Of a DNA stretch of 35,007 bases, positions 1 through 35,007 are shown piece after piece. Position numbers and translations under genes: made by a program. The stretch's first letter is position 1, and each line of letters opens with the position of its first letter. Origin of the DNA: Bacteroidota bacterium (GTDB lineage: Bacteria; Bacteroidota; Ignavibacteria; UBA10030; UBA6906); contig JAGDMK010000005.1 in assembly GCA_017860635.1 (NCBI GenBank), positions 1 to 35,007 of the forward strand. Direction: 5' to 3'. Under the pieces are notes generated by a model. That model worked only from the letters and a program-made list of their open reading frames with translations, was not told where the DNA came from and searched no databases.

Positions 1-893
1 CCCTGCTCCGGCTCTACAAGCAGGGGAAGATGGTGGGTGGCGCCTATACGGGAAACGGGAACGAAGCGACAGCCGTGGGAAGTGCCTATGCGCTGAAGCA
101 GGGAGACTATCTTTTTCCCATGCACCGTGACCTTGGCGCTCACCTGGTCAGGGGACAGTCGCTGAAGAACATCTTCCTCCAGCAGCTGGGCCGGGCTGCA
201 AGCTTCACCCGGGGCCGGGATGGGACGGGGCACTATGCCGATCCCGCGCTGCGTATCTACGGGAATGTCAGTCACCTCGCAGCGATGATTCCGGTGGCAG
301 TCGGTGCCGCGCTCGCCTCCCGGATGCAGCGGCAGAACGCCGTCATCCTCAATTATATTGGCGACGGCGGTTCCAACGTGGGGGATTTTCACGAGGGTGT
401 GAACATGGCGGCTGTCATGAAGCTGCCGTTCGTGCTGATCATCGAGAACAACCAGTATGCGTATTCCACGCCGGTGTCACGCCAGCACGCCGCCACGAAG
501 ATATCAGACCGGGCGGCGGGCTACGGCATCCCGGGTGTCACGATCGATGGGACAGACGTCGAGCTCGTGTACGAGACTACGCAGGCTGCAGTGGAGCAGG
601 CACGGCGGGGGGAGGGTCCGACATTGATCGAATCGGTGACGATGCGCATGCAGGGCCACTCTGCTTCCGACGATGCCTCGTACGTGCCCGGGGAGCTTCT
701 GGACCGTTGGCGGGATAAAGATCCTGTGCTGCAGTACGAGCGGCGGCTGCTCTCACACAAGGCGTTGACTTCCGAAGAACAGAAGGCTGTTGAACTGCGG
801 ATCCACAACGAGATCGAAGAGGCACTCCACGCCGCCATGGAAGATCCGTATCCGGCCCCGGAGGATGCGACGGAAGGAGTGTTTGCACCCTGA
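1..893 (+). CDS. 2-oxoacid dehydrogenase E1 component, alpha subunit (5' partial)
   Basis: This is the thiamin-diphosphate-dependent decarboxylase subunit of a pyruvate or branched-chain 2-oxoacid dehydrogenase complex. The frame is open from base 3 (LLRLYKQGKM...), so the ATG at base 30 is internal and the true start lies outside the window. The ThDP motif is clear: GDGG near the middle, followed about 25 residues later by ENNQYAYSTP. The loop MQGHSASDD, typical of E1 alpha, follows. The stop overlaps the E1 beta start by one base (TGATG), so the two subunits are translationally coupled. E1 beta, E2 and lipA follow. The substrate cannot be fixed from sequence alone. The split alpha/beta form and the family resemblance lean towards branched-chain or broad-range acids, but pyruvate is possible. 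Confidence 0.93.
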   Translation, partial: LLRLYKQGKMVGGAYTGNGNEATAVGSAYALKQGDYLFPMHRDLGAHLVRGQSLKNIFLQQLGRAASFTRGRDGTGHYADPALRIYGNVSHLAAMIPVAVGAALASRMQRQNAVILNYIGDGGSNVGDFHEGVNMAAVMKLPFVLIIENNQYAYSTPVSRQHAATKISDRAAGYGIPGVTIDGTDVELVYETTQAAVEQARRGEGPTLIESVTMRMQGHSASDDASYVPGELLDRWRDKDPVLQYERRLLSHKALTSEEQKAVELRIHNEIEEALHAAMEDPYPAPEDATEGVFAP

Positions 894-1870
894 TGGCGGT
901 CATGACCTACATAGAGGCGCTGTCGCGTGGGATGTGGGAGGAGATGGAACGGGATCCATCGGTGTTCCTGATCGGAGAAGACATCGGCGCCTACGGTGGC
1001 GCATTCAAGGCCACAAAGGGATTCCTGGAACGCTTTGGCCAGGAGCGAGTGATCGACGCGACACTCTCCGAAGCCGCCATCGTCGGCGCGTCGGTGGGCG
1101 CGGCATTGCTTGGCATGCGTCCCGTCGCCGAGATGCAGTTCGCTGATTTCGTCACCTGCGGGTTCAATCAGATGGTGGTGAATGCCGCGAAGACCCATTA
1201 CCGGTGGCATCTCCCCGTCCCGATGGTGCTTCGCCTGCCGACGGGGGGGTACATTCACGGCGGACCGTATCATTCGACGAGCCCGGAAGCCTGGTTCTTC
1301 CATGTGCCCGGCCTGAAGATCGTGGCCCCCTCCACACCCCGCGATGCGAAAGGCCTGATGAAAGCGGCCATCCGCGACGACAACCCGGTCATTGTGCTGG
1401 AGTTCAAATACCTCTACCGCAGGATCAAGGGAGAGGTCCCGGAGGATGACAGTGTGACGCCGATAGGAGTCGGGGAAATCCGCCGGGAAGGCGACGACCT
1501 CGCTGTGATCACGTACGGCTCGACGGTTCATTTCGCTCTCGAAGCCGCGGAACGATTGTCGCAGCAGGAGGGAATCGAGGCGACGATCCTTGACCTCAGG
1601 TCTCTTGCTCCGTTCGACAGAGATCTGGTGCGTCATGTCGTGCAGCGGACAGGCAAAGCGCTTGTCGTGCACGAAGACCATCTGACAGGGGGCGTGGGGG
1701 CCGAGATTGCGGCATGGATTGCCGAAGAGATGTTCACCTCGCTCGATGCGCCTGTGAGGAGAATCGGGGCGGCGGATGTTCCTGTCCCCTTCGCGCCTCC
1801 TCTTGAGGAAGCAGTTCTTCCCAACGCTGCGGGCATCCACGCGGCGATGCTGGATCTTGCACGGTACTAA
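893..1870 (+). CDS. 2-oxoacid dehydrogenase E1 component, beta subunit
   Basis: The 325-residue product is the usual length for the transketolase-like beta subunit that completes the alpha2beta2 E1. It opens with the family-typical TYIEALSRGMWEEMERDPSVF. Then come GEDIGAYGGAFKATKG, the SEAAIVGASVGAAL segment lining the cofactor pocket, and the C-terminal transketolase_C region with VVHEDHLTGGVGAEIAA. The ATG overlaps the stop of the alpha gene. The E2 gene starts 21 bases after this stop. It is part of the operon encoding E1 alpha, E1 beta and E2. No dihydrolipoamide dehydrogenase (E3) gene is in the window, so E3 must be encoded elsewhere or be shared with other complexes. Confidence 0.95.
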   Translation: MAVMTYIEALSRGMWEEMERDPSVFLIGEDIGAYGGAFKATKGFLERFGQERVIDATLSEAAIVGASVGAALLGMRPVAEMQFADFVTCGFNQMVVNAAKTHYRWHLPVPMVLRLPTGGYIHGGPYHSTSPEAWFFHVPGLKIVAPSTPRDAKGLMKAAIRDDNPVIVLEFKYLYRRIKGEVPEDDSVTPIGVGEIRREGDDLAVITYGSTVHFALEAAERLSQQEGIEATILDLRSLAPFDRDLVRHVVQRTGKALVVHEDHLTGGVGAEIAAWIAEEMFTSLDAPVRRIGAADVPVPFAPPLEEAVLPNAAGIHAAMLDLARY

Positions 1871-1891
1871 CACAATCATGGACGAATTCGC

Positions 1892-3262
1892 ATGGCACGC
1901 ATTGAAGTCGTAATGCCGCAGATGGGTGAGAGCATCGCGGAAGGCACGATCGTCAAGTGGCACAAGAACATCGGGGAAGCGGTCAGGAAGGATGAGATCC
2001 TGCTCGAGATCAGCACGGACAAGGTTGACTCGGAGATTCCGTCGCCCGCCGCAGGCATCCTCGTCGAGATCGTCGCAAAAGAGCAGGCTACGGTTGCCGT
2101 GCAGACGGTGATCGCCTACCTTGAGACCGATGCGACTTCCGCTGCCGGCCAGATTGCCAGCGGGCAGATTCATCCGGGCGCGAACGCCGACACAACCTCT
2201 TCGGCGGCCGGCGCCGCGATGAATGCAGATGCACCTGCGCCGCCAGCTGCACCTGCTCTTGCCCCGCAAGCTCCGCCGGCGGACGCCCCGCTTCCGCGCG
2301 GTCGCTTCTACTCCCCGCTAGTGCTTTCGATCGCCAGGACGGAACAGGTCTCGATGGAAGAGCTCGAGCAGATCCCCGGTTCAGGAGAAGGGGGACGGGT
2401 GACGAAGAAAGACATCCTTGGGTATGTGAACGCACGAAAGAGCGGGCAGGTTGCCCCGGTGGCGTCCCGCGGGCCAGAAGCAGTGTCATCGACTGCGCCT
2501 GGAGCCGCGGCATCTCGCCCGCCGGCAGGTCCGGCTTCGGCAAAGGCACCTCTGGTGCGTGGTCAGGGAGATCAGGTTATCCCCATGACCAATGTGCAGC
2601 AAAAGATGGCCCAGCACATGGTGGCAAGCATACAGACCTCTCCCCATGTCGCTGCCGTACATGAAGTGGACATGACGGTGATCGTCAAGCACCGGAGCGA
2701 CCACGCGGCGGCTTTTGAACGGAGCGAGGGTTTCAAGCTGACATACACGCCCTATATCATCGATGCGGTCGTGCGCGCGATCAAGAAGTACCCCCTGATC
2801 AATGCTTCCGTTGAGGGTACTTCAATTGTGCGGAAGAGCGCCATCAACATCGGGATGGCGGTGGCGTCGGAGAATGGACTCATTGTGCCGGTGATCAAAC
2901 ACGCGGAGGAGAAGAGCCTCCTCGGCATCGCGCGTGCAGTGCATGATCTTGCCGAGCGGACACGTGCACGCAAGCTGATGCCGGAGGATATTCAGGGCGG
3001 GACATTCACCATCTCCAACTATGGGGTGTTCGGCACCGTGTTCGGAACGCCTATCATCAACCAGCCGCAGATTGCCATCCTGGGCACGGGAGCGATCGTA
3101 AAACGTCCGGTGGTCATCAACGATGCAATCGCCATCAGGTCCATCGCCTACTTCACCATGTCGTTTGACCATCGCGTCGTGGATGGGATGCTGGGAGGAA
3201 TGTTCATGGACAGCATCGTGAAGAATCTTGAAGGGTTCGATGCGGGGAGCGAGATCAAGTAG
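1892..3262 (+). CDS. Dihydrolipoamide acyltransferase, E2 core of 2-oxoacid dehydrogenase complex
   Basis: The 456-residue E2 protein transfers the acyl group from lipoamide to CoA. Its domains are in the standard order. A single lipoyl domain spans about residues 1-78, with the lipoylated Lys44 in the motif STDKVDSE. An Ala/Pro-rich flexible linker follows. The E3/E1-binding peripheral domain lies at about 143-185 (FYSPLVLSIARTE... GEGGRVTKKDIL). A second Ala/Pro linker leads to the catalytic acyltransferase domain, whose active-site motif near the C terminus is SFDHRVVDG (HxxxDG). The lipA gene lies immediately downstream, which fits the need for lipoylation of Lys44. One lipoyl domain is typical of branched-chain-type E2, but this does not prove substrate choice. 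Confidence 0.96.
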   Translation: MARIEVVMPQMGESIAEGTIVKWHKNIGEAVRKDEILLEISTDKVDSEIPSPAAGILVEIVAKEQATVAVQTVIAYLETDATSAAGQIASGQIHPGANADTTSSAAGAAMNADAPAPPAAPALAPQAPPADAPLPRGRFYSPLVLSIARTEQVSMEELEQIPGSGEGGRVTKKDILGYVNARKSGQVAPVASRGPEAVSSTAPGAAASRPPAGPASAKAPLVRGQGDQVIPMTNVQQKMAQHMVASIQTSPHVAAVHEVDMTVIVKHRSDHAAAFERSEGFKLTYTPYIIDAVVRAIKKYPLINASVEGTSIVRKSAINIGMAVASENGLIVPVIKHAEEKSLLGIARAVHDLAERTRARKLMPEDIQGGTFTISNYGVFGTVFGTPIINQPQIAILGTGAIVKRPVVINDAIAIRSIAYFTMSFDHRVVDGMLGGMFMDSIVKNLEGFDAGSEIK

Positions 3263-3337
3263 GAGGGACGCAGTCCCGCAATATCTGTTACATAGTGTGG
3301 AAAGAGGGACGGACTGGAGACCACAGCAGGCAAGGAT

Positions 3338-4246
3338 ATGGCAGAAGAAGGGAATCATGTAGTGATGGAAGGTCCGATCGGAAGGCAGCAGAGGCCCGAG
3401 TGGCTGAAGGTGCGTCTGGCTTCAGGTGAAGCCTACGCCCATGTGAAGGGACTGGTGGACGGGCACAGACTCCACACGGTATGTGAGGAAGCACGCTGTC
3501 CCAACATGGGGGAGTGCTGGAACGCCGGAACAGCCACATTCATGATCCTGGGCGATGTCTGCACGCGCTCCTGCGGTTTCTGTGCGGTGAAGACCGGGCG
3601 CCCGGGGATGCTGGACCGTGAAGAGCCGGAGCGGGTGGCGCAGGCCATCAAGACGATGGGCGTGCGGCACGCCGTCATCACCTCCGTAAACAGAGACGAG
3701 CTCCCCGATGGGGGGGCCGGGATTTTTGCCGAAACCATTGAGCGATCCAGGGCCCTCAGCCCGGGGCTCACTGTGGAAGTGCTGATCCCCGATTTTGGCG
3801 GGGATGCGCAGGCGCTACGGACGGTGGTCGGAGCGCACCCTGACATTCTGAATCACAACACGGAAACAGTTCCTCGCCTGTACCCCACAGTGAGGCCCCA
3901 GGCTAAATACGCCCGGACGCTGGAACTGCTGGACCGGGCGAAACAGTGGGGGATGGTCACGAAGAGCGGGATGATGCTGGGATTGGGGGAGTCCACGGAC
4001 GAGATCATTGAGGCAATGAGTGATCTGCGGGCGGTCGATTGCGACATCCTGACTCTGGGGCAGTATCTCCAGCCGACCAGGGAGCATCTGCCCGTGGACC
4101 GGTACGTGCATCCGGACGAGTTCCGGATGCTGAAAGAGCGGGGTCTGGCCATCGGATTCCGCCATGTGGAGTCCGGGCCCCTGGTCAGGAGCTCGTATCA
4201 CGCTTCCGCACACATTTCCGCACACATTTCTCCCCGTGAATCTTGA
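3338..4246 (+). CDS. lipA: Lipoyl synthase (radical SAM)
   Basis: LipA inserts two sulfurs into protein-bound octanoyl groups to make lipoyl cofactors. Both iron-sulfur sets are visible. The auxiliary-cluster cysteines are C49, C54 and C60 (CX4CX5C). The radical-SAM cysteines are C75, C79 and C82 (CX3CX2C). The conserved RSSYHA motif near the C terminus supplies the serine ligand of the auxiliary cluster. The length of 302 residues is normal. The start is uncertain: the ATG at 3338 has a purine-rich stretch almost touching it, while Met10 (3365) has a better-spaced GAAGGG, and residues 1-18 are not conserved in the family. The gene probably works with the E2 gene upstream. A 75-base gap with a short hairpin (GGGAC-gca-GTCCC, 3265-3277) separates them. 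Confidence 0.95.
4204..4227 (+). repeat. 12-bp in-frame tandem duplication at the lipA 3' end
   Basis: The unit TTCCGCACACAT occurs twice back to back. It adds a repeated Ser-Ala-His-Ile to the C-terminal tail of LipA, after the last conserved motif. It looks like replication slippage and is probably neutral. Confidence 0.85.
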
Positions 4247-4273
4247 CATTTGCCCCTCTTTTATGTAACTTTT
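4243..4273 (+). promoter_or_regulatory. Promoter of the rplM-rpsI-rpsB-tsf-pyrH-frr string
   Basis: TTGACA at 4243-4248 is followed by TAACTTTT at 4266-4273. Counted the Bacteroidota way, TTG is separated by exactly 20 nt from TAnnTTTT (consensus TTG-N19-21-TAnnTTTG). Counted as a sigma70 promoter, the -35 hexamer is perfect and the spacer is 17 nt. It lies just after the lipA stop and gives a leader of about 45 nt ahead of the rplM GTG. A strong promoter is expected for ribosomal protein genes. Confidence 0.7.
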
Positions 4274-4322
4274 TAAGCTGATTCAATATCCTCACGCTTT
4301 ACACACAGCAGGAGCAGGATTC

Positions 4323-4760
4323 GTGGATAAGGCCACACGCTTTTTCACCGTGCGTGACACGGAGCGCAAATGGCATCTGGTGGATGCCGACGGGAAGACG
4401 CTTGGTCGCGTAGCGACGCAGGTTGCCACATTGCTTCGCGGCAAGCATAAGACAGAATTCACTCCGAATGCCGACCTGGGCGATTTCGTTGTGGTAGTAA
4501 ATGCCTCCAAGGTCCGGTTGACGGGCAAGCGCACTGAATTGAAGCAGTATTTCCACTATACGGGTTATCCGGGTGGCGCGGTCTGGGAGAAATTCGAGGA
4601 CGTGTTGCGCAAGAACCCTGAGCGCGTGTTCGAACATGCGATCAAGGGGATGCTGCCGCACAACAAGCTCGGCCGCCAGATGTTCAAGAAGTTGAAAGTG
4701 TACGCGGGTCCGGCGCATCCTCACGCTGCCCAGCAGCCGCAGCCCTACCCGGCCTCATGA
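4323..4760 (+). CDS. rplM: 50S ribosomal protein L13
   Basis: L13 is an early-assembly protein of the large ribosomal subunit. The 145-residue product matches the family in length and content: [17 protein letters not shown] near the N terminus, [18 protein letters not shown] in the middle, and the conserved [18 protein letters not shown] in the C-terminal third. The start is a GTG at 4323, preceded by GCAGGAG ending about 8 nt upstream. No in-frame ATG lies nearby. rpsI follows after 27 nt, the widely conserved L13-S9 pairing. Confidence 0.98.
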
Positions 4761-4787
4761 CCAATCTGACAGGAGTCTGACCGCAGC

Positions 4788-5180
4788 ATGCACACACACA
4801 CGTCAACAGCCGTCGGCCGACGGAAGACCTCGGTAGCCCGCGTGATCATGGTTCCGGGCACCGGCAAGATCACTGTCAACCGGCGCGCTCTGGAAAACTT
4901 TTTCCCCCTGGAAACCCTTCGCGCCGATGTGGTAAAGCCTCTCGAGGCCACGCAGTCGACCGGAAAATTCGATGTGCGGGTCAATGTCGAGGGCGGCGGC
5001 AGCACGGGGCAGGCTGGCGCGATTAAGCTGGGGATCGCACGGGCGCTGGTTGCGCTCAGCGAGGACAACAAACCTCCCCTGCGCGCCGCAGGGCTTCTGA
5101 CCCGCGACCCCCGCATGGTGGAGCGGAAAAAATACGGACAGAAGAAAGCCCGCAAGAGATTCCAGTTCTCGAAACGGTAA
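4788..5180 (+). CDS. rpsI: 30S ribosomal protein S9
   Basis: S9 belongs to the small-subunit head, and its C-terminal tail reaches the P-site tRNA. The 130-residue product has the diagnostic N-terminal [10 protein letters not shown], the central [19 protein letters not shown] and the basic tail ending [12 protein letters not shown], whose terminal Lys-Arg is the tRNA-contacting end. It follows rplM closely and is probably co-transcribed. The 126 nt after the stop hold a large hairpin ahead of rpsB, so the coupling to the next gene may be regulated. Confidence 0.98.
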
Positions 5181-5211
5181 TCGCTTCATCTGTAGCAGTA
5201 CAAAAAAAACA

Positions 5212-5278
5212 TACCCTCGGATTCCGCCGGCCGTGTCCCGCACTTCGTGCGGGATTCCGGCGGGAAGTGAAGAGGGTA
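5212..5278. promoter_or_regulatory. Nested triple-stem hairpin in the rpsI-rpsB gap
   Basis: Three inverted repeats are nested: TACCCTC/GAGGGTA (5212-5218 with 5272-5278), TTCCGCCGG/CCGGCGGGA (5222-5230 with 5257-5265, one G-U pair), and CCCGCAC/GTGCGGG (5237-5243 with 5247-5253, loop TTC). On the plus strand it ends about 15 nt before the rpsB ribosome-binding site AGGGAG (5294-5299). Read on the minus strand it is followed by a run of eight T (5202-5209). It therefore resembles an antisense-strand terminator as much as a leader controlling S2. A dispersed intergenic hairpin repeat is a third option. Confidence 0.7.
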
Positions 5279-5306
5279 GACGATCAACCCAACAGGGAGT
5301 ACACAT

Positions 5307-6083
5307 ATGCCTCGCGTAGAAGTTGCCGAACTGCTGGCAGCAGGCTGCCACTTTGGCCATCTCACCCGCCGCTGGAACCCCAAAATGCGCCCCTATATCT
5401 TCATGGAGCGCAACGGCATCCACATCATTGATCTCATGAAGTCCCGCCAGCTGCTCGACGACGCGGCAAACGCGCTTTCGAACATCGTCGCCGATGGAAA
5501 ACGCATCCTGTTCGTGGGGACAAAAAAGCAGGCGAAAGACACCATCAAGGAAGTCGCTGTCCGCACGGGAGAATTCTATGTCAGCGAACGCTGGCTCGGC
5601 GGATGCCTCACCAATTTCACCACGATCCGCAAGAGCGTGAAGCGTCTCACGAACATCGAGAAGATGGAGAGTGACGGCACGTTTGACAAGATCACGAAAA
5701 AGGAAGCGCTCTTCCTGATGCGTGAAAAAGAAAAGCTGAACAACGTCCTCTCCGGCGTGGTGGAAATGAGCCGCCTTCCCGGCGCCCTGTTTGTCATCGA
5801 CGTGAAAAAGGAAGCGATTGCGGTGAAGGAAGCCCGCCGCCTCAGCATCCCCGTGTTCGCCATCGTGGATACGAACTGCGACCCCGACGGAATTGACTAT
5901 GTCATCCCCGCAAACGATGACGCCATCAAATCGGTCCAGGTCATCACCAAAGTCATCGGCGATGCGGTCGCTGAAGGGAAGCAGCGTGCAGCGGCGCATC
6001 ACGCGGAGGTCATGGCCGAGCACGAGAACAAGGACAAGGACAAAGAGAAGGACGCGGTTGCTGACGATAAGCCCGCGCGCTAA
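5307..6083 (+). CDS. rpsB: 30S ribosomal protein S2
   Basis: S2 binds late to the small subunit between head and body. The 258-residue product has the family signatures [20 protein letters not shown] at the N terminus, [25 protein letters not shown] and the C-terminal [21 protein letters not shown]. The final 25 or so residues are a low-complexity charged tail rich in Lys, Asp and Glu, which is lineage-specific and not conserved. The ATG is preceded by AGGGAG at 8-nt spacing. tsf follows after 25 nt, the near-universal rpsB-tsf pair. In other bacteria S2 represses its own message through a leader; the hairpin upstream makes that possible here. Confidence 0.98.
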
Positions 6084-6108
6084 CGATCAGAGGAAAGAAC
6101 AACGAAGC

Positions 6109-6975
6109 ATGGAAATCTCCAGTGAAGTGATCAAACGCCTGCGCGACAAGACCGGCGCAGGAATGATGGACTGCAAACGGGCGCTTGAGGCCTCCAACGG
6201 CGACATCGACGCTGCCATCGAGTACCTGCGCAAGAAAGGGGCCGCCGTCGGCCAGAAACGCGCTGACCGGTCCGCCAAGGAAGGGATGATTGTCACACGC
6301 GTCACGCCGGACAGCAAGTGCGGCGTGGCGGTTGAAGTCAACTGCGAGACCGACTTTGTCGGCCGGAGCGACGACTTTGTGGCGTTTGCCGGACTGGTCG
6401 CCGAAACCGTGCTGCGCGACAGGCCAGCGTCGGTCGATGCGCTCCCCGCGCTCAAGACCCCCTCAGGAAAGACACTCGCAGAACTGTTGAATGACCTTCT
6501 TGCGAAGGTGGGCGAGAAGCTGGAAATACGGCGGTTCCAGATCGTGGACGCCCCCGGCGGCATGGTCAGCTCGTACACCCACCTCGGAAGCAAGATAGGC
6601 GTGCTGGTCGAATTCGCCGGGCTCGACCCCACAGGCGCCGATGCCATCGTCGGCCGCGATGTTGCCATGCAGGTGGCCGCAATGAGCCCGCTGGTCGTCA
6701 GCCGCGAGCAGATCGCGAAATCGATGATCGACCAGGAACTGGAAATCTACCGGACGCAGGCGAAGAACGAAGGGAAGAAAGAACAGGTGATCGAGCGCAT
6801 CGCCAGCGGCCGACTCGAGAAATTCTATCAGGAAGTCAGCCTGATGGACCAGACGTTCATCAAGGATCCCGGGAAGACCATCAAAGATGTGTTGCTGGAT
6901 GCGGGGAAAGCCTCAGGCAAGCAGATCAGCATCCGCAGGTTCGTGCGCTTCCATCTTGGCGAGGAGGGGAAGTAA
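6109..6975 (+). CDS. tsf: Translation elongation factor Ts
   Basis: EF-Ts is the nucleotide exchange factor that recycles EF-Tu-GDP. The 288-residue product begins [14 protein letters not shown] and carries the classic [15 protein letters not shown] signature of the UBA-like N-terminal domain. Next come the KEGMI and [14 protein letters not shown] motifs that contact EF-Tu. The reading frame is open upstream to 5893, but that part overlaps rpsB in another frame and is not coding. The ATG at 6109 matches the family start and follows GAGGAAAG at a suitable distance. The gene lies between rpsB and pyrH, as in many Bacteroidota and Chlorobi. Confidence 0.98.
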
Positions 6976-6980
6976 CAACC

Positions 6981-7703
6981 ATGGCCAGCCCTGTGTACAA
7001 GCGGGTCCTGCTGAAGCTCAGCGGTGAGGCCCTCATGGGCTCGCAGCAGTTCGGCATCGATCCCGGAGTGCTGCGCCAGTATGCAGGAGAGATCAAAGCG
7101 GTCAGCGAGCTCGGCGTCCAGACCGGCATCGTGATCGGCGGCGGGAACATCTTTCGCGGTGTCGAAAACTCCACGAGCGGCATCCACAAGGCGACGGGCG
7201 ACCAGATGGGCATGCTGGCGACCATGATCAATGCGCTCGCCCTTCAGGCGACACTTGAGAACATGGGCATGGTGACCCGGTTGATGTCCGCCATCCGCAT
7301 GGATGTCATCGCCGAGCCGTTCGTCCGCCGGCGCGCCGTGCGCCATCTCGAGAAGGGACGCATTGTCATCTTCGGCGCAGGCACGGGGAGCCCGTACTTC
7401 ACCACCGACACTGCCGCCGTCCTGCGCGGAGTGGAGATCGAAGCAGATGCAGTGATCAAAGGGACCCGTGTGGACGGGGTCTACGACTCCGATCCCGAGC
7501 GCAATCCCGCGGCGTTCCGGTTCGAGACGATCACATTCCTGGATGTTCTGAAAAAGGACCTCAAGGTGATGGACCTGACCGCCATCACACTCTGCCGTGA
7601 AAACCATCTCCCCATTCTGGTATTCAATATGAACCGGCCGGGGAATTTCAAACGCTTGATCCTCGGCGAACCAGTCGGCACCCGCGTTAGCGAAACGCTC
7701 TGA
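6981..7703 (+). CDS. pyrH: Uridylate kinase
   Basis: PyrH phosphorylates UMP to UDP in pyrimidine nucleotide synthesis. The 240-residue product is an amino-acid-kinase-fold protein with [11 protein letters not shown] at the N terminus (phosphate binding), GGGNIFRG, the [14 protein letters not shown] helix, [17 protein letters not shown] and [17 protein letters not shown], all hallmarks of bacterial UMP kinase. It starts 5 nt after the tsf stop and is followed 32 nt later by frr, so it is co-transcribed with translation genes. UTP and GTP feedback is usual in the family, but no site is assigned here. Confidence 0.98.
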
Positions 7704-7735
7704 TGCCGGCAAGACGATAACGAAACGAGGAACAC

Positions 7736-8293
7736 ATGATCAAGACGATTCTGAAAGAGTGCGAAGACCGGATGCACAAAGCGTCAGAAGTTGTGCGCCA
7801 GGAACTCGCTAAAATCCGGACCGGCAAGGCCACCACCGCTCTGCTGGACAGCGTGAAAGTGGAATATTACGGGTCCATGATGGCGCTGAACCATCTGGCG
7901 AATGTCGGGGTGACCGATATTCACATGCTGACTGTTCAGCCATTTGACAAGAACGCCATGGATCCGATCATGAAGGCGATTCAGTCGGCAAACATCGGCT
8001 TGAATCCCATCAAGGATGCGGATATCATACGGGTCCCCATTCCTGCTCTGAACGAGGAACGCCGCCGCGAGCTTGTGAAGCTCACCAAGAAATTTGGCGA
8101 AGAGGGGAAGATTGCGATCCGGAATATCCGCCGCGATACGATCGAGCATCTGAAGAAATCTGAAAAGGCCGAGCATTTCTCGGAAGATGAACGGAAGCGG
8201 GGGGAGGGCGAGGTGCAGAAGATGACAGACAAGGGGATCAAGGACATCGATGCACTGCTGGCGCAGAAGGAGAAGGAGATCATGGAGGTGTAA
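7736..8293 (+). CDS. frr: Ribosome recycling factor
   Basis: RRF splits post-termination ribosomes together with EF-G. The 185-residue length is exactly that of the family. Recognisable stretches are ELAKIRTGKATTALLDSVKVEYYGS in the first third, the MLTVQPFDKNAM segment, IRVPIPALNEERRRELVK, and the helical C-terminal half with IRNIRRDTIEHLKK. It is the last gene of the string, and a perfect stem-loop terminator lies 25 nt after the stop. A likely ribosome-binding site, GAGGAA, precedes the ATG. Confidence 0.98.
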   Translation: MIKTILKECEDRMHKASEVVRQELAKIRTGKATTALLDSVKVEYYGSMMALNHLANVGVTDIHMLTVQPFDKNAMDPIMKAIQSANIGLNPIKDADIIRVPIPALNEERRRELVKLTKKFGEEGKIAIRNIRRDTIEHLKKSEKAEHFSEDERKRGEGEVQKMTDKGIKDIDALLAQKEKEIMEV

Positions 8294-8317
8294 ATACCTC
8301 TCAAAGGGTGTACACGG

Positions 8318-8351
8318 ACAGTCCGTCCTTTCCCGGGGACGGACTGTTTTT
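8318..8351 (+). terminator. Rho-independent terminator after frr
   Basis: ACAGTCCGTCC (8318-8328) and GGACGGACTGT (8337-8347) form a perfect 11-bp stem with an 8-nt loop. The stem runs directly into TTTTT followed by GTTT. It closes the ribosomal-protein/translation-factor transcript. Confidence 0.93.
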
Positions 8352-8421
8352 GTTTCTTTCTGCCCGCTCGTCGCCATTTCCATTGACCCGCCGCCCCGGC
8401 CCGCAATCGGCGTTCTGTGAC

Positions 8422-8577
8422 ACCGTCCGCCTTCTTTATACTACGGCGCCGTCCACCGTCATCGTCCTGCGACGCTGTCCGCCTTCTTTGTACTACGACG
8501 CCGTCCACCATCTTCCTCCCGGGGCACCGTCCGACTTCTTTGCACTACGGCGCCCCCTCCCCCTCCTCCCACCCGTT
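8422..8577. repeat. Three imperfect 52-bp tandem repeats, non-coding
   Basis: Within the 330-base gap between the frr terminator and the PspC gene, a unit beginning near ACCGTCCGCCTTCTTT and containing ACTACGGCGCCGTCCACC occurs three times. The TCCGCC/TCCGAC anchors at 8426, 8478 and 8530 give an exact 52-base period. Copies 1 and 2 differ at a few positions. Copy 3 decays into a C-rich tract. Because 52 is not a multiple of three, no reading frame is preserved and the overlapping open frames are not genes. The function is unknown; a variable-number repeat is likely. Confidence 0.85.
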
Positions 8578-8626
8578 GTCCCCCGCAAGGGATGCACACA
8601 CGGTCCACAGAGTGCAACATCGCCAT

Positions 8627-8643
8627 CACTTTTGCGTAAAGTG
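8627..8643. promoter_or_regulatory. Inverted repeat upstream of the PspC gene, possible operator
   Basis: CACTTT-tgcgt-AAAGTG is a 6-bp perfect inverted repeat about 40 nt before the PspC start. It could be an operator or part of a stress-inducible promoter for the two-gene envelope operon. No convincing -33/-7 pair was found beside it. A good ribosome-binding site, AAGGAGGA, lies just before the ATG at 8683. Confidence 0.35.
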
Positions 8644-8682
8644 TAAGGAGAAAGGCCGCTTTCGGGCGCGAAGGAGGATTCC

Positions 8683-9399
8683 ATGAGCACATCTGCTGAA
8701 ATCAGGCGTCTCACGAAGAGCCGCACCGACCGCATGATTGACGGCGTGTGCGGGGGCGTTGCAGCGTATTTCAACCTGGATCCGACCCTGGTCAGGATTG
8801 CCTGGGTACTGCTGACGATACTGGGAGGCTCAGGGATTCTCCTTTATATCGCCGCGATGATTCTGATGCCAAAGGACCCGGCTCCTCCCCCCAGCCAGAC
8901 GGCAGGGGCACCACCCGCGACAGCCAGCCGTTCGAACACGACATTCTGGGGCGTTCTCCTCGTGATAGTCGGGTTGTTCTGGTTGGCCGGGAATCTCGGT
9001 CTGCACTTCTGGCACAACTGGTGGGGACTTTCCATCGGAGTCGTGATCCCGGTCATCCTGATCCTAGCTGGCGTTGGCTTCCTGTTCGGAGGGCGGAATT
9101 CGTTGACGGTCTCCGCGGAGCACCCTGCGGCTGAACCAGGTGGTGAGACGGCGGCGCCGGCGGAACCTGCTGGCCCAGCCCGTCCGCGACTCGTCCGGAC
9201 GCGCCTGAACAAGAAGATTGCAGGAGTCTGCGGAGGCATCGGGGCGTATGTCCAGATCGATCCGGTGATCGTCCGCCTCCTCTTCGTCATGGCCGGATTC
9301 GCATCCATCGGAATCATGCTCATTCTGTATATCGTGCTCGCGATCGTGCTCCCGCTTGAACCTGAACAGACTCCCGCAGCCACTGTAGTCGCAGTGTAA
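8683..9399 (+). CDS. Membrane protein with two PspC domains
   Basis: The 238-residue protein contains the PspC fold twice. The first copy is at about residues 8-66 (SRTDRMIDGVCGGVAAYFNLDP, then a transmembrane helix). The second is at about 165-232 (RLNKKIAGVCGGIGAYVQIDP, then a transmembrane helix). Between them is a hydrophobic LiaF/DUF5668-like pair of helices (about 88-145) and an Ala/Pro/Glu-rich linker. PspC proteins are inner-membrane partners in phage-shock or envelope-stress responses, where they sense membrane damage or toxin-antitoxin-like stress. No PspA or PspB gene is adjacent. The next gene begins 10 nt downstream and encodes a related membrane protein. The doubled PspC looks like an internal duplication. 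Confidence 0.85.
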   Translation: MSTSAEIRRLTKSRTDRMIDGVCGGVAAYFNLDPTLVRIAWVLLTILGGSGILLYIAAMILMPKDPAPPPSQTAGAPPATASRSNTTFWGVLLVIVGLFWLAGNLGLHFWHNWWGLSIGVVIPVILILAGVGFLFGGRNSLTVSAEHPAAEPGGETAAPAEPAGPARPRLVRTRLNKKIAGVCGGIGAYVQIDPVIVRLLFVMAGFASIGIMLILYIVLAIVLPLEPEQTPAATVVAV

Positions 9400-9409
9400 G
9401 GAGAAACCC

Positions 9410-9931
9410 ATGGCAAATGCAGTTCGTAACAAACCGGCCTTCTGGGGCATCATGCTCGTTCTCGTTGGCGTGGTGCTGCTCGTACACAAGTTGGAGCTTC
9501 TGCCATTCAGCTGGCCGGTAGTGATCTCGGCCGGCCTGGCCGGTGTAGCACTGGTCATGATTATCCGGAAGTTCAGGAAACACGGAGGGGACGTCTTCTG
9601 GTGGACGCTGTTGCTCTGCTATGGAGTAATTTCGTTCCTGCGTACCTCGGGCGTGCTTGACATTCCACCGTGGTACGGTCTGCCGCTCGCGCTCATCTCC
9701 ATAGGCATCGCTTTCGGCCTTACGGTTGCACTCCGCCCGAGAGACTGGCACCTTGCGGTTCCATCAGTGTTGTTCCTGGGCGTGGGCGCTGCGATTCTTT
9801 TGACGGAAATGGACATGCTGGATGAGGGTGTGGTGCGTTCGGCCATCAGCACGTACTGGCCGTTTGCGTTGATCCTTTTTGGCGCAGCACTCCTCCTGAA
9901 CTGGCGGACGAAGCCACCGGTGACTTCTTAG
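9410..9931 (+). CDS. LiaF/LiaI-like multi-helix membrane protein
   Basis: The 173-residue integral membrane protein has about five or six hydrophobic helices and very short loops. Its start, AFWGIMLVLVGVVLLVHKLELLP, closely resembles the LiaI/LiaF-like transmembrane module and the central segment of the preceding PspC protein (FWGVLLVIVGLFWLAGNLGL). The last helix pair repeats the pattern (STYWPFALILFGAALLL). No soluble LiaF C-terminal domain is present. The start follows AAGGAGA with good spacing, 10 nt after the PspC gene, so the pair is an operon. It is convergent with polA, 16 nt away. The exact role is unknown; membrane-stress sensing is an inference from the family. Confidence 0.75.
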   Translation: MANAVRNKPAFWGIMLVLVGVVLLVHKLELLPFSWPVVISAGLAGVALVMIIRKFRKHGGDVFWWTLLLCYGVISFLRTSGVLDIPPWYGLPLALISIGIAFGLTVALRPRDWHLAVPSVLFLGVGAAILLTEMDMLDEGVVRSAISTYWPFALILFGAALLLNWRTKPPVTS

Positions 9932-9947
9932 TAGTGAGTGCAGCCGG

Positions 9948-12815
9948 CTATTTTGCCTCCAGCCAGTTCGGTCCGACTCCTGCGTCGACTCGAATGGGCA
10001 CGTCAAGCGGCAGCGCTTCCTGCATTACCTGCGTCACGACCTCCTTCATCCGCTGTTTCTCGCCGGGCGGCACCTCACAGATCAGCTCGTCGTGCACCTG
10101 CAGGAGAAGCCGGCTTTGCAGCTGGTGCGTCTTCAGCGCCCGTGAGAGATTCACCATTGCGATCTTGATCATGTCTGCCGATGTCCCCTGAATCGGCATG
10201 TTGATAGCCTGCCGTTCCGCATTCCCCCGGATATTCTGATTCTTGCTGGCGATGTCCGGCAGGTAGCGGCGGCGTCCCCGCAGCGTCTGAACGTACCCTG
10301 TCCGCCTGGCATGTTCGAGGGTCTCCTGGATGTAGTTCTTCACTCCGGGGAATCGCTCGAAGTAGCGGGCGATGATCTCTTTCGCCTCGGGTTGCGAGAT
10401 GCCGAGCCGGTTGGCCAGGCCGAACGGCCCGATGCCGTACATGATCCCGAAATTCACTTCCTTGGCCTTCCTCCGCATCTCCCGCGTCACGTTCTCCGGG
10501 CTCACGCCGAACACTTTGGCCGCGGTCGTGGCATGGATGTCCTCCCCAAGCCGGAAAGCATCGCGAAGAGCGGAGTCTCCGGAGATGTGCGCCATGACGC
10601 GGAGTTCAATCTGTGAGTAGTCGGCCGCAAGAATGCTCCAGTCCGCGTCGCGCGGGATGAACGCGCGGCGGATCTCGCGCCCCAGCTCCGTGCGGATCGG
10701 GATGTTCTGCAGATTGGGGTCGCTCGAGGAGAGACGCCCCGTCGCCGCCACCGTCTGATTGAACGAAGTGTGAACCCGGCCCGTTTCAGGATGGAGAAGG
10801 GAGGGAAGAGCGTCCACATACGTCGATTTCAGTTTCGAAAGCTGCCGGTACTCCAGCAGCGCATCGATGATCGCGTGCTGGCCTCTCAGCGACTCGAGCA
10901 CCGTGACATCCGTGGAGAATCCGGTCTTCGTCTTCTTCACCGGAGGCAGATGGAGGTCCTTGAAGAGGATCTCTCCGAGTTGTTGTGTGGAGTTGATGTT
11001 GAATTCGTGGCCGGCATGACGGTGGATGTCCGCCACCAGGTTCTGGAGCTGCCGCTCGATCTCCTTGCCCATTCCGCCAAGATAGCCGGTGTCCAGACGG
11101 ACGCCATTGTATTCCATTTCCGTGAGGACCGTGATCAGGGGAAATTCCACGGAAGACGCGAGTTCACTCATCCCTGCATCGGCCAGCCGGGTTTGGTGAA
11201 TCTGGCTCAGGCGCATGGTGAAGTCCGCATCCTCTGCCGCGTACTCCGCCACGCGGTCCACGGGCACGGCGGTGATCGGAACCCGGCTTTTTCCCGTACC
11301 CGTGAGGTCGTCGTACGATACCATCCGGTAATGGAGGAGGTCTAGCGCCATGCTGTCAAGCGAGTGCTGTCCGTCGGCTCGGAGCAGATAGCCGGCCACC
11401 ATCGTATCGAATGCCGCAGAAGGTACGGTGATGCCGTGGCGCCGCATGACGAGCATGTCGTATTTCAAATTCTGGCCGATGATCTGCTTGCGGGGGTCCT
11501 CAAGGATGGGCCGGAGGGCAGTGATGACGGTCTTCAGCGGCAGCCCCGGGGACGAAGATGCGGGATTTTCGGCGGATCCCTTGACCGGGAACAAATCCCC
11601 GCTGGCGTCTTCCGGCGATTGCTGAACGGCTATGTACCATGCCTCCCGGGGCCTGATGCAGAAGGAGCAGCCAACGAGCGCTGCGCGCATGGCGTCGGTG
11701 GAAGTTGTTTCAGTGTCGAATGCGAAGGAGTCCGCGCTGGCGAGACTTTCGCAGAGTACCTTGAGGTCCTTCGCCGTTGTGACGCAATGGTAGACGTGTT
11801 CGTCTGTTGCGATTGTCAGGATGTCCGTTTGCGCGGACACCTGTGAGGCGGTCCCTTCCGGCATATCCTCCCCGGCGCCCGTGCTCTCTTCCACGCCGGC
11901 ATCGGCGGGTTCGGCAGCCCCAGACGACGCGGGGGTTTCCCGTTTCCTGACGCGGGCGATGAGGGCCTTGAACTCCAGTTGCTCGAAGAGCGGGATAAGC
12001 AGGTCCAGATCCGGCGCCTGTGCCCGGAGGTCTTCTATGCGGCTGCTCAGCGGCACGGCGGTGTTGATGGTGACGAGTTGCTTCGACAGGAAGGCAAGGT
12101 CCCGGTTGTTCGCGAGTTTCTCCCGCACGCCTTTCTGCGGGATCTCTGAGAGATGGTCGTACAGGTTTTCGATCGAACCCCAGGTCTGAATCAGAGGGAT
12201 GGCGGTTTTTTCGCCGATACCCGGGACGCCGGGCACGTTGTCGGTTTTGTCGCCTGTGAGTGCGAGGACGTCGATGACATGCTCGGGCCCGACCCCGAAT
12301 TTCGCCCGGACTCCCTCGACGTCCACTGTCTCCAGATCGGCCGATCCTTTCCCCGGCCGCAGCATGAGGATGCGGGGTCCCAGGAGCTGCATCATATCCT
12401 TGTCGGCGGTGACGAGGTACGCAACCAGATTCGACTCTGATGCCTTCCTGGCGAGCGTGCCGATGATGTCGTCGGCCTCGAAGCCGGCAAGCTCGAGCAG
12501 GGGAGTGCGGAAGGCGCGCACGATCTCTTTGATCCACCCGAGCTGCGGGATCATGTCTTCCGGCATGGCCTCGCGTGTCGCTTTGTACTCGGGGTACATC
12601 GCATGACGGAAGGTGGGCTCTTTCGTGTCGAACACGACGGCAATGTGGTCGGGCCGCCCGTCCTCGAGGACCTTCATCAGGGTCGTGGCGAAACCGTATG
12701 CCGCGCTTGTATTCTGGCCCCGGCTGTTCCTGAGGGGGCGGCTGATGAACGAGTAATACGCGCGGTACACCAGGGCCATGCCGTCCAGAAGGTACAGACG
12801 CTCGTGTTGGTTCAT
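9948..12815 (-). CDS. polA: DNA polymerase I
   Basis: The 955-residue product has all three activities by sequence. The 5'-nuclease domain covers about 1-290 (YLLDGMALVYRAYY; DKTDNVPGVPGIGEKTA). The 3'-5' proofreading domain covers about 330-540, with its acidic residues intact: D367 and E369 in FDTET, D453 in GQNLKYD, and D529 in YAAEDAD. The polymerase domain covers about 560-955, with motif A around D732 (DYSQIELR), motif B RRKAKEVNFGIMYG and motif C around D909 (QVHDE). A low-complexity Ala/Glu linker joins the first two domains. The frame is open 39 codons further upstream, but that part runs into the MFS gene. The ATG at 12815 fits the family and lies 16 nt after the MFS stop. Confidence 0.98.
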   Translation of the reverse strand: MNQHERLYLLDGMALVYRAYYSFISRPLRNSRGQNTSAAYGFATTLMKVLEDGRPDHIAVVFDTKEPTFRHAMYPEYKATREAMPEDMIPQLGWIKEIVRAFRTPLLELAGFEADDIIGTLARKASESNLVAYLVTADKDMMQLLGPRILMLRPGKGSADLETVDVEGVRAKFGVGPEHVIDVLALTGDKTDNVPGVPGIGEKTAIPLIQTWGSIENLYDHLSEIPQKGVREKLANNRDLAFLSKQLVTINTAVPLSSRIEDLRAQAPDLDLLIPLFEQLEFKALIARVRKRETPASSGAAEPADAGVEESTGAGEDMPEGTASQVSAQTDILTIATDEHVYHCVTTAKDLKVLCESLASADSFAFDTETTSTDAMRAALVGCSFCIRPREAWYIAVQQSPEDASGDLFPVKGSAENPASSSPGLPLKTVITALRPILEDPRKQIIGQNLKYDMLVMRRHGITVPSAAFDTMVAGYLLRADGQHSLDSMALDLLHYRMVSYDDLTGTGKSRVPITAVPVDRVAEYAAEDADFTMRLSQIHQTRLADAGMSELASSVEFPLITVLTEMEYNGVRLDTGYLGGMGKEIERQLQNLVADIHRHAGHEFNINSTQQLGEILFKDLHLPPVKKTKTGFSTDVTVLESLRGQHAIIDALLEYRQLSKLKSTYVDALPSLLHPETGRVHTSFNQTVAATGRLSSSDPNLQNIPIRTELGREIRRAFIPRDADWSILAADYSQIELRVMAHISGDSALRDAFRLGEDIHATTAAKVFGVSPENVTREMRRKAKEVNFGIMYGIGPFGLANRLGISQPEAKEIIARYFERFPGVKNYIQETLEHARRTGYVQTLRGRRRYLPDIASKNQNIRGNAERQAINMPIQGTSADMIKIAMVNLSRALKTHQLQSRLLLQVHDELICEVPPGEKQRMKEVVTQVMQEALPLDVPIRVDAGVGPNWLEAK

Positions 12816-12831
12816 ACGCTCTGTGTCGTCC

Positions 12832-14067
12832 CTATTCTGTGGGCGGGATCGGATCGGCAATTGCCGGTTGAGGAAGATGTGAAGGTATTGGTTCCTGCAG
12901 GTACTTCCACACGAAGAGGCACGTGCACACAAGGAGTATGCTGTTGGCGACGAACGGCGCGTTGATGCCGAAGGCCCCCGCCACCATGCCTCCCAGGGCC
13001 GGTCCGAGCATGTTTCCCAGCACGGTCATGCTTGAAGCAATGGCCATCATGCCGCCCTGCCGCTCGGGAGGAGTAAACACCGTGGTGAGCGCGTAGAGCG
13101 TCGGGAGGACCCCGCCGCGTGCGAAACCGAGGAATGCACGCAGGGCGGCTAGCTGAACAAGCGACCCGGCCAGGAGATGACCCACATAACAGACGCCGAT
13201 CACGCCGAGTGCAATCACCAGGTTTTTCCGGTATTCAGTCCGGTCGTTCCTCCGTCCCCACCACGGCGCGGAGATTACCATGAAGAGCCCGGAGATCGAA
13301 AAGATGCTCCCGGCAATGGTGGAGATGTACTTGCTGTCCGCCTCGAACCCTTCCACAAATAGGGCAAAGATCGGCTCAACCATCAGCACCGACATCTGCG
13401 CAACCACCAGTGTGATGGCGACGATGCGCAGGCCCTTGTCTCGGAACATGAGTTGCACATTGTCCCACACCGTGTACTGCCGGGCTTCGGGGTGCACTTT
13501 GACCAGCTCGGTGACAAGGAGGATGACGACGATGCCCGCTATCGTGCACAGGGCAGCCGTGACGAAAAAGATCGGGCGGTAGCCAATCAGATCAGCGAGG
13601 AGACCACCAACGAACGGTCCGAAGACCATCCCGGCCGCGGAGGATGATTGTATGAATCCCATCGCATATCCGATGTGCTGGCGGGGCGTGTTCGTGGAGA
13701 TTAGTGCGAGCCCGGACGCGATGAAACCGCTGATTGCTCCCTGGACCATCCGGAAGAACAGGAGCTGGTAGACGTCCTGGGAGAACCCGATGAGCAGTTG
13801 AGACAACGCCAGGCCGAAGATAGCCCGCACCACCATGGCCTTCCGTCCGTACCGGTCCCCGAGCGCGCCCCAGAGTGGTGTGGCGAAGAAGGAGAGGATG
13901 AATGGGCCGGCGAAGACGAGCCCGCTCCAGCGCGCAAGCGCGTCGGGATCGGTTACGCCGAGTTCACGGATGAAGAAGGGAAGGAAGGGGACAACGAGAT
14001 TCATCCCCAGCATAGCAATGAACTGCGTGCCCCAGAGCGTGTAGAGATTCTTGCGCCATGGCTCCAT
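12832..14067 (-). CDS. MFS transporter, multidrug/TetA-MdtG-like
   Basis: The 411-residue major-facilitator protein has about 12 hydrophobic segments. It starts MEPWRKNLYTLWGTQFIAMLGMNLVVPFLPFF, and the family motif A, GALGDRYGRK, lies between helices 2 and 3 (residues 67-76). A drug-exporter-type motif in helix 5 (GPFVGGLLADLIGYRPIFF) supports proton-driven efflux. The frame is open to 14283, but upstream residues overlap the transglutaminase gene and do not resemble a transporter. The ATG at 14067 is chosen. A promoter with 20-nt spacing ends only about 5 nt before it, so the message may be leaderless. Substrate unknown. polA follows closely and may be co-transcribed. Confidence 0.88.
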   Translation of the reverse strand: MEPWRKNLYTLWGTQFIAMLGMNLVVPFLPFFIRELGVTDPDALARWSGLVFAGPFILSFFATPLWGALGDRYGRKAMVVRAIFGLALSQLLIGFSQDVYQLLFFRMVQGAISGFIASGLALISTNTPRQHIGYAMGFIQSSSAAGMVFGPFVGGLLADLIGYRPIFFVTAALCTIAGIVVILLVTELVKVHPEARQYTVWDNVQLMFRDKGLRIVAITLVVAQMSVLMVEPIFALFVEGFEADSKYISTIAGSIFSISGLFMVISAPWWGRRNDRTEYRKNLVIALGVIGVCYVGHLLAGSLVQLAALRAFLGFARGGVLPTLYALTTVFTPPERQGGMMAIASSMTVLGNMLGPALGGMVAGAFGINAPFVANSILLVCTCLFVWKYLQEPIPSHLPQPAIADPIPPTE

Positions 14068-14072
14068 AAATT

Positions 14073-14103
14073 TTAATGTACCGAAATCGGCAGGGATTAG
14101 CAA
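14073..14103 (-). promoter_or_regulatory. Bacteroidota-type promoter of the MFS-polA pair
   Basis: On the minus strand TTTTTG (its TTG at 14103-14101) is followed after exactly 20 nt by TACATTAA (14080-14073), fitting TTG-N19-21-TAnnTT. Transcription would begin at or within a few bases of the MFS ATG at 14067, where no Shine-Dalgarno sequence is visible. Confidence 0.55.
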
Positions 14104-14117
14104 AAACCCCAGGAGAG

Positions 14118-16058
14118 CTACGGGATTCTCGTCAGGATGAGTTCCTGCTGGTCCCGGACTCGTGTGGCATCCAGGAAGCGCTGGAATGCGGGATAGTCCC
14201 TGGGTTGGACATCCTCTCCCGTGATCGCATAGCCGGCGCGGAGCACAATGGTGTCCTCTTGCTTCTCCCATGTCGCATGCCACTGGCCGAATGCCGACTG
14301 CAGTGAATCGCTCCGCTGCGGAATTGCCGGTTCCCAGTGTGATGGAACCTGGAGGGTGAGCGACAGTGCCGATTGTGAGCCGAAGCGAAAGCGCACCGGA
14401 TGGGTGCGGGATGGCGAGCGGAAGTAGTTGGAGAGCGTGCTGCCGATGATCTCCCGCGGCCGGAGAATCATCGTGGAGGGCCTCCGTGTGGCAAATGATG
14501 CAGAGCGGAATTGATACGAGACGACAAGGGAGTCAGTCTCCGGTCCCAGGCCCGTGATCATGAATGTGTCCAGAACGGCGACCGGAGTGCGGTGGGAGAG
14601 AAAATTCTCCAGCCATTCCCGTTGCTCGGCATGCCGGGCAGAGCGTAGCTCATGGCGCAGCTCTGTGGCCACCGCACCAGTCAGCACATTGGTACCGGTA
14701 ACGGCCGCGGCTCCGTTCTCCTGCAGCACGGCATCCCAACGGACCTGCAGGCTGTTTTCTGATGCCCGAGCTGTCGGTGTGAGGTGGAGCGTGGAGTCAG
14801 CGTCTTTGGATGCGATGACCACTGCACGCCCCTGATCGTACCAGGGGAGTGTGGAGAATCGGCAGGCTTTCTCGGTGGCGTCCATCCATATGCCGCCCGG
14901 CTGGACGTCCGGTGCGTACGCGATCAGGTGGTTGAACTGAAACGGCGAGGGGAGGGAAGTGTCCGGCCGGCCATTGTCATGCGTGCTGATCATCACCGGG
15001 TGCACCGGAATGTCCGCCCTGCGTGCAAGAGCGCAGACAGCGACGACCATATCTTTGCAGTCGCCGTAGCGCTTCGCCACGACTTCTTCCGCATCATGCG
15101 GCTGATAGCCGCCGATGCCGATTTCAACCGCTATGTAGCGGACGTGATCCCTGACCCACTCGAAAATCGCCTGGAGCCTGGCACGCGGTGAATCCAGTCC
15201 GAAGGTAAGGGAATCCGCGAGTGCTTTCACGAGAGAGCCGCCGCTCATACGGGGCTCCGCGATGTCATGGTACCACCTGCTGACATCGGGCCATGCGGAG
15301 AACCCTACAGGAGCAAGCGCGAGCCTCGCTGTGAGTTCTTGCGAAGGAGGCATGCCGAACTCGGAGGTGAGCGGGGGGACAAAGGATGTCTCCCAGACAT
15401 GGCGCGACTTGAACCCTGCCGGTGCGGTGATGACGGTCGGAGGAACGTCGCGCCCGTACGTGCGGAACAGGATGTTCCATTCGCTCGGCTTGACGAGCGT
15501 GAAACGCGAGCGGAGGACGGGGATATCTTCCTGGAAATTCCATGCATGCCAGAGTCCCCGGTTCTGTATCCTGATGCGGTACCTGTACTCGATAAGAGAA
15601 CCATTCTCTATCGCCGGGAGGGTGAAGATCCGTGCGCGCTGATCGGAGAAGAAGACGAAATTCGGATAGAGGCTAACATCAAAGATGTCGTCATCCCGGA
15701 GCTCCACAGATCTTCCGGCCGGGGTGACGGTGCGGGCCTCAATGCCGCTGACCATGCTCGTGGCGCCGTAGGGGATCACAATGTTGGCGTACCGGTGCCC
15801 TCCGGGGGTGAAGATCTTGATGATCCGGTGGCGGTCGAACACGCTGAAGCCGAGATCGTTGTCGCCGAAGACCTCCAGCGATCCTTCGTCGAGCACAACC
15901 ATCGCCCCGGCATCGGGCGCGTCGGGCGGGGGCCGGAGAAGCTGAAGGGATTCAAGCGGGGGAGAGTCGATGCTGCTCCACCCCGACGGACCGCTGCACG
16001 CAATGAACCCCAGCGCCATGCTGCCAAGGCTCAGGCTCCAGCGTACCCAGGGATGCAT
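14118..16058 (-). CDS. DUF3857 and transglutaminase-like domain lipoprotein
   Basis: The 646-residue exported protein starts with a hydrophobic signal ending GFIAC, giving a probable lipid-anchored Cys21. Residues 55-210 resemble DUF3857 (SVFDRHRIIKIFTPGG... DQRARIFTLP), a beta-rich domain common in Bacteroidota. Residues 255-400 are a transglutaminase-like cysteine-peptidase fold with a likely triad of C334 (YGDCKD), H377 (FNHLIAY) and D393 (WMDAT). The C-terminal 230 residues are beta-rich and unassigned. In this family the transglutaminase core may cleave or cross-link envelope or extracellular polymers; the substrate is unknown. It precedes the MFS gene by 50 nt on the same strand and is divergent from nikR. 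Confidence 0.82.
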   Translation of the reverse strand: MHPWVRWSLSLGSMALGFIACSGPSGWSSIDSPPLESLQLLRPPPDAPDAGAMVVLDEGSLEVFGDNDLGFSVFDRHRIIKIFTPGGHRYANIVIPYGATSMVSGIEARTVTPAGRSVELRDDDIFDVSLYPNFVFFSDQRARIFTLPAIENGSLIEYRYRIRIQNRGLWHAWNFQEDIPVLRSRFTLVKPSEWNILFRTYGRDVPPTVITAPAGFKSRHVWETSFVPPLTSEFGMPPSQELTARLALAPVGFSAWPDVSRWYHDIAEPRMSGGSLVKALADSLTFGLDSPRARLQAIFEWVRDHVRYIAVEIGIGGYQPHDAEEVVAKRYGDCKDMVVAVCALARRADIPVHPVMISTHDNGRPDTSLPSPFQFNHLIAYAPDVQPGGIWMDATEKACRFSTLPWYDQGRAVVIASKDADSTLHLTPTARASENSLQVRWDAVLQENGAAAVTGTNVLTGAVATELRHELRSARHAEQREWLENFLSHRTPVAVLDTFMITGLGPETDSLVVSYQFRSASFATRRPSTMILRPREIIGSTLSNYFRSPSRTHPVRFRFGSQSALSLTLQVPSHWEPAIPQRSDSLQSAFGQWHATWEKQEDTIVLRAGYAITGEDVQPRDYPAFQRFLDATRVRDQQELILTRIP

Positions 16059-16080
16059 ACGATCTCCGCAGTGTGTACCC

Positions 16081-16111
16081 GCAAGATACGTTCCCCGAGG
16101 GAAAAAGCCAA
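16081..16111 (-). promoter_or_regulatory. Bacteroidota-type promoter of the transglutaminase-lipoprotein gene
   Basis: On the minus strand TTG (16111-16109) is followed after exactly 20 nt by TATCTTGC (16088-16081), close to TAnnTTTG. The expected start lies about 17 nt before the ATG at 16058. It is divergent from the nikR promoter. Confidence 0.5.
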
Positions 16112-16151
16112 GGGGATGTACGGGGGATGTACGGGGGGATGCAAGGGGATG
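16112..16151. repeat. Four phased GGGGATG repeats between divergent promoters
   Basis: GGGGATG starts at 16112, 16123, 16135 and 16145, spaced 11, 12 and 10 nt, close to one helical turn. The first two are extended to GGGGATGTAC. The array fills the space between the promoter of the transglutaminase gene and that of nikR. It may be a binding array for a regulator or a simple expansion of a G-rich tract. Confidence 0.6.
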
Positions 16152-16157
16152 GGCCTG

Positions 16158-16188
16158 TTGCTTTTGACCGGGAGGCGTGTTACTTTTA
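16158..16188 (+). promoter_or_regulatory. Bacteroidota-type promoter of the nikR operon
   Basis: TTG (16158-16160) is followed after exactly 20 nt by TACTTTTA (16181-16188), matching TAnnTTTG at five of six defined positions. Transcription would begin near 16194, about 10 nt before the nikR ATG, leaving no room for a Shine-Dalgarno sequence. Confidence 0.6.
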
Positions 16189-16203
16189 GAAAAAACGTGC
16201 TAC
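16177..16203 (+). promoter_or_regulatory. Probable NikR operator: direct repeat over the promoter
   Basis: GTGTTAC (16177-16183) and GTGCTAC (16197-16203) are direct repeats separated by 13 nt. The first overlaps the -7 element; the second ends one base before the nikR ATG, so a bound protein would block RNA polymerase. NikR of E. coli uses an inverted repeat (GTATGA-N16-TCATAC). Direct repeats with a GTGTTAC half-site are, as I recall, reported for a Geobacter NikR, which needs checking. A weaker third half-site, CTGTTGC, lies at 16155-16161. Confidence 0.55.
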
Positions 16204-16204
16204 C

Positions 16205-16627
16205 ATGACGACCCAGCAGCTCACACGGTTTGGCGTGTCAATCGACGCGGATCTGATCAAGAAATTCGACCGATATATTCTTCATGCGGGCTATGGAACC
16301 AGGTCCGAAGCCATCCGAGACCTGATCCGAGCACGGCTTGTGGACGAGAAAGTCCATGACGCTGGCGCACAGGCGACCGGCGTGCTCTCGCTGGTGTACG
16401 ACCACCATAAGCGGGAACTCGAAGACCATCTCACCGGCCTGCAGCACGATCATCACGAGATGATCATCGCGACGACTCACGTCCATCTTGACCACCACAA
16501 CTGCCTGGAGGTGATTCTGCTCCGCGGCACTGTGGGCAAGATCAAGGATATCGGGGCTGCCCTGGCAAGCTTCAAGGGGGTGAAACACAGCAGTCTGAGC
16601 CTCACAGCGACCGACGAGCTGCGCTGA
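16205..16627 (+). CDS. nikR: Nickel-responsive transcriptional regulator
   Basis: The 140-residue protein has an N-terminal ribbon-helix-helix DNA-binding domain (about 5-45, LTRFGVSIDADLIKKFD... TRSEAIRDLIR). Its C-terminal ACT-like domain forms the tetramer and binds nickel. The high-affinity square-planar site is complete: H92, H94 and C100 in the motif HVHLDHHNC, with H81 from the partner subunit, equivalent to H87, H89, C95 and H76 of E. coli NikR. Nickel-bound NikR normally represses nickel uptake genes. It is the first gene of the operon, so autoregulation is likely, and a direct repeat over its promoter supports this. The receptor gene starts 65 nt downstream. Confidence 0.95.
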   Translation: MTTQQLTRFGVSIDADLIKKFDRYILHAGYGTRSEAIRDLIRARLVDEKVHDAGAQATGVLSLVYDHHKRELEDHLTGLQHDHHEMIIATTHVHLDHHNCLEVILLRGTVGKIKDIGAALASFKGVKHSSLSLTATDELR

Positions 16628-16692
16628 TGAGGTGCCGACGGAATGCACCGGCAGATCGTTCAGGTGAAACCGCCGCGCAAGGAATCCGTGCA

Positions 16693-18516
16693 ATGATGAA
16701 GCGTCTTCTCATGCTCGCAATGGTTCCGGTTTCCCTCCTCGCGCAAGCGGAGCGGGACACGGCACGAACCTATGTGCTGGATCCAGTGATCATCACGGGC
16801 ACGCACAGCGAAGCCCTTCGCAGTACCGTCCCCAATGCAGTCTCTGTCGTGAGCCGCGAGGATATCCGGCGCAGCGGTGAAACCTCCCTGCTGGCCGTGG
16901 TCAACAGACGGGTCCCCGGTGTGTTTCTGACGGAGCGGGGTGTGCTTGGGTACGGTGTGTCGACGGGAGCGGCTGGAGGCATCTCGATCCGCGGCGCCGG
17001 AGGCAGCCCGAACACGCAGGTGCTCGTGCTCACCGACGGCCGGCCGCATGTCATGGGACTCATGGGCCATCCGTTGCCGGACACGTATGTCACTGCCGGA
17101 GTGGAACGCGTGGAGGTCATTCGCGGTCCCGCGTCGCTCCTTCACGGCACGAATGCAATGGGTGGTGTCATCAACATCATCTCCGCGCGAACGCCCACGG
17201 GAGGAATCGGCGCAGACCTGTCTGCCTCTGCGGGAGGATTCGGGACGCAGAAGATCGAGGGCGGGATCGGCTATGGCACCAATGCTGGAGGCGTCTCCGT
17301 CCACGCGAGCCGCTATGTCACGGACGGTCACAGACCATACTCGTCGTTCCGGGTCAACGGAGGTTCCATTCGCGGTCACTATCAGCTTGGCCCCCGGTTC
17401 GTCCTCAGCGGGGATGCGAGCCTCTCAGGATTTAAGACTTATGATCCGGGTCCCGCGTCTGCTCCACGCATCGACAACTGGGTCGACATTGTCCGTGGCA
17501 GCTCCGGCTTTGCGCTCGAGAATCGAATGGAGAATCTTCAGGGGGCATTCAAAGGATTCTTCAATTTCGGGCGGCACGACATTTATGATGGATTCCACTC
17601 CGTTGACAACAGTACCGGACTCCTCCTGTACCAGGCAATGACTTTTGCCGGGGGGACCATCCTCACCGGTGGACTCGACTACAAACGGTACGGAGGGGTA
17701 GCGGAGAACCAGAAGTCACGTCTTGACTACGGCCGGCACTTCGTCTCCGAGTTCGGTGCATACGTCCTGCTCCAGCAGCCGCTGCTGGAGATGCTGACGC
17801 TTAGCGGCGGCCTGCGGCTGAACCACGGGAGCGTCTACGGCGACGAGATCCTTCCGCAGCTCGGCGTCGCGCTGCAGGCAAACACGGAGACCACCATCAA
17901 AGCCACCGTCGGCCGGGGATTCCGGAGTCCTACCATCCGGGAGCTCTATCTGTTTCCCGCTCCCACTCCCACGCTGGAACCCGAACGTATGTGGAACTAC
18001 GAAGTCAGCGTGCTCCGGTCGCTTGGGAACCGGTCGACACTCGAGCTGGCAGCATTCGTGGCAGACGGCAGCAATCTTATCCGGACGGAAGGGAAGTATC
18101 CAAACCTGGTCTACAGCAATTCCGGCGCCTTCGTGCACAGAGGCGTGGAATTCTCGGCAGTCGTCGGAGTTCTTGAACCCTTCACACTCGAAACCACCTA
18201 TGGATATCTGGATGCCGGCGAACAGACAATGGCCAACCCGAGACACAAGCTCTTCGTAGAAGGCCAGTATCGGGAAAAGTGGTGGTCGGTCAATGCCGGT
18301 GTCCAATATATCTCCGGACTGTACGGTGCCGATCGATCGACAAAGGCAATTACTGATTATGCCCTGCTGCAGGCCCGTCTGACTGTAACTCCGGTGGAGG
18401 GGCTCTCACTCTACATTGCCGGTGAAAATCTCACGGATGTGTCGTATCAGACGATGTGGGATTACCCGATGCCGGGGCGAACGATTCTGAGCGGTGTGCG
18501 ATGGGAGATGGAGTAA
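16693..18516 (+). CDS. TonB-dependent outer-membrane receptor (predicted nickel or metal-complex receptor)
   Basis: The 607-residue product has a signal peptide (MMKRLLMLAMVPVSLLAQA) and a TonB-box-like stretch (VLDPVIITGT). A plug domain covers about 40-165 (NAVSVVSREDIRRSG; ERVEVIRGPASLLHG; NAMGGVINII). The rest is a 22-strand-type barrel ending PGRTILSGVRWEME, with the TBDT end motif NLTDVSYQ. It is small for the family, close to vitamin-B12 receptor size. The plug apex carries a His/Met cluster, H119, M121, M124 and H126, that could bind metal. The ATG at 16693 follows AAGGA; an open frame 22 codons upstream is not signal-like. Its stop overlaps the next start (TAATG). Nickel as cargo is inferred from NikR and the ECF genes; a corrinoid or other chelate is the alternative. 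Confidence 0.88.
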   Translation: MMKRLLMLAMVPVSLLAQAERDTARTYVLDPVIITGTHSEALRSTVPNAVSVVSREDIRRSGETSLLAVVNRRVPGVFLTERGVLGYGVSTGAAGGISIRGAGGSPNTQVLVLTDGRPHVMGLMGHPLPDTYVTAGVERVEVIRGPASLLHGTNAMGGVINIISARTPTGGIGADLSASAGGFGTQKIEGGIGYGTNAGGVSVHASRYVTDGHRPYSSFRVNGGSIRGHYQLGPRFVLSGDASLSGFKTYDPGPASAPRIDNWVDIVRGSSGFALENRMENLQGAFKGFFNFGRHDIYDGFHSVDNSTGLLLYQAMTFAGGTILTGGLDYKRYGGVAENQKSRLDYGRHFVSEFGAYVLLQQPLLEMLTLSGGLRLNHGSVYGDEILPQLGVALQANTETTIKATVGRGFRSPTIRELYLFPAPTPTLEPERMWNYEVSVLRSLGNRSTLELAAFVADGSNLIRTEGKYPNLVYSNSGAFVHRGVEFSAVVGVLEPFTLETTYGYLDAGEQTMANPRHKLFVEGQYREKWWSVNAGVQYISGLYGADRSTKAITDYALLQARLTVTPVEGLSLYIAGENLTDVSYQTMWDYPMPGRTILSGVRWEME

Positions 18517-19055
18517 TGGCGCTCACAACGGAGACCGGTTTACGTTCCCCCGGACGGGAGCTTGCGTACGGCGGACTCTTCGGCGCAGCGGCGCTGGTCA
18601 TTCCCTTCTTCTTCCATCTCCTGCATCTCGGTCATATGTTCATGCCGATGTATATTCCGTTGATGGCTCTCCCTTTTTTCGTAAGGCCGGTTGTTGCGTC
18701 GCTGGTTGGTCTCATCGTCCCGGTCCTTTCGGGTCTCATGGCAGGGATGCCTCCGTTTTTCCCTCCGGTGGCTCCGGTGATGGCCATCGAACTTGCCTGC
18801 ATGGCAGGCCTTCTCGCGCATCTGCGGCAGCGCTGGCCGCTGACCCATATCCTGTTCCATCTCGTTCCCGTGCTGCTTCTCGGGAGGATCATCAACATCG
18901 GCTTGCTCTATGCTTCATCGCTCTGGCTTGAACTTCCTGCGGAGTTCCTCGCCGGGCTCTCGTTTATCACCGGATGGCCGGGCATCATCCTTATGGTCGT
19001 CGTGCTGCCCGCCATCGCCCGGTTGAACAGACGTGTGAGCGTGGCCCATGGATAG
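18516..19055 (+). CDS. ECF transporter S component of unassigned specificity
   Basis: The 179-residue membrane protein has six predicted helices, the size and pattern of substrate-binding S components of energy-coupling-factor transporters (ECF_trnsprt-like, with GHMFMPMYIP after helix 1 and GLMAGMPP after helix 3). It lacks the N-terminal Met-His-Ile metal hook of the CbiM/NikM cobalt and nickel components, so it is not a standard nickel S component. Instead it has a His/Met cluster at the end of helix 1: H34, H37, H40, M41, M43 and M45. The ATG shares one base with the receptor stop. The downstream methyltransferase gene overlaps its end by 8 bases. The ECF call rests on size, helices and the T and A genes beside it. 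Confidence 0.75.
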   Translation: MALTTETGLRSPGRELAYGGLFGAAALVIPFFFHLLHLGHMFMPMYIPLMALPFFVRPVVASLVGLIVPVLSGLMAGMPPFFPPVAPVMAIELACMAGLLAHLRQRWPLTHILFHLVPVLLLGRIINIGLLYASSLWLELPAEFLAGLSFITGWPGIILMVVVLPAIARLNRRVSVAHG

Positions 19056-19659
19056 CACTCAGAGCAGGCAGGACTACTTCAATGACCTCTCGGGTCGATG
19101 GGATGGTTTTACAGATGGCGAGCGCGTCCGGATGGCGCTCCGGAAGGCGTTGTCCACTGTATCGATCGACCAGGAAGAACACGTAGTGGACCTCGGTTGC
19201 GGGACGGGGAATCTGACCTCAGTGCTCACGGAGATCCTCGGACCAGGCGGGACAATCACGGCGGTGGACTTTTCGGGGGCGATGATTGAAGTCGCCCGCA
19301 ACAAAGTGCGCGACCCCCGCGTGCGATGGCTTGTCGCAGATGCTGCACGGCTTCCGCTGGAGGACGCCAGCATTGACAGGGTCATCTGCTTCAGTGCGTG
19401 GCCGCATTTCCCCGACCCATCAGCCGCAGCCCGTGAACTTTTCCGGATCCTCAGGCCGGGGGGGATGCTTCACATCCTGCACATCAATTCGCGCGAATCC
19501 ATTAACGCTGTCCATGGCGGCGTCGGGGGCGCGATCGGCCACGATGTTCTCCCATCTGCACGTGACCTTGCTGGTGTGCTGAGAGCATGCGGATTCGATG
19601 TGTGCGAGGAGGTTGATACGGACACGGCATACAGGGTTGCCGGGGAGAAGGTCGTATGA
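19048..19659 (+). CDS. Class I SAM-dependent methyltransferase in the ECF operon
   Basis: The 203-residue cytoplasmic enzyme has the UbiE/Methyltransf_11-type Rossmann fold. Motif I is VVDLGCGTGNL (residues 46-56), the acidic ribose-binding residue is D74 (TAVDFSGAM), VADAARLPLED is motif II, and FRILRPGGMLHI is the motif III region. The C-terminal part is histidine-rich (H142, H145, H156, H165) and has C181 and C186, which could coordinate metal. It overlaps the S component by 8 bases and the T component by 4, so it is made in step with the transporter. Its methyl acceptor is unknown. It could act on the imported ligand, for example to trap, release or break down a chelator. Confidence 0.85.
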   Translation: MDSTQSRQDYFNDLSGRWDGFTDGERVRMALRKALSTVSIDQEEHVVDLGCGTGNLTSVLTEILGPGGTITAVDFSGAMIEVARNKVRDPRVRWLVADAARLPLEDASIDRVICFSAWPHFPDPSAAARELFRILRPGGMLHILHINSRESINAVHGGVGGAIGHDVLPSARDLAGVLRACGFDVCEEVDTDTAYRVAGEKVV

Positions 19660-20324
19660 CCGTCCCACACGCTCATCCGGCTCATCCGCTGGCTCGTCTG
19701 TGTGGAGGTGCCATACTCCTCTGCGGGTGTCTTGTCGCGGACCACACGACTGTGGCGGGACTCATCGTGCTTCCTGCCGTGGCTTTGAGTGCCCTTCTTC
19801 TCCAGCGAACCCGGCTCACATCGATGGCCAGACTGATGCTGGCAGGTACCTTGTTTTATCTCCCGGTGGTTGTGCTTGCATCACCCGGCGTCGCTCTCAA
19901 AGGTCTCTCTGCCGCGATTGTCGGGGTGGCCACGGTATCCTCTCTCGGCCCGCAGGCGCTGCATGATGCGATCATTCGCATGCCGCTTCCCGCGCTGGTG
20001 CGGTTGCTGGTTCTCCAGATGGTGCATCAGGCAGAAGTATTGCGCCGTGAATCGGTGCGCATCCATCAGGCCCTGGTCGTACGGGGCGGGGTGGATGGCA
20101 TCCGGGGTATCTGGGAATTCGCAAAGGCGATTCCCGTCGTGTGGCTCCCGCGCGTCCTGTTCCGGGCTGATCGAGTAGGCATGGCCATGGACATGCGGGG
20201 ATATGGAGCCATCGTGCCAGCGGCACGCTCAGTGCGCTGGAGGGGAATCGACTTCGGCGTGGTCTTCGGTTCGCTCGGGGTCGCCGTTGCCGCAGTGTGG
20301 TTCTCTGCCCTGGTCCTGATATGA
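19656..20324 (+). CDS. ECF transporter T component (CbiQ/EcfT-like)
   Basis: The 222-residue inner-membrane protein couples the ATPase to the S component. After several N-terminal helices it has a cytoplasmic coupling helix region (about 105-175). That region contains RRESVRIHQALVVRGG and RADRVGMAMDMRGYG, the latter the family's second Ala-Arg-Gly-type motif with Met in place of Ala. The N terminus is histidine-rich (HAHPAH, residues 5-10). The start overlaps the methyltransferase stop as ATGA, and the stop overlaps the ATPase start as ATGA, so coupling is tight. The sequence is closer to CbiQ-type dedicated T components than to shared EcfT. Confidence 0.87.
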   Translation: MTVPHAHPAHPLARLCGGAILLCGCLVADHTTVAGLIVLPAVALSALLLQRTRLTSMARLMLAGTLFYLPVVVLASPGVALKGLSAAIVGVATVSSLGPQALHDAIIRMPLPALVRLLVLQMVHQAEVLRRESVRIHQALVVRGGVDGIRGIWEFAKAIPVVWLPRVLFRADRVGMAMDMRGYGAIVPAARSVRWRGIDFGVVFGSLGVAVAAVWFSALVLI

Positions 20325-21007
20325 CGGACCTTCCGATCGTTCTGCGCTTCGACGACGTTTCCGTCCGGCACAGCGGCAGCCACGTGGACGCGATTCACGG
20401 GTGTTCGCTGGAGATGAAGGAGGGCGAGCATGTTGCACTCCTCGGCCTGAATGGATCGGGGAAAACCAGCCTCCTGATGGCTGCGGCGGGTCTGCTCCCG
20501 CACGAAGGGACTATCGATGTCGATGGGATACGGCTGGAGAATTCCTCACTGGCGGAGGTCCGGCGGAGAATCGGATTTCTCTTCTCCACCCCCGAAGATC
20601 AGCTGCTGTTCCCCAGGGTGTTGGATGATGTGGCGTTCAGCCTGACGACGCAGGGAAGGAAGGAAGGCGAAGCCAGGGAGGAATCGGAGCGGATGCTGGA
20701 GGCGATGGGGGTCGGCGCTCTGGCGAACGCCGCGCCGTATGAACTCTCCTTCGGGCAGAAGATGCGCGTAGCGCTTTCCGGTGCCCTTGTGCACAAACCG
20801 CGGCTGCTTCTTCTCGACGAGCCATCCGGGGCTCTGGATCCGCCCGGAAAGCGGGCCCTTGCCGCGCTGTTCGCTGCGCATCCCTCAGCAATGCTGATCG
20901 CGACTCACGACCTTGTGTTTGCCGAGAGGTGCTGCGACCGGTTCATTCTGCTGGAAGCAGGGAAGGTCGTCAGGGATACCGTGCAGATAGGCGAGATCAC
21001 TCTCTAA
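20321..21007 (+). CDS. ECF transporter ATP-binding protein (CbiO/EcfA-like)
   Basis: The 228-residue ABC ATPase has Walker A GLNGSGKTS (residues 42-50), the Q-loop FSTPEDQLLFP typical of CbiO/EcfA, signature LSFGQKMRVAL (the second Gly of LSGGQ replaced by Phe), Walker B LLLLDEPSGALDP and the H-loop ATHD. The ATG at 20321 overlaps the T-component stop as ATGA; an ATG eight codons upstream lies within that gene. Only one ATPase gene is present, so a homodimer is expected, as in nickel and cobalt ECF systems. It is the last gene of the nikR operon. No T-rich terminator follows directly; palindromes and repeats fill the next 230 bases. Confidence 0.92.
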   Translation: MTDLPIVLRFDDVSVRHSGSHVDAIHGCSLEMKEGEHVALLGLNGSGKTSLLMAAAGLLPHEGTIDVDGIRLENSSLAEVRRRIGFLFSTPEDQLLFPRVLDDVAFSLTTQGRKEGEAREESERMLEAMGVGALANAAPYELSFGQKMRVALSGALVHKPRLLLLDEPSGALDPPGKRALAALFAAHPSAMLIATHDLVFAERCCDRFILLEAGKVVRDTVQIGEITL

Positions 21008-21013
21008 GCAAGT

Positions 21014-21136
21014 CCACGATGAGAGGTCGTATTCCGATCCTCTCCGTGATGAAAGGTCGGACTCTAAGGCCTCGCCGCAATGAGGGGTCGCGTCTCGGGC
21101 CTTGCTGCGATAATGGCTCACGCTCGGGGGCCTGTC
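21014..21136. repeat. Four degenerate tandem repeats of about 31 bp
   Basis: Units begin at 21014, 21044, 21075 and 21107 (30, 31, 32 and 30 bases). The shared core is roughly CCRYGATGARAGGTCG followed by a CT/G-rich half. Unit 1 can fold (GAGAGG at 21021-21026 with CCTCTC at 21039-21044, extended by TCG/CGA). The repeats lie in the gap between the convergent ATPase and dipeptidase genes. They do not keep a reading frame. They are not related to the 52-bp repeats near 8.5 kb. Confidence 0.65.
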
Positions 21137-21142
21137 GATTAA

Positions 21143-21213
21143 GAGAGCCGGCTCTCCAGGTACCTGCGTGACCTACGGGCTGTTGTGTGAGAAGTGCCTC
21201 AGCTCCCGGGAGC
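21143..21213. terminator. Two perfect palindromes in the convergent gap
   Basis: GAGAGCCGGCTCTC (21143-21156) and GCTCCCGGGAGC (21202-21213) are perfect palindromes of 14 and 12 bp. They lie between the 3' ends of the ECF ATPase gene and the M19 dipeptidase gene. They may act as weak bidirectional terminators, but neither is followed by a T-run on either strand. Nothing else is recognisable from 21137 to 21241. Confidence 0.35.
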
Positions 21214-21241
21214 CCCGTGCGTCGCACAAGGTCAGATCCCG

Positions 21242-22882
21242 CTACTTGCAGACCTGCTTAAACACCCGAAGGTAATTCCCCCCGAGAATCTTGTGCACGT
21301 CCGTGATGCTGTAGCCGTGTCTCAGGAGCGCTGCGGTGAGGTTCGGCATCTTGGAGACATCCTCCAGGCCCACGGGCACTGACCCCATTCCGTCATAGTC
21401 GGCTCCGATGGCGATAGCGTCCACCCCGACGCGATTCCGGATGTAGTCGATATGCCGGATGACTGTGTCGATCGTTGCAGTGCGGCGGGAGGAGAGGAAG
21501 GCGGGATAGAAGACCACGCCGATCACACCGCCCCTGGCTGCGATGCTGTCGATCTGACTGTCAGAGAGATTGCGGGCGTTGTTGTTGAGTGCGCGGACGC
21601 CGGAGTGTGAGGCGATGATCGGGTTCCTTGTAGTCGCAAGAATATCCTCGATCGTCTTGATTCCCGTGTGCGAGACATCGATGAGCATGCCCAGGGAATC
21701 CATGGTCCGGATCACCTGCCGGCCGAAGTCCGAGAGCCCGACCGTGGAGGTCCGCGGATCCTGAGCCGAGACAGCCCATGGAATGCTGTTGTTCCACGTG
21801 ATGGTCAGGTACCTGGCGCCGAGATCGTACAGGGCCTTCAGCTTCCCGATATCGTTCTCGATTGCGTGTCCCCCCTCTACGCCTATCACTCCGGCAAGTT
21901 TCCCCTCGGCATTCGCCTGCATGAGCTGGTCGTACGTACGCGCCTGTGTGAACGTCGACGTATTCCGCCGGATCTGGCTGTTGAACGTGTCGATCATCGC
22001 GAGGGTGTAGGAGTAATAGGGATGAGCTACTGAATCGTCGGGGTCAGTCCATACGGCAAACATCTGCCCATCCATCCCGCCTTCGCGGAACCGGGGGAGA
22101 TCGGAATGATTGGTGGTGTGACGAGTCGAGATGTCATACCCGATCACGGCCTTTTCCAGAACGTCGTTGTGCAGATCGATGACGAATGCCCGTTCGTGGA
22201 CGGTCTCGAGCAGGACGTCGATACTTTTATTTCCCTCAACGAGCACATGCATCGTATCCGGCATGTAGAAGATCCGGGTGCTGATGATACGGAATACCGT
22301 GGCAGCACCTTTGAGCAGCGCGCTCGAAGGTGCGCGGCCTCCGGTGGTGACGACATCTTGCAGTCCACCGTTGCCATGGCCATCGAGCTGGACCATCTTG
22401 CGGGTGATGCGATGCTCTCCAAACGCGAGTGAGTAGAACAATACTCCTGCAGCCCCTTTGCCCGTCCAGCGCACGGTGTGGTTTCCGGCTTCGAGAGCAA
22501 CCGTCTTCTGATCGAGGAGCTGTCCCAGAGCGTTGTACACCGCGAACGTCACGGGGCCGGCGGCCGGGGTGGTGAAGGAAATGCTGGTGGAGGGGTTAAA
22601 AGGATTCGGATAGTTCTGTTCGACTGAGAACGCCTTGGGGTGGGAGGCGCGCTCTTCAACACCGGTGCTCGTCAGTGTGTATGACCAGAGACCGAGGGCA
22701 TCTGTTTGCACCGTGTACCGCTCGGACGGATTGCTCTCGTTGAGAATCTCAATCGTGACGGAATCCAACGGGACAGAGGTGGTCTTGTGCTTGACGGACC
22801 CGGAGAGGATGACGGTCTCCGCCGAGCCGTACAGGGGGATCAGGAACGCGGCACACAGACACACTGCAACGTATTTCTTCAT
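21242..22882 (-). CDS. Secreted M19 (renal dipeptidase-like) metallopeptidase with internal sorting-type module
   Basis: The 546-residue product starts with a signal peptide (about 1-21) and a small beta domain (about 24-75). Next comes a module at about 85-168 that is typical of C-terminal type-A (T9SS-like/FlgD-like) tails: NYPNPFNPSTSISF, VYNALGQLL, GNHTVRWTGK, GVLFYSL and RKMVQL. The M19 dipeptidase domain (about 230-546) follows. All its zinc and catalytic residues are in place: H238 and D240 (DLHND), E336 (GVEGG), H405 (DVSHTG), H426 (SHSGVR) and D495 (GADYDG). The family cleaves dipeptides with a broad C-terminal residue range. Having the sorting-type module ahead of the enzyme is unusual. 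A secreted or surface role is inferred. It shares its strand and a 51-nt gap with the gene upstream. Confidence 0.9.
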   Translation of the reverse strand: MKKYVAVCLCAAFLIPLYGSAETVILSGSVKHKTTSVPLDSVTIEILNESNPSERYTVQTDALGLWSYTLTSTGVEERASHPKAFSVEQNYPNPFNPSTSISFTTPAAGPVTFAVYNALGQLLDQKTVALEAGNHTVRWTGKGAAGVLFYSLAFGEHRITRKMVQLDGHGNGGLQDVVTTGGRAPSSALLKGAATVFRIISTRIFYMPDTMHVLVEGNKSIDVLLETVHERAFVIDLHNDVLEKAVIGYDISTRHTTNHSDLPRFREGGMDGQMFAVWTDPDDSVAHPYYSYTLAMIDTFNSQIRRNTSTFTQARTYDQLMQANAEGKLAGVIGVEGGHAIENDIGKLKALYDLGARYLTITWNNSIPWAVSAQDPRTSTVGLSDFGRQVIRTMDSLGMLIDVSHTGIKTIEDILATTRNPIIASHSGVRALNNNARNLSDSQIDSIAARGGVIGVVFYPAFLSSRRTATIDTVIRHIDYIRNRVGVDAIAIGADYDGMGSVPVGLEDVSKMPNLTAALLRHGYSITDVHKILGGNYLRVFKQVCK

Positions 22883-22933
22883 CGAAGTCTTCCCTGGCGA
22901 CCCCGTCTCTGCCGTGCTCGCACGGTAGTATGG

Positions 22934-23548
22934 TTACTTCGCGAAGCGCGAAACCAGATCGTCCTGATCTACTATGGAGTCGTCGCCGAGCCAGATGGAC
23001 CAGAGCACTCGGGCGAATGTTGTGTTGGTGATAGCCGGGTGGTCCGTTCCCTGCGTCTGTGCCAGTATCGTGCCGCCGGGGAGCCAGCGCAGCACAAACC
23101 GGTCGTTCTCTTTTACATCCTTGGTGAAGTATTTGAGGAAGGTTTCGATCAGAGGAGCGATCGCTTTGGCTTCGTCGACGGTGGCGTTTTCTGCAAAGCC
23201 GTCACGGTACGCTTTCTGGATGCTGGCCACATCCACATCGCGGACAAACTCCATCGTGATCTGTTTCGCCTTTCCGTCGGTCAGCATCGCGGCGAGGAGT
23301 TCTTCGGTCTTGCCAGGTTGAGGATCCTGGGCATAGTGCGCCATGCCATAGACCTTGAACACCACCTTCTTTCGTACAGTCGTTCCGGTCAGGGTCACCG
23401 GATATGATTTCCCCTCGTGGGTGATGGTGAGCTGCACGGGGAAGGTCTTCCCGGTGGATGATTCCTTGACGGTTTCCTGGGCGCAGACTGGAAGAAGAAG
23501 GGCAATGACCAGCAGCCCGAGGACAGAGACAACGGCGAACGGTTTCAT
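22934..23548 (-). CDS. Secreted chalcone-isomerase-like protein
   Basis: The 204-residue protein has a clear signal peptide (MKPFAVVSVLGLLVIALLLPVCAQ) and then a domain resembling bacterial chalcone-isomerase-like proteins. Supporting features are SYPVTLTGTTVRKKVVFKVYGMAHYAQ, the helical middle with ITMEFVRDVDVASIQKAYRDGF, and the C-terminal GTILAQTQGT... LWSIWLGDDSIV. Plant enzymes of this fold isomerise chalcones. Bacterial relatives are mostly non-catalytic or of unknown function and may bind fatty acids. The frame is open 79 codons upstream, but the ATG at 23548 gives the signal peptide and has GGAG about 9 nt before it. The M19 gene follows on the same strand. Confidence 0.75.
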   Translation of the reverse strand: MKPFAVVSVLGLLVIALLLPVCAQETVKESSTGKTFPVQLTITHEGKSYPVTLTGTTVRKKVVFKVYGMAHYAQDPQPGKTEELLAAMLTDGKAKQITMEFVRDVDVASIQKAYRDGFAENATVDEAKAIAPLIETFLKYFTKDVKENDRFVLRWLPGGTILAQTQGTDHPAITNTTFARVLWSIWLGDDSIVDQDDLVSRFAK

Positions 23549-23837
23549 GGAGGCTCCAGGATGATGAATGGTGTGCGACATGGTACGGAGTTCCCGGAGC
23601 AGAATCAACTGAAGAGCGGCTGTCAGGACTGTTTTGCAATTGTCGGCGGGTATTCTTACAATACACAACCGTGCACAGTCCCCCCGTGCTGCGACGCTCC
23701 GGGGGCAACGACTCCGTTCCGATCCTGAACACCGAAGCAGTCTGACGGGCATGTACCGGAACGGCCGGAGCATACACATGCACATCGTCTGTCATCGGGC
23801 TGGCACGCAACCGCCGACCAATCACCGGAACTTTCCC
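23549..23837. promoter_or_regulatory. Divergent intergenic region with candidate rhaA promoter
   Basis: This 289-base gap separates the chalcone-isomerase-like gene from rhaA. On the plus strand TTTTG (TTG at 23634-23636) is followed after 20 nt by TACAATAC (from 23657). That second element overlaps an inverted repeat, GTATT-N5-AATAC (23650-23664), which could be an operator. On the minus strand a weaker TTG-N20-TACCATGT precedes the other gene. An open frame covering the region towards rhaA is not coding. Confidence in each element is low. Confidence 0.3.
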
Positions 23838-25109
23838 ATGAACACGGCAGAACCACTTGAATCAGCATTTGCACGCGCACGCGACCAGTATGCGGCGCTC
23901 GGCGTCGAGGTAGATCAGGCCCTCGCCTCACTTCGCTCCATCGCATTGTCCCTGCATTGCTGGCAGGGCGACGATGTGCACGGTTTTGAGCGCAAGCCCG
24001 ACGCGGCATCCTCGGGCGGGATCCAGGTGACAGGTGCATATCCAGGGGCGGCCAGGACGATCGACGAATTGCGCGGCGACCTTCAGAAGGCATACAGCCT
24101 GATTCCGGGATCCCACCGGTTGAACCTCCACGCGATGTACGGGGATTTCGGCTCGCGGGTTGTCGATCGGGATCAGATCGAACCGGCACACTTTCTGAGC
24201 TGGATGGACTGGTGCCGCGAGCACCACCTGGGCCTGGATTTCAACGCGACGTGCTTCGGGCATCCCCGGGCGGATACCGGGTTCACGCTCAGCAGTACGG
24301 ACACGGGCATCCGGAATTTCTGGATCGAGCATGTCCGCCGGTGCAGGGAGATCGGTGCTGTCATCGGAAAGACTCTGGGTACGGCATGCGTGCATAATCT
24401 CTGGATTCCCGACGGCGCAAAAGACATCACCGTGCGCCGCCATCTGCATCGCACGATCCTGAAGGAGTCGCTGGACGCAATCTACGCACGTCCCTACGAC
24501 AAGGACGACCTGCGGGATGCCGTGGAGAGCAAGTTGTTTGGCATCGGGAGCGAGTCGTTCGTCGTAGGGTCCCATGAGTTCTACATGGGCTATGCCCTGG
24601 CTCACCACCTGATGCTCTGCCTGGATCTTGGCCATTTCCATCCCACCGAATCCGTCGCGGACAAGGTCTCTGCGTTGCTGCACTACACGGACGACCTCCT
24701 CCTCCATGTGAGCAGGGGCGTTCGCTGGGACAGCGACCACGTGGTGATCATGAATGATGAAATAACAACGCTTGCGGAAGAGATCGTAAGGGCGGACGCG
24801 CTGGGCCGTGTCCGCATCGCCCTGGATTTCTTCGACGGCAGCATGAACCGCATCGGGGCCTGGGTCCTCGGATCACGATCCACGCTCAAAGCCCTCCTGC
24901 GCGCGTTGCTTGAACCCCGGGAACGGCTCACTGCACTTGAAGCGGAAGGCAATCTGTTCGCGCGCATGGCGCTTCTGGAGGATCTGAAGACCATGCCTGT
25001 CGGCGTCGTCTGGGATTACTACTGTTCCCGGGAAGACGTGCCGACGGGCGAGGCCCTGCGCGAAGCGATCCACTCGTACGAACAACAGGTACTGGCGCGC
25101 CGTGGATAA
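23838..25109 (+). CDS. rhaA: L-rhamnose isomerase
   Basis: RhaA converts L-rhamnose to L-rhamnulose, the first step of rhamnose breakdown. The 423-residue product matches the family throughout. Near the N terminus it has SLHCWQGDDVHGFE. The metal-binding TIM-barrel residues lie in SHEFYMGYALAHH, CLDLGHFHPTE and IALDFFDGSMNRIGAW, and the end of the protein contains WDYYCSREDVP. The frame is open upstream to 23634, but MNTAEPLESAFARARDQYAALGV matches the usual start. No rhamnulokinase, aldolase, mutarotase or rhamnose transporter is nearby, so the rest of the pathway is elsewhere, or the enzyme serves another aldose. The next gene overlaps its stop by 8 bases. Confidence 0.96.
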   Translation: MNTAEPLESAFARARDQYAALGVEVDQALASLRSIALSLHCWQGDDVHGFERKPDAASSGGIQVTGAYPGAARTIDELRGDLQKAYSLIPGSHRLNLHAMYGDFGSRVVDRDQIEPAHFLSWMDWCREHHLGLDFNATCFGHPRADTGFTLSSTDTGIRNFWIEHVRRCREIGAVIGKTLGTACVHNLWIPDGAKDITVRRHLHRTILKESLDAIYARPYDKDDLRDAVESKLFGIGSESFVVGSHEFYMGYALAHHLMLCLDLGHFHPTESVADKVSALLHYTDDLLLHVSRGVRWDSDHVVIMNDEITTLAEEIVRADALGRVRIALDFFDGSMNRIGAWVLGSRSTLKALLRALLEPRERLTALEAEGNLFARMALLEDLKTMPVGVVWDYYCSREDVPTGEALREAIHSYEQQVLARRG

Positions 25110-25734
25110 CGTGAACGGCGAATCGCAGTGGCTGATCTGGGCCAGGGAACTGCAGGCGCTCGCCCAGACGGGTCTGACCTTTGCCGTGGGCGAGTATGAT
25201 CTCGCGCGCTACAGACGGTTGATGGAGCTTGCTGCAGAGATCACCGCGCACTCGACGGGAGCTTCCGTGGATGCGCTCACCGAGGATTTCATGCAGCAAC
25301 CCGGATACGCAACCCCGAAAGTGGATGTTCGGGGCGCCGTGGTGCGCGAAAACAGCATTCTGCTGGTTCAGGAGCGTGCAGACGGCCGGTGGTGCATGCC
25401 GGGCGGATGGGCCGATGTGGGTGAGCTTCCTTCGGTGATGGTGGCTCGCGAAGTGCTTGAGGAAAGCGGACTCGTGGTCCGCCCGCGCAAGGTGGTCGGC
25501 GTGTTTGACGCGAACCGGAGCGGCATCCCTCAGGCATTCTATCATGCATATAAAGTAGTGTTTCTCTGTGATGTGCTCGGGGGAGAGATCCGCGGGAGCG
25601 ATGAGACACTTGACGCGCGGTTCTTCCCGTTTACCAGTATACCACAGCTCTCATCCGCGCGGACAAACGAACGGCACCTGGCTGAGATCCAGGCCCATCT
25701 TGCGGATCCGGCCAGACCCACGGCGTTTGACTAA
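25102..25734 (+). CDS. Nudix hydrolase with N-terminal Nudix_N domain
   Basis: The 210-residue enzyme has an N-terminal helical segment (about 8-68, WLIWARELQALAQTGLTF... YDLARYRRLMELA) typical of Nudix_N-type ADP-ribose/nucleoside-diphosphate hydrolases. A complete Nudix box follows at residues 102-124 (GWADVGE, seven residues, REVLEESGL), which places magnesium for cleavage of a diphosphate bond. Substrate is unknown; ADP-ribose or a nucleotide sugar is plausible. Two GTG starts are possible: 25102, which overlaps the rhaA stop by 8 bases, and 25111, which avoids the overlap. Neither has a strong ribosome-binding site. The overlap suggests co-expression with RhaA. Confidence 0.88.
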   Translation: MDNVNGESQWLIWARELQALAQTGLTFAVGEYDLARYRRLMELAAEITAHSTGASVDALTEDFMQQPGYATPKVDVRGAVVRENSILLVQERADGRWCMPGGWADVGELPSVMVAREVLEESGLVVRPRKVVGVFDANRSGIPQAFYHAYKVVFLCDVLGGEIRGSDETLDARFFPFTSIPQLSSARTNERHLAEIQAHLADPARPTAFD

Positions 25735-25783
25735 TGTCAAGACACGAGATCTGCGCACATCGAGTGATCGGAGACAGTCCCGC

Positions 25784-27004
25784 ATGACACATCTGTTGCT
25801 CCTCGTACCCACGCTCCTCCTCGCACAGGGCCTCTCATTCGACGGACTGCTCCGGCAGATCGGACCGATGCCTCCCGCACAGCGCACCGCTCATGTCGAG
25901 ACGTTCCTCGCCGGACGAGCACTTCCTCTCGTGGAGTCGGACACTCTGCTCACATTTGTGTGGTATGGTGTCGCGGACAGCGTGTTCGTCAACGGGGCAC
26001 TGCAGGACGGATGGAGCAAACCCGCACGCATGGATCAGATTCGGTGTGCGGCAACAGAATCCGGACCGTCGATCTTCTACAAGCGCTATACCGTTCCCCG
26101 CGATGCGCGGCTGGAATACCAATTGGTCGTCAACGGGAGGTCGATGCTCGATCCGGGCAATGTCCGCCGGACGGCGAACGGGGACTTCTCAAACTCGGAG
26201 GCGGTCATGCCCGGGTTTGTCGCAACGCACTGGACAGCAGTCCGCGCCGAAGTGCCTCACGGAACGCTGGACACGCTGCTGTTCACTCCGCGTGACACCA
26301 CGTTGCGGGCAAGGAGGGTGATAGTGTATGTTCCCCCCGGGGTGAGCCGCGTCGATCACGCTCGAACGCCTGCGAAACAGCCCGGGGACATTGTCTCAGC
26401 CGATCTGCCCAGCATATATATCCATGACGGCGAGTCGGCGCTCCGGTACATGGCTGTGACCACCATTCTGGAGAATATGCTCGCCGCCCGCGAACTTCCC
26501 CCGGTTGTTGCAGTGTTTGTCCCGCCTGTTGAGCGAAGCGCGGAGTATGCCGGCGCCAAGCTCACCCCATTCATCAATGCCCTTGCCGACGAGCTGGTGC
26601 CGATGATTGAACAGCGCTATCCGGTTGCACCTGTCTCAGCGAAGCGCGGCACAATGGGCATCTCACACGGCGGTCATGTGGCCATTGCAGCAGGGCTTGC
26701 ACGTCCGGATGTATTCGGCCTATGTTCCGGACAGTCTCCCACCATCACCCCCATACTTTCCGTGCTGTTGGATGTCCGCAAACGCTCAGCGCCGTTTCCG
26801 TCCGGATTCCGTCTCTATCAGCAATGCGGCCTCTTCGACATCGTGTCGGAGCAGTACCGTTTCCTGACATTGAACCGTGAGTTCAGCAGGCAGGTTGATG
26901 CGCTCCCCATCCAGCATCTCTACGCTGAAACCAGCGACGGGCACGATTGGCCAAGCTGGCGGGAACGAGTCCCGGAGATTCTTCGTTTCTTCTTCATGCA
27001 CTAA
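25784..27004 (+). CDS. Secreted alpha/beta-hydrolase, esterase D/enterochelin-esterase-like
   Basis: The 406-residue protein has a short signal peptide (MTHLLLLVPTLLLAQG). An N-terminal immunoglobulin-like E-set domain (about 50-145) includes VWYGVADSVFVNGAL and IFYKRYTVPRDARLEYQLVVNG. The esterase domain (about 155-406) follows. The probable catalytic triad is S294 in GISHGG, D352 in CGLFD and H387 in SDGHDW. This E-set plus esterase layout is that of Fes-type siderophore esterases and of feruloyl/acetyl-xylan-type esterases. The substrate here is unknown. The frame is open to 25568 but overlaps the Nudix gene; the ATG at 25784 has GGAG 10 nt upstream. M64 and DUF2911 genes follow with small gaps. 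Confidence 0.85.
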   Translation: MTHLLLLVPTLLLAQGLSFDGLLRQIGPMPPAQRTAHVETFLAGRALPLVESDTLLTFVWYGVADSVFVNGALQDGWSKPARMDQIRCAATESGPSIFYKRYTVPRDARLEYQLVVNGRSMLDPGNVRRTANGDFSNSEAVMPGFVATHWTAVRAEVPHGTLDTLLFTPRDTTLRARRVIVYVPPGVSRVDHARTPAKQPGDIVSADLPSIYIHDGESALRYMAVTTILENMLAARELPPVVAVFVPPVERSAEYAGAKLTPFINALADELVPMIEQRYPVAPVSAKRGTMGISHGGHVAIAAGLARPDVFGLCSGQSPTITPILSVLLDVRKRSAPFPSGFRLYQQCGLFDIVSEQYRFLTLNREFSRQVDALPIQHLYAETSDGHDWPSWRERVPEILRFFFMH

Positions 27005-27021
27005 CACCAGAGGAGAGATAC

Positions 27022-28476
27022 ATGCGGTTGCGAATATTCTGTCTTGCCGGCCTTGTCGGCTTCGGTCTGCTGTGGATGACTTCCGCGGGTTCGGTGGCAG
27101 CAGCGCAGGCTGCGGATGCCTACTCCCGGTACTTCGGCGCGTCAACCATGCGTGTCGACTACTACCACACAGGGACGAAAGGCGAGGAGCGGTTCAGTCT
27201 CGATTGCGTCTACGAGGAGGGGCCGTGGCCCGGATCGAAGACGCAGCTCCTGGACACGCTGAACCTTGGGGAGTTTCTTGTTCGCGTCTACGACCGGGCG
27301 ACGAACGTGCTCATTTACTCACGCGGGTTCTCATCGGTCTTCAATGAGTGGCAGACGACGGACGAAGCAGCAGCGGGGGTGTACCGGACATTTGGAGAGA
27401 CGGTGCGTTTTCCATTTCCCCTCCGTGCGGTTCAGGTAAGCATCTCGCGGCGGGACAAGCGGCTGGTATTCCGGGAATTGTTCTCGACCGTCATTGATCC
27501 GGTTGACCCCACGGTGGTCCGCCGTGAAAAGCGTCCGGCTCCCTTTGCCGTGAAAGCGCTGATGCAGAACGGTCCGTCAACGCAGAAGGTGGACATCCTC
27601 ATCCTCGGAGACGGCTACAGCAAGGCCGATCTGGAGAAATTCCGGAAAGACGCCGCGCATTTCAATGAGGTGATGTTCGGCACGCGCCCCTTCGCGCAGA
27701 GGAAGAAGGACTTCAACGTGTGGACGATAGAGGTCGTGTCCGATGAATCGGGAATTGACGTGCCGGACAAGAACGTCTGGAAATCGAATGCGCTTGGTTG
27801 CGCGTATAATACGTTCGGGTCTCCCCGGTATGCCCTGACCACGGAAAACCGGACCCTGCGCGATATCGCAGCGGCGGCCCCATATGACCATCTCTGTATC
27901 ATCGTCAACGACACACGGTACGGCGGGGGAGGGATCTTCAACCAGTATACGACAACGTACACGAAGGAAGAAAAGGACAGCCAGAAGTGGCAGATGGATT
28001 ATGTGTACGTGCACGAGTTCGGTCATTCGTTCGGCGGGCTGGGAGACGAGTACTACAATGCGGAAACCGGATACAACGAGTTCTATCCCGCCGGCGTCGA
28101 GCCGTGGGAGCCGAACATCACCGCACTGCTGGATAAGCAGAACGTGAAGTGGAAAGAGTTTCTCACTCCCGGGATTGCCGTCCCTACGGTGTGGCAGAAA
28201 GCGGCATTCGACAGCATCGAGACACTCCGGGGAAAACTGGACCGGCTGGCTCCCGACTACTACGAAAAGCGGGAACCGCTCTACCGCGCATCATCGGTGA
28301 TCCTTCGTTCACCGGGGTTCGCCGGAAAGGTAGGAGTCTTCGAGGGAGCAGGGTACGTGTCACGCGGCCTCTATCGCCCATCCCTTGATTGCAGAATGTT
28401 CTCATTGAGTCTCGTGGACTTTGACCCCGTGTGCAGCGCGGCGATTGAACGTGTAATTGACCAGTACTCACGATAG
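27022..28476 (+). CDS. Secreted M64-family (IgA-peptidase-like) metallopeptidase
   Basis: The 484-residue product has a signal peptide (about 1-30) and an N-terminal beta domain typical of M64 proteins (about 35-170, with YYHTGTKGEERFSLD). The catalytic domain opens with VDILILGDGYSKADLEKFRKD. Its zinc motif is HEFGH at 331-335, followed by SFGGLGDEYY, with D342 the likely third ligand. Family members include the IgA peptidase of Clostridium ramosum, but most are uncharacterised and common in Bacteroidota, so an antibody-cleaving role should not be assumed. The ATG at 27022 has GAGGAGAG upstream and is 17 nt after the esterase stop. The 25 in-frame codons before it overlap that gene. Confidence 0.9.
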   Translation: MRLRIFCLAGLVGFGLLWMTSAGSVAAAQAADAYSRYFGASTMRVDYYHTGTKGEERFSLDCVYEEGPWPGSKTQLLDTLNLGEFLVRVYDRATNVLIYSRGFSSVFNEWQTTDEAAAGVYRTFGETVRFPFPLRAVQVSISRRDKRLVFRELFSTVIDPVDPTVVRREKRPAPFAVKALMQNGPSTQKVDILILGDGYSKADLEKFRKDAAHFNEVMFGTRPFAQRKKDFNVWTIEVVSDESGIDVPDKNVWKSNALGCAYNTFGSPRYALTTENRTLRDIAAAAPYDHLCIIVNDTRYGGGGIFNQYTTTYTKEEKDSQKWQMDYVYVHEFGHSFGGLGDEYYNAETGYNEFYPAGVEPWEPNITALLDKQNVKWKEFLTPGIAVPTVWQKAAFDSIETLRGKLDRLAPDYYEKREPLYRASSVILRSPGFAGKVGVFEGAGYVSRGLYRPSLDCRMFSLSLVDFDPVCSAAIERVIDQYSR

Positions 28477-28485
28477 GAGGCACGT

Positions 28486-29313
28486 ATGAAACGCATTGTG
28501 GCAATTGTCCTTGCTCTGGCTGTGTATGCCGGTTCAGTATGGTCTCAGACCACTCCCCGCGTTCCGCGGCTGAGTCAGGGGGCCAAGGTGTCTCAGTTTG
28601 TCGGGCTGAGTGAAGTCTCTGTGACCTATCACCGGCCGGGCGTCAAAGGACGCCAGATCTGGGGAAACGTGGTGAAGTACAACGAGGCCTGGCGTGCCGG
28701 TGCCAACGAGCCGACGCTCCTCACCCTGAGTGATGAAGTGACGATCGCGGGGAAGAAGATCGGTGCAGGGACCTACCGACTGGTGGTCTTCCCGTACCAG
28801 ACGGGTGACTGGAAGTTCATCCTCAACAGTGAAGTCAAGAACTGGGGGAGCATCTACGATCCCAAATTCGACACTCTCACAGTTGCAGTGAAACCCGAAG
28901 CGGGACCACACGAAGAGTGGATGACGTTCACATTCAAGGATCTCACGCCGACGTCCGCCCGTCTCGAGCTGGCCTGGGAGAAGGTGCGCCTTTCTCTGCC
29001 GATGGAATTCAATACGCTGTCAAAGATTCAGGCATCGGTTGGCAACTGGCAGATGCTCGCCAGCGCAGCGAAGTTTGCTGCGGACAACGGCATGTATCTC
29101 ACCGAAGGGCTCGGGTGGGCCGACCGGGCGATCGCACTGGAGAAGAACCCCCGCACGCTCCAGGTGAAGGCCGAAGTGCTGGCGAAGATGGGGAAGAATG
29201 CGGACGCGATTGCGCTGGGAGAAGAGGCAGTGAAACTTGCCAAAGCAAAGGATCCCAAAGCCAATACGGGTCAGCTGGATGCACTCATCAATGAGTGGAA
29301 AGGGAAGAAGTAA
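28486..29313 (+). CDS. DUF2911 domain protein with TPR-like tail
   Basis: The 275-residue exported protein has a signal peptide ending near VWSQ. The DUF2911 domain is at about 24-170, with the family hallmarks VSVTYHRPGVKGRQIWG, WRAGANEPT, IAGKKIGAGTYRL and FILNSE. The C-terminal 100 residues are helical and resemble one or two tetratricopeptide units (LGWADRAIALEKNPRTLQVKAEVLAKMGK). DUF2911 is frequent in Bacteroidota and its function is unknown. It starts 9 nt after the M64 stop with GGAGG before the ATG, so the two are co-transcribed. Confidence 0.88.
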   Translation: MKRIVAIVLALAVYAGSVWSQTTPRVPRLSQGAKVSQFVGLSEVSVTYHRPGVKGRQIWGNVVKYNEAWRAGANEPTLLTLSDEVTIAGKKIGAGTYRLVVFPYQTGDWKFILNSEVKNWGSIYDPKFDTLTVAVKPEAGPHEEWMTFTFKDLTPTSARLELAWEKVRLSLPMEFNTLSKIQASVGNWQMLASAAKFAADNGMYLTEGLGWADRAIALEKNPRTLQVKAEVLAKMGKNADAIALGEEAVKLAKAKDPKANTGQLDALINEWKGKK

Positions 29314-29398
29314 TAAATCAGCGGCAAGTCGCAGGCATGGCTGGCACATCCCAGTCCGCTTCCTGTGACCTCATCGCTCTTGCGTGAACACACATCGA

Positions 29399-29431
29399 CC
29401 GGAGGCACAGTCTGAAGGGACTGGCCTCCGG
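29399..29431. terminator. Hairpin in the convergent gap after the DUF2911 gene
   Basis: CCGGAGGCACAGTC (29399-29412) pairs with GACTGGCCTCCGG (29419-29431) as a 13-bp stem with one bulged base and a 6-nt loop. It lies between the DUF2911 gene and the minus-strand outer-membrane-type gene, where a bidirectional terminator is expected. There is no T-run. The rest of 29314-29574 shows nothing recognisable. Confidence 0.45.
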
Positions 29432-29574
29432 CTACCGATTTCAGTTTCGGTTTCCACCATCTCCTTCTAAAGCCAAACCCACGGCAATAGACTCATTCCA
29501 TCTGCCATACCGCAGGTCGTGCATTCGAAATGCGCTGCGGCCTTCAGTGATTGGCGTGGCCTGGTCGTGAAACG

Positions 29575-31290
29575 CTAATCCCCGAACCGCGGATTCACGA
29601 TGTTGCTGTAAATGGATCCGAACGTGAAGCTGATGCCAATTCCTCCATAGTAGTAGTAACTCGTTTCGAGTTCCTTCCGGTGCAAGAGAACCTGATCAGG
29701 AGTCGCTCCAGATTTCGGAAGACCCAGCTGATCGTGGACAATCGAGACTGTTCCGGCGGTCCAGAGGGAAAAGCCCTCCCAGAGCCTGATGGAAAGCTTG
29801 CTCTCAAACTCAATCCGGTGCTTGGTGAGGTCGTGCAGATACTGCGATACTTCTGCCTGGATATGGATGGTTCCCCAGAGCTCCTTCAAGTCAAGTCCGA
29901 TCGAAAGCGAGTGCAAATAGAGTGACTCGTTCGTGCGGTCGTATATCGTTTCCTCAAGATACGACGCGAAGATGTAGCCCAGGCGATACGTGAGAGGGAA
30001 TTGTCGGCGGCTGTGTTCCGAATAGGGAAAGAGGTCAAACTCCACTGCAGGCGCCACATGTGCCCACAGCTTCGAATTGTCGTACGTAGAGGAAGAGAGC
30101 TCGCCGAAGAGGCCTACTGACCAGTGTTCGCCTAATCCAATGGCGAACAACGAAGACAGCTTTTCGCTTCGTGCAACACTAAGGATGGTGGAACCGGAAA
30201 AGTCAAACCTGTTCTCCGCGTAGCTCATGGAATAGCCCAGTCTGATTTTCAGGAGCTGTGTCACGCGGCTGCCTGAGACAGAACCTCCGAATTTCATGTC
30301 CTTGCTTGATTTCTCCCCCTGCAATTCGGCGCTGATATCGGTGTTGAATACCCAGCTGTCCCACGGATCGACGCGTGGAGCAGCGGGCGCATTCCAATCA
30401 GGGAAGTCGATCCTGGCGTGGAGGCCGAGAGGTGTACGTGCGAGGTATCGCGTGAGCCCCAGCTTGGCGGTGGTTGTGAGTTTCTGTCGGATCAACTCGT
30501 CCGTGTCTGATGCCAGTGTGTAGAACCTGAGAGTATCGACCAGTCCGGAAAACCCCTTGTAGCCGACGAAGTTCAAGGAGTATTCTTTTCCCCCGTTGCC
30601 TGCCGCTTTCGTGGTGACGAGCATGTGCACATCTGCCAGCTCCTTGTCCCGCACGTAGTGTACAAACGTCAGTTCTGTTTTCAGAAAATCCTCATCACAT
30701 CCGTTCTTGCAGTCCACAAAGAGCCTTGGAATCCATGGAGGGGTCGTGGCGGAAGCGGTGGCTGGGGTTGGCCGTATAGAAGCTGCCTTCGGACCGCGAG
30801 GCTGGTGCTGATTCGGCGGAGTGTTGCTATCCAGGATTGCGGTTATTCCGAGGCGCAACGTGAGATTCTCCGCATCGTACACACCGACAATTCCGAACGC
30901 AGAGCGAAGGACCGGAAGCAATGATTCGAGCGGCACAAAGAAGTTGTCATTTACAGAGATCACACTTGCCGAGAGCCGGTGGTCTGTCGATCCGTTGCCC
31001 GCAACTATAGCGACAGCGACGGCGGCTCGATCAGAGAGAATCAGATACCGGTCGGGGGTGCCGAGAACAGCTCTGCGGGCCGCGAGATCGTGCGAAAGAG
31101 GGAGAGAGCACACTTCTGCAATGTCGGTAAGCGAGGCGTAGGCAATACCGTTGGACTGAAAGATCCCGATCACACTGGTGCGGCCAGGATTTGCCTCGAA
31201 TATGATCCTCACAGTGTTGCCTTGTCCGAATCCGCCCACCGAGACGAACAGTACCAAATGCAGTAGTGAGAGGAGTTTCCTCCCCGGCAT
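29575..31290 (-). CDS. Outer-membrane-type protein with copper-amine-oxidase-N-like domain, function unknown
   Basis: The 571-residue product starts with a signal peptide (MPGRKLLSLLHLVLFVSVGGFGQG). Residues about 30-150 resemble the copper-amine-oxidase N-terminal/stalk-type domain found in many exported proteins (IAYASLTDIAEVC... NDNFFVPLESLLPVLRSAFG). A Pro/Ala/Thr linker follows. Next is a conserved-looking segment, RLFVDCKNGCDEDFLKTEL, then FVHYVRDKELADVHMLVTT, which I associate with unnamed Bacteroidota proteins. The remaining 330 residues alternate like a beta-barrel (for example YRLGYIFASYLEETIY) and the end is NPRFGD. C-x4-C in DCKNGC may form a disulfide. The ATG at 31290 is preferred over an open frame 22 codons longer because it starts the signal peptide. 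Confidence 0.7.
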   Translation of the reverse strand: MPGRKLLSLLHLVLFVSVGGFGQGNTVRIIFEANPGRTSVIGIFQSNGIAYASLTDIAEVCSLPLSHDLAARRAVLGTPDRYLILSDRAAVAVAIVAGNGSTDHRLSASVISVNDNFFVPLESLLPVLRSAFGIVGVYDAENLTLRLGITAILDSNTPPNQHQPRGPKAASIRPTPATASATTPPWIPRLFVDCKNGCDEDFLKTELTFVHYVRDKELADVHMLVTTKAAGNGGKEYSLNFVGYKGFSGLVDTLRFYTLASDTDELIRQKLTTTAKLGLTRYLARTPLGLHARIDFPDWNAPAAPRVDPWDSWVFNTDISAELQGEKSSKDMKFGGSVSGSRVTQLLKIRLGYSMSYAENRFDFSGSTILSVARSEKLSSLFAIGLGEHWSVGLFGELSSSTYDNSKLWAHVAPAVEFDLFPYSEHSRRQFPLTYRLGYIFASYLEETIYDRTNESLYLHSLSIGLDLKELWGTIHIQAEVSQYLHDLTKHRIEFESKLSIRLWEGFSLWTAGTVSIVHDQLGLPKSGATPDQVLLHRKELETSYYYYGGIGISFTFGSIYSNIVNPRFGD

Positions 31291-31429
31291 GAAGAATGTC
31301 TCGAGTCTGTTCAACACGATGCAGTGGCGTGCCGCGCCGACAGTGGCCAGCGCCAAAGGTCTGGGGTGCTGATCGGGGGCACGCGTGCGAGCTCAACCGC
31401 TCTTGACCTCTTCACCTGCGGGAACGCAA

Positions 31430-32797
31430 CTATGCTGCCTCGTGTCCGAGGGAGCGCCTATTGACTCTGGAATCTGCCGCAGGTATATGTTGCCGGCCGA
31501 TGCTGTGATATTCTATCCCCATCTCGGCGAGACGGTCAGGTTCGAACAAATTGCGGCCATCGAAAATGACCGGTCGTTCCAGTGTCCTGCGGATGAAATT
31601 CAGATCGGGGTTCCGGAATTCATTCCATTCAGTCGCGATGATGAGTGCATCTGCACCGGAAAGCGAAGCATACATGTCGCCCGCATATTCGATCGAATCG
31701 CCGAGCGCCCGTCTTGAATTCTCCATGGCTTCCGGGTCATACGCTATCACCGAGGCATGACGTTCGGTCAGGCCCCTGGCAATGCTGTGTGCGGGCGCCT
31801 CCCGCACGTCGTCGGTGTTGGGTTTGAACGCAAGTCCCCACAACGCAAACCGCTTGCCCGAGACATCCCCTTCATAGAAATCCACGATGCGGTTCACGAA
31901 AAGGTCACGCTGGTGTTCGTTCACGCGAAGCACGGCTTTCAGGATTTCAAAGCTGTAGTCATTTTCAGAAGCCAGGAAATCCAGTGCCTGCACGTCCTTG
32001 GGAAAGCAGCTTCCGCCATACCCGAGACCCGGGTAGAGAAACTGCGGGCCAATTCGGCTGTCTTTGCCCATGCCCGCCCTGACCCGATCCACGTTCGCGC
32101 CCACCTTTTCACAGACATTAGCGATCTCATTGATGAAGCTGATCTTCATTGCAAGGAATGCGTTTGACGCATATTTCACCAGCTCTGCGGACCGTTCGTC
32201 CATCACCAGGATCGGATTGCCGTTGCGGACAAACGGCTCGTACAGTCCTTTCATAATCTCCCCTGCCGTTGCGCTGGCGGTCCCGATCACAACCCTCTCC
32301 GGTTTCAGGAAATCGTTCACCGCCACCCCCTCGCGCAGAAATTCCGGATTTGACACGACGTCGAAATCCTGGCCTGCTTTCAGTCCTCGTGATTCGAGTA
32401 CCTCCCGGAGGCGGCTGGCAGTGCCCACCGGGACCGTGCTCTTCGTGACAATCACCGTATAGCGCTTGATGAGCGTTGACAATTCATGCACGGTTTGGAG
32501 AACAGATGAGAGGTTCGCCGAACCGTCGTCGTTCGGTGGCGTTGGAAGCGTCAGGAAGATCACTTCGGCATGCTCAACAGCCTCCGTGAGTGATCTGGTG
32601 AATGCGACACGATGCTCCCGCTGGTTGCGCTCGAGCAGCGATTCCAATCCGGGTTCATAGATCGGGAGTCGACCTGACTGCAAGGTGCCGAGTTTTTCCC
32701 GGTCGACATCCATGAACGTGACATAGTTGCCCATTTCGGCAAAACAAATGCCGGACACCAGTCCAACGTACCCAGTGCCTATGATGGAAATTCTCAT
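31430..32797 (-). CDS. ugd: UDP-glucose 6-dehydrogenase (nucleotide-sugar dehydrogenase)
   Basis: The enzyme oxidises UDP-glucose twice to UDP-glucuronate with NAD. The 455-residue product has the N-terminal Rossmann motif IGTGYVGLVSG and the acidic NAD-ribose residue D30 (FMDVDREKL). It also has TKSTVPVGT, SNPEFLREG and the catalytic cysteine C264 in GLGYGGSCFPKD, then the third domain WGLAFKPNTDDVREAPA. The family also contains GDP-mannose dehydrogenases. The UXS gene just upstream makes UDP-glucose the likely substrate, since its product feeds that enzyme. The last 20 residues extend beyond the usual end. Confidence 0.94.
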   Translation of the reverse strand: MRISIIGTGYVGLVSGICFAEMGNYVTFMDVDREKLGTLQSGRLPIYEPGLESLLERNQREHRVAFTRSLTEAVEHAEVIFLTLPTPPNDDGSANLSSVLQTVHELSTLIKRYTVIVTKSTVPVGTASRLREVLESRGLKAGQDFDVVSNPEFLREGVAVNDFLKPERVVIGTASATAGEIMKGLYEPFVRNGNPILVMDERSAELVKYASNAFLAMKISFINEIANVCEKVGANVDRVRAGMGKDSRIGPQFLYPGLGYGGSCFPKDVQALDFLASENDYSFEILKAVLRVNEHQRDLFVNRIVDFYEGDVSGKRFALWGLAFKPNTDDVREAPAHSIARGLTERHASVIAYDPEAMENSRRALGDSIEYAGDMYASLSGADALIIATEWNEFRNPDLNFIRRTLERPVIFDGRNLFEPDRLAEMGIEYHSIGRQHIPAADSRVNRRSLGHEAA

Positions 32798-32829
32798 CCT
32801 GATTCCTGAAATGTGCGAGGAATAGTTCT

Positions 32830-33798
32830 TTATGATACCAGACGAACGGAGGTTGGAACGGACATTGTTGCGCGGAAGTATTCGATCGTCCGAAGCATCC
32901 CCAATCGTCTATCGACGGTTGGATTCCAGCCGAGGATCTGCTGCGCTTTGGTGATATCAGGCCTGCGGACCTTCGGATCGTCCGTCGGGAGCGGCATGAA
33001 GACGATCTCATTCGTGGTCCCGGTCAGTTCTTTCACTTCGCGGGCGAGCTGCAGCATCGTGATCTCATCCGGATTCCCGATGTTCATCGGCAGGGAGTAG
33101 TCCGAGTGCATAAGCCTGACGATGCCGTCGATCAGGTCGCTGACGTAGCAGACACTTCTCGTTTGAGAACCATCGCCGAACACGGTCAGATCCTCTCCCG
33201 AGATCGCCTGGGAGACAAACGCCGGAATCGCCCGTCCGTCGTCGATGCGCATCCGTTCGCCAAAAGTATTGAAGATGCGGACAATCCGGGTTTCCACACC
33301 GTGATGGCGGTGATACGCCATGGTCATCGCCTCGGCAAAGCGTTTGGCTTCATCATACACCCCCCGGGGACCGATCGGGTTGACATTCCCCCAATACTCC
33401 TCCACCTGAGGATGGATTGCCGGATCGCCATATACCTCTGAAGTAGACGCAAGCAGGAATCGCGCCCCCTTTGATTTCGCAAATCCGAGTGCTTTGTGAG
33501 TCCCAAGGGACCCCACTTTCAGCGTCTGGATAGGGAACTTGAGGTAATCAATCGGACTTGCCGGCGACGCGAAATGGAACACGTAGTCGACCTGGCCCGG
33601 ATAGTAAATGAAATCCGTGACATCGGCTTTCCGGAACTGGAATGATGGATTCCCCAGCAGATGAGCGATGTTGTCGATGCTCCCTGTCAGCAGATTGTCG
33701 ACTGCTACGACGTTCATCCCGTCTGCCAGCAGGCGATCGCAGAGATGAGAGCCAAGAAATCCAGCGCCTCCGGTGACAACGGCGGTCTTTGTGTGCAT
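32830..33798 (-). CDS. UDP-glucuronate decarboxylase (UDP-xylose synthase)
   Basis: The 322-residue extended short-chain dehydrogenase has the NAD-binding [10 protein letters not shown] (residues 10-19), the catalytic STSEVYGDP stretch (E121) and Y148/K152 in [17 protein letters not shown] and [11 protein letters not shown] are characteristic of UXS-type enzymes. Later family motifs are [42 protein letters not shown] and RRPDITKA. It converts UDP-glucuronate to UDP-xylose. The frame is open 17 codons upstream, overlapping the glycosyltransferase stop. The ATG at 33798 is chosen because AAGGAGAAA precedes it at good spacing. The UDP-glucose dehydrogenase gene lies 32 nt downstream, giving both steps from UDP-glucose. 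Confidence 0.92.
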
Positions 33799-33845
33799 TC
33801 GTTTCTCCTTCTGGTGATTGGTATGGATTGGAATTTCATTCTCCG

Positions 33846-34997
33846 TCACGTTGCGCGTTCGATGAGCGAGGCCAGGACTTTGCGCGAATCAAAGTATTCT
33901 TCCGCAACTTCTCGTGCAGACCTGCAGTGTTGCTCGTAATTCCCGAGCACGTCCCGTATCTTCTCCACGGCCATCTCAGCGGAGGTGAAGGGGAGCACGC
34001 CTCCCGGCGCGTCCAGCCAATCCGTAAACCCCGTGTCCTGGGTGATCACAGGGCGGCCGCTCGCGAGATACGCTGCACTTCGTTCACTGAACCATCCGCT
34101 CCGACTGACGGTGTAGCCATGTTTGGCTACGGAGAACTCGGCCTTGGATCGTCGTATGTAGCGCTGGTAGGTCACCGGATTTTTCGTCGGTCCCCGCGGA
34201 TCGATCACCGCCCAACCCCTCGACCGGAGAAGATCCTTCGGTGCTGTGCGGCTGCCGAGCGCAAGCTCGAAGATCTGCCCCACACGGTCGGGGAGATCCA
34301 TGTAGGAGGTGAAGGAATCCGATTTCAACCCGTACTTTTGTCCGTTGAATTCCCTCATCGGATAGCTGTCCCATTGCATGACCGTCGTGAACTTCCCGAC
34401 TGCCGGCCCGGGGGTGGTCCTCCATGCGCTGAGAACAACAGGTTGCCGGGTCGGCTGCCATGCGAAACCATCGTCGGGAATGCCGGATTGTGGCAGGCCG
34501 ACATTCTCGCCGAAGGAGAAGTAGCTGTTGTGACCCTCTGCAAGTGCTTGTGCGGCATGGTTCGTGAGGTGCCGGATTTGCATAAATGCCGGGTCTGTGT
34601 CGATCAAGACACGGATCTCCGCCTTTTCATGCCATGATCGCAATGGATTCACGCCCGAGACATTGAGCACGATGTCTGCGCTCGAGGCGATAGCGACCAT
34701 CCGGTCACGACAGGGCCCCAACCATCGTGCTGTATGCGCATCGTAATAGGCCCACCGGTCCCCGAGCCCAAGCTGTTCAAAGGCAGCACCGGCAAATCGG
34801 AGCCCATAGCTCGGATCTTTGCCTGTTGTGTCATCCGACGGGTTGTAGCACGCTTCATAGTCGTCACTGTCCTCCGCAAAGTAGACGTCGTGTCCCAGTT
34901 GCTTCAAGCCCATGACGTACTGCAGGTGATGCCACGCAAATCCACCGAGCGGTCCGCGCACGACATATCCAAGAACGACGATCCGGAGACGTTTCAT
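33846..34997 (-). CDS. Glycosyltransferase (GT-B-like), polysaccharide cluster
   Basis: The 383-residue cytoplasmic protein has a GT-B look. The N-terminal half begins [19 protein letters not shown] and [21 protein letters not shown], as in glycosyltransferases that bind an acceptor. The C-terminal half has [38 protein letters not shown], where the conserved E of the donor-sugar loop and GRPVITQD are typical. Sugar and acceptor are unknown. UDP-xylose or UDP-glucuronate from the two genes downstream are candidate donors. It starts 10 bases from the window end, so the rest of the cluster and any promoter lie outside. It belongs to the same minus-strand string as the UXS and dehydrogenase genes. 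Confidence 0.75.
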
Positions 34998-35007
34998 TGA
35001 TCAGTGC

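Follow-up and report, generated by a model that had tools for sequence, protein, structure and literature searches.

A predicted NikR-controlled operon joining a TonB-dependent receptor, an ECF transporter and a methyltransferase, with nickel as its likely cargo

Among described nickel importers, NikMNQO and NikKMLQO (PMC545781, PMC2667541) resemble the operon reported here in having one S component, one T component and one ATPase, and share with it NikR regulation and an identical operator consensus. At the outer membrane, FrpB4 and FecA3 of Helicobacter are NikR-regulated TonB receptors according to work cited in PMC11247825; the receptor of the present operon is likewise TonB-dependent and predicted to be NikR-governed, a likeness at the level of the general TonB-dependent receptor fold, but unlike FrpB4 and FecA3 it shares one operon with an inner-membrane importer. 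No description of an operon combining NikR, a TonB-dependent receptor, an ECF module and a methyltransferase was found in the open PMC literature.

The operon lies in a 35,007-nucleotide stretch of a Bacteroidota genome (the window). A sequence-only reading had described six consecutive genes that overlap by 1, 8, 4 and 4 bases from the receptor onward, with no periplasmic binding protein gene among them, and all of this was borne out for the window operon: the six genes lie on the + strand, and the coordinates give overlaps of 1 base between receptor and S component, 8 between S component and methyltransferase, 4 between methyltransferase and T component and 4 between T component and ATPase. 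The features are as follows.

16177..16203, + strand: predicted NikR operator, agreeing with the published consensus at 13/14 half-site positions
16205..16627, + strand: NikR, nickel-responsive repressor (PF08753, 6.6e-31; NF003381, 169 bits, cut-off 105)
16693..18516 (ORF from 16627), + strand: TonB-dependent outer-membrane receptor (PF07715, Plug; PF00593, TonB barrel)
18516..19055, + strand: ECF S component whose family has no substrate assigned (AF2 fold, Foldseek, 66-sequence alignment, conservation in 81 loci)
19048..19659, + strand: class I SAM methyltransferase (PF08241, Methyltransf_11, 1.4e-25)
19656..20324, + strand: ECF T component, EcfT/CbiQ-like (PF02361, 22.3 bits, below cut-off)
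20321..21007, + strand: ECF ATPase (PF00005, ABC_tran, 9.5e-27)

The longest open reading frame of the receptor starts at 16627, overlapping NikR by 1 base; the start at 16693 (MMKRLLMLAMVPVSLLAQA, signal peptide) is more likely, and the receptor residue numbers of the sequence-only reading count from it.

Since the Pfam matches of the S component to ECF_trnsprt (18.9 bits, cut-off 30.7) and of the T component to CbiQ (cut-off 25) both fall below their cut-offs, these two identities rest on fold and context. The AF2 model of the S component (pLDDT 92) has the ordinary ECF-S fold of six helices, and Foldseek retrieved RibU, ThiT and BioY at probability about 1 and TM 0.57–0.65, with E-values of only 0.004–0.3; the best structural matches in the PDB were RibU and ThiT. 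No named NCBIfam S family fits the protein. Its N-terminus reads MALTTE, with relatives beginning MKxREL or similar, and PF01891 (CbiM/NikM) matched neither the window S component nor any of 66 family members, in agreement with the earlier claim that it lacks the Met-His-Ile hook and is not of the CbiM/NikM type. One S-family member gave a weak NCBIfam CbiM match. The T component contains two X-R-G coupling motifs, VRG and MRG, its Arg143 and Arg181-Gly182 being conserved in 59 relatives, and the ATPase has Walker A (GLNGSGKT), signature (LSFGQ) and Walker B (LLLLDEP) motifs and matches TIGR04521 and TIGR04520 at about 1e-42, both below cut-offs. The operon has a dedicated T component and ATPase, a six-helix S fold and two X-R-G motifs, as in a group I ECF transporter. 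In plasmid records no S homologs were found.

The His/Met clusters proposed earlier as metal sites were mostly rejected on conservation. In the 66-sequence alignment (A2) and across 81 loci, H34, M78, M89 and R124 of the S component are invariant and M45 and E92 nearly so (H34 in 81/81, M45 in 80/81), and H34, M45, M78, M89 and E92 sit at the outer helix ends of the AF2 model. Thus H34 and M45, together with receptor H126 (GHP motif, 81% conserved), stood up, whereas S residues H37, H40, M41 and M43 are variable, receptor residues H119, M121 and M124 are not conserved, and the HAHPAH of the T component is confined to the window sequence.

NikR of the window comprises the PF01402 ribbon-helix-helix and PF08753 NikR_C domains and has all of the high-affinity nickel ligands H81, H92, H94 and C100, which are invariant in 29/29 operon-linked NikR proteins. 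The predicted operator, GTGTTAC-N13-GTGCTAC, has its half-sites in direct-repeat orientation, with a single base between it and the NikR start codon; it was also found at the equal position in G001 (L139) and in L156, a NikM-type relative. Upstream of the operons, the dyad GTGTTAC-N13-GTAACAC was recovered de novo and is identical to the published NikR consensus (PMC545781). A site score of at least 12/14 occurred in 29 of 110 operon upstream regions against 0.45 in shuffles, and the dyad is present at 28 of 70 loci (34 when lipoprotein-led operons are counted) versus upstream of 9 of 403 other genes. The co-occurrence with NikR sites which the sequence-only reading had proposed to look for is seen as an enrichment across the family. 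About half of the operons have no strong NikR site within the stretch examined. NikR genes adjoin the S-family operon in 29 loci from about ten phyla, and within the window's own order NikR is present in 5/5 genomes with the S family versus 14/55 without it (chance about 0.002).

The same gene order from receptor to ATPase recurs in loci of about ten phyla. The receptor precedes the S gene in 49 of 71 loci, the methyltransferase gene follows it directly in 65 of 76, and T and ATPase genes are present in 57 and 60, respectively, of 69 related loci. In Bacillota the S–methyltransferase pair occurs without receptor, T component or ATPase, sometimes with NikR (3/20 S loci) or beside HypA, as in L129 (PF01155, 2.9e-29); many Bacillota S genes have neither a NikR gene nor a NikR site. 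Of 150 genomes sampled from the phylum to which the Bacillota relative belongs, 44 carry the S family in a wider form. Upstream of S in two Bacillota loci, a gene resembling a tungstate-binding protein was noticed by eye. The model of the accessory lipoprotein X (pLDDT 88) gave no confident match to a solved fold.

A nickel-enzyme motif search in the flanks of related loci gave no credible match. [NiFe] hydrogenase (PF00374) matched in 44 of 53 S-bearing genomes, 28 of which, including the window's genome, are without CbiM/NikM, NicO and HupE; its presence is not discriminating, because relatives in general carry it nearly as often (44/60), and it was rejected as proof of nickel cargo.

The most telling single clue to the cargo comes from L156, a relative from the same order with the gene order NikR-receptor-cupin-NikM-Q-O (NikM PF01891, 1.9e-61) and an operator like that of the window. 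Over 612 aa the receptor of L156 shares 42% identity with the window receptor, and it falls into the same clade (support 100/98), and the classical NikM-Q-O importer thus occupies the place of S, methyltransferase, T and ATPase behind a homologous NikR-receptor pair. This exchange, the NikR and operator linkage, the absence of a riboswitch beside the operon and the Bacillota pairs with NikR or HypA together make nickel the likely cargo. The recurrent NikR genes and operators and the L156 exchange likewise strengthen the earlier proposal of an alternative nickel or nickel-chelate importer. The outcome which that proposal had named as speaking against it, an S component grouping with a vitamin family and relatives controlled by that vitamin's riboswitch, was looked for and did not appear: the S profile matched no PDB chain, no named NCBIfam S family fitted, and an Rfam scan of the window and 28 related loci gave no riboswitch next to the operon at gathering score.

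With good confidence, these genes are read as a NikR-repressed nickel import pathway spanning both membranes. Nickel scarcity would release NikR from the operator at 16177–16203 and allow transcription of the operon. The receptor would bring nickel into the periplasm, most probably in the form of a small Ni(II) chelate, which we infer in preference to the bare ion. The S component may capture it at the outer face, with H34, M45, M78, M89, E92 and R124 as candidate residues, and the T–ATPase module would use ATP to move nickel into the cytoplasm. The methyltransferase probably modifies the imported ligand, its presumed substrate, leading to nickel release. The methyltransferase has an intact SAM motif (DLGCGTG) and three histidines, H120, H145 and H156, that are invariant and retained from Bacteroidota to Bacillota. 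To our knowledge methyltransferases have no established role in nickel uptake, and the coupling of a SAM methyltransferase to this process raises a testable question. This point counts against the nickel reading, as do the operons with no strong NikR site, the Bacillota S genes that have neither NikR nor its site, the nearness of the receptor to BtuB among solved structures and the tungstate-binding-like genes of two Bacillota loci.

Import of free Ni(II) through H34 and the conserved Met and Glu residues of S, the methyltransferase serving another nickel-linked step, is rather unlikely: it would agree with the conservation of these residues at the outer helix ends and with bare-ion transport, which is the rule in NikM, but S has a vitamin-type fold, the invariant R124 suits a carboxylate, and the presence of a dedicated receptor and methyltransferase points to an organic ligand. 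A reading in which the methyltransferase makes a simple nickelophore that leaves the cell and returns through the receptor and ECF module is less probable still; the enzyme is conserved together with S in Gram-negatives as well as in Bacillota, and in a single case (L155) stands beside a NikR-receptor pair alone, but no further biosynthetic or export gene is recurrent in the operons and the Bacillota pairs have no receptor. Import of a corrinoid or other cobalt compound, with NikR merely reporting metal status, is very improbable, for although BtuB is the receptor's nearest solved structure by sequence, TonB-B12 its best NCBIfam score (far below cut-off), vitamins the usual cargo of ECF S components and a TonB-dependent receptor suited to bulky cargo, the operons carry NikR operators and not the cobalamin riboswitch that 45 of 50 of these genomes possess elsewhere, exchange with a NikR-controlled NikMQO and have HypA as a neighbour in L129.

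The preferred reading, import of a nickel chelate, would provide an orphan ECF S family of many uncultured anaerobic lineages with a probable substrate. It would add a route to the surveyed types NikABCDE, NikMNQO, NicO and HupE, and would explain a possible nickel supply of many hydrogenase-bearing genomes that are without these types. More tentatively, the S components may form a separate lineage, unrelated to NikM, whose members bind a nickel chelate and work with an obligate methyltransferase that modifies the chelator and so frees the metal. About ten phyla would then possess a complete nickelophore route from receptor to cytoplasm in which no classical periplasmic binding protein takes part, its S–methyltransferase core also extending to Bacillota. 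Compared with NikMNQO and NikKMLQO, the window operon has a methyltransferase added and no NikN, NikK or NikL, and its S component differs from NikM in the absence of the MHI N-terminus and of a PF01891 match and in its RibU/ThiT-like fold. An alternative inner-membrane module after NikR and a TonB-dependent receptor is also found in L159, where a FecCD-type ABC importer (periplasmic binding protein and FecCD permease) comparable to NiuBDE of H. pylori (PMC7840056) follows a receptor with no family-level relation to that of the window. The window S component has six helices folded as in RibU, ThiT, BioY and FolT, with Foldseek probabilities reaching 1.00; however, its family profile matched no solved PDB chain at E up to 10, and its operator and gene context are of the nickel type rather than the vitamin type.

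The operon in the window is best read as a predicted nickel importer of the ECF type, whose S component is not NikM and to which a methyltransferase is linked; nickel as the predicted cargo finds good support in regulation and gene context. A nickel importer of this kind had been proposed in the sequence-only reading and is supported by both; its six-gene operon is confirmed by the gene coordinates, with successive overlaps of 1, 8, 4 and 4 bases beginning with the receptor gene.

Predicted NikR operator and genes of the window operon
16177-16203, predicted NikR operator, GTGTTAC-N13-GTGCTAC, match to the NikR consensus
16205-16627, + strand, NikR, confirmed by Pfam
16693 (probable start)-18516, + strand, TonB-dependent receptor, confirmed by Pfam
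18516-19055, + strand, ECF S component, ECF_trnsprt match below the curated cut-off
19048-19659, + strand, methyltransferase, confirmed by Pfam
19656-20324, + strand, ECF T component, CbiQ match below the curated cut-off
20321-21007, + strand, ATPase, confirmed by Pfam

The receptor probably starts where its signal peptide begins. The source genome is a MAG of 3.9 Mb, 88% complete, with Ignavibacteria-like Bacteroidota as relatives. The surroundings are ordinary: 2-oxoacid dehydrogenase and lipoyl synthase genes, ribosomal protein S2, an amino acid kinase family member, RRF and PspC at 1-9400, and L-rhamnose isomerase, NUDIX, esterase, M64 peptidase, and UDP-sugar dehydrogenase and epimerase genes at 23634-34997.

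The commonest perfect inverted repeat found de novo in the operon upstreams was GTGTTAC with a 13-base spacer, which is the published delta-proteobacterial NikR consensus, GTGTTAC-[N13/14]-GTAACAC, for which reversed half-sites are also recorded (PMC545781). Each half-site has the form GTNNNAC, so that its orientation alters only the middle three bases. Scoring with both spacings and every half-site orientation gave at least 12 of 14 half-site bases in 29 of 110 upstreams, where shuffles predict 0.45. Counted per locus, a NikR-type site lies upstream of the operon in 28/70; elsewhere in these loci 9 of 403 genes have one, several of these being the operon's intergenic region viewed from a divergent or leading gene. 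Where two additional lipoprotein genes head the operon, the site precedes them in 7 of 15 loci; six of the seven are new to the count, bringing the loci with such a site to 34/70. In a genome of the same genus (G001), the half-sites and their position are identical to those of the window.

A search of a species-genome collection with a four-sequence S profile yielded 146 encoded relatives; the 80 retrieved represent Myxococcota, Acidobacteriota, Verrucomicrobiota, Kiritimatiellota, Aminicenantota, Gemmatimonadota, Spirochaetes, Bacillota and others. The methyltransferase gene directly follows S in 65/76 loci, the receptor gene immediately precedes it in 49/71, and T and the ATPase are present in 57 and 60 of 69. 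A NikR gene accompanies the operon in 29 loci and lies within 5 kb in 18 of the 47 whose flanks measure 3.5 kb or more on each side. Many relatives (L041, at 5125-5640 and 5647-6039; L008-L012, L016, L019, L033, L035, L039, L047, L048, L052, L059) have operons headed by genes of two unannotated lipoprotein families, X (about 170 aa, motifs PPWTIC and NHQGPCPPEGV) and Y (ending in conserved PGPYGH), whose scanned members matched no Pfam family above cut-off; a fold search with the X model (pLDDT 88) gave no confident match. In two Aminicenantes loci (L065:4341-5988; L071:4240-5881), genes for a ZnuA-like binding protein and an ABC-3 permease stand directly 5' of the receptor operon (Pfam run on L065). 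The receptor gene of G002 (L003/L007, same genus) seems to encode only the barrel, without the plug (355-362 aa), through deletion or assembly error.

Across 81 loci, H34, M78, M89 and R124 of S are invariant, and M45 (80/81) and E92 (77/81) nearly so. The AF2 model (pLDDT 92) has helices at 12-35, 46-54, 58-76, 85-106, 112-137, 142-152 and 154-178; if S adopts the customary topology, its N-terminus in the cytoplasm, then H34, M45, M78, M89 and E92 would lie at the outer face, the place of substrate binding in S components. Of the metal clusters proposed earlier, H37, H40, M41 and M43 of S, H119, M121 and M124 of the receptor, and HAHPAH of T proved not to be conserved. Receptor residues H126 (GHPxPD) and H213 (DGHR), each conserved at 81%, are the better candidates, though in Aminicenantes receptors Cys and His occupy the first of these sites.

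NikR occurs in 5/5 genomes of the order encoding S versus 14/55 others (60 genomes; hypergeometric chance about 0.002). PF00374 hydrogenase matches occur in 44 of 53 S-encoding genomes; since they are frequent in relatives generally (44/60), this co-occurrence alone proves little. Among the 53, all counts being from incomplete MAGs, CbiM/NikM was found in 12, NicO in 6 and HupE in 2; 28 hydrogenase-positive ones, the source genome included, had none of these three importer types, the survey covering these and the PF00374 hydrogenase. In the phylum to which L086, a Bacillota relative, belongs, the wider S family is encoded in 44 of 150 sampled genomes. In 20 Bacillota loci read, the methyltransferase follows S in 8 and NikR precedes it in 3; in L129 a gene for HypA, a nickel chaperone for hydrogenase and urease, precedes the S-methyltransferase pair. 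T and A are absent from these loci, as in ECF systems with a shared module. The riboswitch search speaks against a vitamin such as a corrinoid as the cargo: none was detected at gathering score in the window or 28 related loci searched, while a cobalamin riboswitch is present in 45/50 such genomes. The refuting outcome set out in the sequence-only reading, operon relatives under a vitamin riboswitch, did not arise in these loci.

The methyltransferase retains the SAM motif DLGCGTG and D74, and should therefore bind SAM. Three histidines, H120, H145 and H156, do not vary from the window protein to those of Bacillota, and no NCBIfam family exceeded the cut-off among the matches listed. It occurs with S but no receptor in Bacillota, and L155:1258-3787, from the order, has NikR, receptor and methyltransferase without S, T or A ([NiFe] hydrogenase matches lie about 0.9 kb upstream of NikR). 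Its presence in L155 shows that it can persist without this S component. The two associations, with S where there is no receptor and with the NikR-receptor pair where there is no S, point to a role on the cargo, not as a transporter part. Anaerobic heme uptake involves a SAM-dependent enzyme that opens the porphyrin after import, freeing iron; by analogy, the methyltransferase might modify the imported ligand, thereby releasing nickel, a tentative proposal that is less likely than not.

Good Foldseek matches of the S model were all S components of the RibU/ThiT/BioY/FolT kind, at modest E-values; the window S thus resembles these vitamin S components in fold. The family's sequence profile matched no solved chain, and the group falls under no named NCBIfam S family. 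Other arrangements stand behind NikR in relatives. In L160:2201-3439, with a PF00374 hydrogenase gene nearby, and in L146, L148, L149, L151 and L152, NikR is followed by a protein conserved among them, about 243 aa long and with the motif ACFDTYLFL...MVYP. At L159:3606-8808, NikR (operator 13/14) precedes a TonB receptor that is unrelated or divergent and an importer of the binding-protein/FecCD/ATPase type, a third inner-membrane module under NikR within the order. In L156 (G029), also of the order, the genes run NikR, receptor, cupin, NikM, CbiQ-type T and ATPase; its NikM (PF01891, 1.9e-61) starts with MHIPDGFLD after a short leader. The same operator as in the window, GTGTTAC-N13-GTGCTAC, lies directly 5' of NikR, and the receptors are 42% identical over 612 residues and share one supported clade (100/98). 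The window's S-methyltransferase-T-A module, with its non-NikM S component, and the NikM-Q-O nickel importer therefore hold equivalent positions after homologous NikR-receptor pairs.

Follow-up and report, generated by a model that had tools for sequence, protein, structure and literature searches.

A predicted NikR operator in direct-repeat arrangement at the nikR promoter of a Bacteroidota bacterium and its relatives

A direct repeat just upstream of nikR in a Bacteroidota bacterium, GTGTTAC-N13-GTGCTAC, is predicted from sequence comparisons to be the operator by which NikR controls its own gene, with the protein reading each half-site regardless of the direction in which it points; we put the probability of this reading at roughly four in five. 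The site lies within a stretch of 35,007 nucleotides (the window; Table 1). NikR is a textbook metal-responsive repressor, and its operators are described as inverted repeats. The window appears to hold a real and conserved NikR operator in an arrangement that we did not find described: no direct-repeat NikR operator turned up in the literature searched, a body of text that lacks most subscription papers. Comparison with relatives suggests that the repressor tolerates either arrangement, provided that the two halves lie two helical turns apart.

The first-pass annotation had claimed that this direct repeat covers the -7 element of the promoter and reaches the nikR ATG, and that site, regulator and target genes are neighbours. 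The repeat is indeed found as claimed at 16177-16203, and it stops one base short of the start codon, with a lone C between the second half-site and the ATG at 16205. The GTGTTAC-type NikR operator is characterized by two GTGYTAC-like half-sites with 13 or 14 bases between them and by a location ahead of nikR or of genes for nickel uptake, and both features are present here. The published arrangements of such operators are convergent (-><-) or divergent (<-->), and the window's repeat is neither, as its halves run in the same direction. Bacteroidota-type promoters have the consensus TTG at -33 and TAnnTTTG at -7. These two elements occur here at the fixed distance. The overlap with the -7 element holds as well: TACTTTTA lies at 16181-16188, with a TTG 23 bp upstream of its TA.

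Table 1 Features of the predicted operator, the nikR promoter and the genes behind it, in positions of the window.
Feature	Position	Strand	Remarks
TTG, presumed -33 element	16158..16160	+	23 bp upstream of the -7 TA
NikR operator (predicted), GTGTTAC-N13-GTGCTAC direct repeat	16177..16203	+	half-site centres 20 bp apart
First half-site, GTGTTAC	16177..16183	+	TA at 16181-16182 doubles as the -7 TA
TACTTTTA, presumed Bacteroidota-type -7 element	16181..16188	+	one mismatch to TAnnTTTG
Spacer between half-sites	16184-16196		13 bases
Second half-site, GTGCTAC	16197..16203	+	same direction as first half-site
nikR, 140 aa	16205..16627	+	reads DNA with an Arg-Gly-Ser strand (R8, G10, S12); all four E. 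coli NikR nickel ligands conserved
TonB-dependent outer-membrane receptor, predicted operon member	16627..18516	+	likely true start ATG 16693 or 16696
Membrane protein, weak match to ECF substrate-specific component	18456..19055	+	PF12822, E 0.0024, below Pfam cut-off
SAM-dependent methyltransferase-like protein	19048..19659	+	inside transporter operon (predicted)
CbiQ-like ECF transmembrane (T) component, weak match	19656..20324	+	PF02361, E 1.2e-4, below Pfam cut-off
ECF-type ABC ATPase (CbiO-like)	20297..21007	+	

The gene adjoining the site encodes a NikR regulator. Its product combines the ribbon-helix-helix (RHH) domain (PF01402, RHH_1, E 1.9e-5) with the C-terminal nickel domain of this family (PF08753, NikR_C, E 6.6e-31; both Pfam), and it scores 169 bits against NCBIfam NF003381, where the cut-off is 105. 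Its nearest solved relatives are NikR chains, including 2bj1, 1q5v, 2wvd and 2ca9. When the protein is aligned to 1q5v, which we take to be E. coli NikR with ligands numbered H76, H87, H89 and C95, the His/His/His/Cys nickel ligands are conserved. The strand that reads DNA has the sequence R-F-G-V-S, that is, Arg-Gly-Ser, presumably the type found in Geobacter uraniireducens NikR.

Behind nikR, the frames overlap or nearly overlap as far as the ECF ATPase, and nikR, the receptor and the ECF genes probably form a single nickel-uptake operon. Gene calls and family profile matches bear out the adjacency of site, regulator and predicted target genes. The open reading frame at 18456..19055 probably starts at an internal ATG near 18501 or 18516; the predicted substrate-specific component that it encodes carries a His-rich HLLHLGHMFMPMYIP stretch, which recurs in locus L021 and partly in L039. 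The methyltransferase-like gene sits between the substrate-specific and T components, and the order of genes is identical in L021.

We scanned the genome (3.94 Mb, 395 contigs, 88% complete) with a neutral pattern, GTRNYAC-N13-GTRNYAC in any orientation. The site at 16177-16203 is the sole match, while the reversed-pattern control matches four places. Across 98 genomes of the order, the strict direct pattern is not above control, with nine matches against 12 for the reversed pattern, a frequency that taken by itself would fit a chance resemblance. Because these raw counts do not exceed the control, the weight falls on location: four of the nine matches lie directly upstream of nikR and two immediately ahead of TonB receptors that are alike in type, the rest being two inside unrelated coding ORFs, in genomes without a NikR match, and one between unrelated ORFs. 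Chance has virtually no claim on the window's repeat, given its unique position at the nikR promoter, its conservation in relatives whose spacer has drifted, and the sharp peak of N13 and N14 pairs near nikR in two sets of genomes (below). Scans that allow up to two mismatches give a control as high as the observed count and were used for single sites only. A direct site with two mismatches in L057 was regarded as chance, and a perfect GTGTTAC-N13-GTGTTAC in genome G077 (L116 1501-1527), between epimerase-like and methionine-synthase-like ORFs and with nikR elsewhere, is probably chance too.

Had the repeat been missing upstream of orthologous operons, this would, according to the first-pass annotation, have spoken against an operator. 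We find instead that position and orientation are both kept upstream of orthologous nikR genes. All 98 genomes of the order were searched; 27 yield a NikR match, two of which are fragments, and among the remaining 25 nikR promoters seven are direct (the window included), 14 are convergent with at most two mismatches, and four (G052, G004, G077 and G065) have a weak site or none. The direct promoters belong to family f1 (G000, G001, G002, G016, G010 and, with N14, G007) and to another family of the order (G029); for G001, G002 and G016 the sequence was taken from the named twins L020-L022. Outside the order, G134, of the same class, also has a direct repeat at nikR. The second half-site reads GTGCCAC in both G010 and G134, and the G010 site contains one mismatch. 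In three nikR promoters of a single genus, both half-sites are identical although the spacer and flanks have diverged. These results support the proposal of a NikR operator, with binding predicted: the gene is a NikR, the repeat is kept upstream of its orthologues, and it recurs at receptor genes elsewhere. A direct-repeat operator describes the window and these relatives well, but as a description of the order it is too narrow, since convergent sites with the same spacing are used there as well.

In 148 loci chosen solely because they encode NikR, excluding duplicates and loci fetched by pattern, we counted pairs of neutral half-sites at each spacing between 5 and 30. There are 27 pairs at N13, five at N14 and 11 in all at the other 24 spacings; ten dinucleotide shuffles gave 0-2 pairs at N13/N14 (mean about 0.5) compared with the 32 observed. 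These 32 comprise nine direct, nine convergent and eight divergent pairs, and six in which at least one half is symmetric. A second set came from another phylum, that of locus L045, where NikR was matched in 43 of 82 genomes. Of the 30 loci listed for these matches, two were already in our collection; the 28 new ones yield 15 N13 pairs, no N14 pair and one pair at another spacing, and the 15 divide into ten convergent, two direct and three with a symmetric half. In the wider phylum of the window, family f27 has mostly divergent (<-->) N13 pairs (L148, L149, L152, L154 and others). The divergent site of L152 lies just upstream of an outer-membrane gene, and two f27 loci also have a direct pair with one mismatch. 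The three arrangements share one spacing.

Direction would mean little if the outer GT...AC were all that NikR required of the second half-site, in which case the repeat would be a degenerate inverted repeat and its "direct" label would describe letters of no importance. The GT and AC ends are indeed common to both directions, GTGCTAC agrees with the inverted half-site at four of seven positions, and the GTGCCAC of G010 and G134 fits either reading nearly equally. Nevertheless, 57 of the 64 half-sites in the first set are asymmetric, with G3 paired with T5 or A3 with C5, where independent positions 3 and 5 would make about half of them so, and the same-genus promoters keep GTGCTAC exact while their spacers drift. 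The direction of the half-sites is therefore real, and we consider the degenerate inverted repeat unlikely.

The first half-site is in register with the promoter. In every one of the 22 site-bearing nikR promoters (those of the order plus one genome of the same class), a TTG stands exactly 23 bp before the TA at half-site positions 5-6, and the match to TAnnTTTG from that TA has 0-2 mismatches throughout. In the second phylum, the distance from TTG to TA is 23 bp at 11 of 12 nikR-promoter sites and 22 bp at the twelfth. Since its TA also serves as the -7 TA, the direction of the first half-site is fixed. The difference between direct and convergent promoters lies in the second half-site alone; only this half flips.

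In most of family f1, as in the window, the second half-site stops one base before the ATG, so that the context of the start codon could itself conserve it. It might then be kept for reasons of translation start or promoter function, or the repeat might be bound by another regulator. We think either very improbable. The direct repeat starts at -47 of nikR in L045 and at -108 in L051, and it occurs 42 bp (G004) and 8 or 38 bp (G052) from the starts of receptor genes; moreover, in the convergent members of the order this half-site word recurs in the reverse direction with its distance unchanged. On location and conservation we rejected this reading together with that of chance.

Direct sites apart from the nikR promoter are found upstream of TonB receptors in G004, G052, L038, L188 and L196. 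In G052 the repeat precedes the GTG of the receptor by 8 bp and its likelier ATG by 38 bp; in G004 it lies 42 bp before the receptor ATG, with a TTG/TA register identical to that of the nikR promoters. G004 belongs to the window's family, and its nikR locus (L018) encodes a NikR of a distant lineage and has no recognisable site at its own promoter; its receptor locus (L102) keeps the direct repeat and the promoter register despite this. At L084, a direct site lies upstream of a set of outer-membrane and CbiM-like genes, named from the look of their translations. No TTG-N20-TA register was found at the '<<' direct sites of L038, L084, L188 and L196 (four of four). Where a TonB receptor adjoins nikR, it is often preceded by a NikR-like pair of its own that lies immediately beyond the nikR gene and has both halves in one direction ('<<' relative to the gene), as in L188, L196, L038 and L100. 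In G010, whose nikR promoter is direct, a perfect convergent NikR-like site lies at a contig edge (L121 1-62), 36 bases from the contig end; any gene that it might control would be off the contig.

We looked for a change in the protein that might account for the direct arrangement and found none. Not one alignment column separates the ten NikR proteins with direct sites from the 16 with convergent sites, and the reading strand is the same in both classes. The orientation classes cluster on the NikR tree, where the direct class requires at least two changes on well-supported branches, several deep forks being weak; the tallies on the tree (nine direct, 13 convergent and two divergent), made with a stricter limit on sites, are lower bounds that leave out L006 (direct, N14) and L084 (convergent). 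Given this clustering, changes of arrangement have been few, and the eight nikR promoters with a direct site in the order and class do not count as independent cases.

According to our preferred reading, a nickel-bound NikR tetramer would occupy both half-sites, each with one of its RHH dimers, across a distance of two helical turns. It would cover the -7 element along with the bases that follow as far as the start codon, shutting off nikR together with the receptor and ECF-transporter genes behind it. Binding, dependence on nickel and repression are what knowledge of the family would lead one to expect. What would be held constant is the distance between half-site centres, 20 or rarely 21 bp. 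The direct arrangement may work because of the two-fold symmetry of an RHH dimer, which is centred on its half-site: a half-site could be turned round and the protein would stay in place. With the first half-site held by the -7 TA and the second free, relatives would be expected to have a direct repeat in some cases and a convergent one in others. The model predicts a free direction, a fixed centre distance and an unchanged reading strand, as seen.

Two NikR tetramers might instead sit side by side, each on a single half-site, with no one tetramer bridging both. In other regulators direct repeats often mean head-to-tail binding, and G. uraniireducens NikR reportedly binds cooperatively. Yet the spacing equals that of convergent and divergent sites and is almost never anything but 13 or 14, as a single rigid tetramer demands; for Helicobacter pylori, the 20 nt between centres are ascribed to one tetramer (PMC5385501). 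We hold the two-tetramer arrangement to be improbable, somewhat more so than the degenerate inverted repeat.

Beyond the window, we consider it rather probable that NikR is blind to direction at its half-sites: convergent, divergent and direct operators would be interchangeable, the code would be a centre distance of 20 or 21 bp, and direction would be set by the letters shared with the promoter. The direct repeat would then be a recurrent, functional third kind of operator that searches for inverted repeats miss, notably at TonB receptors. In L038 and L084, two arrangements occur within one genome: the nikR site is convergent, and the operon that follows has a perfect direct site. As a counterpoint, there are few such mixes, and in both of these the convergent site has one mismatch. 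The NikR of H. pylori binds asymmetrically, with a preference for one of its half-sites (PMC9860126), and half-sites therefore need not be equivalent. Should the direction of half-sites be free, searches for regulons that rely on dyad symmetry would miss sites, here the direct repeats ahead of nikR and of TonB receptor genes. A tetramer with two flippable DNA-reading heads would also be a clean, small system in which a symmetric protein reads asymmetric DNA. The case further shows a simple cause of operator architecture: a half-site that shares letters with the -7 element cannot turn round.

The closest known sites are the delta-proteobacterial NikR operators GTGTTAC-[N13/14]-GTAACAC (Rodionov et al, 2004; PMC545781), which share with the window the half-site word, the spacing and the location upstream of nickel-uptake genes. 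Table 4 of that paper gives convergent sites for Geobacter, Desulfuromonas and Desulfovibrio. It has divergent sites (<-->) in two sulfate reducers, in Desulfotalea and at D. vulgaris nikK, and these are the only two arrangements in it. Unlike these, the window's pair runs in the same direction, as do those at the nikR promoters of seven other genomes; the direct repeat is therefore a third arrangement beside the published two. The Geobacter precedent for a direct repeat that the first-pass annotation had mentioned is not borne out by this table, where the Geobacter sites are listed as convergent. For Caldithrix abyssi, the genome paper reports that nikR and TonB receptor loci carry a motif resembling that of NikR, given in its supplement, and direct sites may already be in that supplementary table.

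The E. coli NikR operator resembles the window's in having two half-sites, a regulator of the same family and a nickel-import operon as its target, but GTATGA-N16-TCATAC is a different half-site word and a perfect inverted repeat (PMC7055735). The operators of H. pylori NikR (TRTTA-N15-TAWTA) likewise have centres 20 nt apart, and their core TRNYA is common to TGTTA and TGCTA; they differ in being poorly conserved pseudo-palindromes at many promoters, with activation as well as repression. The paper on these operators describes the H. pylori tetramer as presenting two RHH dimers two turns apart (PMC5385501). Among other RHH proteins, Omega/ParB of pSM19035 is a precedent in that its dimers bind non-palindromic 7-bp sites in direct or inverted pairs, but these are contiguous heptad arrays bound by separate dimers, with no metal sensing and no fixed two-turn tetramer (PMC9499535). 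CdbA of Myxococcus xanthus differs in the 4-bp gap of its site and in being a nucleoid protein connected with c-di-GMP; like NikR on the window's predicted operator, it is an RHH tetramer, and its consensus is a direct repeat (PMC7156744).
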